A stretch of 64,000 bases of DNA. Origin: Acidobacterium sp. GTDB lineage: Bacteria; Acidobacteriota; Terriglobia; Terriglobales; Acidobacteriaceae. Position 1 is the first letter of the stretch. The number at the start of each line of letters is the position of its first letter. The position numbers and the translations under genes are program-made. Below the pieces are notes generated by a model that did not search any database, had not been told where the DNA came from, and worked only from the letters and a program-made list of their open reading frames with translations. The stretch is taken from positions 1-64,000 of the forward strand of contig PMUI01000042.1 of NCBI GenBank assembly GCA_003166955.1, given 5' to 3'. This document shows positions 1 through 64,000 of the stretch, piece by piece.

Positions 1-15
1 TTTATGAGACTGGTT

Positions 16-1965
16 CTAGTACATCGCAGTGTCCGCATTCTTGATGAGGGTCTCTGCGTCCCGGCCGTCGTCCGGATAGATGCTTACACCAATGCTCGCG
101 GTGATGTGAAGATCGTGCCGTTCGATGGAATGAGCCTCGGCGACTGCCTGGAGCAATTTTCTCGAGATGGTGGCGGCATCTTCAAGTTGCAATATTTCCG
201 GCAGGAGCACGACAAATTCATCCCCTCCCTGCCGGCTTACCGTATCCGCGGCGCGCACGCAATCCACAAGACGTTTTGCGAGTGATTGAAGAAGCTTGTC
301 GCCAATCGGATGTCCCAGCGAATCGTTAATATGTTTGAAGCCGTCCAGATCCAGGAACAGGACGGCAACCTGATGCTCATGGCGCTGTGCAAAGGCGATC
401 GCCTGGCCAACTCGGTCGTTCAGGAGCAATCGATTGGGCAAACCGGTCAGAGCGTCATGCTGGGCCGAATGGTTCATCTGCTGTGTCATCACGCGCGCCG
501 CGTCAGCTGATTCCACCAGTTCTCTGTTCGAGCGGTTCAATTCCTCAACCTTCTGCACGAGCAGCTCTTCAGCCTTCTTGCGCGTGGTAATATCGCGGAT
601 CGCCGCTGTCACCAGGATCTGCTCAGCGCTTTGCAGGGGGCTCAACATGATTTCGATGGGGAATTCGCTTCCATCCCTTCTTCGCCCGTAAAGTTCGATT
701 CCCATGCCGATCTGCTGCGCCAAGGCCTCAGCCGCGGTTCGGGTTCCGTCGGCGATCAGCCGCTCGGCAAAACCCTCTGGAATGATGTTCTTTACCTTCT
801 GACCCAGGAGCTCATCGCGGTAGTATCCGAACTGCTTCTCCGCCTGAGCATTCAACAGTACGATCACTCCGTCCCCGTTGACCACAACCATCCCGTCCGG
901 AGCCGCTTCCAGCAGCCCCCGATACCTGGCCTCGGATTCCTTGTGCTCGCTCAGATCGCGGCAGATCTCAGAAAACCCGCGCAGGTTCCCGGCCCGGTCT
1001 CGCAACGGGAAGAAGATGACACTGGCTGGGAACTCCGAACCATCTTTCCGCACGTGCATGCCGAACTCTTCGTGCCGGCCGGTTGTAGCGGCCATTCGGA
1101 GTACCTCCTCCGGCCTGCCCCGCTTGATATCTTCCGGAAGGAAAAGGCAGGAGAAATGCTGACCGATAATCTGCTCCGCTGTGTATCCTTTGATCCGTTC
1201 CGCGCTGGCGCTCCAGCTGGCAACGTGACCTTGCGGATCGAGCATGAAAATCGCATAGTCCTCCACTCCGTCAAGCAGCATCCTGTATTTCTCTTCGCTG
1301 TCCCGCAGCGCTGCCTCGGCCCTGCCGCGCCTGCCGCTGTCGCGCAACGCGGTCCAGCCCGCAATTCCGGCGATCAACGTTCCCAGCAGGGTTCCAACAA
1401 TCAGAATGATCTTGGCCTGGCCCAGGTGCTGCTCAGTGGCCCTGAGGCGCAGTGTCCGCAAACCTGTTTCTTCGCTCTGCAATTTGCCGGTTAGCGCTTG
1501 AAACTCATCCATGGCCTGCTTGTCTCGGGTGGTCTCGATAGCGGCTATCGCCGCTTTCTGGCCCTGGACTCTGCGCAGATGAATGATCGTCTCCGCATCC
1601 TGGATGTTTTCCGCCGCAAGGCCCGCGAGGGCCGGAAGCCTGCTCTGTTGCAGAGGATTATCGACTGTCAGGCTCTGGAAGACATCCCAATCCTGCGTCA
1701 TCCTCATTACATTCGCAAGGTAGAGATCGAGATCAGACTCCCTGCCGGTCAATGCAAAGGTACGGCTGCTGGATTCGATGCTCTGCAAGGCCAGGCGTTG
1801 ATCCTGAATGTTCATCAGTACTTCGTGGGTATGCCGTACCCACCGGTCGCTCTCATCAGAGAGGACCATCCAGCGATAAGAGACAGCCCCCATCAGCAAA
1901 AGGGTCAACATAGCGAAGCCGAAAGCAAGCCGTACCATCCGCTTCAAAGGCGACTCGGTCTTCAT
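16..1965 (-). CDS. CHASE3-PAS-PAS-GGDEF diguanylate cyclase, C-terminus cut short
   Basis: This is a membrane sensor predicted to make cyclic di-GMP. A TM helix at about residues 12-34 and a second at 186-206 bracket a periplasmic CHASE3-like helical domain. Two PAS domains follow (about 225-340 and 345-465), then a GGDEF domain with an intact GGDEF active-site motif at residues 580-584. I chose the ATG at 1965 (649 residues) because AAGAGG lies about 9 nt upstream and the first TM follows at once; a longer in-frame extension upstream is not protein-like. The protein stops with TAG right after NADTAMY, where relatives continue with an xAKxxGR segment and often an EAL domain. The gene is therefore either truncated or interrupted here, and an EAL part may lie beyond the left edge. 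Domain calls are secure; activity is uncertain. Confidence 0.85.
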   Translation of the reverse strand: MKTESPLKRMVRLAFGFAMLTLLLMGAVSYRWMVLSDESDRWVRHTHEVLMNIQDQRLALQSIESSSRTFALTGRESDLDLYLANVMRMTQDWDVFQSLTVDNPLQQSRLPALAGLAAENIQDAETIIHLRRVQGQKAAIAAIETTRDKQAMDEFQALTGKLQSEETGLRTLRLRATEQHLGQAKIILIVGTLLGTLIAGIAGWTALRDSGRRGRAEAALRDSEEKYRMLLDGVEDYAIFMLDPQGHVASWSASAERIKGYTAEQIIGQHFSCLFLPEDIKRGRPEEVLRMAATTGRHEEFGMHVRKDGSEFPASVIFFPLRDRAGNLRGFSEICRDLSEHKESEARYRGLLEAAPDGMVVVNGDGVIVLLNAQAEKQFGYYRDELLGQKVKNIIPEGFAERLIADGTRTAAEALAQQIGMGIELYGRRRDGSEFPIEIMLSPLQSAEQILVTAAIRDITTRKKAEELLVQKVEELNRSNRELVESADAARVMTQQMNHSAQHDALTGLPNRLLLNDRVGQAIAFAQRHEHQVAVLFLDLDGFKHINDSLGHPIGDKLLQSLAKRLVDCVRAADTVSRQGGDEFVVLLPEILQLEDAATISRKLLQAVAEAHSIERHDLHITASIGVSIYPDDGRDAETLIKNADTAMY

Positions 1966-2759
1966 TTCATTTGGCCTCTTGCTGTAGGGGGTGTTTGAGA
2001 GTGCTGCTTCGCTTCGCCTGGAGCCCAGCGCTGCGCCTTTTGTCGGATCGGCGACAGGTGCGGCCACCCATCTTAGGCAGTTACTGCTGGCAACGTGAGG
2101 TCGCGGGAGTGGACAATCGCGTACTGAATCGGGTTGGATCCCGCATGGCCATGTTCGGTCAGGATCTCCGGCAGGCACATGCGAATCAGCGTTCGATCGT
2201 CTCCTGCAAGAGGACTTGCTCTGGGGTTGGCCACCGTTACCACCTGTGGGGCGGCATCTAACCCGTCCGGCCCAAAGTGTCGCATCGCACCAACTTCTGC
2301 ACAATTCACTATTGACCGAAACCCCTCCCACAAAGGTGTCATTACCGCAGGACAGCAGGCGCAACAGACTCGAGTCCAGGGCCCGGACGGTTCCCCTTTG
2401 GCTGCGCAGTCAAGAGCGGGATTAGTTGTGAACTTTCAATAGGTTGTTGTTTATTCGGTCGAGAACTGGGAAGCTGACGGTGTCGAAGCAAGAGCTTTCT
2501 CAGGAGACCGAAGGTACTGTCTGAATTTCGGTTTTCAGACAGTACCCCCCTGCTTTTTCGTTATAGGGGGGACGCTCTGGGTGTTGAAGGGTAGCGCAAG
2601 GGGCCGACCGCTTCTGCGGCGGATGCCTTTGTCCTCGGAGCCGCGTCCTTCGCAGCCGCCCAGGATGAGAATATCCCATCGTGTCCTGGTGGTCGAATGC
2701 CGTGCGTAACCGAAGCGGAGACCCCATGGCCGCTTCGCAGCGCCTTCTCCGCAGAGTGA
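1966..2759. other. Intergenic region with paired inverted repeats
   Basis: No convincing gene is visible in this 794-nt gap between two minus-strand genes. Its right half holds a perfect 12-bp inverted repeat (2514-2525 with 2534-2545, 8-nt loop). A C7/G7-type pair (CCCCCCT with AGGGGGG) follows directly at about 2545-2571. The rest shows low-quality short reading frames only. Confidence 0.5.
2514..2571. repeat. Tandem pair of inverted repeats
   Basis: GTACTGTCTGAA and its exact complement form a 12-bp stem around an 8-nt loop. This runs into CCCCCCT-13 nt-AGGGGGG, a second 7-bp stem whose loop contains CTTTTT. Neither stem has a canonical U-tract on the minus strand, where the neighbouring genes are read. 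It could be a regulatory or dispersed repeat rather than a simple terminator. Confidence 0.6.
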
Positions 2760-3995
2760 TTACCAGAACCACGTGGCTTCGACGCGGGGGGTTCCAGACT
2801 CGCCGCCGATGGTTTCGGTGCTGAGCACGAGTTCCATGTTCTTTTTGGCGCCGGCGCTCTCCATGATGTGCTGCAGCTGAGCGCGATTAGCAGAATCGGT
2901 GAGGAATTCTCCGGCGGCGATGGTGCCGCCGCGGCTGACGCCGGCAACGACGATGGCAATTTCGCCCGTGGTTACGTCGGTGAAGCGCGCGATGATGGCA
3001 AAGTCGCGGTAGTTGTTGGTGGCCATTTGCTGCGCGCGATTGATCATCCATTGTCTTTGCGCAGGCGCGGTGCTGTCGACGATCCCCAGCTCGGTCATGT
3101 CTGGCTTGTTCTCGAAGTGGTAGCGCAGAGGTTTGGTCAGGCGCAGCGTCCAGGCATTGTCAAACGCACCGACGAAGATGGTTGGACCGGCGCGCAGGTC
3201 CATGAGGTTGGTTGTGCCCTCGCCTTTGAGGCTGAATTTCTTGCCGTTCGACTGGAGCAGGCCAGCCACGCGCACGACTGGACTGAGGTCGTCAATGATG
3301 ACGGCCGTGAGATTGTCGTTGAGCGTGATCTGGCGCGAGGGATCGGCCGCGTCGCGCAGAACGATGGCGGAATACTGGCTCTGGTCGGCGATACAGAAGA
3401 GGACCGGATCGTTGCCATTGAGGACCGGCGCCCAAAAGGAGTTAGCCGGCACCAGACGCTGCGGGGTTTTCAGGAAGTAAACAGCCGCCGCGCCCAAAAG
3501 AGCCGCAAGCACCAGGCTGAGACCCCACCATAAGCGAGGGTGGGAGTCCGCGGCGGCGGGAGCGACGACGCCTGGCTCCTCCGCGACGCCCGGGATCGCG
3601 GCGGCGAGGACTTCCGCCGGAGCATGCGCCTCGTGGAACTGCGGAACATAGGACCCCGCGGGCAGGGCGATGCGGAGCTCGTTTTCGTGGCCCGGCTCCT
3701 GATAGTACTGCGCGATGCGTTTTCGGATTTCAGCCGCGGTCACGCGTACGATGGGATCGGTCGCGGTGTCGTAATCGGGATCCCGGCCGAAGATTTCGAT
3801 GCCGATGGTCCGTTCTTTCAGGAAATCGGTCTGCCCGGAAAGAGTGTGTTCGACGACGAAGCGAAGGAATGCCGGGAAGCGCTTGCTGTGACTAAAGTAG
3901 GGATTTTCGAGCAGACGCTCGAGCTGCTCTTCGATCGCGGACCGCTCTTGCTCGTTCGGGCGTGTTTGTGTGCCTGCCGCCATGTCGACCGTCAA
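2760..3995 (-). CDS. Single-pass membrane protein of unknown function (Acidobacteria-type)
   Basis: The first about 120 residues form a conserved soluble domain. It carries RFVVEHTL, KERTIGIEIFGR and DPIVRVTAAEIRKRI-type sequence that I associate with Acidobacteria signalling proteins, and it may be a DNA-binding or interaction module. One TM helix follows at about residues 153-175, then an extracytoplasmic domain of about 235 residues that I do not recognise. The topology (cytoplasmic N-terminus, one TM, external C-terminus) resembles CadC/ToxR-like regulators, but no winged-helix motif is certain. A TTG start at 3995 is preferred because GGAAGA lies 7 nt upstream; an ATG at 3983 is the alternative. 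The neighbours give no functional clue beyond the divergent TonB receptor gene 257 nt away. Confidence 0.75.
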   Translation of the reverse strand: MTVDMAAGTQTRPNEQERSAIEEQLERLLENPYFSHSKRFPAFLRFVVEHTLSGQTDFLKERTIGIEIFGRDPDYDTATDPIVRVTAAEIRKRIAQYYQEPGHENELRIALPAGSYVPQFHEAHAPAEVLAAAIPGVAEEPGVVAPAAADSHPRLWWGLSLVLAALLGAAAVYFLKTPQRLVPANSFWAPVLNGNDPVLFCIADQSQYSAIVLRDAADPSRQITLNDNLTAVIIDDLSPVVRVAGLLQSNGKKFSLKGEGTTNLMDLRAGPTIFVGAFDNAWTLRLTKPLRYHFENKPDMTELGIVDSTAPAQRQWMINRAQQMATNNYRDFAIIARFTDVTTGEIAIVVAGVSRGGTIAAGEFLTDSANRAQLQHIMESAGAKKNMELVLSTETIGGESGTPRVEATWFW

Positions 3996-4252
3996 CCACA
4001 GTTCTTCCAGCAGCTATTCTTGTCTGGAAAGCTGGATTATACGCCCTGAAACCGGCGTGGCCCCACCGAGGTAACAGGCCGTATCTGCTCGGGAAATAGG
4101 GAGTTCCCGGCATTCTTTACCTGTATAAGTACTGGCACTTTTGCCGCAAAGACCTTATCAGGCCTTCAACGGAGGAACTATAAGCCCGAGTGGTTTGAAA
4201 TCCGGATTTCCGTGGCCATGGGCCACACCGGAAACGCGGGTTGGAGGCTAAT

Positions 4253-5557
4253 GTGGACGAGATTATTAGAGGGAATCGGACGCGGCAGGGGGCAACGCAG
4301 GTTCGGAGATGTGCAACTATCCTGGCTCTGGTGTTGGTAAGCTGTGCGGTTTCGCTGCGAGCCCAGGTTGGCGCGGCCAGCCTGAGCGGCATTGTGGGTG
4401 ACCCGACGGGCGCTGTGGTGCCTGGGGCCACGGTCACGCTGAGCAACGTGGGGACGGGCGCAGCCAGAGCGGCCACGACGGACCAGGCGGGTGGGTTCAC
4501 TTTTGCCGCGGTTGCGGCGGGCGACTACAACCTGATGGTTACGGCTCGCGGCTTTGAGAAGTACGCGCAGTCGGGGATTCATCTGAGCGCGGGCGACGCA
4601 AAGACGCTGGACGATATTCATCTGGTGGTGGGGGCGACGTCAGAAACAGTGTCGGTGACGAGCACCGTGTCCGGACTGCCGCTCGATAACGGCCAGGTGA
4701 GTGCGACGATTTCGTCGAACGATCTGGATCGGCTGTCAGTGGCGGGGCGCGACGCCAACGAACTGCAGCGGACGCTGCCTGGATTCGCGATTCGCAGTTT
4801 GGGATCGACGAACACGGCGCCGGACTTTTCGCAGGTCGAAGTTGGCCAGCCCACTCCGTATGCGTCGAACGGCGCTCCGGTAGCGGGCATCACGATCAAA
4901 CTGGACGGCGCGAACCTGACCGACGCCGGCAACTTTGGCGCGAACCTGCAGAACATCGACGTTTCGTTCGTGAGCGAGGTTCAGGTGCAGACGTCGAACT
5001 TCGGTGCGGATCAATCTAACGGGCCGGTCGTGGTGACGGGCGTGACGAAGGCGGGAACCTCGACTTATCACGGCTCGCTGTTCACTTATGCGCGTACTTA
5101 CCAGCTCAACTCGAATGACTGGCTGGCTAACTACAACGGAATAGCGCGGCCGGATGACCGGTTTGTCTATCCGGGCGGCACCATCAGCGGGCCGGTTCCT
5201 CATATGAAGAACCTGACCTTCTTCGCGGGCGCCGAGTATGATGCGCAGCGCAATGTATATGCCTACGGAAGCGCGGGGAGCGCGATCATCCACGCTCTGG
5301 TGCCTACCAAGGCGATGCGAACCGGCGACTTCAGCGCGGGCGCGTTGTCGAACTTTCTGGGACCCAACGTCGGCAATGGCAACTATGGGACGTTCAACAC
5401 GCCGCCGACGGTTGGCGACAATGGCTCGTCGCTGAACAACGGCAACATCGCCGCCTTCCTGAATCCAGGCGCAATGGCGCTGGTGAACGGAACGCTGCCG
5501 TTGCCGACCAGAGCACAGACCGAACCGACGGATACAACTACGACCAACTCGACCTGA
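4253..5557 (+). CDS. TonB-dependent receptor (Oar-like), N-terminal fragment before a frameshift
   Basis: This is the front part of an outer-membrane receptor of the Oar/CarboxypepD_reg family common in Acidobacteria. A signal peptide (hydrophobic TILALVLVSCAVS, then RAQ) is followed by a carboxypeptidase-regulatory-like beta-sandwich starting GAASLSGIVGDPTG. The plug domain and the beginning of the barrel come next. I chose the GTG at 4253 because GGAGG sits 5 nt upstream; an ATG two bases earlier is in another frame. The reading frame runs into a stop at 5555-5557. The protein continues in a different frame from about 5506 onward, so this fragment and the next gene are one receptor of about 1250 residues broken by a one-base loss (or two-base gain). 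It could be a real pseudogene or an assembly error. Confidence 0.85.
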   Translation: MDEIIRGNRTRQGATQVRRCATILALVLVSCAVSLRAQVGAASLSGIVGDPTGAVVPGATVTLSNVGTGAARAATTDQAGGFTFAAVAAGDYNLMVTARGFEKYAQSGIHLSAGDAKTLDDIHLVVGATSETVSVTSTVSGLPLDNGQVSATISSNDLDRLSVAGRDANELQRTLPGFAIRSLGSTNTAPDFSQVEVGQPTPYASNGAPVAGITIKLDGANLTDAGNFGANLQNIDVSFVSEVQVQTSNFGADQSNGPVVVTGVTKAGTSTYHGSLFTYARTYQLNSNDWLANYNGIARPDDRFVYPGGTISGPVPHMKNLTFFAGAEYDAQRNVYAYGSAGSAIIHALVPTKAMRTGDFSAGALSNFLGPNVGNGNYGTFNTPPTVGDNGSSLNNGNIAAFLNPGAMALVNGTLPLPTRAQTEPTDTTTTNST

Positions 5558-5568
5558 CGAACAACAAC

Positions 5569-8019
5569 GTGAGCCAGTTTGCCGGCCGCGTCGACTACAC
5601 CATCAGCCCGCGTAACCAGTTTTTTGCGCGGTATGGTTTTGAGAAAGGCAAACAGGGCCAGCCGCTGGTTCCCTACTACGAGCCGACCAGCGTCATGGGC
5701 GAAGTCAACACGCCCGGCTATGGCGTCACCAACGATACCTGGGTACACAGCGCCGCGGCTAACTACGTGGCCATTCTGAACCCGACACTGACCAACGAGC
5801 TGTATGTCACGGTGACTTCGTTCCTTGAGTCGTTTGACGCGCGACAGCTGGCCGCATTGCAGAAGGGTACGATCAACTATCCCTACAACGGAGCGTTCGA
5901 CAATCACGACACGCAGTATCCGCAGCTTGGCACCTACACAACCTACGGAGGATTGCCGCTGGGCCTGTGGCCAGACTACTCCAACAATCCTCTGGAACTG
6001 AAGAAGCTGCAGCCCAACGTTGGCGACAACATCACCAAGGTTTGGGGAAGGCACACCGTGAAGGCCGGCATTTTCAGCCAGCGCACGACCAACAATCAGA
6101 CTGCCACTAACCCATCGACCAACGCGATCATCCAGGACTACTACTACGGTCCGGCGGGCAACTACTTCGCCGACTACAACGGGACCTATCCTGACGGATC
6201 TCCTGCTTACGGCAACCCGCACTTCAACAGCGGCAACGCCCTGGCGAACTTCTTCGAAGGGCAGATTCAGGACTGGCACCAGCAGAATTTCAACCCCTAT
6301 ACCAATCTGTACTTCTGGAACACCGACTTCTATGGGCAGGACACCTGGCGTCTGAAATCGAACCTGATTGTGACCTATGGGGTGCGCGCTTCGAAACTCG
6401 GCGCCTGGCAGGATGCGCACGGCATCGGGGCGGCGATCTGGAACCCGAGCCTCTACACTTCGACCTACAATGCCACGACCAATCCGCTCCCCGGATTGAC
6501 GTGGCATAAGAACACCGCTTCGGTAGCGAACTCCGGCGTCAACAGCCCGCCATTTTATTGGGAGCCGCGCGTCGGGTTTGCCTGGGACGTCTTCAAGACT
6601 GGCAAGACGGTGGTCCGCGGCGGATTCGGGATGTACCGCTTCCACGACTCGGTTGTCGACGTGACCAGCGAGTTTGCCGAGGCGGAGAACGTCCGCTTCA
6701 CCGACCTGCAGGGCTTTGGCGACAACACGCTGGAGGGCGTGAATACTCTTCATCTGAACCCGAACACCTACGGCAACACTGGACCTGGCAGCACCGAGAC
6801 TTACATTTCGCCGTCGACGATCTACGGTCTGGATCAGAAGGATAACAAGGAGCCGGTCACCAACAACTACAGCGTGAGCATTGCCGAACAGATGCCGGGG
6901 CGCTGGATCCTGCAGGGATCGTATGTGGGCAACAACAGCAATTCGCTGATGGACAACGGCACAACGCAGACTGTGGTGCTGGATAACATCAACGCCATCC
7001 CTGTGGGCTATCTGTTCACGCCGGCGGCGGCGGCGGCGATTAACGCGAAGGCGCCGGGCGCCTGCAATGCGACGGGCTGCACTCCGGCACAGGCGGGAAG
7101 CCTCGACGGAAGTTATAACTACCCAGGCGACAAGGCCATCCAGGAAGCGCGGTCTTACAATAACTACAACCAGATCCTGGTGCCGCGGCACAATACTTAT
7201 GCCAACTACAATGGCCTGCAGATCGAAGCGATCAAGCAGGCGGGGCCGCTGAACTTCAACGCGAACTACTCTTTCTCCAAGGCGCTCGGGATTCTGGGCT
7301 CCTCGGCGGACTTCAACTGGACGGCCGGCATCGACCCATTCCATCTCGGCAATAACTACGGGCCTTTGAACTTCGACCGCACTCAGGTGCTGAACCTGAG
7401 CTACTCCTGGCAGACCGGCAAGTTCTCGACGGATCGGATACTTGGTGGATTCATTAACCAGTGGCGGATCTCGGGCATCACCAACGTCCAGAGCGGACCT
7501 AACATGCAGACCGGTATCAGCGCGTCGCCCGGATACTACACGCAGGGCAATATCGGGCAGGGCGCCACCGGCTACGCGGTGAGCAATACGACGATCCTCG
7601 GCACGCCGGATGTGAACCTGCAACCGGTGCTGAAATGCAGCCCGAGGTCGGGCCTCGCCTCGCATCAATACCTCAATCCAACCTGCTTCGGACTGCCGGC
7701 AACCGGCACGAACGGCGCGTATATCGAGCCGTACGCGCACGGGCCGGCGTTCTTCAACACCGACCTGTCGGTGGAGAAGGGGTTCACGCTGGGTGGTGAG
7801 CGCAGTCTGCGCCTGCGGATTGCGGGATTCAACTTCATCAACCATCCGCTGAACAGCTTCGGCACGGGCTATGCTTCGCAGACGACGCTGCAGTTGAGCG
7901 ATACTTCCGCCAATGGATCGCCGGCAACGGCGACTTACAGCCCGACTGAGAACTTCGGCTCTGCCCCGCAAAAGCTGGGCCGGCGTCTCATGGAGGTCTC
8001 GGCGAAGTTCTCCTTCTGA
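5569..8019 (+). CDS. TonB-dependent receptor (Oar-like), beta-barrel fragment after the frameshift
   Basis: These 816 residues continue the receptor that starts at 4253. They form most of the 22-strand outer-membrane barrel: alternating aromatic-rich strands, many NYN/YxF turns, and a C-terminal strand ending VSAKFSF, the usual Phe terminus recognised by the BAM machinery. In-frame protein-like sequence extends left of the nominal GTG start (DGYNYDQLDLTNNN), which shows that the start is artificial and the break lies at about 5506-5550. Substrates of this family are not known in general. The GH31 glycosidase directly downstream makes an oligosaccharide ligand plausible. The piece is unlikely to be made as a separate protein because it lacks a signal peptide and plug. 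Confidence 0.85.
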   Translation: MSQFAGRVDYTISPRNQFFARYGFEKGKQGQPLVPYYEPTSVMGEVNTPGYGVTNDTWVHSAAANYVAILNPTLTNELYVTVTSFLESFDARQLAALQKGTINYPYNGAFDNHDTQYPQLGTYTTYGGLPLGLWPDYSNNPLELKKLQPNVGDNITKVWGRHTVKAGIFSQRTTNNQTATNPSTNAIIQDYYYGPAGNYFADYNGTYPDGSPAYGNPHFNSGNALANFFEGQIQDWHQQNFNPYTNLYFWNTDFYGQDTWRLKSNLIVTYGVRASKLGAWQDAHGIGAAIWNPSLYTSTYNATTNPLPGLTWHKNTASVANSGVNSPPFYWEPRVGFAWDVFKTGKTVVRGGFGMYRFHDSVVDVTSEFAEAENVRFTDLQGFGDNTLEGVNTLHLNPNTYGNTGPGSTETYISPSTIYGLDQKDNKEPVTNNYSVSIAEQMPGRWILQGSYVGNNSNSLMDNGTTQTVVLDNINAIPVGYLFTPAAAAAINAKAPGACNATGCTPAQAGSLDGSYNYPGDKAIQEARSYNNYNQILVPRHNTYANYNGLQIEAIKQAGPLNFNANYSFSKALGILGSSADFNWTAGIDPFHLGNNYGPLNFDRTQVLNLSYSWQTGKFSTDRILGGFINQWRISGITNVQSGPNMQTGISASPGYYTQGNIGQGATGYAVSNTTILGTPDVNLQPVLKCSPRSGLASHQYLNPTCFGLPATGTNGAYIEPYAHGPAFFNTDLSVEKGFTLGGERSLRLRIAGFNFINHPLNSFGTGYASQTTLQLSDTSANGSPATATYSPTENFGSAPQKLGRRLMEVSAKFSF

Positions 8020-8020
8020 T

Positions 8021-8063
8021 GGAAGGGTGGGGGGTAGGTCATCGCCCTCCACCTTCCCTTTTC
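8021..8063 (+). terminator. Candidate terminator after the TonB receptor
   Basis: A G-rich arm (8021-8034) can pair, with one bulge and one wobble, with CCCTCCACCTTCC at 8044-8056. The stem is followed by CTTTTCC. It lies immediately after the receptor stop codon, before the GH31 gene. Confidence 0.45.
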
Positions 8064-8157
8064 CAGTTCAGCTTTGGTAAAACAATTGGGATTCGCGCGC
8101 CTCCTCCGGAATCCTTCAGGGGACGTGTGACTCCGCTGCAGGAATTCAGGACTGGGC

Positions 8158-8388
8158 ATGCGTCACGCTATTTCCATTTCGGGCTCCGCTCTTCTCGTCT
8201 TTCTCTCGGTCACTCCAGTTTGCGGGTTTGGGCAGCTGGATTCCGCGGGTTCGACCGCTGTGGTTTTGAATCGGCTGAGCGGATTCTCCGCTCTGCCCAA
8301 CGGCATTGAGGTCAAGTCGGGTGCGGCGCGGGAGCAAATCACGGCGCTGCGGGAACATTGCCCGAAGATGCGTCGTGGGCAGTTCTGA
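8158..8388 (+). CDS. GH31 alpha-glucosidase, N-terminal fragment (signal peptide) out of frame
   Basis: The fragment begins with a clear signal peptide (ISGSALLVFLSVTPVCGFGQ) and the first beta-strands typical of a GH31 N-terminal domain (LNRLSGFSALPNGIEV, then REQITALRE). It then diverges into unrelated residues and stops. The natural continuation, PEDASWAV, is found in another frame at 8358. Relatives as I remember them have about ten residues (a VLRVRxG-type strand) between ALRE and LPEDASW. A short deletion that also shifts the frame therefore seems likely. As read, the signal peptide is separated from the catalytic body. Confidence 0.7.
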   Translation: MRHAISISGSALLVFLSVTPVCGFGQLDSAGSTAVVLNRLSGFSALPNGIEVKSGAAREQITALREHCPKMRRGQF

Positions 8389-10646
8389 GCGGCGCGCGGC
8401 AGAGCCGGGTTGGGGTCGCGCCGGTTGCCACGGACGCCGTGGTTGGGTTTGCGACCAGGTCGCTGCGCGTGGAGATCGATCGCGGAACGCTGGAGCTGAC
8501 GATCCGCGATGCGCAGGGGAATGTTGTGCAGCAGGATGCGCGGCCGATAGCGTTTGATGGCCGCACTTTTCGGATCTGGAAGAAGATGCCGCTCGATGAG
8601 CACTACTTTGGGCTCGGCGACAAGACGGGTCCGCTGGATCGGCGGAACGAGGCGTTCACGCTGTGGAACACTGACGCTTACCGGTATCAGGAGTCCACCG
8701 ACCCTCTCTATAAGTCAATTCCCTTCTTTATGACTTATCGGTCCGGAGTGGCCGCCGGCATTTTACTGGATAACACCTGGCGCAGCAGCTTCGATTTCGG
8801 CAAACAGGTTCGCGATACTTACTCGTTTGGCGCTGAAGACGGTCCGCTGGACTATTACTTTCTCTATGGGCCATCGCCGAAGCAGGTGGTCGAGGCCTAT
8901 GTCTGGCTCACGGGGACGCCACCGCTGCCTCCGCTGTGGACTTTGGGCTATCAGCAGTCGCGCTACAGCTACTATCCGCAAGCGCGCGTGCTCGAGGTCG
9001 CGGACCGTCTGCGCGCCGACCACTTCCCTGCCGACGCGATCTACCTGGACATCGACTATCAGCAGGACAATCGGCCTTTCACGGTCAATACGGCGCTGTT
9101 CCCGGATTTTTCGGGGATGATCGCGAAGCTTACGGCAGAAAATCTGCATGCCGTGGCCATCACGGATCTCCACATCGCTAATTATCCCGGCCACGGTTAC
9201 GCGCCCTACGACAGCGGCATGGCCGCCGATGCATTTGTGAAGAATCCTGACGGATCGGTCTACGCGGGCAAGGTGTGGCCAGGATCGAGCGTGTTCCCGG
9301 AATTTACGCGGGCGCGCACACGAGCATGGTGGGGCGGCCTCTACCGCGAGTTTTACGGCATGGGCATCGCTGGTTTCTGGAACGACATGAACGAGCCGTC
9401 CATCTTCGACAGTCCCACGCTGACGATGCCGATCGACGTGGTGCATCGCATCGAGGAGCCGGGCTTCCAGACGCGCACCGCGACGCACGCCGAGATTCAC
9501 AACGTCTACGGGATGGAGAACTCGCGCGCGACCTTCGATGGGTTGCTGGCGCTGAAGCCGGATCTGCGGCCGTTTGTGCTGACGCGCGCGACCTATGCGG
9601 GCGGACAGCGCTACGCCGCCACGTGGACCGGCGACAACAGCAGCACCTGGAACCATCTGCGCATGACGACGCCGATGCTCAAGAATCTTGGCCTCAGCGG
9701 CTTCGCTTTTGCCGGCGCCGATGTGGGGGGATATGCGGGTACGCCGGCTCCGGAGCTGCTGACGAAATGGTTCGAGATTGCGGCGTTTCAGCCCATCGAC
9801 CGCGACCACACAGAAAAGGGCAGCGGGGATCAGGAGCCGTGGGTTGGGGGGCCGGAGCAGGAAGCCATCCGGCGGCATTTTGTCGAGACGCGCTACGAGT
9901 TGATGCCTTACCTGTACACGCTGGCGGAAGAGGCGTCGCGCACGGGAGTGCCGCTGGAGCGGCCACTGTTCTTTGAGTTTCCCGACGCTGCTGCGGATCA
10001 TCACCCGCTCGATGTCGATCCGGCGGCTTCGGGCGAATTTCTTCTCGGCCCCGATCTGCTGATCGCGCCACCGCCCTTTCTTGAGGAGGTGGAAGCTTAT
10101 CCGGTCGAACTACCCTCGGCGGACTGGTATGACTTCTGGACGGGTGAGAGGGTCGCGCGGCCTGCAGCAGCTCAGGTTGGACCTGTTGTAGTGACAGCGC
10201 GCCCCGAAGCTGCTACGCTCCCGATTTTTGTTCGCGGAGGGAGCATTGTTCCGATGCAGCCGCTGGTCGAGAGCACGAATGAGACTCCGCAAGGGCCGCT
10301 GGACCTGCGCGTTTACGTGGGCGATGGCGGCGAGGGCCGGTCGTGCGAAGGCAGTCTCTATCTCGATGACGGCAAGACGATGGCGTATCGGCAGGGTGCT
10401 TTTCTGCGCGCGGGCTTTACGTGTTTGGTTGCTGATGGCGTTCTGCGGATTCACATCGGCGCTCACGAGGGGTCGTATCCGGCTTGGTGGAAGGAAATCC
10501 ACGGCGAGGTTTACGGATGGAGCGCAACGTCCGCCACGGTTGTGGTGGATGGACGCAGCGAGCCTGTCCCGCTGAGCCGTTCCTCGCAGGCGATCCACTT
10601 CACGGTTGACGATAACGGCAAGGGCGTGGACTTGGAGCTGCGGTAG
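8358..10646 (+). CDS. Glycoside hydrolase family 31 (alpha-glucosidase type), main body
   Basis: This is a 762-residue GH31 retaining alpha-glycosidase that hydrolyses alpha-linked gluco-oligosaccharides. An N-terminal beta-sandwich (to about residue 180) is followed by the (beta/alpha)8 barrel. WNDMNEP contains the predicted nucleophile Asp at about residue 343, and WTGDNSS the predicted acid/base Asp. YLDIDYQ, DRDHTEKG and the C-terminal beta domains are also typical. The TTG start at 8358 is probably not authentic, because the true N-terminus with the signal peptide lies in another frame at 8158. With the intact leader the enzyme would be periplasmic or secreted. It sits 139 nt after the TonB receptor gene, suggesting a small glycan-use locus that is now damaged. 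Confidence 0.9.
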   Translation: MPEDASWAVLSGARQSRVGVAPVATDAVVGFATRSLRVEIDRGTLELTIRDAQGNVVQQDARPIAFDGRTFRIWKKMPLDEHYFGLGDKTGPLDRRNEAFTLWNTDAYRYQESTDPLYKSIPFFMTYRSGVAAGILLDNTWRSSFDFGKQVRDTYSFGAEDGPLDYYFLYGPSPKQVVEAYVWLTGTPPLPPLWTLGYQQSRYSYYPQARVLEVADRLRADHFPADAIYLDIDYQQDNRPFTVNTALFPDFSGMIAKLTAENLHAVAITDLHIANYPGHGYAPYDSGMAADAFVKNPDGSVYAGKVWPGSSVFPEFTRARTRAWWGGLYREFYGMGIAGFWNDMNEPSIFDSPTLTMPIDVVHRIEEPGFQTRTATHAEIHNVYGMENSRATFDGLLALKPDLRPFVLTRATYAGGQRYAATWTGDNSSTWNHLRMTTPMLKNLGLSGFAFAGADVGGYAGTPAPELLTKWFEIAAFQPIDRDHTEKGSGDQEPWVGGPEQEAIRRHFVETRYELMPYLYTLAEEASRTGVPLERPLFFEFPDAAADHHPLDVDPAASGEFLLGPDLLIAPPPFLEEVEAYPVELPSADWYDFWTGERVARPAAAQVGPVVVTARPEAATLPIFVRGGSIVPMQPLVESTNETPQGPLDLRVYVGDGGEGRSCEGSLYLDDGKTMAYRQGAFLRAGFTCLVADGVLRIHIGAHEGSYPAWWKEIHGEVYGWSATSATVVVDGRSEPVPLSRSSQAIHFTVDDNGKGVDLELR

Positions 10647-10782
10647 GCCGGCGGGGATTGGAATCTACGAAGCCGATGCTCTGCTGAGCGATTGCACGCC
10701 CCACTGTGGACTCGCGCCCGTCCGGGCTGACGGCTGCGAGCAGGTCGACACGGGAGGAGATGAATCGGCGCAGGAAATGAAA

Positions 10783-10809
10783 TGGCCGGACCCCTGGGGG
10801 GTCCGGCCA
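10783..10809. terminator. Convergent terminator hairpin between GH31 and the giant Ig-like protein
   Basis: TGGCCGGACCCC and GGGGTCCGGCCA form a perfect 12-bp GC-rich stem around a 3-nt loop. On the minus strand it is followed by TTTCATTTCC. It lies between the ends of two convergent genes and can serve both. Confidence 0.75.
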
Positions 10810-10831
10810 ATGTGTTTGGTTCGGTTGAGGG

Positions 10832-13800
10832 TTACTTCTTGAGCGTCACGGTGACGGTGGTGTTCACCGTGGCCGAGCCGCTGGTAGCCGTAACGGTGAT
10901 GGTGTAATCCGTTCCTTTCGATGCGCCTGAGTTGCTGCCGCAGCCGGAGAGCGCGGTGGTGGCCGCGACGCCAGCGAGTGCCAGCAGGAGCAGAGCGAGG
11001 AATCGGCCGAGCCGCTGACCGTTGCGCCGCATTCTGCGCGTTCCGGCGAGAGGCAGGAGGAGCAGAGCGAAGGCAAACGGCGCCAGTTTGCGTCCGGTCG
11101 ACAGAGGCTCAACCGCAGCAGAGGTGGCGCTGGTCTCGACCGCCATGGCGACTGACTGCGGCCCAGCGTTGGCAGCGAGGGTGGACGGAGTGAAGATAAT
11201 CACCGCCCCCGGAGGCCCACCGGCTGCCGCGAAGCTCACCGTGCCCGGATACGGCGTTCCGGCAAAGGCCGGCGCCACCGCAAGCTGGTAGGTGAAGGTG
11301 GTGCCGGGTTGTCCGGTTTGGGTCGTCGGCGTTGCGGAAAGGGTGAGGCCAAGCGGCGCCACCGTGATGGTGATCGGGGAGGTGGTACTGCTGGCCGTGA
11401 AGTTGGCATCGCCACTGTAGACGGCGGTGATGATGTGGGAGCCGGAGGACAGCGTGGTGGTCGAATATGTGGCCACGCCGGCGGTCATGGTCGCCGTATT
11501 GAGCAGCGTCGAGCCGTCGTAGAAGCTGACGGTGCCGGTCGGAGTTCCGGAGGTTGCCGAGGCTACGGTTCCGGTCAGCGTGAGGGAGGCACCCGGATTG
11601 ACCGACGTGCCGCTGGTGGTGAGGGTCGTGGTGGTGCCCGCCTGGGTGATGGTGAGGGTTCCGTCATCGATCACGACGTTGTAGCTGCTCAGATTGGCTC
11701 CGGTGGCGCTGGGGACGATTGGGTACGTCCCAACGTTGGAGGTGGCCGTTGCGGTGGTCGCGAAGCTCTCGGTGAAGGTGTCGCCGTTCACCGCACCGGT
11801 GATGGTTCCGGTGAAGGTGGGGTTAGCCGCTCCGTAGGCCCTGGTCGCGTTGTTCGCGGTCACGGTCAGGGTCTGGCTGGTGACCGTCAGCGGCGCTGAC
11901 GCCGTGGCGGTCTTGTAGTCGGTAGTGTCGGTTGGGGTGAAGGTGACGGTGAGCGTGTAGCTGCCATCCGCCAGCACCGTGGACGAAGTTACCGCGACGG
12001 GAGAGCCGCCCGTGGCCGTTGCCGTGTAAGCAAAGCTGCCCGCAACGGTGTTGCCGCTATAGCTGGCCGTCGCGTTGAGCAGAGCCGACAGGCTGGTGCC
12101 GTAACCGATGGTAGTGGCCGGCGTCCATGCAATGGTGGGCTGACCCTGGTTGACGGTGAGCGGCACCTGAGCGGGCGCCGGTGTGGCGTACTTCGTAGTG
12201 TCGGTCGGGGTAAAGCTGGCGGTCAGCGTGTAGCTGCCGGCAGCCAGGATGGTCGAAGCGGTGACCGTCGCTGCGGACCCGCCGCTGGGCGCCGCGGTGT
12301 AGACGAAGGTTCCAGGCACCGCGCCGCCGTTAAAGGACACGGTCGCGTTGAGGACTCCGGCGAGGCTGGTCCCGTAGGTGATTGGCGCCGGGTTGGCCCA
12401 GGTGATGGAGATGCCAGCCGAGTTCACGGTGAGGCTGAAGGTCGCCGTCGCCGTGGCGCTGTTGGCGTCGGTGACCGTCACGGTGTAGGTGGTCGCGTTG
12501 CTGGTGACCGTCGGCGTGCCGGAGACCTGGCCCGTGGTCGAGGACAGGGTCAGACCCGCGGGCAGAACCGGCGAGACGCTGTAAGTGAGGGGCGTTGTGC
12601 CGCCCGTACCGGTGACCGGCGTGAAGGGCGTTGCGGCCTGTTCGGCGAGCAGTGTGGTGGAGGCTACGGTGGTGGTTGCCGTCAGCGCACCGTTCACGGT
12701 CAGGCTGAAGGTCGCAGTCGCCGTGGCGTTGTTCGCGTCGGTGACGGTGACGGTGTAGGTGGTCGCGGGGCTGGCGATGATCGGCGTGCCGGTGACCTGG
12801 CCCGACGAGAGCGCAAAGGTGAGGCCCGCAGGCAGAGCCGGCGAGACTGCGTAGGTGAGCGGAGCCGTTCCGCCCGCGCCGGTGACCGGCGTGAAGGCGG
12901 TGACGGAATGGTTCATCGTCAGAACAGTCGTGGGAACGGCCGTGGTTGCCGAGAGCGATCCGGTGACAGTGAGACTGAAGGTCGCAGTGGCTGTCGCGTT
13001 ATTTGCGTCGGAGACGGTGACCGTGTAGGTGGTGGCAGCGCTGGCCGCAGCAGGCGTGCCGGTGATCTGGCCCGTCGTAGCGGACATCGTGAGCACGCCA
13101 GGCAGAGCCGGCGAGACGGCGTAATGCAGAGGCGCTGTTCCACCCGCGCCAGCTACCGGCGTGAAGGCGGTGACGGCATGGCCAGCGGTCAGTGTGGTGG
13201 ACGCGATGGACGTGGTTGCGGATACGGCGGTGTTGACGGTGAGGCTGAAGGTCGCGGTCGCCGTTGCGCTGTTCGCATCGGTGACGGTGACGGTGTAGGT
13301 GGTGGATGCGCTAACCGCTGTCGGGGTTCCGGTGATCTGGCCCGTCGAGGTGTTATAGGACAGACCCGCAGGCAGAGCCGGCGAGACTGCGAAGGCGAGC
13401 GGAGCTGTGCCGCCCGCTCCGGTGACCGGCGTAAAGGCGGTCGCCGCGTGGTTCTGAGTCAGAACGGTGGTCGGAATTACGCTTGTCGCCGAGAGCGCAC
13501 CGCTAACGGTGAGGCTGAAGGTCGCCGTTGCCGTCGCGTTGTTGGCGTCGGTGACGGTGACGGTGTAGGTGGTGGCTGCGCTGGCGGCCGTGGGGGTGCC
13601 GGTGATCTGGCCGTTTGCTGTGTTGAAGGACAGGCCCGCAGGCAGGGCCGGCGAGACACCGTAGGTCAGCGGAGCCGTGCCGCCACCGCCGTTGACCGGG
13701 GTGAAGGCAGTCGCTGCGTGATTCTGTGTCAGGACGGTGGTCGGGACGTTCGTCGTCGCCGTGACCGCGGGATTGACGGTGAGATTGAAGGTCGCTGTCG

Positions 13801-16800
13801 CCGTGGCGCTGTTCGCGTCGGTGACAGTGACGGTGTAGATCGTCGACGCGCTGACCGCTGTCGGCGTGCCGGTGATCTGACCCGTAGAGGTGTTATAGGA
13901 CAGACCCGCAGGCAAAGCGGGCGCTACGCCATAGGTCAGCGGCGCGCTTCCGCCCGAGCCGGTGACCGAGATGACGGCGGTTGCGGCGTGGTTGAGGGTC
14001 AGAGAGATGGATGCAACCGACTGGGTCGCGGTGACGCCGCCGCTAACGGTCAGGCTGAAGGTGGCGGTGGCGGTGGCGCTGTTGGCGTCGGTGACGGTCA
14101 CCGTGAAGGTCGTGGCGGCAAGGATCGCAGTGGGTGTGCCGGTGATCTGGCCCGAGGCGGTGTTGTAGTTGAGACCCGCAGGCAGAGCCGGTGAGACGCC
14201 ATAGCTGAGCGGCGGGGTTCCGCCGCTGCCCGTCACCGGGGTAAAGGCCGTGGCGGCGTGGTTCTGGGTGAGGACCGTCGTGGCAACGGACTGCGTCGCC
14301 GTAAGGGCACCGTTGACGGTGAGGGTGAAGGTGGCGTTGGCCGTCGCATTGTTTGCATCCGTGACGGTCACGGTAAAGGTGGAGGCCGCGTGAACCGCAG
14401 TGGGCGTGCCGGTGATCTGGCCGTTCGCGGTGTTAAAGGACAGGCCGGTGGGCAGAGCCGGCGCGACCGCGTAGGTCAACGTTCCAGTGCCACCTGCGCC
14501 GGTCACCGGCGTGACCGGCGTAATGAGATGGTTCAGGGTCTCGACGATGGTAGCGACCGCCTGCGTCGCGGTGACCGCGCCATTCACGGTAAGGCTGAAT
14601 GTGTTCGTGCCTGTGGCGCCATTGGCGTCGGTGACGGTGACGGTGAAGGTCGTCGCACCGATCACAGCTGTCGGCGTGCCGGTGATCTGGCCGTTGGCGG
14701 TGTTGTAGGACAGTCCCGCGGGCAGGGTCGGCGAGACGCCGTAGGTCAGGGTCCCGGTACCGCCGCTGCCGGTCACCGGAGTGAAGGCCGTGGCCGCATG
14801 GTTCTGCGTGAGGACCGTCGTCGCAACCGACTGCGTTGCCGTAACGGAGCCGTTGACGGTCAGGCTGAAGGTGGCGTTGGCCGTGGCGCTATTCGCGTCA
14901 GTGACGGTGACGGTGTAGGTGGTCGCCGCGCTGGCTACGGTGGGCGTGCCGGTGATCTGGCCGCTCGCGGTGTTAAAGGACAGACCCGCGGGCAGAGTCG
15001 GCGAGACGCCATAGGTGAGTGGCGTGGTGCCGCCTGCACCCGTGACGGGCGTAAATGCGGTCGCCGCGTGGTTCTGGGTCAGGGTGGTCGTCGCTACGGA
15101 CTGGGTGGCGGTGACCGCGGTGTTCACGGTGAGGCTGAAGGTCGCCGTCGCGGTGGAGCTATTGGCGTCGGTGACGGTGACGGTGAAGGTCGTTGCACCG
15201 ATCACAGCCGTCGGCGTGCCGGTGACCTGGCCCGTGGATGTGTTGTAGGAGAGACCCGCAGGCAGAGTGGGCGAGACGCCATAGGTGAGCGGCGGGGTTC
15301 CGCCGCTGCCCGTCACCGGGATGAAGGCCGTAGCGGCGTGATTCTGGGTGAGGACCGTCGTGGCTACCGACTGCGTCGCCGTAACGGCGCCATTGACGGC
15401 CAGGCTGAAGGTGTTGGTGGCCGTCGCATTGTTCGCATCCGTGACGGTCACGGTAAAGGTGGAGGCCGCGTGAACTGCGGTGGGCGTTCCGGTGATCTGG
15501 CCGTTCGTGGTGCTAAAAGACAGCCCCGTAGGCAGAGCGGGCGCGACCGCGTAGGTCAACGTTCCAGTGCCACCTGCACCGGTCACCGGCGTGACCGGTG
15601 TAATGAGATGGTTCACGGTCTCCACGATGGTAGCGACCGCCTGCGTCGCGGTGACCGCGCCATTCACGGTAAGGCTGAATGTGTTCGTGCCTGTGGCGCC
15701 ATTGGCGTCGGTGACGGTGACCGTGAAGGTCGATGCAGCAAGGGTTACGGTGGGCGTGCCGGTGATCTGGCCGTTCACCGTGCTAAAGTTCAGGCCCGCA
15801 GGCAAAGCCGGCGAGACGCCATAGGTGAGCGGCGTGGTTCCGCCGCCGCCGGTCACGGGCGTGAAGGCCGTGGCGGCGTGATTCTGCGTGAGCACCGTCG
15901 TAGCAACCGACTGCGCCGCCGTTACCGCGGGATTCACAGTCAGGCTGAAGGTGTTCGTGGCCGTCGTACTGTTCGCATCCGTGACGGTCACGGTAAAGGA
16001 TGAGCTCGCGTGAACCGCCGTGGGCGTGCCCGTGATCTGGCCGTTGGCGGTGTTGTACGACAGACCCGCAGGCAGAGCCGGCGCGACGCCGTAGGTCAGC
16101 GGCGTGGTTCCACCGGTGCCCGTAACGGGCGTAACGGCGGTGATCACGTGGTTGAGCGTGAAGGCAACGGCGGCGACAGATTGAGTCGCCGTGAGCGTGC
16201 CGTTCACGGTGAGGGTGAAGGTCTTGGAGGCCGTCGCACCATTGGTATCAGTGACGGTGACGGTGAAGACCGTGGCCGCGAGGGCGACGGTGGGCGTGCC
16301 GGTGATCTGGCCGGTTGTTGCGGAGATGGACAAACCATTCGGCAGCGTGGGCGCGATGGAGTAGGCGAGGGCTCCCGTGCCGCCAGCACCGGTGACCGGA
16401 GTGAACGGGGTGGCCAGATGATTCTGCGTCAGGGTGACCGAGGCGATGGCCTGGGTCGCAGTGACCGCCGGATTTACGGTGAGGCTGAAGGTGGCGGAGC
16501 CCTGGTTGTTGTTGGCGTCTTTGACGGTCACGGTGAAGGTCGTCGCTGTGATCACCGCCGTTGGCGTGCCGGTGATCTGGCCGTTGGCTGTGTTGTACGA
16601 CAGACCCGCGGGCAAAGTCGGCGAGACGCCGTAGGTCAGAGGAGCCGTGCCGCCTGAGCCGGTGACCGGCGTGAACGCTGTGGCTGCGTGGTTTTGGGTA
16701 AGAACCGTGGTCGCAACCGCTGTTGTAGCCGTAACCGCGGAACTGATGGTGATCGTCTGCGAGGTGTCACTGCTGGAAGCGAAGCCTCCCGCGCCGCCGG

Positions 16801-19714
16801 GATCGCTGTAGGAGGCGACCACGTAATAGGTGCCCAGTGCGGTGTTCGCCGGAATCGTGTAGGTGGCGCCAGCTATGCCGCTGCCGTTCACGGCGACCGG
16901 GCCAACCGCAGTACCAACGAGCGGACCCGTGGGGCTGCCGCTGTTCACGGTGAAGGTGACGTAGCCTTCTGTCACGGCCGTGCCGCTGTGCTTAACGGTG
17001 GCGCTGAGCGTGACGTTAACGGCGGTGGTGCTCGCGATAAACGAAGCGGGGACAGGGGTGGCTTCCGTGGTGGTTGTAGTGACGGTTCCGGCCCCACCGA
17101 TTGTGATGGTCACCGTCCCGCCGGTTCCGGCGGTCAGGGTATCAGCGCCGACGACCGTCATGCTGACGGACAGGTCGTCCGTGCCGGCGTTCGGGAAGGT
17201 GAGGGCGGTAAAGGTCGCACCGGTGCCTTCGACAGAGGTGGCCGTCGTGCCGGTGGGTGTGCCAGCAGTGCCGCTTGTGATCAGCGTGATCGGCACGCCG
17301 CCGACATTCTGGCCGTTCTCTGTCAGGGATACGATCACCTGAGGCGTGGCGCCGCCGACGGTTGCCGAGCCGTTATAAGCCGCGGCGTTGAAGCCCACGG
17401 CGGTGTAATCGGTCTGGACAGAACCGGAATCAGAGCAGTTGGCAACGCCATAGCTGCCGGGAGCGGCGTTGGAGAAGCCGCGCTGGTCGGTGGAGAAGCC
17501 AGAGGGAATATTTCCCTGCACTCCGCCGCAGATGGCTGTGCTGCCTGGCAGCGGAAGGACGGTCTGTGTGGGACCGCCATAGCTGCCGAGCGCCGAAACT
17601 GTGGACGCGACGATATTGCCTGCCGTACCGCTGGTGGGGCAACCTGTACCCGCGCATTCGGCGGACACGTCGAACAGGTTGTTGGTGACGGTCATGGTTG
17701 CGCCGTCGTTGTACAGGCCGGCATTGTTATTGTTCGCGAAGGTGACGCTTGCGAGAGTGCTGACCGCGCCGGTGTCGTTGAAGAAGGCGCCCCGGGCGCT
17801 GTCATTGTTGTTCGCGACGGTGCTGTAATCCAACGAAGCCGATCCGTTGGTGAAGATCGCAGCGCCTTGAGCCGCAGTATTGCCGGAGAAGGTGCTGTTG
17901 GTGACGGTGAGCGCCGATTCGTTATAAATTGCGCCGCCGTTGCCGGTGCCAACGCTGCTGGCTGAGAAGGTTGTGCTGTCGACGGTCAGCGTGCTGCTGT
18001 TGTTGTTGTAGATGGCGCCGCCGGTTCCGTTTGCGCCCGCGCTGTTGTTGGCGAAGACCATGTTGCTGAGACTAAGGGTCGCCGCATTTATTATGGCGCC
18101 GCCGACGCCGGGGCCGTCAGCAGAGTTGGTGCTGTTGCCGTTCTCGAAGGTCAGGCCGGAGATGCTCAGCGTTCCGTTGTTGGTAAGGATGCGGCTGCCG
18201 GCGGTTGTTGCGACGCCAGCGACGGCCAGGGAACCCGGCCCGGGGCCGGTGATACTCACGCTGGCATTGTTCGAATTGACATTGATTTCGGGCAGCTCAC
18301 TGGTCAGCTGGATCGTGCCGGTCACACCGCCGGCGAAGGAGATATCGCCTGAGCCGGTTGTGTTGGCTGCTGTAATGGCGTCGCGCAACGAGCAGGTGGT
18401 TCCGCAGGAGCCATCGCTGGAATCGGCGGTCGTCGTAACGACCAGAGGATGGAGCTGCACAGAGCCGGCATCGACTTTGCCGCCGGTGCACGCATCGGCG
18501 GGGAAGCCGCGCTGGTCTGTGCCGGTCGTGGTGCCACCGGGAAAGTCAGCGGCGAGGCCACCGCAGACGACCGGGCTGCTGGACTGTGGGATGAACGTCT
18601 GGGTGGGGCCACCATGGAAGCCAACCGAAGAGAGCAGAAGGACCGAGTTGAGGTCGTCGAAGTTGCCATTCGCGTCCCCATCGACAATCGCCGCGGGACA
18701 TGCTGCTGCGCCGGCGCACTGAAAATCGAATCCTGAGGAAGGCTCGACAAGAATTGTGTTCTGGAGTGTCAGAGTGCCTGAGTCGATATAGATGGAGCCT
18801 GCCAGGCCTGTGGAAGCGCCGCCGGAGGTGGTCGTGGTATTGCCGGAGAAAGTGCTGTTGGCGACGGTGAGAGTTCCGGCGGAGTAAACCGCGGCATATC
18901 CTGTGGCGTGGCCGGTGACGGTGTTGTTGGCAAAGGTGCTTTCGTTAATCGTTGCGACGCCGGAGCCCGCAACGCCATTGGTTACGCTGACGATGGCGCT
19001 GGCCTGGGTTGTCGCGGTGTTGAACAGGAAGCTGCTGTCATTGACGAGGAGCGTGCCGTTGTTGTAGATCGCGCCGCCCTGTCCGGCAGTGGTGTTCCCG
19101 GAGAAGGTTGAGTTGGTCACATTGACGGTGCCCTGATTGAACGCATCAATGGTGATCGCAGAGCCGCCCGAAACGGCGCTATTGCCGGAGAAGACCATCG
19201 AGTTTACATTGACAGCGATGGTGCCGCCGGTGCCCGGCTGCGCGATGAACAAGCCGGAGCCGTATCCGTAGGGCGGGAAGCCATTCGCTGTGTTCGCTAC
19301 GGTCATTCCGGACATCGTGACCGTCATGGCGGTGGTGCCAGCAGTGATAGTGAAGGCGGGAATCGTTCCTGCGCCGGAAATCGTCAGCAGACCCGCACCG
19401 GGACCCGTGAGGGTCATGTTGACCGTGATGGCGGGCAGAGCGGAGGTGAGGGTGTAGGTCCCGTTCAGTCCGGTAAAGACAATGGTGCTCCCGGGAGCGG
19501 CATTGGCCGCGAGAATGGCGTCGCGCAAAGAGCAGGCTGCGCCTGGGCAGTTGGCTGCGTTGCCAGCGTCATCGGTTAGCGTCGTCACTGTGATCTGCGC
19601 GGCCGCGTTTGTGGCGGACGCAAGGAATAGTGGCGCAAGCCAAACCAGATTGGCGAAGAGGAAAGACAGAACGCGGGACGTCGAGAAGCGACGAGAAGCA
19701 ACCACTGGCGACAT
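10832..19714 (-). CDS. Giant secreted Ig-like repeat / choice-of-anchor surface protein
   Basis: This is a surface or secreted protein of about 2960 residues, probably an adhesin or matrix protein. The ATG at 19714 has GAGG 8-12 nt upstream and opens a signal peptide ending NAAAQ. Residues about 40-780 hold two CSLRDAI-type parallel beta-helix regions. A linker Ig-like domain follows. Residues 994-2433 are sixteen 90-residue putative-Ig repeats (each with VLTQNH, LPAGL, GQITGTPT and FTVTVTDAN-type segments). Two to three MBG-type domains and a final Ig-like repeat (GSHIITAVYSGD) come next. The last 85 residues contain two hydrophobic segments joined by an Arg-rich turn (TRRMRRNGQR), then LSGCG and a short beta-rich tail. 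The function is not known. Long reading frames on the opposite strand are composition artefacts. Confidence 0.9.
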   Translation of the reverse strand: MSPVVASRRFSTSRVLSFLFANLVWLAPLFLASATNAAAQITVTTLTDDAGNAANCPGAACSLRDAILAANAAPGSTIVFTGLNGTYTLTSALPAITVNMTLTGPGAGLLTISGAGTIPAFTITAGTTAMTVTMSGMTVANTANGFPPYGYGSGLFIAQPGTGGTIAVNVNSMVFSGNSAVSGGSAITIDAFNQGTVNVTNSTFSGNTTAGQGGAIYNNGTLLVNDSSFLFNTATTQASAIVSVTNGVAGSGVATINESTFANNTVTGHATGYAAVYSAGTLTVANSTFSGNTTTTSGGASTGLAGSIYIDSGTLTLQNTILVEPSSGFDFQCAGAAACPAAIVDGDANGNFDDLNSVLLLSSVGFHGGPTQTFIPQSSSPVVCGGLAADFPGGTTTGTDQRGFPADACTGGKVDAGSVQLHPLVVTTTADSSDGSCGTTCSLRDAITAANTTGSGDISFAGGVTGTIQLTSELPEINVNSNNASVSITGPGPGSLAVAGVATTAGSRILTNNGTLSISGLTFENGNSTNSADGPGVGGAIINAATLSLSNMVFANNSAGANGTGGAIYNNNSSTLTVDSTTFSASSVGTGNGGAIYNESALTVTNSTFSGNTAAQGAAIFTNGSASLDYSTVANNNDSARGAFFNDTGAVSTLASVTFANNNNAGLYNDGATMTVTNNLFDVSAECAGTGCPTSGTAGNIVASTVSALGSYGGPTQTVLPLPGSTAICGGVQGNIPSGFSTDQRGFSNAAPGSYGVANCSDSGSVQTDYTAVGFNAAAYNGSATVGGATPQVIVSLTENGQNVGGVPITLITSGTAGTPTGTTATSVEGTGATFTALTFPNAGTDDLSVSMTVVGADTLTAGTGGTVTITIGGAGTVTTTTTEATPVPASFIASTTAVNVTLSATVKHSGTAVTEGYVTFTVNSGSPTGPLVGTAVGPVAVNGSGIAGATYTIPANTALGTYYVVASYSDPGGAGGFASSSDTSQTITISSAVTATTAVATTVLTQNHAATAFTPVTGSGGTAPLTYGVSPTLPAGLSYNTANGQITGTPTAVITATTFTVTVKDANNNQGSATFSLTVNPAVTATQAIASVTLTQNHLATPFTPVTGAGGTGALAYSIAPTLPNGLSISATTGQITGTPTVALAATVFTVTVTDTNGATASKTFTLTVNGTLTATQSVAAVAFTLNHVITAVTPVTGTGGTTPLTYGVAPALPAGLSYNTANGQITGTPTAVHASSSFTVTVTDANSTTATNTFSLTVNPAVTAAQSVATTVLTQNHAATAFTPVTGGGGTTPLTYGVSPALPAGLNFSTVNGQITGTPTVTLAASTFTVTVTDANGATGTNTFSLTVNGAVTATQAVATIVETVNHLITPVTPVTGAGGTGTLTYAVAPALPTGLSFSTTNGQITGTPTAVHAASTFTVTVTDANNATATNTFSLAVNGAVTATQSVATTVLTQNHAATAFIPVTGSGGTPPLTYGVSPTLPAGLSYNTSTGQVTGTPTAVIGATTFTVTVTDANSSTATATFSLTVNTAVTATQSVATTTLTQNHAATAFTPVTGAGGTTPLTYGVSPTLPAGLSFNTASGQITGTPTVASAATTYTVTVTDANSATANATFSLTVNGSVTATQSVATTVLTQNHAATAFTPVTGSGGTGTLTYGVSPTLPAGLSYNTANGQITGTPTAVIGATTFTVTVTDANGATGTNTFSLTVNGAVTATQAVATIVETLNHLITPVTPVTGAGGTGTLTYAVAPALPTGLSFNTANGQITGTPTAVHAASTFTVTVTDANNATANATFTLTVNGALTATQSVATTVLTQNHAATAFTPVTGSGGTPPLSYGVSPALPAGLNYNTASGQITGTPTAILAATTFTVTVTDANSATATATFSLTVSGGVTATQSVASISLTLNHAATAVISVTGSGGSAPLTYGVAPALPAGLSYNTSTGQITGTPTAVSASTIYTVTVTDANSATATATFNLTVNPAVTATTNVPTTVLTQNHAATAFTPVNGGGGTAPLTYGVSPALPAGLSFNTANGQITGTPTAASAATTYTVTVTDANNATATATFSLTVSGALSATSVIPTTVLTQNHAATAFTPVTGAGGTAPLAFAVSPALPAGLSYNTSTGQITGTPTAVSASTTYTVTVTDANSATATATFSLTVNTAVSATTSIASTTLTAGHAVTAFTPVAGAGGTAPLHYAVSPALPGVLTMSATTGQITGTPAAASAATTYTVTVSDANNATATATFSLTVTGSLSATTAVPTTVLTMNHSVTAFTPVTGAGGTAPLTYAVSPALPAGLTFALSSGQVTGTPIIASPATTYTVTVTDANNATATATFSLTVNGALTATTTVASTTLLAEQAATPFTPVTGTGGTTPLTYSVSPVLPAGLTLSSTTGQVSGTPTVTSNATTYTVTVTDANSATATATFSLTVNSAGISITWANPAPITYGTSLAGVLNATVSFNGGAVPGTFVYTAAPSGGSAATVTASTILAAGSYTLTASFTPTDTTKYATPAPAQVPLTVNQGQPTIAWTPATTIGYGTSLSALLNATASYSGNTVAGSFAYTATATGGSPVAVTSSTVLADGSYTLTVTFTPTDTTDYKTATASAPLTVTSQTLTVTANNATRAYGAANPTFTGTITGAVNGDTFTESFATTATATSNVGTYPIVPSATGANLSSYNVVIDDGTLTITQAGTTTTLTTSGTSVNPGASLTLTGTVASATSGTPTGTVSFYDGSTLLNTATMTAGVATYSTTTLSSGSHIITAVYSGDANFTASSTTSPITITVAPLGLTLSATPTTQTGQPGTTFTYQLAVAPAFAGTPYPGTVSFAAAGGPPGAVIIFTPSTLAANAGPQSVAMAVETSATSAAVEPLSTGRKLAPFAFALLLLPLAGTRRMRRNGQRLGRFLALLLLALAGVAATTALSGCGSNSGASKGTDYTITVTATSGSATVNTTVTVTLKK
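12416..16735 (-). repeat. Sixteen tandem 270-bp in-frame repeats
   Basis: The array encodes sixteen consecutive 90-residue Ig-like units without any indel, so its length is exactly 4320 bp. Units differ by substitutions. Unit 5 and unit 9, counted from the N-terminus, are nearly identical, as is the surrounding block, at a spacing of 1080 bp (four units). Confidence 0.9.
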
Positions 19715-20828
19715 ACACTCAACCTCACTGAAAATCGGATCGTGACTCTGCGACGGAGGCCACACGGAGCCCTGCAGCGGCGCAGATACAGCTGTGCTGG
19801 TCAGGAGTTAAAAAGCTACAAGATGGGATCGAACAGCGGGAGTAGCCCATCCGGCACCAAAAACAACAGACAAGAACTTCAAAAGTCCCAACGACCGCGT
19901 AAGGGGGAGACAGACAGGCATAACTCGTCTGTGAATCGCACTCGGAGGGAAGGAAATCTTTTAATCGTGCTTGTCACGTTAAGGGGGAACGTACCCCTGG
20001 TCAATGACTCTTTGGGGTACTTCTTTGTGGTACTGATGGCGTGAAAATGTACATGGCGCAGGGGTTGATTGGCAGGCGGGTTGCAGATGCTGACGCGAGA
20101 TTCTCGAGCAGAAGATCCCACAGATCGGCCCGCTCAGCGATTCGGCAGTGCTGCTCCTCTGTCGCCAGCCTGGTAAGGTCTGCCGAGCGATGCGCCGACA
20201 ATCTCAGAAAACTCAGCGGTCGTATTTCCTCTGTCGGTGGAGGCGGAAAATGATCTCTTCAGCCGCGAGGGATGGACAGGGCTCACCGCAGCGCGCCGGG
20301 CAAACCGGAAGGTCTGGGAAGCAGGTCTCGTGCCGACGATCGACAGATGTTATAGCGCGCTTTGACACAGCCGAGTGCGTGCCCAAACCCACTTTGCGGA
20401 GTCGATCCGCAGCAGAAATAGAACTGGTAGGGGCGACGATGGAGTGGTCACCAAAGTAACCATTGAAAAGATTACTTTCATTGGTAAGATTTGTCTACTT
20501 TGGGGGCAATTCCTACATGCGGAGTTCGGAAACCCTATGACTAAGCAGTAACAATATGGGAGATTACGCGAGAAAAACTCCAAGAAAATTGGCGTTTTCG
20601 GCAAAAAGCACAAAGGTAACTACTCTGTTGAAAAACGTGGTGACCGACGTGCATGAAGCGAGCTCAACTTAACTTTTTCAGTTCGACCTTCGAACCCGGC
20701 CACAAGGGGTTGGGACCAGTTTGGACGTGGGCTCTCTCCGGCCACTGAGGAGCACTGATTTTACGGCGCCTCAGGCCGGACCGTGGTCCGAAGTTGATGA
20801 GCTTTTTGTTTTGCAAGAGGTGAGGTAG
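19715..20828. promoter_or_regulatory. Divergent 1.1-kb control region of two giant surface-protein genes
   Basis: No gene is supported here. Notable sequence includes two 13-bp tandem repeats, read on the minus strand as AGTACCACAAAGA then AGTACCCCAAAGA (about 20008-20033). A GTACCCC/GGGTAC inverted pair lies around 19990-20018. CCAAAGTA (20451) and TACTTTGG (20496) form an inverted pair in an AT-rich stretch before the plus-strand gene. No promoter could be assigned with confidence. Confidence 0.45.
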
Positions 20829-23800
20829 ATGTACTCTACACGTTTCATCCCCACCGCGGGGATCGCCCGCGGTCGCGTCCACGCGTCTTTCGGCAGTCGC
20901 CAATATCGCAACAGGCGGCATCGGGTCGGCACTGCCATTCTGGTGGCAGCAGCGTTTTGCGCTATCGCCATACTGTCGGGCTGCGGAAGTATCGCCGCTA
21001 ACGTGGCGACGCTGGGAAACCTGGTGGCATCGGCTAACGCGCTTGCGTTCGGGAACGTGACGGTGGGTCAGGCGGCGAGCGCCAGCATTTCGCTGAAGAA
21101 TGCGAGCGCGAGCCCAGTCCAGATCACACAGATTGGTGTGGCCGGACAGTCGTTTACTTTGACCAGTCAGAACACGCTTCCCCTCACGCTGGCGGGTGCG
21201 GGCACTCTGAATCTGAATGTGCAGTTCAGTCCTGCAGCGGCTGGAACGGCAGCGGGGACCATAACCGTGGCCACCAATGCGAGCACGGGGAATATGACCT
21301 TTCCGCTGAGCGGCATGGGCGTAGTGGCAGTGACGAGTCCGCCGCCGGTGTCGCCCAACGTAAGCGCGATCACCTGCGGAACTGCGACCATCGTGGGTGC
21401 GGGCACAGACAATTGCACGGCGACGCTGAGTGCGGCGGCCGGAGGCAGTGGCGACACGGTGAGCTTGTCGAGCAATGACTCGGCGGTGACCGTGCCGGCC
21501 ACAGTTGCGGTTGCGGCTAACGCGAGCAGCGCCACCTTCACAGCAATTGCGATAGGCGTGAGCGCCGCGCAGAGTGCAACGATTACTGCAAGCATGGGTT
21601 CGAGCTCGGCAACATTTAATGTGCAGCTCGATCCAACGCAGTCGGGTGGCGGAACACCACTGCTGACTCTGAGCGCAAGCAGCCTGGCGTTTGGAGATGT
21701 CACGGTCAGCACCCAGGCGACCCCGCAGTTCGTGACGCTGACCTCTTCAGGCACGGCTCCTTTGACGATTTCGGCAGCGGCTGTGACCGGCGCGGGATTT
21801 GGAGTGGCCGGACCGGGCTTCCCGGTGGCGCTCAACCCGGGAGACGCGGTGACGCTGCAGGTGAAGTTCGATCCCCCTGCGTCAGGAGCGGTGAGCGGAT
21901 CTTTGACCATCACCACGAATGCTCCAGCGAACGGGACCGCGGTGATCAGCCTGAGTGGAACGGGCGACGCGGCGGCGGGCGTTCTGAGCGCGCTTTTCTG
22001 CAGCGGGGAGACCATCTCCGGCGCAGGCACGGACAGTTGCACGGTGTCACTGAGTGCAGCAGCGCCGGCGGGCGGGCTCGTAGTCAACCTGTCCAGCAGC
22101 AACTCCGCGCTGTCGGTGCCGGCGACGGTGATGGTGGCGGCGGGCGCTACCAGTGCGTTCTTCACTGCCACCGCTTCGGCAGTCACGCAGACGGTTACGG
22201 CGAATGTGATCGCAACCTCCGGCACGAACTCGAAGATTTACGCCGTGCAGCTCGAAGCGCAGGCACCGGCTTTAACCCTGAGCGAGACGAGTGTGACCTT
22301 TGGCGATGTGAACGTGAACACGCCGGCAACACAGACAGTGACGCTGACGTCGACGGGATCCTCGGCGCTGACCATCAACACAGCGACGCTGACGGGGGCG
22401 GCCTTCTCGATGTCCGGGTCGAATTTCCCGGTCACGCTGAATCCGGGACAGTCCGTAAGTCTGCTGGTGAAGTTCGATCCGACGACGGCTGGAGCAGCGA
22501 CGGGTTCGATTACCGTCATCAGCAACGCCACGGGCAACGGGACGGCGGTGGTCAGCCTGAGCGGAACGGGCGACGCGACGGCCGGTACGCTGAGCCTGGT
22601 CATGTGCAATAACCCAACGATCACCGGTGCGGGAAGCGATCCGTGCAGTGTCACGTTGAGCGCGGCTGCACCAACGGGTGGGCAAACCGTAACGCTGAGC
22701 AGCAGCAATTCTTCCGTCACGGTTCCGGCCACGGTAACGGTAGCGGCCGGGGCGACGACGGCAGGATTCGCAGCGACGGCAACGGCGGTCACGACCGCGC
22801 AGACAGCAACCCTCACCGCAACGGCGAACGGAATCACGAAGACCTACGCGCTGCAGCTGAATGCGCAGACGGTGGCGCTGAGCCTGAGCACGAACAACCT
22901 CAACTTCGGCGATGTGAACCTCAACACGCCAGCCAGCCAATCCGTGACGCTGATCTCGTCGGGCGATACCGCGCTCACTATTAATGCGGCGACCCTTGCG
23001 GGCACCGGGTTCACCATGGCCGGCGCGAGTTTCCCGGTAACTCTGAACCCGGGGCAAACGGCGACACTGCAGGTGACGTTCGATCCGACGACAGCTGGAG
23101 CGGCGACCGGTTCGATCGCCATCACCAGCAACGCCACAACGAACCCAACCGCGACGATCGCGCTGAGCGGAACGGGAGATTCGACGGCGGGCGCGCTGAG
23201 CGCGCTCTCCTGCAGCACTTCGTCCTACACCGGTGCGGGAACCGATGCCTGCACGGTGACGCTGAGCGCCGCGGCGCCAGCGGGCGGACAATTAGTGACC
23301 CTAGCCAGCAACAATACGGCTGTTACGGTGCCGGCGTCGGTGACGGTAGCGGCCGGCGCGACCACGGCTGGATTCACGGCGACGGCATCGGCGGTCACCT
23401 CCACTCAGACAGCCACGCTCACGGCAACGGCGAGCGGCGTCACCAAGGTCTATGCACTGCAGCTGAACGCACAGACGATGGGGCTGAACCTGAGCACGAA
23501 CAATCTCAACTTCGGCGATGTGAACCTTAACACGCCCACCAGCCTGTCCGCGATGCTGACCTCGGCGGGCAATACCGCGCTCACCATAAATGCGGCGACC
23601 CTGACGGGCACCGGGTTCACCATGGCCGGGGCGAATTTCCCGGTGACGCTGAACCCGGGACAAACGGCGACCCTGCAGGTGACGTTTGATCCGACCACGG
23701 CAGGAGGACAGGCAGGGTCGATCACCGTCACCAGCAACGCCACGACGAACCCAACCGCGACGATCACGCTGAGCGGAACCGGAGAATCGACGGCAGGTGT

Positions 23801-25253
23801 GCTGAGCGCGATCGTCTGCACTAACGCGGCGATCACCGGTGCGGGAAGCGATCCGTGCACCGTCACGCTGAGCGCTGCGGCACCCGCGGGTGGGCAGGCC
23901 GTAATGCTGAGCAGCAGCAATTCTTCCGTCACGGTTCCGGCCTCGGTAACGGTAGCGGCCGGGGCGACGACGGCTGGATTCACAGCGACGGTCGCGGCGG
24001 TCACGACCACCCAGACCGCCACGCTCAGCGCAACGGCGAACAGCATCACGAAGGTCTACTTGCTCCAGTTGAACGCACAGACGGTGGCGCTGAGCCTGAG
24101 CACGAACAATCTCAACTTCGGCGATGTGAACCTCAATACGCCAACCAGCCAGTCCGTGACCCTGACCTCGTCGGGCAATGCCGCGCTCACCATTAATGCG
24201 GCGGCGCTGACGGGCACCGGGTTCACCATGGCGGGCGCGAACTTCCCGGTCAATCTGAACCCGGGACAAACCGCGATACTGCAGGTGACGTTCGATCCGA
24301 CCGCGGCAGGAGCGGAGACGGGATCAATCCTGATCACCAGCAACGCCACAACGAACCCAACCGCGACGATCACGCTGAGCGGAACCGGGGACTCGACAGC
24401 GGGCGTACTGAGCGCAGTCGCCTGCACCACTTCGTCGTACACCGCAGCGGGAACGGATGCGTGCACGGTGACGCTGAGCGCCGCGGCGCCGACGGGCGGC
24501 CAGGCGGTGACTCTGGCCAGCAACAATACTTCTGTGACGGTGCCGGCGTCGGTAACGGTCGCGGCCGGAGCGACCACTGCCGGATTCACGGCGACGGTCG
24601 CGGCAGTGACTTCAACGCAGACCGCAACCCTGACAGCGACGGCAAGCGGGGTTGCGAAAACCTTCAATTTGCAGTTGAGCGGAGGAACGCCAGGGTTGAC
24701 GCTAAGCTCGACGACGGTGGCCTTCGGCAATGTAAGCCTGAACACACCTGCGACGCAAACTGTGACGCTGACCTCTTCGGGAGGAGCGGCGCTGACGCTG
24801 AGCGCGGGAACGCTGACCGGGATTGGATTCACGATGTCGGGAGTCACTCTCCCGTCCACGCTGAATCCGGGACAGACGGCGACGCTGAATCTGCAGTTCG
24901 ATCCAACGGTGGCGGGCGTGGCTGCGGGGGTGGTGACGATCACCAGCAACGCCGCGAGCGGCGGAACATCGGTGATCGCGCTGGCCGGCACCGGAGTATC
25001 CGCTACAGCATATGAAGTACAGCTAACGTGGGATGCACCGGCGAGCAGCGCGGACCCGGTGGCGAGTTACAACGTCTACCGCTCCGCAAGCGGCGGTTCG
25101 TATCAAAAGGTGAATACCGCAGTGAATGCGCCGACCACTTATACCGACACGACAGTCCAGGATGGCTTGACTTATGACTACGAAGTGACCAGCGTGGATG
25201 CTTCGGGGGTGGAGAGCACACCTTCCAACGTCTACACCGCGGCGATTCCGTAG
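20829..25253 (+). CDS. Choice-of-anchor D (ASH-like) repeat lipoprotein with C-terminal fibronectin III domain
   Basis: This 1474-residue surface protein has a positively charged leader, a hydrophobic helix and a lipobox-like LSGC with Cys at residue 52, so it is probably a lipoprotein with a long N-terminal tail. The body contains ASH/choice-of-anchor D modules that start with LxxSxxxLxFGDV and end with LSGTG. They alternate with beta-sandwich segments (SxxDxCTVTLSAAAPxGG). The modules at residues about 684, 886 and 1088 recur every 202 residues (606 bp) with very similar DNA. The last about 85 residues form a fibronectin type III domain (SYNVYRS, TYDYEVTSVD). The start is supported by AAGAGG and GAGGT upstream. 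The molecular role is unknown; cell-surface binding or matrix structure is likely. It is divergent from the giant Ig-like gene and may share its regulation. Confidence 0.88.
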   Translation: MYSTRFIPTAGIARGRVHASFGSRQYRNRRHRVGTAILVAAAFCAIAILSGCGSIAANVATLGNLVASANALAFGNVTVGQAASASISLKNASASPVQITQIGVAGQSFTLTSQNTLPLTLAGAGTLNLNVQFSPAAAGTAAGTITVATNASTGNMTFPLSGMGVVAVTSPPPVSPNVSAITCGTATIVGAGTDNCTATLSAAAGGSGDTVSLSSNDSAVTVPATVAVAANASSATFTAIAIGVSAAQSATITASMGSSSATFNVQLDPTQSGGGTPLLTLSASSLAFGDVTVSTQATPQFVTLTSSGTAPLTISAAAVTGAGFGVAGPGFPVALNPGDAVTLQVKFDPPASGAVSGSLTITTNAPANGTAVISLSGTGDAAAGVLSALFCSGETISGAGTDSCTVSLSAAAPAGGLVVNLSSSNSALSVPATVMVAAGATSAFFTATASAVTQTVTANVIATSGTNSKIYAVQLEAQAPALTLSETSVTFGDVNVNTPATQTVTLTSTGSSALTINTATLTGAAFSMSGSNFPVTLNPGQSVSLLVKFDPTTAGAATGSITVISNATGNGTAVVSLSGTGDATAGTLSLVMCNNPTITGAGSDPCSVTLSAAAPTGGQTVTLSSSNSSVTVPATVTVAAGATTAGFAATATAVTTAQTATLTATANGITKTYALQLNAQTVALSLSTNNLNFGDVNLNTPASQSVTLISSGDTALTINAATLAGTGFTMAGASFPVTLNPGQTATLQVTFDPTTAGAATGSIAITSNATTNPTATIALSGTGDSTAGALSALSCSTSSYTGAGTDACTVTLSAAAPAGGQLVTLASNNTAVTVPASVTVAAGATTAGFTATASAVTSTQTATLTATASGVTKVYALQLNAQTMGLNLSTNNLNFGDVNLNTPTSLSAMLTSAGNTALTINAATLTGTGFTMAGANFPVTLNPGQTATLQVTFDPTTAGGQAGSITVTSNATTNPTATITLSGTGESTAGVLSAIVCTNAAITGAGSDPCTVTLSAAAPAGGQAVMLSSSNSSVTVPASVTVAAGATTAGFTATVAAVTTTQTATLSATANSITKVYLLQLNAQTVALSLSTNNLNFGDVNLNTPTSQSVTLTSSGNAALTINAAALTGTGFTMAGANFPVNLNPGQTAILQVTFDPTAAGAETGSILITSNATTNPTATITLSGTGDSTAGVLSAVACTTSSYTAAGTDACTVTLSAAAPTGGQAVTLASNNTSVTVPASVTVAAGATTAGFTATVAAVTSTQTATLTATASGVAKTFNLQLSGGTPGLTLSSTTVAFGNVSLNTPATQTVTLTSSGGAALTLSAGTLTGIGFTMSGVTLPSTLNPGQTATLNLQFDPTVAGVAAGVVTITSNAASGGTSVIALAGTGVSATAYEVQLTWDAPASSADPVASYNVYRSASGGSYQKVNTAVNAPTTYTDTTVQDGLTYDYEVTSVDASGVESTPSNVYTAAIP

Positions 25254-25276
25254 AGAGGCCGCGTCCTTGCAAAACA

Positions 25277-25309
25277 AAAGGCCCGCCATGTTGGCGGGCC
25301 TTTCTTTTA
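25277..25309. terminator. Bidirectional rho-independent terminator
   Basis: GGCCCGCC and GGCGGGCC form a perfect 8-bp stem with a 5-nt loop. TTTCTTTT follows on the plus strand, and on the minus strand the complement gives TTTTGTTTT. It separates the convergent lipoprotein and WbpA genes. Confidence 0.9.
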
Positions 25310-25331
25310 CTGAGAACTTATATGGGCGGGG

Positions 25332-26678
25332 TCAGCATCGGACGATGTTATCCGCCTCGATGTTCCGCGTAGCATTGCGGGTATCGACGACGAGTTTCGC
25401 CTGGGCGACGATGTTCCGGTAGTCGTACTGCGAATGATCCGTAACAATGACGACGCAGTCGAACTCGGGAATCTTCTCCAGAGGAGTGCTGTTCATGTTC
25501 AGCGCGTATTTGCGTCCGTGGCCGACCGTGGGAAAGAACGGGTCGTTGTATTCGACATGCGCGCCGCGCTTCTGCAGCAGCTCGATGATGGTGAGCGACG
25601 GCGACTCGCGCAGGTCGTCGATGTCGCGTTTGTAAGCCAAGCCGAGAACGAGAATGCGCGAGCCGCGCAGCGCTTTTCCCTGTTGGCTCATGGCCTCGAC
25701 AATGTTATCGACGACGAAGTAGGGCATGCCGACGTTGATCTCACCGGCAAGCTCGATGAAGCGGGTGCGGAAGTCGAACTCCTTTGCCTTCCATGAAAGA
25801 TAAAAGGGGTCAATGGGAATACAGTGACCGCCGAGGCCAGGCCCCGGATAGAACGCCTGGAAACCGAAGGGCTTGGTCTTCGCGGCATCGATCACCTCGA
25901 ACAGATCGATGTCCATGCGCATGCAAAGCTGCTTGAGCTCGTTGACCAGCGCAATGTTGACGCAGCGATAAATGTTCTCGAGAAGCTTCGTCATCTCCGC
26001 GACCGCGGGCGAAGATACGGGAACGGTGCGGTTGAAGATGGTTTGGTAGACGGCGGAAGCGAGGTCGCGCGCCGCCGGTCCGCACCCGCCAACCACCTTC
26101 GGAATGTCACGGCGCGCAACGGTATCGTTGCCGGGATCTTCGCGCTCCGGCGAGAACGCAACGTAGAAGCCCGGGCTGGAAGCATCGCGTGCGATGCGAA
26201 GGCCGGCGGAATTTCCCTGCTCCAGCAGCGGAACCACGACTTCTTCCGTCGTTCCAGGATAGGTGGTGCTCTCAAGGACGATCAACTGGCCATCGCGCAA
26301 GTGGGGAGCGATGCTCTTCACCGTGCCGGTGACATAGCTGAGATCCGGCTCGTGGTGTTCATTCAGCGGAGTCGGCACGCAGATGATAACGACATCCATC
26401 GCGGCGAGCTGCGCGTAATCGCCGGTCGCGCCGAATCCGCTCTCGCGAGCGAGCTGAATCTCGGTATGGGGAATGCGGACAATGTACGACGCACCCTGAT
26501 TCAGCGTATCGATCTTGCGCGGATCGATATCGAAGCCGGTAACGCGAAAGCGTGCCTCGCTGAACAGCAGAGCAAGGGGCAGACCCACGTAGCCCATGCC
26601 GATAATGCCGATGCGAGCCTGGCGGGTGTCGATCTTCTGAAGAATCTCAGCGGTTCTGTTAGGCGATGTCACAGGCAT
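25332..26678 (-). CDS. wbpA: UDP-N-acetylglucosamine 6-dehydrogenase (WbpA-type)
   Basis: This NAD-dependent enzyme oxidises the C6 hydroxyl of UDP-GlcNAc to the uronate, the first step toward UDP-GlcNAc(3NAc)A. The 448 residues show the Rossmann motif GIIGMGYVGLPLA near residue 23 and STTYPGT. The catalytic Cys lies in GLGGHCIPIDPF, and the C-terminal domain has AYKRDIDDLRESPS. The overall pattern matches P. aeruginosa WbpA (also VPTPLNEHHEPDLS and EREDPGN) rather than UDP-glucose dehydrogenase. The later pathway steps (WbpB, WbpE, WbpD types) are about 27 kb away at 52.3-55.0 kb in the same polysaccharide region. The closest upstream gene is a PIG-L deacetylase. Related substrates such as UDP-ManNAc cannot be fully excluded. 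Confidence 0.88.
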   Translation of the reverse strand: MPVTSPNRTAEILQKIDTRQARIGIIGMGYVGLPLALLFSEARFRVTGFDIDPRKIDTLNQGASYIVRIPHTEIQLARESGFGATGDYAQLAAMDVVIICVPTPLNEHHEPDLSYVTGTVKSIAPHLRDGQLIVLESTTYPGTTEEVVVPLLEQGNSAGLRIARDASSPGFYVAFSPEREDPGNDTVARRDIPKVVGGCGPAARDLASAVYQTIFNRTVPVSSPAVAEMTKLLENIYRCVNIALVNELKQLCMRMDIDLFEVIDAAKTKPFGFQAFYPGPGLGGHCIPIDPFYLSWKAKEFDFRTRFIELAGEINVGMPYFVVDNIVEAMSQQGKALRGSRILVLGLAYKRDIDDLRESPSLTIIELLQKRGAHVEYNDPFFPTVGHGRKYALNMNSTPLEKIPEFDCVVIVTDHSQYDYRNIVAQAKLVVDTRNATRNIEADNIVRC

Positions 26679-26753
26679 CGCTTCTCAGCATAGCTGCTTG
26701 TGAGAAAGAGGGCCAGGGCCACAGCGGCACAATCCGCCGCAGCGTGCCGGCCC

Positions 26754-27407
26754 TCAGAGCACGACCTTCCGACAATAGAATGCTTCAGCGTAACCGCTGG
26801 GCGAGTTACATTCCATTCCGCGGAGCCGCATGAGCGAATGGAAAGTGGATTCCTGGAACCAGCTGCGATTGCGCTGAGACGCGAAGCCGTCCATCAGATG
26901 GCGGACCTTTGCCTGGCACATTTCTTTGGTCAGGGGTACGAAGACACAAGGACGGCCCATATCGCCGTCGTACTTGGGAATCTCGTACTCCAGTATGAAG
27001 TGATTGCGGAAGGTGTTCCAGGTCAGCTCGGAGAGCAGGCGGTGATCCTGATGCGCGTCCTGACGCTGGTGCGTAAAGATGATGTCCGGATCCACTTTTT
27101 GCTTGAGCTCTTCGAAGGTGGCTTTAACCTCCGAACCGACGAAGGGCATAAAGCCGTCCGGGTATTCTTTGAGCATCAGGCGCTCGAGCCGGTCGGCGCC
27201 CGCGAACGACTCCGCGGCGCGCTGCGCCTCCGCCTTGCGAACGCCCATGGCGTTGAAGACGACCCAGTGAAAGGAACAGTCCGGATATTGATCGATGAGG
27301 CGGAGAATAGTGCCGCCGCAGCCGATTTCGATGTCATCTGAATGGGACCCGAGGCAAAGAACTTTGAGGGGCCCGTCCTTTTTTGCGTCCAGGCTCAGCT
27401 TGATCAT
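26754..27407 (-). CDS. PIG-L family (LmbE-like) deacetylase
   Basis: This is a zinc-dependent N-deacetylase of 217 residues, the usual family size. The metal-binding HSDDxE motif (SHSDDIEIGCGG) is near residue 22, and the conserved HQDHR, which completes the metal site, is near residue 117. Family members deacetylate GlcNAc-type sugars or glycolipids. Here it precedes WbpA on the same strand (75-nt gap) in a polysaccharide region, so removal of an N-acetyl group from a glycan or nucleotide sugar is plausible. It has no signal peptide and is predicted cytoplasmic. The substrate cannot be told from sequence. Confidence 0.85.
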   Translation of the reverse strand: MIKLSLDAKKDGPLKVLCLGSHSDDIEIGCGGTILRLIDQYPDCSFHWVVFNAMGVRKAEAQRAAESFAGADRLERLMLKEYPDGFMPFVGSEVKATFEELKQKVDPDIIFTHQRQDAHQDHRLLSELTWNTFRNHFILEYEIPKYDGDMGRPCVFVPLTKEMCQAKVRHLMDGFASQRNRSWFQESTFHSLMRLRGMECNSPSGYAEAFYCRKVVL

Positions 27408-27703
27408 AAGAAGTCGCAGTCTTTCGGAGTGAAATTGGTTTTTGTGGGGGCAGCTCCGGCGAGCGACCCAATTTTACCTGGGGTTCTGTCGTAACTAGAC
27501 TGTGGTAACTGGCTCGAAAATACTCGCCAAGGTGGCGAATTACTCGCTGATGGTGTCTGAATTACAGCCTTTTGTAGTCAGGAATTTCAGGACGACAAGT
27601 CTTTTCTGATCATAAGTTTAGGATGATCGGAATGGCTCCTGGATGGCGACTGACGTGCTACGTAAAAAGGCAAGACTCCAGTTTCTTCCAAGAGGTTTGC
27701 AGT

Positions 27704-29518
27704 ATGTCCAGAAGGGCCCCCTTTTTTGTGTTCGCGATCGTGGTGTGTCTTGCAGCGCTGCCGGGGCAGCGTCTGATGGCGCAGAGTTACAGTCTTCCCA
27801 ACGACAATACCAGTTGTCCGGGAAATTGCCGTGTGGTTCCGTGGCAGGCCGGATCCGATTTGTGGAACGGCGGCACGCTGCCCAATTATCCGTCGGTCAA
27901 CTGCACGGGGCTGGCCGGCAATGGCACCACCAACGACGGACCTGCGCTCCAGGCCTGCATCAACAGCGCGGCGGCCAACACTGCGGTTTACGTTCCGGCC
28001 GGCACGTATCTGATCAACAGCACCGTGCAATTGAAGAGCAACGTGGTTCTCCGAGGCGCCGGCCCCTCCAGTACCCTGTTCAATTTCGGTTCCAACGGAC
28101 AGTTCACAACGCAGGGCTTCTCGTATCAGTCGAACATGACGCCCGGCGTCACGTACGGTTCCAACACCCCCGGCTATAAGCTGAGCGGCGCGCCCAAGAA
28201 GGGTGACACCACCGTCACCATCGCCAGCGGCTCGGTGCAGCCCGGCGCCTGGATTTCCGTCTTCGCCGACGACGACCCCAGCCTGGTGAACACTACCGGC
28301 TCGGATGGTTTCTGCGAGTGGTGCGGCGACAACACCGGTTATCGCGTGATGCAGCAGATCGTGCAGGTCACCGCGGTTACCGGTTCAACACTGACTCTGT
28401 CGCGGCCCCTCTACTACACTCTGTACACCAATCCCGAGTACCGCATCTACACCTTCCCCACGCAGAAGGCCGGCTTCGAGAACTTCAAGGCGTCAGCCGG
28501 CAACGCAGATATCGGCTCCAACCAGATCCTCTTTCTGCAGGGCTGTTTGTACTGCTGGGTCAAGGGCGTGGAAACCTACATGACGGGCAGCAGCAGCGGC
28601 TCGGCGCACGTCGAAATGGACTTCTGTTACGGCAATGAGATCCGCGACTCTTACTTCCACGACGGCCGCTCTTCGGCCTCCGGTGCCAACTACGGCGTGT
28701 TCGTCAACTTCGTCAACAGCGATCTCAAGATCGAGAACAACATCATGCGCCACAACCGCCACGGCTTCGTCTTTCAGGGCGGCGGCTCCGGTGTCGTGTT
28801 TCTCTATAACTACATCGACGACTTATACAGCGACGATTTGACTTACCTCGGATCGGCGCGCACCTCGCACGGCGCCCATCCTTACATGGACCTGCTGGAA
28901 GGCAACGTGGCTTCCCACATTACGGCCGACGACTACTGGGGCAGTTCCTCGCACTTCGTCTTCTACCGCAACTGGCTGTGGGCCGATGAAACCGGCACCG
29001 GCGTGCCCAGCTTCCCTCCGGGAGAGGGTTACGACGCGGTTGATCTCTACACCATGCAGGTCTACTACTCGTTCGTCGGCAATGTGCTCGGTCATGCCGG
29101 AATGCAGGCGAACTTTGCGTCTGCGACTCTCAGTGGATTCGACTCGTACGCCGAATCCACCGATCCCATCATCTACAGCATGGCCGGGAGTGCGGGCAGC
29201 ATCGCCAGTGCCAGCACTACTTCACTGCTGCACGGCAACTGGGATTACAAGAGCAACGGGGTGGCTTACTGGAACGGCGGCACCAACCACACCCTGTCGG
29301 CTTCTCTCTACTATCCAAGCGAGCCAGGCTTCCTGCACGGCTATGCGTGGCCGCTGGAAGGACCCGAGGGTGGCCCGACGATCAACCCCAACCCCGCGGA
29401 GAACTGCTATCTCAGCGGACCGGCCAAGGGCGGATCGTTTAACCCCGCCACCTGCTATGCCTCCGGTCCTACTCCGGCGGCTCCCACCACCCTCTCCGGT
29501 ACCATCGCCATCCAGTAA
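27704..29518 (+). CDS. Secreted pectate-lyase-like parallel beta-helix protein (copy 1)
   Basis: A 604-residue exported protein. The ATG at 27704 has AAGAGG 8 nt upstream and starts a signal peptide (FFVFAIVVCLAALPG, cleavage after MAQ). A pectate_lyase_3/GH28-like entry follows (GTTNDGPALQACINSAAANTAVYVPAGTYLI). The body is a right-handed beta-helix with many N- and G-rich turns (ENNIMRHNRHGFVFQGGGSG, LYNYIDD) and Cys pairs. Such folds bind or cleave uronic-acid-rich polysaccharides, and the locus makes uronic sugars, so trimming or releasing the exopolysaccharide is a reasonable inference. Catalytic residues cannot be assigned. A close paralogue lies at 39567-41420; the two flank the CDP-sugar block in the same orientation. 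Confidence 0.82.
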   Translation: MSRRAPFFVFAIVVCLAALPGQRLMAQSYSLPNDNTSCPGNCRVVPWQAGSDLWNGGTLPNYPSVNCTGLAGNGTTNDGPALQACINSAAANTAVYVPAGTYLINSTVQLKSNVVLRGAGPSSTLFNFGSNGQFTTQGFSYQSNMTPGVTYGSNTPGYKLSGAPKKGDTTVTIASGSVQPGAWISVFADDDPSLVNTTGSDGFCEWCGDNTGYRVMQQIVQVTAVTGSTLTLSRPLYYTLYTNPEYRIYTFPTQKAGFENFKASAGNADIGSNQILFLQGCLYCWVKGVETYMTGSSSGSAHVEMDFCYGNEIRDSYFHDGRSSASGANYGVFVNFVNSDLKIENNIMRHNRHGFVFQGGGSGVVFLYNYIDDLYSDDLTYLGSARTSHGAHPYMDLLEGNVASHITADDYWGSSSHFVFYRNWLWADETGTGVPSFPPGEGYDAVDLYTMQVYYSFVGNVLGHAGMQANFASATLSGFDSYAESTDPIIYSMAGSAGSIASASTTSLLHGNWDYKSNGVAYWNGGTNHTLSASLYYPSEPGFLHGYAWPLEGPEGGPTINPNPAENCYLSGPAKGGSFNPATCYASGPTPAAPTTLSGTIAIQ

Positions 29519-29540
29519 TCGGCCCGCCTTCGCACCAGCC

Positions 29541-29577
29541 GCCCGGAGCGCAGTCTTCACTGCGCTTCGGGCTTTTT
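29541..29577 (+). terminator. Rho-independent terminator after beta-helix protein copy 1
   Basis: GCCCGGAGCGCAG pairs with CTGCGCTTCGGGC (13 bp, one G-T wobble) around a TCTTCA loop. Five T residues follow at 29573-29577. It begins 22 nt after the stop codon. Confidence 0.9.
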
Positions 29578-29601
29578 GCTGGGCAATTGTAACTGCGACG
29601 A

Positions 29602-30261
29602 TTACGAAAACGGATGGCGAACCCAATCGAGCAGCAGCTTTTCGGATTCGACGATGCCGGTCCGTATTCCCGCGCGCGTCGTCCACCAGCTATCGGGATT
29701 GAAGCTTGACCAGGGCGAACTCACGACCGTGGTCCTGATGCCCGAGGCGCGATCGGAGCGGCGGAGGATGCGGCTGAGCCGGCGCGAGTGATCCGCGGAT
29801 GCGACCAGGACGACGGTGCGATATCCATGTTGCGCGCACCAGGCGGGCAGGATTTCGCCTTCTTCCTCGCTGCCGGATGTTCGTCGTGGAACCTGTTCGA
29901 CGTTCTGAATTCCTAACAGGTGAAGCTGGTTGGTGGAGGTGACTGCCCGATCGTCGTACGGGAGACCGCGGCGTATGAATTCGAGATCGGCCGGCGTGGG
30001 AGGATCGTCGAATACGGCAACGCGGTTGGAGACGCCGGCGTGCACCAGGTCCGCGGCCTTAAGAGTGCCGCCGCTTTGCGCGTCGATGGCTACGACGATG
30101 ATGTCAGCGGACTTCAGCGAAGATGGGCTGACGACCAGCAGACGCCCTGCCGATCGCAGGATGGTGTTTCTGCTGCCGGGTACAGAGACTACGAGAACAA
30201 TAACGAACAGAGCAGCAACGATGAGCCAGTGCCGGCGCCTGATTGGCATCCTCCAGGTCAC
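29602..30261 (-). CDS. YdcF/SanA-like (DUF218) membrane-anchored protein
   Basis: This 219-residue protein has one N-terminal TM helix (WLIVAALFVIVLVVSV) and an external alpha/beta domain resembling the DUF218/YdcF family. It contains SADIIVVAID, an acidic SEEEGEILPAWC segment and TVVLVASADHSRR, in the positions of the family's conserved Gly, Glu and Ser/His motifs. Relatives are linked to envelope polysaccharide metabolism, but their reaction is poorly known. It is the last gene of the CDP-sugar block, starting 5 nt after the preceding glycosyltransferase stop. A GTG at 30261 or an ATG at 30249 could be the start; neither has a strong ribosome site. The family call is moderate. Confidence 0.6.
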   Translation of the reverse strand: MTWRMPIRRRHWLIVAALFVIVLVVSVPGSRNTILRSAGRLLVVSPSSLKSADIIVVAIDAQSGGTLKAADLVHAGVSNRVAVFDDPPTPADLEFIRRGLPYDDRAVTSTNQLHLLGIQNVEQVPRRTSGSEEEGEILPAWCAQHGYRTVVLVASADHSRRLSRILRRSDRASGIRTTVVSSPWSSFNPDSWWTTRAGIRTGIVESEKLLLDWVRHPFS

Positions 30262-30266
30262 TGCGG

Positions 30267-31421
30267 TTACTGCACACCGGACATTTCGTGCTGGACAAAA
30301 TCCTGTTCGACAGCAGCGGCCAACTCCCTGAGAGCCCGCTTCCTCGCCTGCAGTTTAGGCAGAGGCTGCATGCCGACCATCTCGAGGATGGACTCCCAGC
30401 GATAGGCCCAGTCGTGATGCAGCAGGGACTGAGTTATGTTCTTGCGCCGGACTTTCATCTGGCGTTCGGGATCCTTGTCCAGTTCGCGAATCACCGAGAC
30501 GATCTCGTCGGATGTGAATGGAACTTCGATGACCGCGTCGGGCCAGTTGAAAATCTTCTCGAATTCCGGATTGTTCGAGGGGCGCATTCCCAGCATGATG
30601 CACCCCGGCGCCGCAGACTCGACGTAGCGGTTGCCGAATTCACTTAGGCCGCCGGTTTCTTCCGGTTTGTCGAACTTACCCGGACTGACGATAAAATAGC
30701 GGCTGCGCTTTGCCATGTTAGCCATTAGAATCCGATGCTCTTCGAGGTTGTAGGCGCGCAGGCTGTCGATGGTGTCGTAGACGTAGAACTTGCCGTCGTC
30801 CTCGGCCATTTTCAGAAGAGCCTGGTGGGTTGCCGGGGCTCTGCGGCCGATACTCAGAACGTCGATGCTCCGTGCCGGCGGGTTGGGGTAAGGGCAAAAT
30901 CGCAGCGTATCGATGCCGGCAGGAAGAAACGAACTCTGTCCTTTGAGATAGGCCTTGAAAGGCTCATTGGCGACAAACATGAAGACGACATAATCGAATT
31001 GCGCGAGGACCTCGAGACAGCTCTTATAGACGGGAATGTCTTTGATGTAGAACTCCATGATCCAGCAAACGGATTTCTTGCAGCGATCACGCAGTCCTTT
31101 GAGGGCCTTCAGGTGCAACAGTTCCGATACGCGCTCGCATACCGTGAAGAACATGTCGTAGTCGCGATCGATGGAGATCGACGGAATGCCGGGGTTGAGT
31201 GGCAGGGCGGCGAATTCTCCAACACGCGCGGCGACTCGCCGGCCATGCGGATACCATTTCGAGGGCTTGGGCGCCAGCACGTCCACGTCATCGATATCCT
31301 GCAGGAGTTTTTCAAACTCCTGGAAGGAGCACCGCCAGACGAGAGGGTCGAAAATGTTCCGGTTGGAGAACAACAGGATGCGCGGGTTTCCCTGCTGTTC
31401 CTGCGAAGAATCGACGGGCAT
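30267..31421 (-). CDS. Glycosyltransferase, GT4-like (GT-B fold)
   Basis: This is a 384-residue predicted sugar transferase. The N-terminal half has the Rossmann-like start RILLFSNRNIFDP. The C-terminal half carries IDVLSIGRR, a GNRYVESAAPGCIMLG segment and a final helix of the GT-B type (glycosyltransferase 1-like domain PF13524/13692). No TM segments are seen, so it likely acts at the inner face of the membrane on the lipid-linked repeat unit. I chose the ATG at 31421 because GAGG lies 6 nt upstream; a TTG one codon earlier is also possible. It follows the CDP-glucose dehydratase gene closely (27 nt), suggesting it may transfer the CDP-derived deoxysugar. Donor and acceptor are unknown. Confidence 0.7.
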   Translation of the reverse strand: MPVDSSQEQQGNPRILLFSNRNIFDPLVWRCSFQEFEKLLQDIDDVDVLAPKPSKWYPHGRRVAARVGEFAALPLNPGIPSISIDRDYDMFFTVCERVSELLHLKALKGLRDRCKKSVCWIMEFYIKDIPVYKSCLEVLAQFDYVVFMFVANEPFKAYLKGQSSFLPAGIDTLRFCPYPNPPARSIDVLSIGRRAPATHQALLKMAEDDGKFYVYDTIDSLRAYNLEEHRILMANMAKRSRYFIVSPGKFDKPEETGGLSEFGNRYVESAAPGCIMLGMRPSNNPEFEKIFNWPDAVIEVPFTSDEIVSVIRELDKDPERQMKVRRKNITQSLLHHDWAYRWESILEMVGMQPLPKLQARKRALRELAAAVEQDFVQHEMSGVQ

Positions 31422-31448
31422 CAATGACCTCGAAAATCTCTGGATATT

Positions 31449-32579
31449 CTACTTGTGTGCAGGGAGCCAGGCTTCGGCGGGACTCATCGATTCTTCCGCG
31501 GGCGAGGACAGCGCTTCATATTGCTGAATCTGGCCTCGTGTCAGCTGGCCGAGGTCGCCGCGGTCCAGGAACGAGCGATACCACAGCGCAATCCACTCCA
31601 GCGCCGGCTCCAGCGGCAGCACAGGACGCCACTTCAAATAGACCTTCGCCCTGGAGGCGTCGAGCTTGAGGAGGTGCGCCTCATGGGGATGCGCTGCTTC
31701 ATCCAGCGTCCACCGCGCGCCCGGACCCCAGGACTTCACGAGCCTGTCGGCAATCCACGACACCGGCTTTGCGTCGTCTTCCGCGGGGCCAAAATTCCAG
31801 CCCGATGCGAAGGTTTTTGGATCGCGGGTCAGAGCCTCCGCCAGCATCAGGTATCCGCGCAGGGGTTCGAGCACGAACTCCCAGGGCCGCGTCGCCAGCG
31901 GATTCCGGATGAGGCAGGGCTGATCGGCGAGGAAAGCTCGCATGAGATCGGGGATGAGCTGGTTGGCAGTCCAGTCGCCGCCACCGATCACATTGCCGGC
32001 ACGGGCGCTCGCGATTGCCACGCCGTGACGGTCGTAGGTTTCCGGAGCGAAATACGAATCGCGAAACGCGCTGGTGACGAGTTCTGCGCAGCCTTTGGAA
32101 TTGGAATAGGGATCATGACCGCCCATGCGGTCATTCTCGCGATAGGCCCAGACCCATTCGTTGTTCTCGTAGCACTTGTCGCTGGTGACGTTCACGACGG
32201 CGCAGGGATGTTCGAGTTGGCGCAGAGCCTCAAACAGATGGACTGTACCCATCACATTGGTGGAGTAGGTCTCGATGGGGTCCACATAGCCACGACTCAC
32301 TACGGTTTGCGCGGCCATATGGATGATCACCGCAGGCCGGCATTCGGCGATCGCTCCTTTGAGCCGGTCGAAGTCGCGGAGGTCCGCCATGATGGAGCGA
32401 AGGGAATTTGTAACTCCGGCCTGCTCGTAGAGATTGGGCTGCGTGGGCGGCGGGAGCGCATATCCGGTGACATCGGCTCCCAGAGCTTCGAGCCACAAAG
32501 ACAGCCAGCTGCCTTTGAAGCCGGTGTGCCCGGTGAGAAACACCCGGCGACCTTTCCAGAATTTGCGATCAGGCATCAT
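31449..32579 (-). CDS. rfbG: CDP-glucose 4,6-dehydratase
   Basis: Converts CDP-glucose to CDP-4-keto-6-deoxyglucose using bound NAD. The extended short-chain dehydrogenase fold begins with FLTGHTGFKGSWLSLWL, the characteristic RfbG variant of the GxxGxxG loop. It continues with AAQTVVSRGYVDPIETY, NVTSDKCYEN and the catalytic YSNSK. The length of 376 residues is normal (about 360). It acts with the glucose-1-phosphate cytidylyltransferase at 38344-39168 in the same block. No RfbH-type 3-dehydrase is present nearby, so the product is likely a CDP-6-deoxyhexose rather than a 3,6-dideoxyhexose. The identification is secure. Confidence 0.92.
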   Translation of the reverse strand: MMPDRKFWKGRRVFLTGHTGFKGSWLSLWLEALGADVTGYALPPPTQPNLYEQAGVTNSLRSIMADLRDFDRLKGAIAECRPAVIIHMAAQTVVSRGYVDPIETYSTNVMGTVHLFEALRQLEHPCAVVNVTSDKCYENNEWVWAYRENDRMGGHDPYSNSKGCAELVTSAFRDSYFAPETYDRHGVAIASARAGNVIGGGDWTANQLIPDLMRAFLADQPCLIRNPLATRPWEFVLEPLRGYLMLAEALTRDPKTFASGWNFGPAEDDAKPVSWIADRLVKSWGPGARWTLDEAAHPHEAHLLKLDASRAKVYLKWRPVLPLEPALEWIALWYRSFLDRGDLGQLTRGQIQQYEALSSPAEESMSPAEAWLPAHK

Positions 32580-32678
32580 GAGACAGATCCAGGGCGAACA
32601 ATGACGAGAGAAGTTGGCGGAGATCGACGCGTTGCGCGCCGGTTTGCTATCCCGCGATCCGATTCGTATCCAACACTG

Positions 32679-33977
32679 TTACTTAACGGCCAATGACTGC
32701 GCGACCGGCCAGAGATCCATTTGCTCGCTCCAGAGCTTGTCCGCCATACCGCGCGAAGGCTGTTCGACGTCGGCGAAGCCGATAACGCCGTCCTTCTTCA
32801 TATCGCGATGCAGCACGCAGTTTTCCGAAAAGCTGAATGGCAACGCATCGATGGCGCGAGCGGTCGGGGCATTGTCGGTGAGTCCATAACAGGTGAATCC
32901 GCCAACACCGTCGAGACGCTCGCCGGCTTTAAGGTCGCGCTTGGCCATGGTCAGGACTTCACAGACCGGACCTGCGATGGAGGCAACCGTTGGATCGTTG
33001 TAGAGGACGGCGCGGCCGATGGTCGACGCAATCTGAATGTGCGGCAGATGATAGGGCGTGTAGAAGACGTAGAAGGGACCGTCGCCCATCTTCACATAGC
33101 CGAGTTGCGCCTGCTTGAGCGGGTTGTCTTCGTAGACGATGACAAATCCGCCGGTGTAGGGCGCGGCGCCGAGAGCGTAGTCCACAAGGCCGGTGTCCAG
33201 CATCTGATCGGCCGGCAGCAGCTTCGACATTTCCTTCACGTGCTCACAAGGAGGCCCGTACATGCCGCGGCGGCCAGCCTGAAATCCGGTCGCGTTGGCA
33301 AGGACCGTCGTCTCCATCGAGAGCTTGGTCGCGTCGGCAAAGGAGGTGACTTTCTTTGGATCGAGGTTGTACTGCTCGGCAAACTTGCGCTGCGTCTCCG
33401 GAGTCCGGTAGTGATCCACCATACCCTTGAGGTTGCCGGCGGCCACGGTGCGCAGTCCAGTCGAGCGCAGATAGCGAAGCAGCGTCATCGCTACGCCTGG
33501 CTCTTCGCCATCGGTATGGGTCAGCACCACACCGGCGCGATCGGCACGGGCTTTGAGGACTGGGCCGAGAACGGAGTCCAGTTCCGCATTGACCAGGATC
33601 ACGTGCTTGCCGTGATCGATGGCGGAGACGACCACGCTTGCGGCGTAGTCGATGGTGCCGGTGCCCTCGATGACGATGTCGATGGCATCGCAGTCGGCGA
33701 CGACAGATGCGTCGTCGGTGAAGATCGGGATGCCGTGCTCAATGGCCGTCGCTGCATCGCGCGCCGAGCTGACGCGCCGCCATTCGGTGATGCCGGCTTC
33801 GCGAAACGCGCGCTCGGCGTGCTCCGGGGTGCGATTGACGATCGCGGCGAGTCGGATGCCGGGCGGCGGCGTTGCCATTTGCAGCGAGATGGAGCGGCCG
33901 GCCCCACCCGCGCCAATCATCGCGACCCGGATCGGCTTGCCTGATTTTTCGCGTTCCAGCAGAGCGGTATCGATCAT
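32679..33977 (-). CDS. Homoserine-dehydrogenase-like NAD(P) oxidoreductase with SAF domain
   Basis: A 432-residue protein of the COG4091 type. The Rossmann start VAMIGAGGAGRSISLQM is followed by an oxidoreductase core (VIEGTGTIDYAASVV, HTDGEEPGVAM, AGNLKGMVDHYRTPE). The C-terminal domain has SAF-like features (AKRDLKAGERLDGVGGF). The family is annotated as predicted homoserine dehydrogenase, but it recurs in my memory in CDP-sugar and polysaccharide clusters. Its position between the dehydratase and the epimerase-like gene, overlapping the latter by 4 nt, argues for a step on a nucleotide sugar or a sugar precursor. The exact reaction is unknown. Confidence 0.7.
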   Translation of the reverse strand: MIDTALLEREKSGKPIRVAMIGAGGAGRSISLQMATPPPGIRLAAIVNRTPEHAERAFREAGITEWRRVSSARDAATAIEHGIPIFTDDASVVADCDAIDIVIEGTGTIDYAASVVVSAIDHGKHVILVNAELDSVLGPVLKARADRAGVVLTHTDGEEPGVAMTLLRYLRSTGLRTVAAGNLKGMVDHYRTPETQRKFAEQYNLDPKKVTSFADATKLSMETTVLANATGFQAGRRGMYGPPCEHVKEMSKLLPADQMLDTGLVDYALGAAPYTGGFVIVYEDNPLKQAQLGYVKMGDGPFYVFYTPYHLPHIQIASTIGRAVLYNDPTVASIAGPVCEVLTMAKRDLKAGERLDGVGGFTCYGLTDNAPTARAIDALPFSFSENCVLHRDMKKDGVIGFADVEQPSRGMADKLWSEQMDLWPVAQSLAVK

Positions 33978-34570
33978 AGTGAGAGCCCCTCGCTGACCAG
34001 CGGCCAGTTGCGGTCAAGGTCGGAGAGTGCGATGGGCGGCATAGGCCATTCGATCTTAAAGGCGGGATCGTCGAAGCGGGCGCCGCGCGCGTAAGCCGGA
34101 GCGTAGTACTGCGACGTCATGTAGAAGACGTTGGTGTCGTCCTCAAGGGTCTGATACCCGTGCCCGCAACGCTCAGGGATGTAGAGCATGCGCTGATTCT
34201 CTGCGCTGAGAATCGTACCGCACCACTTGAGATACGTCGGCGACTCACTCCGGAGATCGAGGATCACGTCAAAGATCGATCCCTTCATGCAGTGGATGAG
34301 CTTGGCCTCGAGCGCGGGCGCAACCTGCAGATGCATGCCGCGCAGCGTCCCCTTATGCAGGTTGTTCGCAATGCTGGCCTGAAGCGGAACAAAGTCAATT
34401 CCCTGCTCCGCAAATTCGCGCAGGCACCATTTGCGGGCGAAGTATCCGCGATAATCCTCCCGGCGGATTGGATCCACGATCATCGCGCCAGCGACCGCGG
34501 CGGGAGTAAAAGTGAGACAGGCTCCCTGATTGCCGGCCGGCACGATCCTTTCTTCAGTCTTCAGTTGCAC
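33974..34570 (-). CDS. dTDP-4-dehydrorhamnose 3,5-epimerase-like sugar epimerase
   Basis: A cupin-fold RmlC-type protein of 198 residues. Conserved features are DYRGYFARKW, RGMHLQ with the catalytic His, the IFDVILDLR strand and YIPERCGHGYQTLED. Because the block makes CDP-4-keto-6-deoxyglucose and no dTDP-glucose genes are seen, it probably epimerises that CDP-sugar at C3 and/or C5. The start is a GTG at 34570 with AAGAGG 7 nt upstream. The stop overlaps the next gene start by ATGA, indicating translational coupling. Family assignment is solid; substrate is inferred. Confidence 0.82.
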   Translation of the reverse strand: MQLKTEERIVPAGNQGACLTFTPAAVAGAMIVDPIRREDYRGYFARKWCLREFAEQGIDFVPLQASIANNLHKGTLRGMHLQVAPALEAKLIHCMKGSIFDVILDLRSESPTYLKWCGTILSAENQRMLYIPERCGHGYQTLEDDTNVFYMTSQYYAPAYARGARFDDPAFKIEWPMPPIALSDLDRNWPLVSEGLSL

Positions 34571-34636
34571 GAAATGACCTCTTATGGTTTGTCAACAGCC
34601 TGAACGATAAGTGCAATGAGCGCGCGTTCTGCGAGT

Positions 34637-35290
34637 TTACTTTTTGGCAGAACATACAAAGAAGTATTCGACGGCCATCGCCGGAGTAAAGATGGGAATG
34701 TTGAAGTTGACCTTCATCTGCAATCCCTGGAGAGAGCGCTTGCCTGGCTGCTTCTGACGCCAGTGATGCGATACCGGAAAATACCTCTCGACGTGAAAGA
34801 CCTTCTTCAGGTGCTCGGCCATTTCTGCGATGGACTTAACGTTATTGTAGTTGGGCCAGACCAGCCGGCGGAAGTGTCCAAAGTTGATGTAGGACATGAT
34901 GAACTTGCCGTCGTTCTTCATGATGGCCCGGATTTCATCGAACTTGCGATCCTGCTGCTGGCCCATGTACTCGAAAAGGCCCATGGCAACCACGAAATCG
35001 AAGTGCTTTCCGGAAAAATCGATCGGGTCATTGGCAATGTCGATCTCCTGCAGGTACGGCGCCGGATCATGGATGGCGATGTCGATGCCGTGGTAAGCGA
35101 CATTCGGTCTCAGCACCGAACGCAGCGCCGCGGGTCCGCAGCCCACATCCAGCAGCGTGCAGTCCCTGTCGCCGGCCATCTCATTCACGATGCGACCGCA
35201 CTTCCTAAGGCGAAAGCTGACGGCCGCATACTGGGCGTTCTCGACAATCCAGTAATCTCTGCTTCGAAAATTTTCAACTGCCTGGTTCAT
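34637..35290 (-). CDS. SAM-dependent methyltransferase (class I)
   Basis: A methyltransferase of about 217 residues with the SAM-binding motif LLDVGCGPAALRS, an acidic motif (GIDIA) and a post-motif segment FDFVVAMGLFEYMG. The start at ATG 35290 is preferred because AGAGG lies 5 nt upstream; an upstream in-frame extension looks untranslated. It lies between the pyruvyl-transferase-like gene and the epimerase-like gene in the CDP-sugar block. O- or C-methylation of the deoxysugar or of the assembled glycan is possible. It does not resemble the roughly 400-residue TylC3-type sugar C-methyltransferases. The target cannot be assigned. Confidence 0.75.
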   Translation of the reverse strand: MNQAVENFRSRDYWIVENAQYAAVSFRLRKCGRIVNEMAGDRDCTLLDVGCGPAALRSVLRPNVAYHGIDIAIHDPAPYLQEIDIANDPIDFSGKHFDFVVAMGLFEYMGQQQDRKFDEIRAIMKNDGKFIMSYINFGHFRRLVWPNYNNVKSIAEMAEHLKKVFHVERYFPVSHHWRQKQPGKRSLQGLQMKVNFNIPIFTPAMAVEYFFVCSAKK

Positions 35291-35356
35291 GGAATCCTCT
35301 GGGGTCTTGAAATGAATCGCCGGCGCGCAAGGCATCCGGCAGTGGTGCTTTGATCT

Positions 35357-36664
35357 TTATCGTGAACGGCGCTGAAGCTCGCCGAAGAGCAGATCGTATT
35401 CCTCGTCGAGAAGAGCACGATACTCTTTTGCCTTTGCGGCGATCAGCGGCTTGACTTCTTCGCCGCGCGCCTCCAGCTCAGTGAAATGGCCGATGAGTCT
35501 TTGCAGATCCACTTCCTCCAGCGGCTGACAATATTTGCCGAGTCCCACACCCTCAAGCAGAAAATCCGTTTTGGGGTCATAGGAAATGGATACCGCGGGG
35601 ATGTTCATCATCAAGCCGAGCAGCAGGTTATGGAATCGCGGGGAGACAACGATGTCGCACTCACCAATTTGCGCGATGAGATCCTCGACTCCCCTGGCGC
35701 CTTCATCGATGATTCCGGCTTCCTGGTAGCGGATTCCCTTCTTCTCCAGCCTGGCTCTGAGTTCGGCTCTGGTGGTCGCGTCATTCTTCGCATCGCCCTG
35801 CAGAATGCGAACGGCGTAATGATGCTCAACCAGCCACACGACGAACTCGCACATCGTATTCAGGTAATTTTCGTACCGTGCCTGATGTTCCTCCGGAGTC
35901 CAGAGATGAATGTCGCGATGATCCATGACGCCGAGGCCAACCTGTCGAACAGCGCGCTTGCGGTTCGCGCGCTGCGGGAACATCTCGGGATCAAGGCTCC
36001 AGGCCAGGTCGGGAAAAACGTAGTCCTTATCGTTATCGAAGCCGATCTTTCTGATTCGGTCTCTCGTATTCTCGTCGCGGAAGCTTCGGAACTCAGCCCG
36101 CGAGAGAGCACGGCGGAGCAGCCGCTTGCTCAGATTCCCGTAGATCGGACCCGCGCCCACTCCGACGAAAGCGACTTTGCATCCCGCGAGCCGGGCGGCG
36201 CCGGTCCATCGGAAAATGTCGTAGGGAAAGCCGGTCGCGGTTGTCATGTAGTCGGTGAGCATCCCGGTACCGGTCATGACGAGCAGGTCGGCGCCGCGCA
36301 GAGCGCGCCTCGCGCCCAACCAGTCGTTGAGCTCACCCGGCACGCGCAGACAGAGCCGCAGAAGCTTCTCGAATTTTCCGCGCAAGCCGCCGCGGCGCTT
36401 GACGCCGCCAAAGTTCTGCTGCGACACGGGAATCGCCGGCATCTGGTGCCGCTCGGCCGTATCTTCGGTCTTATAGCTGACTGCGCTGAATTCGCCGCCG
36501 GGCAGACGCTTGCGAGCATTCTGCACGATGGCCTGCAGCGTGCACTCGTTGCCGATGTTCTGCACGCCAAAGACGCCGAAGAAGACAATCCTGCATTTCG
36601 CTGCGGTCGCCGCAGCAGATCCCTGTACGGCAGGGGGCATAGCCGTCTCGTACTCCACAGGCAT
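35357..36664 (-). CDS. Polysaccharide pyruvyl transferase family protein
   Basis: This 435-residue protein belongs to the CsaB/WcaK family (PF04230), which transfers pyruvate from phosphoenolpyruvate to sugars as a ketal. Characteristic features are FFGVFGVQNIGNECTLQ at the start, DLLVMTGTGMLTDY, AFVGVGAGPIYG, SFRDENTR, and a C-terminal SPRFHNLLLGLM with conserved Arg-Phe-His. I set the start at ATG 36664, just 2 nt after the flippase stop; the longer upstream frame is Arg-rich and not protein-like. It likely adds an acidic pyruvate ketal to the exopolysaccharide. Family call is good; activity is inferred. Confidence 0.85.
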   Translation of the reverse strand: MPVEYETAMPPAVQGSAAATAAKCRIVFFGVFGVQNIGNECTLQAIVQNARKRLPGGEFSAVSYKTEDTAERHQMPAIPVSQQNFGGVKRRGGLRGKFEKLLRLCLRVPGELNDWLGARRALRGADLLVMTGTGMLTDYMTTATGFPYDIFRWTGAARLAGCKVAFVGVGAGPIYGNLSKRLLRRALSRAEFRSFRDENTRDRIRKIGFDNDKDYVFPDLAWSLDPEMFPQRANRKRAVRQVGLGVMDHRDIHLWTPEEHQARYENYLNTMCEFVVWLVEHHYAVRILQGDAKNDATTRAELRARLEKKGIRYQEAGIIDEGARGVEDLIAQIGECDIVVSPRFHNLLLGLMMNIPAVSISYDPKTDFLLEGVGLGKYCQPLEEVDLQRLIGHFTELEARGEEVKPLIAAKAKEYRALLDEEYDLLFGELQRRSR

Positions 36665-36666
36665 AC

Positions 36667-38277
36667 TCACGATGTCGCCATCCTCGCTTTGAACGTAGTC
36701 CTGAGCTTGCCGGCGAGGAAGAAGGCGCTCTCGCGCGGGCGCCGGAACAGGAGAATCAATGCGCCGCCTGCGACGAGACCAACCGGGCCGCAGACCAGGA
36801 GCTGCACGATGGGCGCAGCATGATCGACCATTCTGTAAGCCAGATACGTGGTCAGGAGAACAGCTCCCCAGCAGGGCAGGTGCGACACGAAGCCGCTCCA
36901 GAGATCGCGCGTTCGTACTGGCCCGCTCCGGCCGGCGATGGCGTAGACGATCGGCAGCCGAACCGCGATGCTGACGATCGCCAGCGATGTGACGACACCG
37001 ATCGGACCCCAATGCAAGCCCAGCAGGTACGAGACGATGGTGACCAGTCCCGCCGCTGTATGGTTGCGAAGCTGATCCTTACCTCTTCCCTGGCTTTCAT
37101 AAATCCAGCTGCAGATGCTCGAGAGCGGCGTGGACACGGCCACCAGAGTGAAGACCGCGAACAAGGGAATTGCGGCGCTCCATTTTGGCCCGAGGATCAC
37201 CAGAACCAGCGGCCTGGCCAGAGCGAGACACATCGCGGAAAACGAAAACACGATGAGGGCGAGCGTGCCATAAGCCCGCATATAACTGCGCCGGTAGCGT
37301 TCAGGGTCCCCTTGCAGGCGAGAGAGGACGGGGATAAGAACGTTGTTAATCGGCGTGATGACCTGCTGAATGGGCCGCGCGAGCAGAACGTTGGCGCGGG
37401 TGTAAAGCCCAAGCGGCACCGCTCCGAAGAACCGACCCAGCAGGATGCTGTCAGTGTTGACGGAGAACTGACCGATGAAGTCGGCAATGCTGAGGTGCGC
37501 GCCAAAGCTGATCAGGGGTTTGACGCCGCTGTTCCGCGAAGGCAGATTCGGACGCCATCCGGAAATCAGCCAGGTCATGATAAGTGCGCCGCCGGTGGTG
37601 GCCAGCTGTTGCGCCACTAATGACCAGTAAGAGAAGCCGCGCCAGGCCATCACGCAGGCAAGCCCAAAGCCGACAAAGCTGGAAGTCACGTCGATCACCG
37701 CCAGCATCGGGAATCGCATTTGCCGCGTCAGCAGAGCCTGGTGCTGCACGGTTGACCCTGTCAGCAGAAACGTCACTGACAGAGCCAGCATGATGCCTTT
37801 GACGCGCGGATCGTGGTAGAACGCAGCGGTCAGCGGCGCCAGGCCAGCAGTGACCATCGCCAGGATCCCGCTGAAGCCCACGTTGATCCAGAAGAGATTC
37901 GATACCTGGGCCTGCGTGATCTTGTCGCGCTGGATAGTCGCGATCGAGAGCCCCAGCTGGGTGAACACGGAGACGAGCGCAGTGACCCCGAGAACCATGC
38001 CCACCAGTCCGAAATCTCTCGGGCTAAGCAGGCGGGCCAGAACCGCGGCGGCCAGGAAGTTCAGAGTGAACTTCGCCGCCTGAGCCGAAACGGTGACAAA
38101 GCCGCCGGAGACCGCGCGGTGTCCGATGTTCGAGAGCAGGTGGTCGGTGCGGAAGTGCTCCGACTCCCCTTCGGCCGTATGATTCTCTGCCTCGACCAAA
38201 TTCAGATCACTGCTCAAGCGGCCTCCCGCTGTCTCTGTCTCATTCGCTGATGGGGTTGCGCTTCCCGAGACGAACAT
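36667..38277 (-). CDS. Polysaccharide flippase, Wzx/WzxC-like (MOP superfamily)
   Basis: A 536-residue polytopic membrane protein with an N-terminal cytoplasmic tail of about 50 residues, then about 12-14 predicted TM helices. The PST/WzxC-type signature includes LLSPRDFGLVGMVL near the second helix, NLFWINVGFS, and SFGAHLSIADFIGQFSVNTDSILLGRFFGAVPLGLYTRA in segments. It moves the undecaprenyl-linked repeat unit across the inner membrane. It is the only flippase in the window, while the polymerase is about 10 kb away at 47290. The two blocks therefore probably serve one polysaccharide. Confidence 0.88.
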   Translation of the reverse strand: MFVSGSATPSANETETAGGRLSSDLNLVEAENHTAEGESEHFRTDHLLSNIGHRAVSGGFVTVSAQAAKFTLNFLAAAVLARLLSPRDFGLVGMVLGVTALVSVFTQLGLSIATIQRDKITQAQVSNLFWINVGFSGILAMVTAGLAPLTAAFYHDPRVKGIMLALSVTFLLTGSTVQHQALLTRQMRFPMLAVIDVTSSFVGFGLACVMAWRGFSYWSLVAQQLATTGGALIMTWLISGWRPNLPSRNSGVKPLISFGAHLSIADFIGQFSVNTDSILLGRFFGAVPLGLYTRANVLLARPIQQVITPINNVLIPVLSRLQGDPERYRRSYMRAYGTLALIVFSFSAMCLALARPLVLVILGPKWSAAIPLFAVFTLVAVSTPLSSICSWIYESQGRGKDQLRNHTAAGLVTIVSYLLGLHWGPIGVVTSLAIVSIAVRLPIVYAIAGRSGPVRTRDLWSGFVSHLPCWGAVLLTTYLAYRMVDHAAPIVQLLVCGPVGLVAGGALILLFRRPRESAFFLAGKLRTTFKARMATS

Positions 38278-38343
38278 CGGCGCGATGGCGATGCATTTTC
38301 CGTCCGCGTCGAATTGCGGCTAAGCTGCCTGGTTTCTCTCACT

Positions 38344-39168
38344 TCACTTGCCGACCAGCACGGGCTCCTCTATCGCCTTCTTCTTCGCACGGCCGTTCTT
38401 CGACCACACCTGCCAGGGAGCTCCACCTTTAGACCAGAGATCTTCCAGCTGCTGTCTCTCCTTGAAGGTGTCCATGCAGGCCCAGAATCCTTCATGCTTG
38501 ATCGTGATCAGTTCCCTCGCCTCGATGAGCCGCGCGAATGGTTCGTCAACCAGATCCTCGCCCGAACGAATGTAGTCGAAAATCCGCTGACGGAACACAA
38601 AATAGCCGCCGTTGATCCACTTCTGAGACGTCTGGGCGTGGTTGATGCTGGTGACGTTGTCCCCATCGGTTTCCACCAGATGGAACGTCTGCGTCGGAGG
38701 CACCGACACAAAGCACGCCGTCTTTCCCGACTTCTTCAACCGGTCGATCGTCATGTCCAGATCGATGTCCGTCAGGCCATCCACATAGTTCGCGAGAAAG
38801 AACTCTTCGTTCTTGACGTGCTCGCGAACCTGGAGCAGGCGTTCGCCGATCAAAGACTTGGCGCCGGTGTCGGCACACGTGATTTTCCAGGTGGTGAAGT
38901 CGTCGCCGAGAAGTTGAACGGTCTTACCGCCGTCGGATAGGACGAAGTCGTTGGATATCGCTTCGTTGTAGCCGAGGAAGAACCGCTTGATCGCTTCGCC
39001 CTTATGCCCCAGGCAAAGGATGAAATCTTTGTGGCCGTAGTGGGCATAATACTTCATGAGGTGCCACATCACCGGCGCATCGCCGATGGGCACAAGCGGC
39101 TTAGGGACGTTCTCGGAATATTCCCTGAGCCGGAGTCCAAGGCCACCACAGAAAATTACTACCTTCAT
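38344..39168 (-). CDS. rfbF: Glucose-1-phosphate cytidylyltransferase
   Basis: Makes CDP-glucose from CTP and glucose-1-phosphate. The 274 residues (family about 257-260) start with the nucleotide-binding IFCGGLGLRLREYSENVPKPL. They include MKYYAHYGHKDFILCLGHKG, NYVDGLTDIDL with metal-binding Asp, and the RfbF-typical KHEGFWACMDTFKE. GGAGG lies 9 nt before the ATG. It is the first gene of the CDP-sugar block and feeds the RfbG dehydratase six genes downstream. Identification is secure. Confidence 0.93.
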   Translation of the reverse strand: MKVVIFCGGLGLRLREYSENVPKPLVPIGDAPVMWHLMKYYAHYGHKDFILCLGHKGEAIKRFFLGYNEAISNDFVLSDGGKTVQLLGDDFTTWKITCADTGAKSLIGERLLQVREHVKNEEFFLANYVDGLTDIDLDMTIDRLKKSGKTACFVSVPPTQTFHLVETDGDNVTSINHAQTSQKWINGGYFVFRQRIFDYIRSGEDLVDEPFARLIEARELITIKHEGFWACMDTFKERQQLEDLWSKGGAPWQVWSKNGRAKKKAIEEPVLVGK

Positions 39169-39566
39169 AACTTAGAACCTCCGTTTGACTAATGTTCGGC
39201 TAACTTCGTACCTTTGAATTTCTAACTAAGAATGCTTAGCGCGGATCGCGATTTCAGATTCTCGAACTTTTCAAGTGTTCAGACCATCCTTCGGCACGAC
39301 CCCAGCATCAACGCCGATTTCTGAAGCCAGCGCATGTTCACAGGATGGCAGGAGATGGCCCGAAAAGCATGGCCCCCAAGTACCTTTGTACTGAGTGAAT
39401 TGGAGTCGGTTACGACGGTTACCGACGTGACCGATGCTCAATTGACATGCACGCTGGAACGGGAGACGATGGCCATAGATTTCGGCATGTAATCCTTGCG
39501 TTCCAAACTTTTTCCGTGGGTCGCGCGATGGAAGAGAAATCCACGTTCTGATCGAGGTTAGCCAGC
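39169..39566. promoter_or_regulatory. Divergent intergenic region between rfbF and beta-helix copy 2
   Basis: No gene is seen in these 398 nt. Small symmetric elements are CTAAG-4 nt-CTTAG (39226-39239), GTAC-CTTT-GTAC near 39379-39390, and a doubled GGTTAC around 39409-39424. A promoter for each direction is expected, but no clear -35/-10 pair could be assigned. Confidence 0.4.
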
Positions 39567-41420
39567 ATGTCAAGAAACATCCCCCGACCACTGTTTGTCA
39601 CTCTTATGTTGATCGGCGCCGCCCCCCTGTGTCTGTTTGCGGCCCTTCTTTGCTTCACAGCATTGCCGGGACAGAGCCTGGTGGCGCAGAGCTACAGTCT
39701 TCCCAATGACAACTCCAACTGCCCGGGCAACTGCCGAGTCATTGCATGGCTGGCCGGATCCGACTTGTGGAATGGCGGCACGCTGCCCACATATCCTTCG
39801 GTCACATGCTCGGGCCTTCATGCCAACGGCACTACCGACGACGGCCCCGGTATCCAGGCCTGCATTAACAACGCGGCAGCCAATACCGCGGTCTACGTTC
39901 CCGCCGGGACCTATCTGATCAACAGCACCGTGCGGCTGAAGAGCACCGTCGTACTGCGAGGGGCCGGCACCACCAGTACCCTTTTCAATTTCGGTTCCAG
40001 CGCCCAGTTCACCACTCAAAGCTTCTCCAACCAGTCCAACTTAAGCCCAGGCGTTTCTTATGGCTCCAACATGCCCGGCTATGCGCTGAGCGGTGCTCCT
40101 AAGAAGGGCGACACCACGCTGACGATCGCCAGCGGCTCGGTTAACCCCGGCGCCTTCATCGCCGTCTTCGCCGACAACGATCCGACTCTGGTCAGCGTCG
40201 ATGGGTCTGACGGCCACTGCGAATGGTGCGGTGACAACACTGGCTATCGCGTGATGCAGCAGATTGTGCAGGTCACCGCGGTCGCCGGTCAGACCCTCAC
40301 CCTCGCCCGCCCGCTCTATTACACCCTCTACACTAACCCCGAATATCGCATCTACACCTTCCCCACCCAGAAAGCCGGCTTTGAGGGTTTCAAGGTGGTG
40401 GGCACCTCAGACATCGGTTCCAATCAGATCATCCTGCTGCAGGGCTGCCTCTATTGCTGGGTGAAGGGTGTCGAAACCCAGATGACGGGGAGTTCCAGCG
40501 GTTCGGCTCACGTCGAGATGGATTTCTGCTACGGCAACGAGATTCGCGACTCCTACTTCCACGAAGGCCGCTCTTCGGCTTCCGGCGCCAACTACGGTGT
40601 CTACTTTAACTTCATCAATTCTGACACCAAGGTTGAAAACAACATTATGCGCCACAACCGCCACGCCATTGTCTATCAGGGCGGCGGCTCCGGTACGGTG
40701 GTACTTTACAACTACATCGACGACTTATACACCGACGACCTGACTTATCTTGGGTCGGCGCGCACCTCGCACGGCGGCCATCCTTATATGAACCTCTGGG
40801 AAGGCAACGTGGCTTCCCACGTCACTGCCGACGACTTCTGGGGCTCCTCCTCGCACTTCGTCTTCTTCCGCAACTGGCTGTGGGGCGATGAGACCGGCAC
40901 CGGGGTTCCCAGTTTCCCGCCCGAAGACGGCCACGACGCGGTTGACCTCTACACCATGCAGACCTACTACTCGTTCGTCGGCAACGTGCTCGGTCATGCC
41001 AGCCTCCACACCACCTGGGCCGCGGCAACCCTCAACGGCTTCGACGAATACGCCTCGGCGTCCAATCCCATCGTTTACAGCATGGCCGGGGCTTCGGGCA
41101 GCATTCCCAGTTCCAGCACCACCGCACTGCTGCACGGTAACTGGGACTACCTCAGCAACGGTGTAGGCTACTGGCAGGGCGGAACGAACCACACCCTGGC
41201 GGCCTCTCTGTACTACCCCAGCGAACCCAGCTTCCTGCACGGCTATGCCTGGCCGCTGGAAGGTCCCGAGGGCAATCCCACCATCAACCAAAATGCCGCG
41301 GAGAACTGCTACCTCAGCGGACCGGCAAAGGGCGGATCCTTTAACCCCGCCACCTGCTATACCTCCGGTCCAACTTCGGGGGTTCCCACCAGCCTCGCTG
41401 GTGTCGTCGTCGCGCAGTAA
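39567..41420 (+). CDS. Secreted pectate-lyase-like parallel beta-helix protein (copy 2)
   Basis: This 617-residue exported protein is closely similar to the product of 27704-29518 over its whole length. A longer signal peptide (MSRNIPRPLFVTLMLIGAAP, ending QSLVAQ) leads into the same SYSLPNDN, GTTDDGPGIQACIN and VYVPAGTYLI segments. The same beta-helix core and the same C-terminal ENCYLSGPAKGGSFNPATCY follow. Differences are scattered substitutions rather than indels. It stands alone on the plus strand between the two minus-strand polysaccharide operons. A role in binding or cleaving the locus polysaccharide is an inference from fold and place; active-site residues could not be assigned. Confidence 0.82.
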   Translation: MSRNIPRPLFVTLMLIGAAPLCLFAALLCFTALPGQSLVAQSYSLPNDNSNCPGNCRVIAWLAGSDLWNGGTLPTYPSVTCSGLHANGTTDDGPGIQACINNAAANTAVYVPAGTYLINSTVRLKSTVVLRGAGTTSTLFNFGSSAQFTTQSFSNQSNLSPGVSYGSNMPGYALSGAPKKGDTTLTIASGSVNPGAFIAVFADNDPTLVSVDGSDGHCEWCGDNTGYRVMQQIVQVTAVAGQTLTLARPLYYTLYTNPEYRIYTFPTQKAGFEGFKVVGTSDIGSNQIILLQGCLYCWVKGVETQMTGSSSGSAHVEMDFCYGNEIRDSYFHEGRSSASGANYGVYFNFINSDTKVENNIMRHNRHAIVYQGGGSGTVVLYNYIDDLYTDDLTYLGSARTSHGGHPYMNLWEGNVASHVTADDFWGSSSHFVFFRNWLWGDETGTGVPSFPPEDGHDAVDLYTMQTYYSFVGNVLGHASLHTTWAAATLNGFDEYASASNPIVYSMAGASGSIPSSSTTALLHGNWDYLSNGVGYWQGGTNHTLAASLYYPSEPSFLHGYAWPLEGPEGNPTINQNAAENCYLSGPAKGGSFNPATCYTSGPTSGVPTSLAGVVVAQ

Positions 41421-41445
41421 CCACGGCCCACCTTCACACCAACCC

Positions 41446-41476
41446 GCCCGGATCGCAGTCTCACTGCGGTCCGGGC
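41446..41476. other. Hairpin after beta-helix copy 2, related to the terminator of copy 1
   Basis: GCCCGGATCGCAG pairs with CTGCGGTCCGGGC (13 bp, one wobble) around a TCTCA loop. The sequence clearly matches the terminator of copy 1 but lacks a T-tract. Its right half overlaps the end of the convergent deacetylase gene. It may be an eroded terminator. Confidence 0.6.
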
Positions 41477-42510
41477 GCTGTGCTTGGCAACGCCACCACC
41501 TCGGCGCGCGTGCGCGGCCGTAATCTCAGGTATGCAGCGCGCGTGTACTGCCGAGCGAGAATCTGATTGGCAGGCGCCGAGGTCTTTTCCATGCTCACGC
41601 GCTCGATATTTCTCGGATGGAAATGTGGGACGAAGCCTGCGGTTCCGAATGAGACGTCCAGTACCCTCTCTGAAAAAACTGCCGTGAAGAACTCGTCCGG
41701 AACGCCTGTGTCCGTGTGAGGAAAGGCAAAGGACTTTGGCTCGACACCAAATCGAGCCGCCAGAGATTCCATGCTGGCTCGCGTCTGCGCAAGCTGCTCT
41801 GCCACGGTCAGATCCGCGTAAAGCGGATGATCGTGACTGTGCGCACCGATACTAAAACCCTGGCGGAGCAGCCCCTCCACCTGTTCGGAAGATAAGTGCG
41901 GCTGGTTTTTGAGCACATATTGATCGACATCCACCCCCAGGGCTTCAGTCAGCGAGCGCATCAGAGGCTTCTGCGCATATTTGATCGCGAGCATGCGCTG
42001 CTCGATCGTCATGCCATTGTTTTCCTGCACAGGTAAGAGCGACTCCAACCGATTGCGCGCCCCGCTCGAACCGGAGTCCCGCCCGTTGAGCCGCTCCAGC
42101 AGGAGGCTGATCACATTATGGTGCGCCAGCCCTCCGCCATCCAGGAACGCTGTCGTGAGGAAGAACGTTGCCGGAAGCCCGGCTTTCTGCAGGATCGGCG
42201 CCACAACATCGTGCATCTCTCTGAACCCATCGTCAAACGTCAGATGTACGCAGGGACGGTGGAAGGTTCGTCTGCCGTTCAGAGCATCGACAATATCGCT
42301 CAGGGTTACCGGTTCAAAGTGCCGCGAGAAAAACTCAGCATCCGCGGTGAACTCTGCGACGGTTCGGAATTGATACAAATGGCTGATGTGCGGAACGTGA
42401 ACATCGCTCACCATGTGGTAGTAGGGAACTACCAGCGCAACTCCGGAAAGAGGGCGCACCCACTCCATCGGTATCCGGGATGCTCCTTTCGACAGAAGGC
42501 CCAGGGTCAT
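41461..42510 (-). CDS. Polysaccharide deacetylase (NodB domain)
   Basis: A carbohydrate esterase family 4-type protein of 349 residues. Motif 1 (HLTFDDGF) with the catalytic base Asp is near residue 94, and the metal-binding HSHDH is further on, with VVPYYHMVSDVH near the start. Such enzymes remove N- or O-acetyl groups from the polysaccharide. A related deacetylase is a regular member of exosortase-type EPS loci. No classical signal peptide is seen, so location is uncertain. Its start overlaps the stop of the toroid protein gene by ATGA. It is the last gene of the large minus-strand operon. Confidence 0.85.
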   Translation of the reverse strand: MTLGLLSKGASRIPMEWVRPLSGVALVVPYYHMVSDVHVPHISHLYQFRTVAEFTADAEFFSRHFEPVTLSDIVDALNGRRTFHRPCVHLTFDDGFREMHDVVAPILQKAGLPATFFLTTAFLDGGGLAHHNVISLLLERLNGRDSGSSGARNRLESLLPVQENNGMTIEQRMLAIKYAQKPLMRSLTEALGVDVDQYVLKNQPHLSSEQVEGLLRQGFSIGAHSHDHPLYADLTVAEQLAQTRASMESLAARFGVEPKSFAFPHTDTGVPDEFFTAVFSERVLDVSFGTAGFVPHFHPRNIERVSMEKTSAPANQILARQYTRAAYLRLRPRTRAEVVALPSTAPGPQ

Positions 42511-43778
42511 TGCGTGTGCTGCCCGACGCCGCTGTAAGCCGGCGCCACTTCCGAACCCGGCCGGCCGCTCTTCCCCGACAGGCGAAGAACCAGATGAGAC
42601 AGCCCCTTGAACATGGTGGCCTGACCCCAGTGGAGCATGGGAGTTCGGGCAGTTATCCCGAGTGGATACTTCCGGTAGTAAAAGAATCCAGAGCGGCTCT
42701 GCATGTTACGAATCGTCCAGTCGGCGACCTTAACCGACAGCGCCAGCGACTCAGGATCCTCTGCGCCAAAATAGGCCAAACTATCCACAGCCTGCGCCGC
42801 GCACTGGATGTCGATCGGATAGGGACGGCTGTGGTAATACTTCGGGCGTCCAGACTCCTCGAACAGGTGATCCATGTAGAACCGCAAACCGCGGGTAAGA
42901 TGACCTGCGAACTCGGTATCTCCCGAGTAATCGATATAGCACTTTAAGCTGTCCAGGTTATATCCCGTGTGAAAATTGTCAATCCAGTGGTATTGATCCT
43001 CTTCCGCATACCACCAGGAGCCGTCGGGCAACATACGCAGACAACTGTACCGCATGGCCTCGCGCGCCGCGTCCGCGTAGTCCTGACGTCCAGTGAGTCG
43101 TCCCGCGCGGGCAAGCGCCGCCCCACCAAGCATGTTGGCGTTGTGGATCGACTCCTGTCCGTGCGCAAAGTAGCTCAGGCAGTCGCCGCGGTCTGTTTGC
43201 TCCCGAGGCAGCGACATGATCCAGTCGCATGCGCTCGACGCGATACTCAGGAACCATTCGTCCTTTGACTGCTCAAAGGCTTCGAGATACGCCTGCGCAA
43301 TCAAGCTCGTCCACACAATAATGCTGTCGTCCTTGGAGTAGGAGCCGCCCCGGCTGGAAAAATCGAAGTAGTTCGCCCAGCTGTGCTTCTCGTACTTCGT
43401 CGATTTCTGCGTATCGAGCCAGCGCAGACAATCGACAGCCTTCTTCCAGTAATCTGCCTCACCGGTTGCGCGGTGAAGAAGCAGGTAGCCCCACGCCATC
43501 ATTCCGCGACCCTTGGTGGAATCGAGCGGCTTAATCCCGATCAAAGGGCGAATATTGATGGGCGACTGCCGGACCGCCTGCTGAAGGATGCGCTCCGCGA
43601 GCAAATTTCTGAATGTCAATGCGCGGAGCGGACTCGACAGGCCGTCGAAAGGCTCGTAGCCTTTGTATCCGTGCGATTCCACCCAGCCCTGGACCGCCGA
43701 GGTGCTCTTCAGAAAACGTTGTGCCGCCACTTCGGAATCGACTGCCGGCATTGATCTCCATTCTGTGGGTGTTTCCAT
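42507..43778 (-). CDS. Alpha/alpha-toroid (six-hairpin glycosidase-like) protein of the EPS locus
   Basis: A protein of about 423 residues made of repeated helix pairs. It has regularly spaced Trp/Tyr-rich motifs such as MAWGYLLLHRATGEADYWKKAVDC in parts, a central SIHNANMLGGAAL, and HWIDNFHTGYNLDSLKCYI. This pattern fits the (alpha/alpha)6 barrel of six-hairpin glycosidases, lyases and AGE-type epimerases. Similar proteins occur in capsule clusters under misleading names. The ATG at 43778 is favoured by AGGA 6 nt upstream. It is coupled to the deacetylase gene by a 4-nt overlap, so the two may act on the same glycan. The reaction is unknown. Confidence 0.6.
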   Translation of the reverse strand: METPTEWRSMPAVDSEVAAQRFLKSTSAVQGWVESHGYKGYEPFDGLSSPLRALTFRNLLAERILQQAVRQSPINIRPLIGIKPLDSTKGRGMMAWGYLLLHRATGEADYWKKAVDCLRWLDTQKSTKYEKHSWANYFDFSSRGGSYSKDDSIIVWTSLIAQAYLEAFEQSKDEWFLSIASSACDWIMSLPREQTDRGDCLSYFAHGQESIHNANMLGGAALARAGRLTGRQDYADAAREAMRYSCLRMLPDGSWWYAEEDQYHWIDNFHTGYNLDSLKCYIDYSGDTEFAGHLTRGLRFYMDHLFEESGRPKYYHSRPYPIDIQCAAQAVDSLAYFGAEDPESLALSVKVADWTIRNMQSRSGFFYYRKYPLGITARTPMLHWGQATMFKGLSHLVLRLSGKSGRPGSEVAPAYSGVGQHTQ

Positions 43779-43797
43779 CACTTTTCCTGTTTGTCGG

Positions 43798-44952
43798 TTA
43801 GCTTCCTGCTTCGCGCGTCAGGTACGACACACACGAAAGAAAGCCCTGGAACATTCCGTCAATAGAGGCATGCGCCAAAATATCCCTGCGAGCGTTGGCT
43901 GACATTCTCTGCCGTTCCACGTTATTGTCGAGCAGGAACAAAAGGCGATCGCGGAGAGCGGTACGATCGTCTTCCGGCACGATGAAACCGTTCTCGCCAT
44001 CGTGCAGATACTCGATTTCCGGCGGCTGGTTCCCATGCTCCGTGACCATCGGCAATCCCCAGAAAAAGGCCTGGTTCAAGCCCAGGCCTACGTGTCCCGG
44101 AATCGAGCAGATGTCCGCCATTGTGAAGATCCGGCTGATCTGACGATTCTCGGGATCGTGCACTTCCCCAAGGTAAAACGTATTCGCCGGGTTCATCCGC
44201 GCCCGAAGCTCATGACTGAGTCCCGATCCCACAATTACGAGTCCGGCATCCAACCGATCCAGATCCCGAAAAAGGTCGATAAGATGATCGACTTTCTTCC
44301 GGTTCTTCTCTTCCCCGATTCTGCCGGCGAACAACACGACTTTCTCAAATGGAATTCTGAGGTCCCGCTTTATTTGATCCTTCGATTCAGCGATGGCTGG
44401 GAAATCCTCGAAATTGATTGTGTTGTTGGCAACGAATACTTTTCGCCGATGTCTATCCGGAATAAAGCGCTTCAACGATTCCGTGTACAGGATCAGGCCG
44501 TCGCTGATGAAGTGCAGATAGTCGAAGAATGCGTTCCGAATGCGGTTATCGGGGTCATCCAGATTTCTCGCCTTGGTCCACAGAGCGACCGGGATCCCGG
44601 CCAGCTTCAGCCAGTGAATTAACGGCCACAGAATCCGATCCTTCATGTGAAGGAACAGGATGACTGCATCGGGTTTGAATTTCCGAATCTCGGCGCGATA
44701 TCCAGAGAAGCTGAATGGCTTCTCTACAAACTCAAACTGGCATTGATTCTGGTTTTGCCGCTGTAGCTCATTCGAAAGAACTGCGAATTCCCAGCCGTTT
44801 TCCTGAAAATGCCGCCAGAAGTAGTTATAGACGGACACACGGTAGTGCATCACCCGGTTGGAGATCAACAGGACGCGCTTCCGCGGCGCGGCCGATTGGC
44901 CGCCCTTTTCAGGTGGCGCGACTGACTCGATTACACTACCAGCAGATGCCAT
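43798..44952 (-). CDS. Glycosyltransferase family 4 protein
   Basis: A GT-B transferase of about 384 residues. The N-terminal domain starts RVLLISNRVMHYRVSVYNYF (binding of acceptor). The C-terminal donor domain has VVLFAGRIGEEKNRKKVDHLIDLF, LVIVGSG, and the family EX7E-like region around GLGLNQAFFWGLPMVTEHGNQPPE. It is cytoplasmic and predicted to add one sugar to the lipid-linked repeat unit. I chose the ATG at 44952 (AAGAG 8 nt upstream), which overlaps the end of the AlgD-like gene by 17 nt. Sugar specificity is not readable. Confidence 0.82.
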   Translation of the reverse strand: MASAGSVIESVAPPEKGGQSAAPRKRVLLISNRVMHYRVSVYNYFWRHFQENGWEFAVLSNELQRQNQNQCQFEFVEKPFSFSGYRAEIRKFKPDAVILFLHMKDRILWPLIHWLKLAGIPVALWTKARNLDDPDNRIRNAFFDYLHFISDGLILYTESLKRFIPDRHRRKVFVANNTINFEDFPAIAESKDQIKRDLRIPFEKVVLFAGRIGEEKNRKKVDHLIDLFRDLDRLDAGLVIVGSGLSHELRARMNPANTFYLGEVHDPENRQISRIFTMADICSIPGHVGLGLNQAFFWGLPMVTEHGNQPPEIEYLHDGENGFIVPEDDRTALRDRLLFLLDNNVERQRMSANARRDILAHASIDGMFQGFLSCVSYLTREAGS

Positions 44953-46255
44953 AGTACTGGCTCTTGACCTCACTAGCCTCGATAATCCGTACGAGGTCGA
45001 CGACCACTTGATCCTTGCGCGTCATTTGTGTAAGCACTTCCCGGAACTTATCGCTGGAATTGCTGACAACGAGAACATCAGAGTCGGCCACCAACTCCTC
45101 GGCCGACGCTCGCATCAGCGAGGAGACGTGGGGAATCTCCTTCTGAATGTATTCTTTGTTCGCTCCAACCAGGCGCGCGATGGAGACGAATTCGTCGTAA
45201 ATGCCGAGGTGGAACCCCTTCCCGATCATCGTTTCAATAACTTCAAGAATCGGGCTTTCGCGAAGATCGTCCGTACCATGCTTGAAGCTTAGTCCGAGAA
45301 ATCCGAGTGACCTTCCCTTGTATCCCTGCAGCAGCGTGATCACTCGCTCGATCTGCTTTTTGTTGCTTGCGAGAATGGAATCGAGCAGCGGAGTCTGAAT
45401 ATCCATGCCATGGGCATGATAAGTGAGCGCGCGCAAATCCTTGGGCAAGCATGAGCCGCCAAACGCGAAACCTGGCTTAAGGTAATACGGAGACAGGTTG
45501 AGTTTGGTATCCATGCAGAAAATCTTCATTACCTCGTGACTGTCGCAGCCGGCAGCTTTGCAGATGTTCCCTATCTCATTGGCGAATGTTACCTTGACCG
45601 CATGAAAGGCATTGTCTGCATATTTCAGACTCTCGGCCACGCGAATGCTGGTGCGGACCATCGGCGCTTCGATTCCCGCAAAGAGCCCGGCGACGCTCTC
45701 GCCGGCGCGGCAATCCAGCTGGCCGATGACCGTCTTGGGTGGATGGTAGAAGTCCTTAACCGACGTGCCCTCTCGCAGAAACTCAGGCACCATGCAAACA
45801 CCGAAATCGCTGCCTGCTTTCTTTCCTGACCGCGCCTCAAGGACGGGCACCACGATTCCCTCGACAGTGCCCGGAAGCACTGTACTGCGAATCGCAACGA
45901 CGAAATACTCGTTCCTGGCGGCCAGAGCAGCTCCAATCTGCTCGCTAACCCGCTTCACCAGGTCTGTGGACAAGCTGCCGTTCGGGCTGCTTGGAGTCCC
46001 TACGCAAACGAGAGCAACATCGGTGGCGGCAATCGCCTCCTGCCACGACTCGGTCGCGGCAAATGCCCCCGACTTTGTGACTCCCGCGAGCAGTTCCGAC
46101 AACCCCGTTTCAATTACAGGGGGGAGTCCCTGGTTGATGAGATCGACCTTGGAAGGATTCGCGTCGACACCGATGACGTGATGGCCCATTTTGGCAAGAC
46201 ATGCCCCGGAAACCGAGCCGACATAGCCGAGGCCAAAAACTGAAACCCTTGTCAC
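44936..46255 (-). CDS. GDP-mannose 6-dehydrogenase (AlgD-like)
   Basis: A nucleotide-sugar dehydrogenase of 439 residues closely patterned on AlgD. It shows the Rossmann start SVFGLGYVGSVSGACLAKMGH, CVGTPSSPNGSL, RSTVLPGTVEGIV and KVTFANEIGNICKA. The catalytic Cys lies in FAFGGSCLPKDLRALTY, and LSFKHGTDDLRESP and GANKEYIQKEIPHVSSL follow. The last two features are more typical of GDP-mannose than of UDP-glucose enzymes. It would supply GDP-mannuronate. No alginate genes are present, so mannuronic acid is probably one sugar of a heteropolysaccharide. Start: GTG at 46255 with AAGGAG 6 nt upstream. Confidence 0.8.
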   Translation of the reverse strand: MTRVSVFGLGYVGSVSGACLAKMGHHVIGVDANPSKVDLINQGLPPVIETGLSELLAGVTKSGAFAATESWQEAIAATDVALVCVGTPSSPNGSLSTDLVKRVSEQIGAALAARNEYFVVAIRSTVLPGTVEGIVVPVLEARSGKKAGSDFGVCMVPEFLREGTSVKDFYHPPKTVIGQLDCRAGESVAGLFAGIEAPMVRTSIRVAESLKYADNAFHAVKVTFANEIGNICKAAGCDSHEVMKIFCMDTKLNLSPYYLKPGFAFGGSCLPKDLRALTYHAHGMDIQTPLLDSILASNKKQIERVITLLQGYKGRSLGFLGLSFKHGTDDLRESPILEVIETMIGKGFHLGIYDEFVSIARLVGANKEYIQKEIPHVSSLMRASAEELVADSDVLVVSNSSDKFREVLTQMTRKDQVVVDLVRIIEASEVKSQYYGICW

Positions 46256-46310
46256 TCCATGCTCCTTGCTTTTAGTGATCCAGAAGATCCGACACCGAAT
46301 CGCACATTAA

Positions 46311-47288
46311 TCAGAAATTGCGGCGACCCAGGTTTGAAATTCCTAACATCGCGAGCAACCGCGAGATATGATGACAATCCTTAATCAGAAACTTCATTCC
46401 GACATGGTCCCCGCAGAGGAACAGAACCGGTAAAGCTGCGGTGTAGAGGATCGCCGCGGTCAGCGCCTTGGCCGCGACCGCGACTCTCGGCAGGAATGAC
46501 GGCCGTTCCGTGGAGTATCCTGCTGATACCCGGCCCTGCAGCAGAGCTCGCTTCAGATGATAGCTGCGGCGCAGGCGCGACTCCGGCACCAGTTCGTACA
46601 CAGGCGCGTCCTCGCACCAGACAAAGCTCTTGCCCGCCTGTGCAGCCCGGCGGAAGAAATCAACATCCTCGCCGCCGCTGGCGTACGCGGGGTCGAACCG
46701 GATGTCATCTTTTGTGATCAGTGCCGCGCGCAGGAGCACGTTGCCGGTACGGGTTTGCCTCCAGTGGAGGACCGTACCCGTTGGATATGCGGGCCGCTCG
46801 CAAACGCGGCTTCGCACGATCCACGAAGGAGGTTCGCCTTCGAAGTAGGGTCTTACAGGGCCCAGCACTGCGTCTGCACCCGACTGGCGGAGCACGCGTA
46901 ACATCTGCATCAGCCAGTCTTCCTGCGGTACCTCGTCATCGTCGACGAATGCATATAGGTTCCCCGAGGCCATGCCGACGGCGCGATTCCTAACGAGCGC
47001 AAAATTTCGGGCTGGCTCAACGGCGTATCGGATTGGAACCGGAAAGTCAGGCTGTAAGCGCTCGACCAGGGCGCGTGCGCTCGCTAACTCATCGTTATCG
47101 ACCACCACACAGGACCAGGTAAACTGCCCGTCCGTCCGCTGTTTGGCAACCGCAGCAAGAAGGCGTTCAAGCAGTTCCTGGCGCTTATACGTGCAAATGC
47201 AAACGGCGATATCGTCCATTTCGACAGATGTACCGGTATCTGCCGAGCCCGGCACCAGAGCTTCAACCTGGGACAATGTCATCTCCAT
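46311..47288 (-). CDS. Glycosyltransferase family 2 protein
   Basis: A 325-residue GT-A transferase. IAVCICTYKRQELLERLL opens the nucleotide-binding fold and the metal-binding VDDDEVP follows. FDPAYASGGEDVDFFRR supplies the catalytic ED motif. C-terminal hydrophobic stretches (ALTAAILYTAALPVLFLCG) suggest membrane association. It lies one base after the polymerase gene stop in the operon, so the two are likely co-translated. Substrate unknown. Confidence 0.85.
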   Translation of the reverse strand: MEMTLSQVEALVPGSADTGTSVEMDDIAVCICTYKRQELLERLLAAVAKQRTDGQFTWSCVVVDNDELASARALVERLQPDFPVPIRYAVEPARNFALVRNRAVGMASGNLYAFVDDDEVPQEDWLMQMLRVLRQSGADAVLGPVRPYFEGEPPSWIVRSRVCERPAYPTGTVLHWRQTRTGNVLLRAALITKDDIRFDPAYASGGEDVDFFRRAAQAGKSFVWCEDAPVYELVPESRLRRSYHLKRALLQGRVSAGYSTERPSFLPRVAVAAKALTAAILYTAALPVLFLCGDHVGMKFLIKDCHHISRLLAMLGISNLGRRNF

Positions 47289-47289
47289 C

Positions 47290-48828
47290 TCAAGGAAGAA
47301 CGGGACGAGTCGCGAACGACATCGTTAGCGGGATTCCGGCATGGTTGCGGTCCCGTGCCGGTGAACGTTTCACACTCTCGAGTGAGTCTGACAGCAGCGC
47401 CGCCGCTTCGGCCTCCGGTTCTTCGGTTTTAACGAACGGAGCAGGCTTTGGGCGTGCCCTTCGGATTGCAGGTGGAACCTTCACTGCCAGAAGCAGGAAT
47501 AAGAACCAAAAAGCATGAGTTCCCTTCAGGACGCTCGTCTCGGTAATGTTATCCATGACGATGCTCAGCAGCAGTACCATGCGCAGGCTTCCATACTGGA
47601 AATCATTCTGGAGATTGAGCCAGGCGTCGGCGAATCCAATACCTGTGATTATTAAGAGTAGCGCGACTCCCACCAGCCCCAGATCGATGTAGGCATCGAT
47701 AAACCCGTTGTGACCTTGTTCTGGCCGCCACCACGGCGTCTTCGCCGACCAGTTAGGCAGCGGGTACATTTCATACCCGATAGTGCCGACCCAGAATGCG
47801 CCGTAGCCGACGCCGAGCAATGGGTGTTTCTTGGCATTGTTGATCACGTCCGTCCACAGCAACGTGCGATCTGTAAGGGTCATATTGCGTCCAGTCGCCT
47901 CCAGAACCGCCTGAGCGGGCGATTCATTGAAAGACTGGAACGCAAGAAACGCGAAAGGCGCCAGCAAAGTGGCTCCTATTGCCATGGCCAGAATGATTCG
48001 TTTGGTCTGGGCACTTGTGTTCTTGATGAACTGCAACGCGATCAGCAGGGCAGTGCAAACAAGAAATCCGAGGATAGCTGTGCTGCTATGCGAGTTCTTC
48101 GATCCACGCAACAACCACAGCGTGAGGATGAGCATCATTACATCCAGCCCGATTCGTTTCCAGTCACGCTTTTGGTCTTTCCTGGTCCAGTCTCTGAAGA
48201 GCTGCCAGATCCAGAACACGCCGCTGCACATTGCGACCTGTCCGAGACTGTTCTTGTCGGTAGAAAGCCCGATCCACTGTTCCTCGACACCGTCCCAGCC
48301 GTATATGACACCGACGGCGCGGAAATACTTGATAGCGATGATGGAGAAAGGAATCTGGACCAGATACAAACGCTGAAGCAGAACGCGCAGGGCTTCCTGA
48401 GGACTGCGCTCTGTGAGCACAACCAGAATCATTACCAGCGTGCCGATCGACCGCGCCGATCGCCGGAAGGTGATGGCGGGAAAGTTTGACCAGAGGATAC
48501 TAACTACCATCACGACGAAAAGCGCAACGACCCACTTGTTGCGCGCAAGAATCCTCATCGCCTGCTCCCTGCGCATGTTCAGGATAAACAGGCCGATCAG
48601 CATCAGCAGGGTCATCAGGACCGAGTCGGCGGCGCTGCCGGAATAATCGACCTGACCGGCGCCTTCCGCGTGACCGGACAACCAGGTGGACAGAGCCCGG
48701 GTGCTGGTGAAAAATAACCAGATGTACGGGATCCAGAGCCAGGAGGAGGGTCTCACGACCCTGGCGGCAGCCGCTGATTTCCCCACGCCAGGATTTGCGG
48801 TCAAGGGAGATAACCTCGACTGGATCAC
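47290..48828 (-). CDS. O-antigen ligase/polymerase family protein (Wzy-like)
   Basis: A 512-residue polytopic membrane protein of the Wzy_C/ExoQ family with about 11-12 predicted TM helices. A large periplasmic loop holds the conserved region GVGYGAFWVGT and EQGHNGFIDAYIDLGLVG, typical of O-antigen ligases and polymerases. The C-terminus is cytoplasmic. As the only such protein in the locus it is the best candidate for polymerising the exopolysaccharide repeat unit. The start is a GTG overlapping the previous stop (GTGA), which shows translational coupling. Confidence 0.87.
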   Translation of the reverse strand: MIQSRLSPLTANPGVGKSAAAARVVRPSSWLWIPYIWLFFTSTRALSTWLSGHAEGAGQVDYSGSAADSVLMTLLMLIGLFILNMRREQAMRILARNKWVVALFVVMVVSILWSNFPAITFRRSARSIGTLVMILVVLTERSPQEALRVLLQRLYLVQIPFSIIAIKYFRAVGVIYGWDGVEEQWIGLSTDKNSLGQVAMCSGVFWIWQLFRDWTRKDQKRDWKRIGLDVMMLILTLWLLRGSKNSHSSTAILGFLVCTALLIALQFIKNTSAQTKRIILAMAIGATLLAPFAFLAFQSFNESPAQAVLEATGRNMTLTDRTLLWTDVINNAKKHPLLGVGYGAFWVGTIGYEMYPLPNWSAKTPWWRPEQGHNGFIDAYIDLGLVGVALLLIITGIGFADAWLNLQNDFQYGSLRMVLLLSIVMDNITETSVLKGTHAFWFLFLLLAVKVPPAIRRARPKPAPFVKTEEPEAEAAALLSDSLESVKRSPARDRNHAGIPLTMSFATRPVLP

Positions 48829-50024
48829 GCGTGGTGCTCGGACACGGGGTACAGGCCACTTTTGCGCTCGGACATCAAATCAAGATAGCAGTCTGCCTGT
48901 GCCTTGATATTGTGCTTTTGATAAAAGATCATCGCAGTCCGAGCAAGGCGTTCGCGCTGTTCCCGGTTGGAATACAACTCTACGATCGCGCTGGCCATTT
49001 GCTCGACGTTTTCGGGCTCGTAGAAGCGAAGCATCGTGTCGTCGAAGTAGCGGCCGATCACTCCCAGTCGCGGCGCGACAACGGGCACGCCCAGGTAAAC
49101 GTACTCCAGCAACTTGACAGGGAGCATATATTTGTCGCATGCGAGATTGCGCCGGTTGCCGATGATGCCGAGGTCCATGCCGCAGACGATCTCCGGTATT
49201 TGCTCAACGGGGAAGAACGACCGGCTGAAGTGAACCTTTTCGTCGAGCCCCAGCTCTGTCGACAAAGCGAGAGCTTCGGGCAGGTAATCACCTGAGCCAT
49301 ACATCCACAGTTCGGCGGGAATGCGATCGGCAACCAGAGCCACCGCGCGCAGGATGAGGTCGATGCCCAGGCGATGCGCAATCGTACCGTGATAGACGAT
49401 CCGGAACGCATCTTCCGTCTTCTGCTTGTTGCTTGGTGTGGGCCCGAACAGCTCCGCGTTCGGGAGGTTCATAAGGACGGTAATTTTCTTCCCCGCGACG
49501 CCGCAATGCTCGACGAGGTAATCCTGCTGATTGTGGTCGGCGCAGATGACGCGATCGGCAAACATCGAGGAAATCCGCTGCTCGATCTTCAGGATTTGGA
49601 CCCTCGAATTGTGCTCGCCGACATGGAATTTCGCCATGTAGTTGACGGTCATCAAATCGTGCACGTCCAGCAGCAACCTGGCGCCGAGCATCTTCGGTAC
49701 GATGGCTGCAAACACGAGGACGTTCGGCATGTTGTGCACGTGAATAACATCGTATCGATCGCGGAAGGAGCGGCGAGCAAGAAACAACAGTGCCTTCAGG
49801 AAGAACCTGAGATAGGACCACGCGTACGCGAGCTTACTGTCGCCCTGGTACTTATCCATTACACGAAAGATGGTGCCGGTTGGCCGGTGCTCGATGGAGG
49901 ACTCCCCCTCCGACCTGAGCGCAACGACGTCGACTCGGTGCCCGTGGTCTTCCAGCGTCCGCACATACGATTTGATACGCGCATCGTTGATATAGTGCGC
50001 ATACGCCAACATGCATATCTTCAT
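48825..50024 (-). CDS. Glycosyltransferase family 4 protein
   Basis: A 399-residue GT-B transferase. The start KICMLAYAHYINDARIKSYVRTLEDHGH is typical for the GT4 acceptor domain. VIHVHNMPNVL and LLLDVHDLMTVNY follow, then the donor domain with FRIVYHGTIAHRLGIDLILRA and LPVKLLEYVYLGVPVVAPRLGV (EX7E region). It is cytoplasmic or peripheral and acts on the lipid-linked intermediate. It lies 89 nt after the FemAB-like gene and overlaps the polymerase start. Sugar specificity unknown. Confidence 0.85.
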   Translation of the reverse strand: MKICMLAYAHYINDARIKSYVRTLEDHGHRVDVVALRSEGESSIEHRPTGTIFRVMDKYQGDSKLAYAWSYLRFFLKALLFLARRSFRDRYDVIHVHNMPNVLVFAAIVPKMLGARLLLDVHDLMTVNYMAKFHVGEHNSRVQILKIEQRISSMFADRVICADHNQQDYLVEHCGVAGKKITVLMNLPNAELFGPTPSNKQKTEDAFRIVYHGTIAHRLGIDLILRAVALVADRIPAELWMYGSGDYLPEALALSTELGLDEKVHFSRSFFPVEQIPEIVCGMDLGIIGNRRNLACDKYMLPVKLLEYVYLGVPVVAPRLGVIGRYFDDTMLRFYEPENVEQMASAIVELYSNREQRERLARTAMIFYQKHNIKAQADCYLDLMSERKSGLYPVSEHHA

Positions 50025-50113
50025 TCATTCACCATCACGGAGGGCCGGTTCAGCGGGTTCGACATTGCGCGCAGGTTTACGGTTAGTCGTGTCATGAATT
50101 TTCGCCGAAAGGG

Positions 50114-51151
50114 TTAGCCAACATGGCGGTACAGAATGCGTCCCGTCGTCTCCAGAACAGCGTCCGGCATCATAGCAAACAGGCGCTTGAGGATACCAGC
50201 AGACGCGTGACGAGCGCCCTCGGCAGCCTGCTTGCGAGACCAGCGCACGTAGATGAGTTGTGAGGACGCCGCGCCCCAGCGATCCTTGAACTTAACAAGA
50301 CCTTCGTTGTCCGCATCGGAGCGGCCGAAGTCCATGCAGGTCATTCCGGCGGCCTTTGCCTCAACAATGGCTCTCCAGAGCAGAAGATGGGTACCGCCGA
50401 GATTGCTGAACCGTGCGTCAGAACAGCCGTACTTATAGACAATGGCGTGCTTGTGCAGGAGGGTCACAATGGCGGCGACTTCTTCTCCCTTGCGGAAAGC
50501 CACGCGGATCTGCAGCCGGTCGCCCATGCACGCGGCGAGGTTCCGGAACCAGTCCATGGGCTGCGGTGGCAGTTGATGCTTGCGGCGGGTCAGCAACAGA
50601 AGTCGGTAAAACGCCTGGAGCAACCGCTCCGAATTGCCAATCTCGCACTCGATCCCCTCTCGCTCTGCCCGCTTAATGCTCTGCTGCACCGATGTCTTGT
50701 GGGTTCGCCGCAGCAAATCCTCCATTGTTGGCCGAAGGTCCAGCATGTGCAGAAAACAAGCTGGCGCGGCCGCGACACCCTCGAGGGCTGTTTGGTCGCT
50801 TTGGGGCCGGAGCTCAACGTACTTCCACTTTCCCGCGTCCACTGCGTGCTTCAGTTCCCGGATGATTGCTTCCGTACTTCCCGTGTCATCCAGCAACGGC
50901 TCGCAGTGATCGGAGAATGGCAGGGATACCATGCGCCGGCCCGTTAGCCAGCTCTTGATCTGGCAAAGGGCGATGCCGTTCGACAGCGCCGACGACGGTG
51001 AAGAAGTCGTGTATACGACCGGCGTATATCCGTACGTCCGCCGTATAGCCTCGAGCCACGGCACGCTGTGAAACACAGACGCGGAACCGTGACGGCCAAC
51101 GAATTCAGGCCACCGGGGATCGTGAAGCGGATCGATCGTGTAAACCGTCAC
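50114..51151 (-). CDS. FemAB/GNAT-like acyltransferase of the EPS locus
   Basis: A 345-residue protein with tandem GNAT-like folds (BioF2-like acetyltransferase domain, PF13480). It has FHSVPWLEAIRRTYGYTP, VSLPFSDHCEPLL, RRTHKTSVQQSIKRAEREG and YKYGCSDARFSNLGGTHLLLW. Such FemAB-related proteins are regular members of exosortase/PEP-CTERM-type EPS clusters. They may transfer an acyl or aminoacyl group to a sugar. It starts at a GTG 13 nt after the GT2 stop. The donor and acceptor are unknown. Confidence 0.78.
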   Translation of the reverse strand: MTVYTIDPLHDPRWPEFVGRHGSASVFHSVPWLEAIRRTYGYTPVVYTTSSPSSALSNGIALCQIKSWLTGRRMVSLPFSDHCEPLLDDTGSTEAIIRELKHAVDAGKWKYVELRPQSDQTALEGVAAAPACFLHMLDLRPTMEDLLRRTHKTSVQQSIKRAEREGIECEIGNSERLLQAFYRLLLLTRRKHQLPPQPMDWFRNLAACMGDRLQIRVAFRKGEEVAAIVTLLHKHAIVYKYGCSDARFSNLGGTHLLLWRAIVEAKAAGMTCMDFGRSDADNEGLVKFKDRWGAASSQLIYVRWSRKQAAEGARHASAGILKRLFAMMPDAVLETTGRILYRHVG

Positions 51152-51164
51152 AGTTGCTTCTCCG

Positions 51165-52253
51165 CTATTGCACGGCCGTGCCGTGGGCGACTGAGGTCAG
51201 GTGACCGGAATTCGCCTGAGTTGAGGAGCGCGACCAGGCTGGGTCGTTCTGTTGCCTCATGGATGATCGAAATACGAAACGCACGTGTTTGGCAATGAAT
51301 GGCAGGAACGATAGGGCCAGTCCGATCCATGACTTGATGAACATCCGGTTGGTGCGCAGTGACTGAACATAACAGAGGCGTGCTCTATGCAGCTGTCCCG
51401 CGCACAATTCGCGGCATCCAAAACCGTAGTAGCGGTTCGCCGCATATGAAGAATCGCGCAATTGCTGTACGACACCGCCCAAGCCTCGCGCAGACTTTCG
51501 CTTGAGCTTCAGCGACGCGATCTGAGGCATTGCAGCGCCGAGATCCTCAGGCTGACCGGAGCGGCGCTGTCTTGCCAGCCGGATGGCAATCGCTCTCAGC
51601 TGATCGATGTACTGGTGGCCGATAACGGTCAGGCCGCTATGGTTCAGTCGGTAAGTGACGAGAGGCTCGCAGATGTTATGCGCCTGCGAGTGCTCAACAA
51701 TCCGCAGGACGAAATCGTGATCCTCTACAGGTTCGAACGCCGCACGATATCCTCCCACGGTTAGATAGAGCTTCCTCCGGAACATAATGGACGAGTGGAG
51801 GAAACACCATCGCTCCATCAGGGCCCGCTGAATTGTTTCGTTGTCGTGGGGCAGGATTGAGGTGTAGAGAACCGCTCCGGTGGCATCAATATTGTCGTAG
51901 ATTCCACATCCGACTAATCCCGCCGGAGGATGTGCATCGAGATATTCGACTTGCCGCCCGAGTCTGTCGGGCGCGCAGACGTCGTCAGCGTCCATGATGG
52001 CGATCAGGTCGCCGCGCGCAGCCGAAAGCGCATCGTTGCGGGACAACGAGGCGCCCCGGTTCGTCTCGTGCCGGATAATTCGGATCCGCGGATCGTGAAA
52101 GCTGTGAAGAACCGCGGCCGAGTCGTCGGTGGACGCGTCATCGACCACAATCAATTCGAAGTCGCGCCAGGTCTGCGACAGAACACTGTCGACCGCCGCA
52201 CGCAGGAACTGCGCGGCGTTGTACACCGCCATCACGACTGTGACTCGAGGCAT
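51165..52253 (-). CDS. Glycosyltransferase family 2 protein
   Basis: A 362-residue GT-A enzyme with the full GT2 signature: VTVVMAVYNAAQFLRAAVDSVLSQT at the N-terminus, VVDDAST, the metal-binding IMDADD, and FEPVEDHDFVLRI carrying the ED catalytic region. The C-terminal about 120 residues are helical with one hydrophobic segment (WIGLALSFLPFIAK). It is predicted to extend the lipid-linked oligosaccharide at the cytoplasmic face. It lies between the aminotransferase and FemAB-like genes. Specificity unknown. Confidence 0.87.
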   Translation of the reverse strand: MPRVTVVMAVYNAAQFLRAAVDSVLSQTWRDFELIVVDDASTDDSAAVLHSFHDPRIRIIRHETNRGASLSRNDALSAARGDLIAIMDADDVCAPDRLGRQVEYLDAHPPAGLVGCGIYDNIDATGAVLYTSILPHDNETIQRALMERWCFLHSSIMFRRKLYLTVGGYRAAFEPVEDHDFVLRIVEHSQAHNICEPLVTYRLNHSGLTVIGHQYIDQLRAIAIRLARQRRSGQPEDLGAAMPQIASLKLKRKSARGLGGVVQQLRDSSYAANRYYGFGCRELCAGQLHRARLCYVQSLRTNRMFIKSWIGLALSFLPFIAKHVRFVFRSSMRQQNDPAWSRSSTQANSGHLTSVAHGTAVQ

Positions 52254-52285
52254 TGCTTCTGTCCCTGAGGATTTGACTCCCCCTA

Positions 52286-53488
52286 TTACTGAGAAATCAA
52301 TACGTCCTGGACGAAGCCAAGAATCCCATCCGTCACCCGCGTCTGCTGTTCGGATGAGAGTTGGGGGAACATCGGCAGCGAGAGAATTTCCCCGGCAAGA
52401 CGCGTGGCCACCGGAAAATCTGTCTCTCGGTAGTTCATGCCCTTGTAAGCTTTCTGAAGATGCAGCGGTACGGGATAATGAATCCCCGTGCCAATCCCAG
52501 CTGCCTTCAGATGCTTTGCCAGACCGTCGCGATCGGCGCTCCGCACAACATAGAGGTGATACACAGCGCGGGACCAGGACGGCTCGTAGGGACAGGTGAT
52601 CGCCTCGTTCCCGGCCAGCAGACGATCATATTCAGCGGCCCGATCGCGCCGGCGTGCATTCCATTGGGCAAGATGCCCGAGCTTCACCTGCAGCAGCCCG
52701 CACTGAACAGAGTCGAGCCTGCCGTTGTATCCCTCCATGTCGTGGTAATACTTCTTCGCCTGACCGTGCTCGCGAATCATCCTGATCTTCGCGGCAACTG
52801 CTGCGTCATTTGTAGTGACAGCGCCGCCTTCACCGCAGGCGCCCAGGTTCTTTCCCGGATAAAAACTGAAAGCCGCGGCTTGGCCCATGGTGCCAGCCTT
52901 CATCCAGCGGTTCAGTTTGCCGGAGAAGTATTCGGCGCCGTGAGCCTGGCAGGCATCCTCGATCACTGTTAAACCATACTGATTGGCGAGCCGCAGGATC
53001 GAGTCCATGTCGGCCATCTGGCCGTACAGGTGCACAGGGACGATCGCAGTAACAGGCCGCTGATGCCGCTTGCTGACCAGCCTTCCGGAAGTATTCCGTG
53101 TGCAACCCTGTTCGAGGAACTCCTGCAGCCGTTCTACGGACATGTTGTACGTGTTCTCATCGATGTCGATGAATTCCGGCACTGCTCCCGCCTGGGAGAT
53201 AGCCTCGGTCGTCGCGATGAAGGTATTCGGAACCGTCAGAACAACATCGCCCGACTCGATGCCGCATGCCATGATCGCAAAGCGCAGCGCATCGGTCCCG
53301 CTGTTGACAGCGACGGAATGGCTCGTGTCGCAGAAAGCGGCGAAGGCTTGTTCGAACTCCTCGACCATCGGGCCGCCGACGAAACCGGCGGTGAAGAGGG
53401 CGCGGCGGAAAACAGCGGTTAGCTCCTCTTCCAATTCCACATGAGGAGTAACTAAGTCGAGAAACGGAATGTCATTTGATGCGTACAT
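52286..53488 (-). CDS. wbpE: DegT/DnrJ/EryC1/StrS aminotransferase (WbpE-type)
   Basis: A PLP-dependent sugar aminotransferase of 400 residues. SGTDALRFAI opens the cofactor site, VIEDACQAHGAEY follows, and the Schiff-base Lys lies in FSFYPGKNLGACGEGGAV. With WbpB-, WbpD- and WbpA-type genes in the locus, its likely job is amination of UDP-3-keto-GlcNAcA to UDP-GlcNAc(3N)A, using glutamate. The ATG at 53488 has AGAGG 6 nt upstream and overlaps the acetyltransferase gene end by 17 nt. Family is certain; pathway placement is well supported by neighbours. Confidence 0.85.
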   Translation of the reverse strand: MYASNDIPFLDLVTPHVELEEELTAVFRRALFTAGFVGGPMVEEFEQAFAAFCDTSHSVAVNSGTDALRFAIMACGIESGDVVLTVPNTFIATTEAISQAGAVPEFIDIDENTYNMSVERLQEFLEQGCTRNTSGRLVSKRHQRPVTAIVPVHLYGQMADMDSILRLANQYGLTVIEDACQAHGAEYFSGKLNRWMKAGTMGQAAAFSFYPGKNLGACGEGGAVTTNDAAVAAKIRMIREHGQAKKYYHDMEGYNGRLDSVQCGLLQVKLGHLAQWNARRRDRAAEYDRLLAGNEAITCPYEPSWSRAVYHLYVVRSADRDGLAKHLKAAGIGTGIHYPVPLHLQKAYKGMNYRETDFPVATRLAGEILSLPMFPQLSSEQQTRVTDGILGFVQDVLISQ

Positions 53489-53981
53489 GGGGGTCCTCTT
53501 TGTTTTCTTCTATGTAACGCAGGATCCTGGCCGGGTTTCCAGCCACGATCGAGTTGGGTGGGACATCTTTGGTGACAACGCTTCCGGCTCCAACGATCGC
53601 ATTCTCACCGACATTGATATTGGAGAGTATGGTGACGCCCGATCCGACCGATGCGCCCCTGTGAATGACGGTGCGCTCTACCTTCCAGTCAGCTTCCGTC
53701 TGCAAGCGGCCATCGGCCGCCGTCGCTCGCGGATAACTGTCATTGATGAAAGTCACTCCATGACCGATGAAGACGTTATCCTCGATCACAACCCCTTCAC
53801 AGATGAAGGTGTGACTGGAAATCTTGCAGCGCTTACCAACCGTTGCGTTCTTCTGAACCTCGACAAAGGCGCCGATCTTGGTATCGTCGCCTATCTCACA
53901 ACCGTAGAGGTTGATGAACTTCGACAACCGCACATTCGAGCCCAGCTTCACATCGTCAGCGATACTGTTGAACGAGTTCAT
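53472..53981 (-). CDS. wbpD: UDP-GlcNAc(3N)A N-acetyltransferase (WbpD-type)
   Basis: A left-handed beta-helix acetyltransferase of about 169 residues. Hexapeptide repeats run through most of it (IGDDTKIGAFVEVQKNATVG, VGSGVTILSNINVGENAIVGAG), with the acyl-CoA site near NDSYPRA. The C-terminal NSIVAGNPARILR is typical of the family. It would acetylate the 3-amino group made by the neighbouring aminotransferase. The start ATG at 53981 overlaps the WbpB stop as ATGA; a longer frame upstream lies inside WbpB and is rejected. Confidence 0.86.
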   Translation of the reverse strand: MNSFNSIADDVKLGSNVRLSKFINLYGCEIGDDTKIGAFVEVQKNATVGKRCKISSHTFICEGVVIEDNVFIGHGVTFINDSYPRATAADGRLQTEADWKVERTVIHRGASVGSGVTILSNINVGENAIVGAGSVVTKDVPPNSIVAGNPARILRYIEENKEDPHVRIK

Positions 53982-54976
53982 AGATAAACGAGCGAGCCTC
54001 TCTTGCTCAGCGACTCGCTGGCCGCCTCCAGCATCTTGACCACCCGCAGCCCGGCGCACCCGTCATTGAATGGGTCTTTTCCGGACGAGATACAGTCCAC
54101 AAAGTAGGTCAATTCCTGACGCAGAGCCTCGACCTGTTCCACCTGAGGCGACCACATGTCGCCCGAGCGATAGTTGACCAGCAGGTTGTAGACGCCCTCG
54201 TTGCTGGTGATGTTGACGCCCTTGTCGTAGACTTTCACCTTCTCGTCGGCTTCCAGATCGTTCCAGACCAGCATGCGCTTCTCGCCACCGATAAGCGTTG
54301 TGCGCACCTTCACTGGAGACAGCCAGTTGACGTTGATATGGGCTATGACATTCTCGGGGAAGTACAAGGTCATGAAGGCCACGTCTTCGTGGCAGTTCAG
54401 GTGGCATTGCCCGGTCGCGACCACCGCCTCCGGACTCCCTTCGATGACGTAGTCCATGATCGAGAGATCGTGAGGGGCAAGATCCCACAGGACATTAATA
54501 TCGTGCTGGAACAGTCCTAGGTTGACACGGGTCGAATCGTAGTAATACAGCTTCCCCAGAGTTCCTTCTCTGAGCAGCTGCGATATCTTCCTCACCGCGC
54601 CCGTGAAGAGGAAGGTATGATCCACCATGACTCTTAGGTTCTTCTGGATCGCCAGATCGATGAGCTTCTCGCCCTGCGCGACGTTGCTGGTGAACGGCTT
54701 CTCGACAAAGACGTGCTTGCCATTCTCCAGCGCGGCCTTCGCGAGTTCGTAGTGGGTCCACACCGGAGTGATGACGGCGATGGCGTCAATGTCAGGCGAA
54801 GTGATCACCTCCATGGCATCCGGCGTGATGTGGATACCTGGATAGGCCTTTTGAGCACGTTTCTGTGCGGCCGGGCTCAGCTCCGCAATGGCCCGAACCT
54901 GAGATCCCTCCAGGCTGGCGAGGTTTCTGACCACGTTGGGTCCCCAATAACCGTAGCCGATTACACCGAAGTTCAC
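53978..54976 (-). CDS. wbpB: UDP-GlcNAcA 3-dehydrogenase, Gfo/Idh/MocA family (WbpB-type)
   Basis: A 332-residue oxidoreductase. The Rossmann motif FGVIGYGYWGPNVVRNL starts the protein and the family EKP motif is in KHVFVEKPFTSN. The substrate domain contains HDINVLWDLAPHDLSIMDY. This arrangement matches WbpB/WlbA enzymes, which oxidise C3 of UDP-GlcNAcA. It forms a coupled set with the acetyltransferase and aminotransferase genes directly downstream. The start is a GTG at 54976 without a strong ribosome site, 133 nt after the sugar transferase gene. Confidence 0.85.
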   Translation of the reverse strand: MNFGVIGYGYWGPNVVRNLASLEGSQVRAIAELSPAAQKRAQKAYPGIHITPDAMEVITSPDIDAIAVITPVWTHYELAKAALENGKHVFVEKPFTSNVAQGEKLIDLAIQKNLRVMVDHTFLFTGAVRKISQLLREGTLGKLYYYDSTRVNLGLFQHDINVLWDLAPHDLSIMDYVIEGSPEAVVATGQCHLNCHEDVAFMTLYFPENVIAHINVNWLSPVKVRTTLIGGEKRMLVWNDLEADEKVKVYDKGVNITSNEGVYNLLVNYRSGDMWSPQVEQVEALRQELTYFVDCISSGKDPFNDGCAGLRVVKMLEAASESLSKRGSLVYL

Positions 54977-55109
54977 GAGATTGTCACCATACTTTCAGCG
55001 CCGCCGATGGCGGCAAAGTGCACCGTTTCCGGCGGGATGGCGCCAGTTGAAAAAATTCGATCAGGATGAAAAAGCGTCGCCGGAGGAAGGGGCTCTCAGC
55101 AGAAGAACC

Positions 55110-56258
55110 TTAGTAGGCTCCCTTAATGACTGCGCCGGGTGTGCGCAGGAGAATCTTGAAGTCGAGCCACGGCGACCAGGAGATCGCGTAGCGCAGATCG
55201 AGACGAACCATGTCGTCGAAACGCACACGACTGCGCCCTGTAACCTGCCACAATCCGGTGATTCCCGGCTTTACCTGCAGCACGCGGCGGCGGTGCCAGG
55301 TCTGGTACGCGGCCAGTTCGTAAGGCACGGGCGGCCGCGGACCGACCAGCGACATATCACCCCGGAGCACATTGATAAACTGGGGCAGCTCATCCAGGCT
55401 GGTTTTGCGCAGGAATTTTCCGATCGATGTAATCCTCTTGTCGCCGGCCAGCTTGTAAACGCCCTCGCCATTGGCACTGGTCGGAACGCGCTCCGCCACA
55501 CCGGCAATCAGCTGCTTCATGTATTCTCTGTGCGCGGACTCGTCGTTATTGACCCGCATCGAACGGAACTTCAGGAAGGTGAACCGTCGGCCGTACTGGC
55601 CGATGCGGTCCTGCTTGAAGAGAATCGGTCCCTTCGAGCTGAGCTTCACCGCCAGGGCGATAACCGCAAACAGCGGCAGGCACGCAATCACCATCAGCGA
55701 GCTTCCGGCGATATCCATGACCCGCTTGACCCGTAGCAGAGCGCGCTGATCGCTGCTGGGGATGAACAAATCCGGGTACAGGATCGGATCGCTGGGCCGT
55801 CCGGAGCTGTCACCATCCCAATCGTCCGGGAAGAAATGGAACGAAAAGGTGATCTGGTTAAATTTCTCCAGGCTGACTTCCTGCTGCAGCGCCGTGCTCA
55901 CCCTTCCCAGGATCGTGCTGAGCACCGAGTTCTTGTCGCTGACAACCAGACCGGTGAAGATCACGCCCACCGTATTCCGGTCCTTGTACCAGCCGACGAC
56001 ATCGGTCTCGCGCGTGGATGACTGCATCGCAGTTACGATGCCGTCGAGGGTCTTGTCCAGCGACTCCCCGTTCTGCGTGGAACCTGCTTCGAGCAGCATC
56101 AGGAGAAACGGCTCCCGGGAGCGCTCGGTGCGCTTTCGCTCGATGGCGATCCGCCGCCTGAACGCCTCCTCAATCAGAACGTCGCGTTCTCCGTGGGCGG
56201 CCGCATCGAAGATGGGGTCCACCATGTTTGAAATCTTATTGATCCTTGGCAGAGTCAC
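55110..56258 (-). CDS. Priming sugar transferase with degenerate GGDEF-like N-terminal domain
   Basis: This membrane enzyme attaches the first sugar phosphate to undecaprenyl phosphate. The C-terminal half is a bacterial sugar transferase domain (PF02397). It has a single hydrophobic re-entrant helix at about residues 185-205, ILFKQDRIGQYGRRFTFLKFRSM, TSLDELPQFINVLRGDMSLVGPRPP and GITGLWQVTGRS. The N-terminal about 150 residues are soluble and look like a worn GGDEF fold (RRRIAIERKRTERS, then RETDVVGWYKDRNTVGVIF where R-x-D-x-GGDEF would stand). They lack the catalytic residues, so a regulatory role is likely. Start: GTG at 56258 with GGAG 6 nt upstream. A 211-nt gap and candidate promoter separate it from the kinase gene. 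Confidence 0.85.
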   Translation of the reverse strand: MTLPRINKISNMVDPIFDAAAHGERDVLIEEAFRRRIAIERKRTERSREPFLLMLLEAGSTQNGESLDKTLDGIVTAMQSSTRETDVVGWYKDRNTVGVIFTGLVVSDKNSVLSTILGRVSTALQQEVSLEKFNQITFSFHFFPDDWDGDSSGRPSDPILYPDLFIPSSDQRALLRVKRVMDIAGSSLMVIACLPLFAVIALAVKLSSKGPILFKQDRIGQYGRRFTFLKFRSMRVNNDESAHREYMKQLIAGVAERVPTSANGEGVYKLAGDKRITSIGKFLRKTSLDELPQFINVLRGDMSLVGPRPPVPYELAAYQTWHRRRVLQVKPGITGLWQVTGRSRVRFDDMVRLDLRYAISWSPWLDFKILLRTPGAVIKGAY

Positions 56259-56318
56259 AACTCGCTCCTCTCTCGAGCATTGATGAATGTTCGAACGTCA
56301 GGTGCGAAATATACAAAC

Positions 56319-56348
56319 TGTATATTTTTTCTACTTATTTGTTGACAA
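56319..56348 (-). promoter_or_regulatory. Candidate internal promoter before the sugar transferase gene
   Basis: On the minus strand TTGTCA is followed after 18 nt by TATACA. The latter overlaps a perfect 7-bp inverted repeat (ATATACA-3 nt-TGTATAT, 56309-56325). The stretch is clearly AT-rich against its surroundings. It would let the downstream assembly genes be expressed separately from the export genes. Confidence 0.4.
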
Positions 56349-56469
56349 CTGTTCAGCTGTGAGTAGTTTGCAACGTAATTGCAATGTTGTCGACGTTATG
56401 ATCGCCGGCATGGCCACGCACAGCCGTTTCCGATAACTGTTTCCGGGGAATCCGAATCGGAACCGGGTC

Positions 56470-57474
56470 TTAGTCGGACTTAGCAGCTGTCCGGGCAGTG
56501 TAGTAATAGTCGGTATGTGGCGCACTGTTGGAGGAGTTCAGCAGCGCCCCGATCAGCTTCTGCGATTCGATTGCATCGACGGCTCTCTGCAGCTGCCGCT
56601 TCTCGGTTGTTCCCTGACGGGTCACAAGGAGAATGCCGTCGCACAGCCGCGACCAGACACTGGTGTCGGCAAGGGGGAGAACCGGCGGTGAATCGATAAC
56701 AATCCAGTCAAACAATTCGGCTAATTGATCCATGAGCACCGCTACTCTCGGAGACTGGAGCAACTCCAGGGGGTTGCTGGGTGAACTGCCAGCCGGCATG
56801 AACCAGAGTTCGGGACCCTCGAGGAAGTAGATACTGTCACTCAGATCCCGCTCTTCCCGCAGCCATTCAGAGATGCCAGGACGGGGCGTGAGTCCGAACA
56901 TGGGCGAAAGCGATGGCCTGCGGATGTCGCCCTCCAGCAGAAGCGTTCTTCTCTGCGCGCGCAGGGCGAGCGAGCAGGCAAGATTCGCCGAGCACGTGCT
57001 CTTCCCTTCCTGCGGAATCGAACTGGTGAGGAGAATTTTCTTCAGCGGCTGATCGCGGCGGAGATGCCGGAGGCGGACGGCCAACAACCGGAATGCCTCA
57101 GCCGCCGGGCTGTCCTTATCGGAGACGCTGACCAGCCGGCCCTGGGCCGGGGCAGAAATCTTCAGCAGCTTGAATTGGTCGAAGATCGCCGGGCGCTCCG
57201 AGGAAACAGGTTCCTCAACGGCAGCCGCGGCGGTTCGCCGGGCACCGTTTGCCTTCGGCGACGCCACACCATTCGACGCAGGAACGTGGGCGATCCGAGG
57301 GGTACTGCGCTCCGGGACTGCCTTTTCCGGTTCCGGCGGCGCAACAGCCTCCCACTCCGAAACGGCACGGCGTTCGGCGTGGCGGAGCAACTCCGTCGCG
57401 TCCGGCACCGGCGATACGTTGTTCCCTGACCGTTCAGCTTCCGACCTTTGCAGCGCATCAAATATTCGGCTCAT
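56470..57474 (-). CDS. BY-kinase / CpsD-CapB family tyrosine autokinase
   Basis: A cytoplasmic bacterial tyrosine kinase of 334 residues. The start MSRIFDALQRSEAE is typical of kinases from exosortase-type EPS loci. A variable Pro/Ala-rich linker follows. The P-loop ATPase has Walker A SSIPQEGKST (151-160) and Walker A' LLLEGDIRRP (about 178-187), with Glu-Gly before the Asp instead of the usual Val-Asp-Ala. Walker B is WIVIDSPPV. The C-terminus carries a YYY cluster, the expected autophosphorylation sites. It should work with the separate Wzz-like protein two genes upstream to control chain length. The start at 57474 overlaps the ATPase gene by 17 nt. Confidence 0.87.
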   Translation of the reverse strand: MSRIFDALQRSEAERSGNNVSPVPDATELLRHAERRAVSEWEAVAPPEPEKAVPERSTPRIAHVPASNGVASPKANGARRTAAAAVEEPVSSERPAIFDQFKLLKISAPAQGRLVSVSDKDSPAAEAFRLLAVRLRHLRRDQPLKKILLTSSIPQEGKSTCSANLACSLALRAQRRTLLLEGDIRRPSLSPMFGLTPRPGISEWLREERDLSDSIYFLEGPELWFMPAGSSPSNPLELLQSPRVAVLMDQLAELFDWIVIDSPPVLPLADTSVWSRLCDGILLVTRQGTTEKRQLQRAVDAIESQKLIGALLNSSNSAPHTDYYYTARTAAKSD

Positions 57475-58447
57475 ACTCACTCGTTTCAAGAGAAACCGGC
57501 ACATTCAAATCGGCGGTGCGCATTACAGGCTTACGCAACGCGGAATACAAATCGCGAAGGACTTTCGCCGCTCGCTGTACATCCATTTCAGTCTGGGCTC
57601 CGTTGCCTTCGGACTCATTGAAGAAGTCCATGTCAAGGCGGAACTCTCTTGCGACATCCTCTACAACGTCAACGGTGATTACGGGAATCTGCCGTGCGTA
57701 AGCGATGATGAGCGCGTTTTCACACACGGTGTTGATGAGCCGGGGAAATCCTCGCGAATGGCGATAGACAGCTTCAATCACGTCGGGCGGGAACAACCGG
57801 CTCGCCTCCCCCTCGACGCCGGCTACGCGGAGCCGATGTTCGATGTATTCCTTCGTCTCGTTCGCATCCAGGGGACCGAGTTGCGCGCGAAGCGCAATCC
57901 TCTGCTTGAGCTGTCTCAGCCCGATCGAATCCAGCTTCTGATCCAGTTCGGGTTGACCCACGAGAACAATTTGCAGCAGCTTGTCGTCGGTCGTTTCCAG
58001 GTTAGAGAGGAGACGAACCTCCTCCAGCAGTTCCTCCGACAAATGGTGGGCCTCGTCCACGATCAGGACAGTGGTGAGTCCTTTCGATCCGCGCGACACG
58101 AGAAACTGCCCGAGATCCAACAGGAGTTCGGTCTTGTTCTTGCCGGAAGCGGGAAGCCCGAAATCGGAAAGAATGTACTGCAGAAACTCGGTGGGAGACA
58201 GCCGGCTGTTGAACAGATAGGCGTAGGCAATATCCTTGCTTTCCTTGAGCAGCCGGAGCAGGCAGCGCAGCAGGAGGGTCTTGCCCGTGCCCACCTCCCC
58301 GGTAACCACAACAAATCCTTTGTGCCGCCGAATGCCATAATGAAGCGCGGCGAGCGCTTCATTATGCCGACGCGTTGACACAAAATAAGTGGGATCGGGT
58401 GTCAGGTCGAACGGATTGCGAGCGAGCTTGAAGAAGGTTTTATACAT
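57458..58447 (-). CDS. ExeA/GspA-type AAA ATPase (exosortase-EPS-locus type)
   Basis: A 329-residue ATPase of the ExeA/MshM family. Residues 1-22 have the conserved MYKTFFKLARNPFDLTPDP. Walker A is GEVGTGKT (50-57) and Walker B is VLIVDEAHHL (about 127-136). FPRLINTVCENALIIAYA belongs to the lid domain. A closely similar ATPase is a standard member of XrtA/PEP-CTERM-associated EPS loci, next to the kinase and chain-length protein as here. The role is probably in assembly or control of the export machinery; the molecular mechanism is not established. It sits 13 nt after the Wzz-like gene. Confidence 0.87.
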   Translation of the reverse strand: MYKTFFKLARNPFDLTPDPTYFVSTRRHNEALAALHYGIRRHKGFVVVTGEVGTGKTLLLRCLLRLLKESKDIAYAYLFNSRLSPTEFLQYILSDFGLPASGKNKTELLLDLGQFLVSRGSKGLTTVLIVDEAHHLSEELLEEVRLLSNLETTDDKLLQIVLVGQPELDQKLDSIGLRQLKQRIALRAQLGPLDANETKEYIEHRLRVAGVEGEASRLFPPDVIEAVYRHSRGFPRLINTVCENALIIAYARQIPVITVDVVEDVAREFRLDMDFFNESEGNGAQTEMDVQRAAKVLRDLYSALRKPVMRTADLNVPVSLETSEYEPNI

Positions 58448-58460
58448 TGCGCGCGAAAAC

Positions 58461-60041
58461 CTAGCCGTGAAGGTAACTGACTGCAGAGCCTGCGAGAATA
58501 ATGACGATCACTGCGGCTGCAGTTGCCCAGCCAATAAATGCTTTTCTCTTGCTAACCAACTCGTCGGACGGATTACTGACCTCCGGGACCTCACAAATAA
58601 CCGCGACCGGCAACAGGTCCTTGATATCGGCCTCGTTGTGCAGCCGGTCATCGGTAAGCTCGAAGGCAATTACAGAAAAGGAGCCCAGGGCCAGCCCCAC
58701 CAGCAACCCAGCGGCGCAGAACTCCAGCCGATTCGGAAAGTCGGGCTTGGTGGGCAGGCTGGGTGGATCGAGCAAGGTAAAGCGCTCGCCCTGCAGATTC
58801 TCCTCCATGTTGGTGGCCATCTGCGAGTCCTGCTTCTTTTTCAGCAGGTCGTTGTAATTTGCCTGTGACTGCTCGTAGCCGCGGTTAATATCGGCCAGTT
58901 GCTGCTCGCTCGCCGGCTCGGCATTGATGCGCCCCTCATATTCGGCGATTCTGGCCTGCAACCCCGCGATGGACGTCTTGCGATTCGCGATCTCGACCTC
59001 GTCGGACTTCAACTGCGCTTCGAGTTGGGCCAGGGTGAGGGAGTCGACTCCCGCCAACTTGTCCCCCTTGGCCTTCTCCGCGGCCACGGCCGCATCTCTC
59101 TGCTTTTCCGTTTGTGCTATCTCAACCCGCAGCTTGATGACGTCCGGATAGCTGTCGGTGTAACGGGATCTGAGGTCGGTCAATTGATCGCGCAGCTTCC
59201 CGAGCAATATGTCGAAGGCTTCCACACTATTGGGATCGACGACAGCACTCCGCGGAACCGGAGTAGGGTTGGTGCGCAGCTGCTGAATCATCGTCTGATG
59301 CAGAGCCCGCTGCTGCGTCGCATTGTTCACAGCATCCTGCTCGTTGGTGAGCTGCGCCTGCAGGCCGGTCAGGATCTGCAGGTTGCTCGCCTCCTGCGTG
59401 GGCAGGGTGCCGACGTGGGTCGCCTCAAATGCCTTTTTCTTGGCGTCCATGGTGGCCAGATCGGCGCTCGCCTTGGCCAGCTCGACCTCGAGAAACTTTG
59501 TCGTATCTCCCGACTCCTTGAGCAGGTTCTGCTGATTCTCGTTGATAAAGAGTCCGGCCAGCTGCCCGGTCACCTGCTGCGCGACCCGCGGATTCTGCGC
59601 GGAGTAATCGATCTTGAATCCGGTGATGCCTCCATTCTGAGCATCGCGGACCAGATCGATGGCGATCTCCTTGCGCATCTGGGTGACTTTTTCCTCATCG
59701 GTCATCGGCTTCCGACCTCCGCTGCCGTACAAATGCATACTGTCGATAATCATCAGCAGCCGTGTCCGACTCAGAATCTGTTGCTGCATACTCTGCAGGC
59801 GCGCCTGCAGATCGTCGTCGACGTTGGGGACGACGTAGTTCTTCGACATGGTGGGTTCGGACACGAGAATCTGCGTGCTCGACTTATAGCGCGGAGCGAG
59901 CACCCAGCTGACCCCCCACACCAGCAGCCATGCGAGAAGCAGCGGCACGAGGAAATACATATGGCGACGCCGCGCCACATCGATGTATCGCGCGAAATCA
60001 ACCTTTTCCTTACTAGCTTCTGTTTCGTAAACCTCTGCCAT
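58461..60041 (-). CDS. Wzz/GumC-like polysaccharide chain-length determinant
   Basis: This 526-residue inner-membrane protein (polysaccharide co-polymerase) has an N-terminal TM helix at about residues 30-50 with a Wzz domain around it. A long periplasmic coiled-coil region follows (roughly 170-420, rich in Gln, Glu, Ala and Leu heptads), then a GNVR-like segment. A Pro-rich LLDPPSLPTKPDFPNR precedes the TM region near 445-465. There is a further TM helix at the extreme C-terminus (AAAVIVIILAGSAVSYL). It lacks a fused kinase domain, which is encoded separately at 56470. GGAAGG precedes the ATG. Confidence 0.88.
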   Translation of the reverse strand: MAEVYETEASKEKVDFARYIDVARRRHMYFLVPLLLAWLLVWGVSWVLAPRYKSSTQILVSEPTMSKNYVVPNVDDDLQARLQSMQQQILSRTRLLMIIDSMHLYGSGGRKPMTDEEKVTQMRKEIAIDLVRDAQNGGITGFKIDYSAQNPRVAQQVTGQLAGLFINENQQNLLKESGDTTKFLEVELAKASADLATMDAKKKAFEATHVGTLPTQEASNLQILTGLQAQLTNEQDAVNNATQQRALHQTMIQQLRTNPTPVPRSAVVDPNSVEAFDILLGKLRDQLTDLRSRYTDSYPDVIKLRVEIAQTEKQRDAAVAAEKAKGDKLAGVDSLTLAQLEAQLKSDEVEIANRKTSIAGLQARIAEYEGRINAEPASEQQLADINRGYEQSQANYNDLLKKKQDSQMATNMEENLQGERFTLLDPPSLPTKPDFPNRLEFCAAGLLVGLALGSFSVIAFELTDDRLHNEADIKDLLPVAVICEVPEVSNPSDELVSKRKAFIGWATAAAVIVIILAGSAVSYLHG

Positions 60042-60042
60042 C

Positions 60043-61428
60043 TTACCTTCCTATGGGCCGGGTGAACTGCCAGGTAATCGAGCCGTACTCACGATTGCTG
60101 TTGGGGAATTTCGACAAGGCTCCAACGCCGCTATAACTTTCCGACATCCGGTCGTAGCCGAATAGCGCTTTGAGATTCCGGGTCACCATGTGTTCCGCCG
60201 AAACGCTGATGGTGTAGGTGTGTCCTCCTGGTTGGGAGAACTGGAAAAGCGGAGTCACATTGGTGTTCAGCGCATAGAGCCCCGAGAGGTTGACGTCCCA
60301 GGCAGGAGCCAATTCCCGGCGGAACAGCACATGAAGGCTGTCTTCCCGGTAAGCGCCAGGCAGTCCACCACCGGCGGTGACGTTATGGGAATAGTTGGCA
60401 GCCAGTGTCCAGAGGTGTTCCTGCCATCCCATCGCCGCTGTAAGTGCCGGAACCCATGCCCGCAGCGACGCCTGAGGCGCCTGCTCGGCGGTATAGTGCT
60501 CCGGACCGCCGGTGACGGACACCGACACAACGCTCTTGGGCGAGTTCCTCAGAAAGATGGTGTAGAACCCAAACAGATTGTCGCTCTGCAGAGCGCTGTC
60601 GGTGGTCTTGAGATAGCTGACGGTTCTGGAGTGCTGAATCGATCCGCCCAGATACTGACGGCTGGCAAAACGCTCGCTGCCGAAGGCGGAACCCCCATAG
60701 GATGTCGAGTTGTAGAGCCCGATCACTTGAGCCGCGTCCGGATAATCCAGCAGAGAATACTGCGCACTAATGCCGAGCATTTCGTTCTCGCCCGCCTGAT
60801 CGTTGAGGGCGGCGTTGGCCGAATTGGAGATGCGATCTGCGAAAGTCGCAATCGCGCCGGTGACCTGCGCAGGCAGACCTCCCGTGACAGGTCCGCCGGT
60901 GGCGCCAAACGCCTGGTTAAACAGCGACGAGCTGCGCATGAAGGAATCCTGCAGGCTGATGGTCGCGGTAGCGGCGGGATGGTACTCGAAATTCATCGCG
61001 GCGTTCTGATCGGACTCGTTATGGAGGTTAGTGGGCTCGTAAAAGGTGAACCCGGGGCTGTAGCTGATCTGCTCACGAATGCGGAGAGTGTTCTTGTCCA
61101 GACTCACCGTGGGCCAGATGGAGTAGATCATGTCCGACTCGGGAATCGTGCTGTAGCCCGCGGCCACGTTGTCGTCGTAACCGACAACGGCAGTCACACC
61201 CAGGGTCATGTAGTTGTTCCGAACCTCATCGCCGGTTGCCACGGCGTAAGCCTCACCGCTCACAGGCGGAGGAGTGAGCATTCCGCTGTTCGCCACCTGA
61301 TTATCCGGTTGTTCGTCGGCCGGGGGCGCCTGCGTCCCAGTCTCCGTACCCGTTGCCTGGGACCATCCGGGGATGGCCGTCAGCAGCGCCAGAATCAGGC
61401 AAAGTCTCGTGATCATGTGCGATCTCAC
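60043..61428 (-). CDS. Outer-membrane beta-barrel protein of the EPS export locus
   Basis: A 461-residue exported protein with a signal peptide (CLILALLTAIPGWSQA). A Pro/Gln-rich linker and then alternating amphipathic strands fill the rest, with a C-terminal strand ending in aromatic and basic residues (YGSITWQFTRPIGR). The layout (VTAVVGYDDNVAAGYS, many YxxxxxF strands) resembles the outer-membrane protein found in exosortase-type EPS loci, which probably helps the polymer leave the cell. The start is taken as the GTG at 61428, which overlaps the preceding stop by 4 nt. ATG 61416 is equally possible. Confidence 0.75.
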   Translation of the reverse strand: MRSHMITRLCLILALLTAIPGWSQATGTETGTQAPPADEQPDNQVANSGMLTPPPVSGEAYAVATGDEVRNNYMTLGVTAVVGYDDNVAAGYSTIPESDMIYSIWPTVSLDKNTLRIREQISYSPGFTFYEPTNLHNESDQNAAMNFEYHPAATATISLQDSFMRSSSLFNQAFGATGGPVTGGLPAQVTGAIATFADRISNSANAALNDQAGENEMLGISAQYSLLDYPDAAQVIGLYNSTSYGGSAFGSERFASRQYLGGSIQHSRTVSYLKTTDSALQSDNLFGFYTIFLRNSPKSVVSVSVTGGPEHYTAEQAPQASLRAWVPALTAAMGWQEHLWTLAANYSHNVTAGGGLPGAYREDSLHVLFRRELAPAWDVNLSGLYALNTNVTPLFQFSQPGGHTYTISVSAEHMVTRNLKALFGYDRMSESYSGVGALSKFPNSNREYGSITWQFTRPIGR

Positions 61429-62084
61429 GGAACTACGACCGTGTCTCCCGGCTGCAGCTTCACGTTCTGCTTTGGGTTCTTGCCCTTCACGAAGTCGTTG
61501 TAGTTAAAATGCAGTTGCGATTCCGTGCCATCCGCATTGGTGTGGAGCACGTCGATTTTTTTCTTCTTGGCAAAGTCCTTAAAGCCACCCGCGGTTGCAA
61601 TCGCGTCTACCACAGTCATGTTCGTGGTGAGCGCGAACGATCCCGGCTTGATCACCTCGCCCATGACGTTGAACTTCAGGCTGTTGATCTTCTGGACCAT
61701 CACCGTGACCGCCGGTTCGGTAATGAAGTTCAGAAGCCTGCTCCGAATGTCGTCTTCCAGCTGCACTGGAGTACGTCCGGCCGCCTGAACCTCTCCCACA
61801 AGGGGCAACGAGATCTTGCCGTCGGAACGCACTGGAATCGTCTTGCTCAGATCGGGTTCCTTCCAGACATTGATCTCCAGAATGTCGTCGTCGCCAATCA
61901 CATATGTATTGTTGTGAGCCCGAGTCACAGCCGCTGGTGTCTTCTGATCCGGCGAGGCACCGGCCGGGCGGGCCGATTCCGGATTGGAATTGCTGCCGTC
62001 TACGGTTTGAGCCGACAGAGCACCGGAAGCAACGAGGGCCAGAATTCCTGCCACAACCAAGGAGCAATCAAATCTGTATTTCAT
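61425..62084 (-). CDS. Wza-like polysaccharide export protein (Poly_export plus SLBB)
   Basis: A 219-residue outer-membrane export protein. The signal peptide (SLVVAGILALVASGALSAQ) ends without a clear lipobox Cys, so it may be periplasmic or held by its partners. The Poly_export domain starts at YVIGDDDILEINVWKEPDLS. An SLBB domain follows (FNVMGEVIKPGSFALTTNMTVVDAIATAGGF), and the C-terminus is LQPGDTVVVP. I chose the ATG at 62084, 11 nt after AGAGG; the longer frame upstream is not protein-like. Together with the barrel protein next to it, it should form the outer-membrane exit. Confidence 0.88.
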   Translation of the reverse strand: MKYRFDCSLVVAGILALVASGALSAQTVDGSNSNPESARPAGASPDQKTPAAVTRAHNNTYVIGDDDILEINVWKEPDLSKTIPVRSDGKISLPLVGEVQAAGRTPVQLEDDIRSRLLNFITEPAVTVMVQKINSLKFNVMGEVIKPGSFALTTNMTVVDAIATAGGFKDFAKKKKIDVLHTNADGTESQLHFNYNDFVKGKNPKQNVKLQPGDTVVVP

Positions 62085-62192
62085 AACCGCAACAACCTCT
62101 GGAGGAACGCAAGAGCGCTGGCTCTGGGGGCGGCCCTCCCGCTGCACTACATTTCTAAGGTGAGCTTGCCTGGCTTTGAGGATCGGTTGATC

Positions 62193-62837
62193 TTAACGAG
62201 TGCTGTCTAATCTTGCACCGTAATTGACACCAGCGGAAGGAAAATTCCTCTGGATATTTCCGATTCCTGCGTCGAGGCCCTCCGAGACGACAGTCTTCGG
62301 TCCGACGCAGGCCACGGGCTCCACATCGGAAGCAGAAACCTCCACACCCACGGACTGTGCGAGCATGTCGACGGACAGTACCAGCCGACAGAAATTCTTT
62401 TTGCGAACCAGGATTCCCTGCACTCCCTCCAGCGAACCGCGCATGACGCGCACACGCTCGCCGATCTTCAGGAAGGGATGAGGCTCAATGCGGCAGGAAC
62501 CCTGTACCGCTCTCCGGATGGCATCGATCTCGGCTTCCGGCACAACCTCAATCTGTTCGCCCCGGGACAGGATCATGTGAATGCCGGGAGTAGTGACCAC
62601 CTGCAAACGCCGGCTGAGTAGTCCCCGGACAAAGACGTAACAAGGGAAAAGCGGGAGGGAAAGAAGCTTCTGCCTGTCCTTCCAGCGCCGCATCGACTCA
62701 TGCAGCGGGAGGAAGACTTCGAATCCCTTTGCTGAAAGCATCTCCGCGACGGACTTTTCGTGCTGATGCTGGGTGTAAGCGGCCCACCAAGCTGGCTGGT
62801 CTGCTGCCGGGTGCCCGATATTGTTTGAGACCAGCAT
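62193..62837 (-). CDS. NusG-like transcription antiterminator (UpxY/RfaH type)
   Basis: A 214-residue specialised NusG paralogue. The N-terminal NGN domain begins with WWAAYTQHQHEKSVAEML and includes GFEVFLPLHESMRRWKDR and LFPCYVFVRG, the surface that binds RNA polymerase. A KOW-like domain follows (IGERVRVMRGSLEGVQGILVRK). Such proteins suppress premature termination in long polysaccharide operons. It is the first gene of the operon that runs on to the deacetylase gene, about 20 kb. An ops/JUMPstart-like element lies 41-71 nt before its start codon. The C-terminal 40 residues are extra and unassigned. Confidence 0.88.
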   Translation of the reverse strand: MLVSNNIGHPAADQPAWWAAYTQHQHEKSVAEMLSAKGFEVFLPLHESMRRWKDRQKLLSLPLFPCYVFVRGLLSRRLQVVTTPGIHMILSRGEQIEVVPEAEIDAIRRAVQGSCRIEPHPFLKIGERVRVMRGSLEGVQGILVRKKNFCRLVLSVDMLAQSVGVEVSASDVEPVACVGPKTVVSEGLDAGIGNIQRNFPSAGVNYGARLDSTR

Positions 62838-62877
62838 TTCGATTCAGCACCCCGCCAGATGGTAACGAGTTCCAGGA

Positions 62878-62908
62878 CATAGCTCCGCCCTGTGGGCTAC
62901 AGGAGCCC
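62878..62908 (-). promoter_or_regulatory. ops/JUMPstart-like element in the EPS operon leader
   Basis: Read on the minus strand, this leader contains GGGCT-CCTGT-AGCCC (a 5-bp hairpin) running into CAGGGCGGAGCTATG. This resembles the JUMPstart core, where GCTCTGGTAGC is followed by CAGGGGCGGTAGCGTG. A competing hairpin (CCTGT with ACAGG, extended by GCTC with GAGC) is also possible. It sits between the PilZ and NusG-like genes. The resemblance is by eye from memory of the enterobacterial consensus. Confidence 0.5.
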
Positions 62909-63009
62909 GTTTTCCACAACCAAGCCCAAACCTCAAGCATCCGGTACCGAGAATTGCGACTCGGGGCGTCCTGTCGCCTGTAACTTCCGGATTTAACAGG
63001 AGAAATCGA

Positions 63010-63414
63010 TCAAAACACCAGCCGTCGATGGCCATTCACTGGATCTTTGGCAACGTAATCTCTGCCTTCCATTCGGCGAAGAAACCGCGAATGTAAAATC
63101 TTGGCGGCAATCGTATAAGTACCAACCGGGATCCTGCATTTTGACGATCTGATTACGAACCCTCGGCAGAAAACTTCAGCGGCGCATTCGCCGTCCAGTT
63201 CAACAGGTAGAAAGAACCTCATCTCAATCGCGGTTTTGGGGTCCAGGGCACGTCCGCTGCGAATCAACAGCCCGGAAATACTGATGTTTTCAGTTAATCC
63301 CTCATGCCAATCTCTTTCCCCTCGTACCCGAAATCGAATGGCGGTACCGATTTCGTATCGACGGGCTCGGGGGAATTCTGGGTTGGTCGCGCTGTAGGCC
63401 CGATCCGAATCCAT
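63010..63414 (-). CDS. PilZ domain protein
   Basis: A 134-residue single-domain protein with a PilZ fold. The N-terminal Arg cluster (RARRYEIG, residues 16-23) is followed by the (N/D)xSxxG motif as NISISG (43-48), and the usual beta-barrel strands fill the rest. It may bind cyclic di-GMP, although the RxxxR element is slightly out of register. AAGGAG precedes the ATG. It is 172 nt upstream of the NusG-like gene on the same strand, suggesting c-di-GMP control of polysaccharide production. Confidence 0.82.
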   Translation of the reverse strand: MDSDRAYSATNPEFPRARRYEIGTAIRFRVRGERDWHEGLTENISISGLLIRSGRALDPKTAIEMRFFLPVELDGECAAEVFCRGFVIRSSKCRIPVGTYTIAAKILHSRFLRRMEGRDYVAKDPVNGHRRLVF

Positions 63415-63521
63415 CCCCTCTCCTTGCCCCCGTTTTCGTGCTGCACCCAGGCGCAGGTACTCGCCAGCCCAACTGCGAAACTTAGGTTAGGGCAGTTCCC
63501 CGGGGACAGCAATGGCCCGAC

Positions 63522-63551
63522 AGTACTATCGTCATATGACTGCATAGTGCT
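63522..63551. promoter_or_regulatory. 30-nt imperfect palindrome upstream of the PilZ gene
   Basis: AGTACTAT and ATAGTGCT (one mismatch) flank the perfect palindrome TCATATGA. No T-tract follows on either strand, so an operator is more likely than a terminator. It lies between the response regulator gene and the PilZ gene. Confidence 0.4.
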
Positions 63552-63680
63552 ACTTCGGTGGAACGATGGTGTGTTACCGAGGTCCCGGAACCAGGTCGCG
63601 CGCACATTCCAGTGGTGAGGCAGAGACTTCCTCCGTTTCTCACTAAACGAGAAAAAGAGTTCCTGCCCTGTGGATTGCGT

Positions 63681-64000
63681 TCAGGCGACCGCGGCAGTCA
63701 GGCGGTGATTCACGGCGAAGAGGGCAAGTTCCAGACGGTTCGAGACACCCAACTTGTCGAAGACGTTGCTGATATGGTGTTTCACCGTCTGCTCGCTGAT
63801 CGAGCATCGCTGGGCGATATCGGGATTGGAGTACCCGGCGACCACCAGGGTAACGATTTCCATCTCGCGGGTTGTCAGTCCATAGTCGCGCGCCCGCACT
63901 CCGTCGGTGGCGGGTGCAACCGCACGCAGAGCCCGCACCAGGTCGGTGACGCTCTCGCGGCCGACCCAGTACTGCCCGGCCATCACGCACTGAATACTGT
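63681..64000 (-). CDS. LuxR-family response regulator, C-terminal part (runs off the window)
   Basis: Only the DNA-binding end is inside the window; the receiver domain would lie beyond position 64000. The visible linker (AGQYWVGRESVTDLVRAL) is typical of NarL/FixJ-type regulators. The GerE helix-turn-helix follows with LTTREMEIVTLVVAGYSNPDIAQRCSISEQTVKHHISNVFDKLGVSNRLEL, here given in two overlapping halves of the family signature. The reading frame is open to the window edge, so no start is proposed. It is upstream of and co-oriented with the PilZ gene and EPS operon and may control them. Confidence 0.85.
   Translation of the reverse strand, partial: SIQCVMAGQYWVGRESVTDLVRALRAVAPATDGVRARDYGLTTREMEIVTLVVAGYSNPDIAQRCSISEQTVKHHISNVFDKLGVSNRLELALFAVNHRLTAAVA

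What the first reader, a model, noticed from the sequence alone, without database searches (positions are those of the whole stretch)
31449..39168. CDP-hexose branch with an unassigned SAF-domain oxidoreductase and no RfbH
RfbF and RfbG give CDP-4-keto-6-deoxyglucose. No RfbH-type 3-dehydrase or ordinary 4-ketoreductase follows. An RmlC-like epimerase, a homoserine-dehydrogenase-like SAF protein, a methyltransferase and a pyruvyl-transferase-like protein occupy the block instead. The epimerase and SAF genes overlap by 4 nt, so they may catalyse consecutive steps to an undescribed CDP-sugar.
Basis: partly seen in the sequence, partly recalled or inferred. Interest (0 to 1): 0.65.

Follow-up and report, generated by a model that had tools for sequence, protein, structure and literature searches.

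The report
Predicted sugar-ring-shrinking enzyme in glycan cluster
An unassigned gene in a bacterial surface-sugar cluster has the fold of the isoprenoid enzyme DXR, and its sequence, partner genes and substrate chemistry suggest that it shrinks and reduces an activated sugar ring to make a rare branched sugar, though no enzyme test has been done.

Summary
The block is real: RfbF, RfbG, an RmlC-type epimerase and a 432-aa oxidoreductase (4-nt overlap), plus flippase, methyltransferase and pyruvyltransferase-like genes. No RfbH or RmlD passes its cut-off in the genome. The 'SAF/homoserine-dehydrogenase' protein belongs to the DRL (DXR-II-like) family: DRL_cat 4.5e-42, solved DRL 4.6e-67, model Z 45.4 to DRL. 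It lacks two of the three residues that anchor an inhibitor in DXR-II, and the genome has ordinary DXR, so it is not an isoprenoid gene. In a supported clade of 43 from about 14 phyla, 41 have RmlC and 30 RfbF within 7 kb, beside one of three 4-keto-forming SDR types (RfbG 11, GalE-like 15, UXS-like 6, none found 11). At least five more distant relatives lie near RmlA and RmlC. Best reading: a reductoisomerase that turns epimerised CDP-4-keto-6-deoxyhexose into a CDP-3-C-hydroxymethyl furanose of dihydrostreptose type, by DXR-like retro-aldol, aldol and reduction; the substrate backbone matches DXP. Plain 4-ketoreduction is the main rival. The reaction is inferred, not shown. If right, the family is a candidate for the unidentified ring contraction of dihydrohydroxystreptose.

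The parts
38344..39168 (-). RfbF-type glucose-1-phosphate cytidylyltransferase (makes CDP-glucose, inferred)
   Evidence: TIGR02623 2e-66, 224.1 bits, below its cut-off 300.25; homologue within 7 kb of the DRL gene in 30 of 43 core loci, window included
31449..32579 (-). RfbG, CDP-glucose 4,6-dehydratase (CDP-4-keto-6-deoxyglucose)
   Evidence: TIGR02622 471.5 bits over cut-off 278.45; motif TSDKCY in its translation
33974..34570 (-). RmlC-type 3,5-epimerase
   Evidence: PF00908 2.5e-55; His80, Lys90, Tyr150 and Asp186 kept in 45 or 46 of 47 aligned rows
32679..33977 (-). DRL-type NAD(P)-dependent oxidoreductase, predicted CDP-4-ketosugar reductoisomerase
   Evidence: PF21135 4.5e-42; 3UPL 4.6e-67; model pLDDT 88.6, Z 45.4 to 3UPL
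33974..33977 (-). ATGA overlap of epimerase stop and oxidoreductase start
   Evidence: sequence; the same -4 spacing in 9 of the 30 listed close-spaced same-strand pairs, window included
34637..35335 (-). SAM methyltransferase, probably acting later on the sugar or glycan
   Evidence: PF13489 1.8e-10; homologue kept in a same-family genome, L088, 63%
35357..36586 (-). polysaccharide pyruvyl transferase family protein (start uncertain; longest ORF runs to 37012)
   Evidence: PF04230 1.5e-36; homologue within 7 kb in 8 of 43 core loci, window included
36667..38277 (-). Wzx-type flippase
   Evidence: PF13440 1.9e-78
30267..31424 (-). glycosyltransferase next to RfbG
   Evidence: PF13524 9.3e-08
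26754..27407 (-). PIG-L/LmbE-type deacetylase, a recurrent neighbour of RfbF in relatives
   Evidence: PF02585 3.6e-16; homologue within 7 kb of the DRL gene in 11 of 43 core loci, window included; within 45 nt of rfbF in 9 of 12 loci that have both

Best explanation
The oxidoreductase is a DRL-fold reductoisomerase for activated 4-ketosugars. RfbF makes CDP-glucose, RfbG makes CDP-4-keto-6-deoxyglucose, the RmlC-type enzyme epimerises it (C5, probably also C3), and the DRL-type enzyme then breaks the C2-C3 bond by retro-aldol, re-joins C2 to C4, and reduces the aldehyde branch that forms with NAD(P)H. The product would be a CDP-3-C-hydroxymethyl-5-deoxypentofuranose, that is CDP-dihydrostreptose or a stereoisomer. 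The backbone C5-C4(=O)-C3(OH)-C2(OH)-C1-O-P of the sugar corresponds atom for atom to that of DXP, CH3-C(=O)-CH(OH)-CH(OH)-CH2-O-P, on which the related DXR-II does this chemistry. Shown here: family, fold, loss of two of three inhibitor-anchoring residues, gene set, linkage across phyla, three alternative SDR front ends. Inferred: the reaction, its stereochemistry, and the nucleotide.
For: DRL_cat 4.5e-42; best solved relative 3UPL/3UPY, 4.6e-67; model Z 45.4, rmsd 2.4, 421 aligned to 3UPL, and the 48 other entries listed by VIA-align are DXR structures, one of them titled only as an isomerase (Z 16.8-19.9). D215, K218, E222 and N228 are invariant in all 84 rows of the family alignment and K184 is kept in 82, while DXR-II's K191 is N in 76 of 84 rows and T229 is I, L or V in all 43 core proteins. 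The own genome has ordinary DXR (456.1 bits, cut-off 315.7). Core clade (99/98 support): RmlC within 2.5 kb in 40 of 43, against 4 of 21 and 0 of 19 loci in the other branches; within 7 kb 41 of 43, 5 of 21 and 1 of 19. Front ends by motif: RfbG 11, GalE-like 15, UXS-like 6, none found 11 of 43; these SDR families go through a 4-keto intermediate (established knowledge). In the more distant branch L045 has RmlA, RmlB and RmlC near, and L037, L038, L040 and L043 have RmlA and RmlC; no RmlA over 80 bits in the 43 core loci. No RmlD over 80 bits in any of 48 loci. Isotope work supports retro-aldol, aldol and reduction for UDP-apiose synthase, and its authors suggest the like for dihydrostreptose (PMC5324594, passages).
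Against: No activity is known to me for any protein of this clade; four DLO proteins tested earlier did not complement a dxr mutant (PMC3847144), which speaks only to DXP as substrate. The family also has members in catabolic settings (PTS glucitol, FGGY kinase, sugar ABC transporters) whose reactions are unknown, so the fold does not force rearrangement. With the UXS-like front end a pentose would arise, for which a C5 epimerase has no obvious use. RfbF and RmlC fall under their equivalog cut-offs. 11 of 43 loci show no such SDR by motif, five of them with flanks under 2.5 kb on a side. Plain Foldseek ranks homoserine dehydrogenases directly after DRL. Many of the genomes are MAGs.
Confidence: 0.57

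Rival explanations
1. The DRL-type protein is a plain 4-ketoreductase that replaces RmlD: CDP-4-keto-6-deoxyglucose is epimerised and reduced to a CDP-6-deoxy-L-hexopyranose (rhamnose- or talose-like), with no change of skeleton.
For: It stands where RmlD would stand near RmlA/B/C in L045, whose genome has no RmlD match at E 1e-30; no RmlD over 80 bits in 48 loci; NAD(P)-binding domain present. It needs only half of the DXR-II chemistry.
Against: The catalytic domain is that of a reductoisomerase family and its invariant residues are shared with DXR-II; RmlD is over cut-off elsewhere in 9 of 14 genomes asked, so an unrelated enzyme for the same simple step would not be needed there.
Confidence: 0.27
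2. The RmlC plus DRL pair inverts or oxidises other positions on the way to an unusual L-hexose (as has been proposed, from recall, for a CDP branch with StrQ, StrP, StrX and StrU to N-methyl-L-glucosamine in streptomycin).
For: Streptomyces griseus carries a DLO1 protein (PMC3847144 Table 1); strP, strQ and strX are named together as streptomycin genes in a legend of PMC12498427. 32 of 43 core loci show no RfbG by motif within 7 kb, so many may keep the 6-OH.
Against: The window has a true RfbG, hence a 6-deoxy product; whether the S. griseus protein is StrU was not tested; no aminotransferase was among the recurrent neighbours counted, though only selected families were counted and L004 has a class-III aminotransferase.
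Confidence: 0.1
3. The protein belongs to amino-acid metabolism or isoprenoid synthesis and is a chance neighbour.
For: Weak match to homoserine dehydrogenase NAD-binding models; its nearest solved relative makes MEP.
Against: RmlC linkage in 41 of 43 loci; DXR-I present in the genome; two of three inhibitor-anchoring residues of DXR-II lost.
Confidence: 0.02

Closest known systems
DXR-II / DRL (deoxyxylulose-5-phosphate reductoisomerase-like, PDB 3UPL/3UPY, PF21135)
   Same: Whole-length fold (Z 45.4, 421 residues aligned), DRL_cat domain, K193, D225, K228, E232, N238 kept
   Different: K191 to N, T229 to L, H250 to Y, R320 to T; separate clade; sits with RfbF/RfbG/RmlC; genome has DXR-I
DLO1 oxidoreductases (Carretero-Paulet 2013, PMC3847144; function unknown)
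   Same: Residue 229 hydrophobic as described for DLO1; window has Ala at 121
   Different: Their sequences were not in hand, so common branching was not tested; the passages I saw propose no sugar-nucleotide function
UDP-apiose/xylose synthase (UAXS) and bacterial UDP-apiose synthase
   Same: Predicted overall chemistry: 4-keto sugar nucleotide, C2-C3 retro-aldol, ring contraction, reduction
   Different: UAXS does oxidation, decarboxylation, contraction and reduction in one SDR-type protein; here the functions would be split between an SDR, RmlC and a DRL-fold enzyme
Streptose and dihydrohydroxystreptose pathways (StrM/StrL; CBU1838)
   Same: 4-keto sugar plus RmlC, then ring contraction; CBU1838 lies near an SDR, RmlA, a flavoprotein and, by accession arithmetic, a DLO1 protein
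   Different: Those are taken to be dTDP-linked and the contraction was attributed to an RmlD paralogue (PMC9095892); here the CDP series and no RmlD in the locus
RfbF/RfbG/RfbH 3,6-dideoxyhexose pathway
   Same: RfbF and RfbG
   Different: No RfbH over cut-off in the genome; epimerase and DRL-type enzyme instead

Membership tests
DRL fold family (PF21135) | DRL_cat domain over its Pfam cut-off | tested here: met
   144.3 bits, cut-off 27
DRL fold family (PF21135) | DRL structure along the whole chain | tested here: met
   Z 45.4, rmsd 2.4, 421 of 432 residues aligned to 3UPL, on a predicted model
DXR-II (MEP-forming enzyme) | fosmidomycin-anchoring Lys191, Lys193, Thr229 (PMC3847144) | tested here: not met
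   N182, K184, L219 in the window; N in all 43 core proteins at 191, I/L/V at 229
DXR-II (MEP-forming enzyme) | branches with functional DXR-II | tested here: not met
   core clade of 43 apart from the 3UPL row, support 99/98 (3UPL was the only proven DXR-II in the tree)
DLO1 | Leu/Ile/Val at 229 and Ala/Ser at 121 | tested here: inconclusive
   window L and A; core I25 L17 V1 at 229, but G34 A8 S1 at 121
DLO1 | branches with the published DLO1 sequences | not tested
   those sequences were not fetched
homoserine dehydrogenase | homoserine dehydrogenase catalytic domain | tested here: not met
   only NAD-binding models match beside DRL_cat at E 0.001; NF004976 35.9 bits, cut-off 205
SAF-domain proteins (PF08666) | PF08666 match | tested here: not met
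   not listed at E 0.001; genome-wide the one match is on contig C35
CDP-glucose 4,6-dehydratase RfbG | TIGR02622 over cut-off | tested here: met
   471.5 against 278.45
glucose-1-phosphate cytidylyltransferase RfbF | TIGR02623 over cut-off | tested here: not met
   224.1 against 300.25, though by far the best of 11 families listed
RmlC 3,5-epimerase | TIGR01221 over cut-off | tested here: not met
   137.2 against 155.75; PF00908 2.5e-55
RmlC 3,5-epimerase | catalytic His and Tyr (H64/Y134 of CBU1838, PMC9095892) | tested here: met
   His80 in 46 of 47 and Tyr150 in 45 of 47 aligned rows; the equivalence was read from the alignment with 3RYK
RfbH dideoxysugar pathway | RfbH (NF011936) over cut-off in the genome | tested here: not met
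   best 216.2 against 423
NDP-4-ketosugar ring contraction (streptose/apiose type) | branched furanose product | not testable with these tools
   needs enzyme assay and NMR

The most novel reading that the evidence does not exclude
The DRL fold supplies a general family of nucleotide-4-ketosugar reductoisomerases that contract pyranose rings. One enzyme type, paired with RmlC, is fed by three front ends: RfbG or RmlB (dihydrostreptose-type products, as in the window), a GalE-like C4-oxidase (dihydrohydroxystreptose-type), and a dehydrogenase plus UXS-like decarboxylase (apiose-type). It would include the unidentified ring-contraction enzyme of dihydrohydroxystreptose in Coxiella burnetii, where the published DLO1 accession NP_820815 falls, by arithmetic, at CBU_1836, near the proven epimerase CBU1838.
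Probability: 0.45. Interest if true: 0.86.

Novelty: new variant of a known kind. Interest (0 to 1): 0.71.

Why it matters
Branched sugars such as streptose, dihydrohydroxystreptose and apiose are rare, and the first two belong to an antibiotic and to an O-antigen. For dihydrohydroxystreptose the remaining enzymes, ring contraction among them, are said still to be found (PMC9095892, discussion). A linked, widespread gene family with the fold of a known carbon-skeleton reductoisomerase gives a concrete candidate, would give a function to DLO proteins of unknown role, and predicts branched CDP-sugars in surface glycans of many phyla, including Acidobacteriota and Deinococcus.

Tried and rejected
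Isoprenoid role: rejected on DXR-I in the genome and on the anchoring residues. Homoserine metabolism: rejected on the catalytic domain; homoserine dehydrogenases rank 4 to 9 in plain Foldseek but are not among the 50 entries listed by VIA-align, which excludes nothing by itself. RfbH elsewhere: the best hit (C121) follows a PseB-like and a NeuC-like gene (my reading of the translations) and keeps a lysine in the stretch FYPNKQ, so it looks like an aminotransferase (that RfbH has His there is recalled).

RfbG as an obligatory partner: rejected. I asked 20 genomes of core loci, 19 of them because no RfbG was seen beside the DRL gene. RfbG is over cut-off only in the twentieth, that of L004, which has it in the locus; the genome of L006 has 251.3 bits against 278.45, so a near miss.

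RmlD as absent from all such genomes: not so. RmlD is over cut-off in 9 of 14 genomes asked; a tenth (L008) has 126.9 bits; no match at E 1e-30 in 4 (L045, L043, L029, L020).

The SDR types were assigned by motif within 7 kb; for L002 the GalE-like motif lies 6.4 kb off, and its nearer SDR (113.8 bits to TIGR01181) fits none of the motifs.

Coxiella: a passage of PMC5843353 assigns cbu0825-0856 to dihydrohydroxystreptose and cbu1831-1838 to sugar components of the O-antigen, against PMC9095892, which argues for CBU1838 in that pathway.

Streptomyces StrU: the link of the S. griseus DLO1 accession to the streptomycin cluster is recalled and could not be tested; paper searches did not settle it. 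The crystal-structure paper of DRL is not held, so residue roles rest on PMC3847144.

Simple ORF calling put antisense ORFs over some genes in GC-rich loci (cluster c6); gene positions were therefore taken from tblastn. Region L079 of the own genome was fetched but not studied.

Literature: an earlier statement that this family contracts sugar rings was looked for (20 of 48 papers listed; 20 of 38; 19 of 19; 5 of 5), open PMC papers only; none of the listings showed one. Besides listings I read sections 5 and 6 and passages of PMC3847144, part 1 of section 2 and section 10 of PMC9095892, and passages of PMC5324594, PMC5843353, PMC3539893, PMC3204966, PMC6384241, PMC10740251 and PMC12498427.
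Full report
What is there. The block lies on the - strand of a 64-kb window from a 5.4-Mb genome in 142 contigs. In transcription order it reads RfbF, flippase, pyruvyltransferase-like, methyltransferase, RmlC-type epimerase, oxidoreductase, RfbG, glycosyltransferase. The epimerase and oxidoreductase overlap by ATGA. RfbG is over its equivalog cut-off; RfbF and RmlC are clear by family but under theirs.

What the unassigned protein is. Pfam gives DRL_cat (4.5e-42) after an NAD-binding domain, and no SAF match at E 0.001. Against the sequences of solved structures the best match is 3UPL/3UPY, the DRL enzyme (4.6e-67 over residues 6-411; [quoted passage not shown] a homoserine dehydrogenase follows at 6.4e-09 over residues 49-168. 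An AlphaFold model from 27 sequences (A1) has mean pLDDT 88.6 and pTM 0.90. Foldseek puts the DRL chains first (2.4e-40, TM 0.89) and homoserine dehydrogenases next. In the VIA-align second look DRL has Z 45.4, rmsd 2.4, 421 aligned, and the other 48 listed entries are DXR structures, one of them titled only as an isomerase (Z 16.8-19.9). So the fold is that of a reductoisomerase.

Why it is not an isoprenoid enzyme. The genome has an ordinary DXR (456.1 bits, cut-off 315.7) and only one DRL-type gene was found. In DRL numbering, of the three residues said to anchor fosmidomycin (K191, K193, T229; PMC3847144 section 6) the window keeps K193 but has N and L at the others. K191 is N in 76 of 84 family rows and in all 43 close relatives; T229 is I, L or V in all 43. 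Leu, Ile or Val at 229 is the mark given for DLO1 in that paper. In contrast D225, K228, E232 and N238 are invariant in all 84 rows and K193 is kept in 82. I read this as chemistry kept and substrate anchoring changed; which residues are catalytic was not tested.

Neighbourhood survey. A scan of genome contigs gave 59 loci, a phylum sample gave 10 of 396 genomes at E 1e-40, own genome included, and plasmid records gave further loci. A tree of 84 proteins (L042 and L060 left out for odd length, one row being solved DRL) shows a clade of 43 with support 99/98. In it RmlC lies within 2.5 kb in 40 of 43; in the other branches in 4 of 21 and 0 of 19 loci, or within 7 kb in 41 of 43, 5 of 21 and 1 of 19; several of the 19 have short flanks. 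Labels in the tree and plasmid records name about 14 phyla, including an archaeal MAG. Some members are close copies (two Salinivenus, four Deinococcus, two Rhizobium), so the effective number is smaller. RfbF is within 7 kb in 30 of 43. In four Deinococcus plasmids the order is rfbF, lhgO, SDR, rfbC, DRL gene, with a 4-nt overlap from rfbC to the DRL gene.

Three front ends. The SDR within 7 kb is RfbG with a T(S/T/D)DK(C/S)Y motif in 11 of 43, a GalE-like SDR with SSCSxYG in 15, a UXS-like SDR with a SE(I/V)YGDP motif in 6, and not found in 11. In all six UXS-like loci a nucleotide-sugar dehydrogenase homologue is near; that of L006 scores 415.8 bits to TIGR03026. In 19 genomes asked because their locus shows no RfbG, none has RfbG over cut-off elsewhere, with one near miss; the twentieth genome, L004, has it in the locus. 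These SDR families oxidise C4 of a sugar nucleotide (established knowledge). What follows, RmlC and the DRL-type enzyme, would then act on the part that is common: C1 to C4.

The dTDP series. In the more distant branch, L045 (Bacillus) has the DRL-type gene, a glycosyltransferase-like gene, RmlA, RmlB and RmlC, and its genome has no RmlD at E 1e-30. L043 (Sulfurovum) has RmlA, DRL-type gene, an LhgO-like flavoprotein, RmlC and a GalE-like SDR. L037, L038 and L040 have RmlC and RmlA near. Among 48 loci looked at (43 core and these five), E. coli RfbA finds matches over 80 bits only in these five, and E. coli RfbD in none.

Proposed mechanism. DXR-type enzymes break C3-C4 of DXP by retro-aldol, form the C2-C4 bond and reduce the aldehyde (established knowledge). 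The 4-keto sugar nucleotide has the same run of atoms: carbonyl C4, hydroxyls on C3 and C2, and phosphate on O1. The same steps would break C2-C3, join C2 to C4, and leave C3 as a CH2OH branch on a furanose, which after 5-epimerisation is the dihydrostreptose skeleton. For UDP-apiose synthase this type of mechanism is supported by isotope work, and its authors name dihydrostreptose as a possible parallel (PMC5324594, passages). For the present enzyme this step is inference.

A link to an open question. PMC9095892 shows that CBU1838 is a double epimerase and says that the enzymes for the two remaining activities of dihydrohydroxystreptose are still to be identified (section 10); from its introduction these are a C4 oxidase and the synthase that contracts the ring, which it attributes to an RmlD paralogue. 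PMC3847144 lists a DLO1 protein NP_820815.1 for the same organism. PMC10740251 lists CBU_1829 among 14 proteins, and NP_820808.1 is the only accession of that range among the 14; matching the two lists by order is mine. Counting on gives CBU_1836 for NP_820815. UniProt numbers for CBU_1829 (Q83AQ2) and CBU_1835 (Q83AP6) are six apart, which fits an unbroken count. CBU_1834 is RmlA-like and CBU_1837 an SDR (PMC3539893); CBU_1835 is annotated protoporphyrinogen oxidase. The set resembles L043. Against this, a passage of PMC5843353 assigns another region to dihydrohydroxystreptose. All of this is inference from accessions and annotation, not a sequence test.

What is not settled. The reaction itself, the stereochemistry, the nucleotide (RfbF below cut-off), the role of RmlC with the UXS-like front end, and the part played by the PIG-L protein that recurs with RfbF (within 7 kb of the DRL gene in 11 of 43; within 45 nt of rfbF in 9 of 12 loci that have both). 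A plain ketoreductase remains possible, and its product would be isobaric, so NMR or labelling is needed to decide.

Noticed in passing
window 26754-27407; L003, L004, L006, L007, L013, L020, L026, L027, L091: A PIG-L/LmbE-type deacetylase lies within 45 nt of rfbF in 9 of 12 loci that have both (in the window it lies about 11 kb off); why a deacetylase belongs with a CDP-sugar pathway is unexplained.
   Followed up: partly
L006, L007, L009, L011, L015, L036: A nucleotide-sugar dehydrogenase homologue and a UXS-like SDR stand where RfbG stands elsewhere, beside RmlC and the DRL-type gene; a CDP-pentose or apiose-like product is conceivable.
   Followed up: partly
L080, L082, L086, L101 and L043: An L-2-hydroxyglutarate-oxidase-like flavoprotein sits inside the operon; its role is unknown.
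   Followed up: no
L002, L003, L029: A flavin amine-oxidase family protein (cluster c17; L002 copy scanned, PF01593, best NCBIfam PRK07208) lies about 2.5 kb after the DRL gene. CBU_1835 of Coxiella is annotated protoporphyrinogen oxidase, so may be of the same kind; not compared.
   Followed up: partly
L085 4807-8257: A Persicobacter plasmid has two tandem RmlC-type genes between RfbG and the DRL-type gene.
   Followed up: no
window 27623-29518 and 39567-41420: Two 80% identical pectate-lyase-like beta-helix proteins on the + strand flank the block on both sides.
   Followed up: partly
window 20829-25253: A 1474-aa protein of repeated ASH/Ig-like units lies on the + strand near the cluster.
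   Followed up: no
L097, L099, L098, L087: DRL-family relatives lie beside thiamine-dependent dehydrogenase subunits, PTS glucitol genes or an FGGY kinase, pointing to unstudied catabolic reactions of the family.
   Followed up: no
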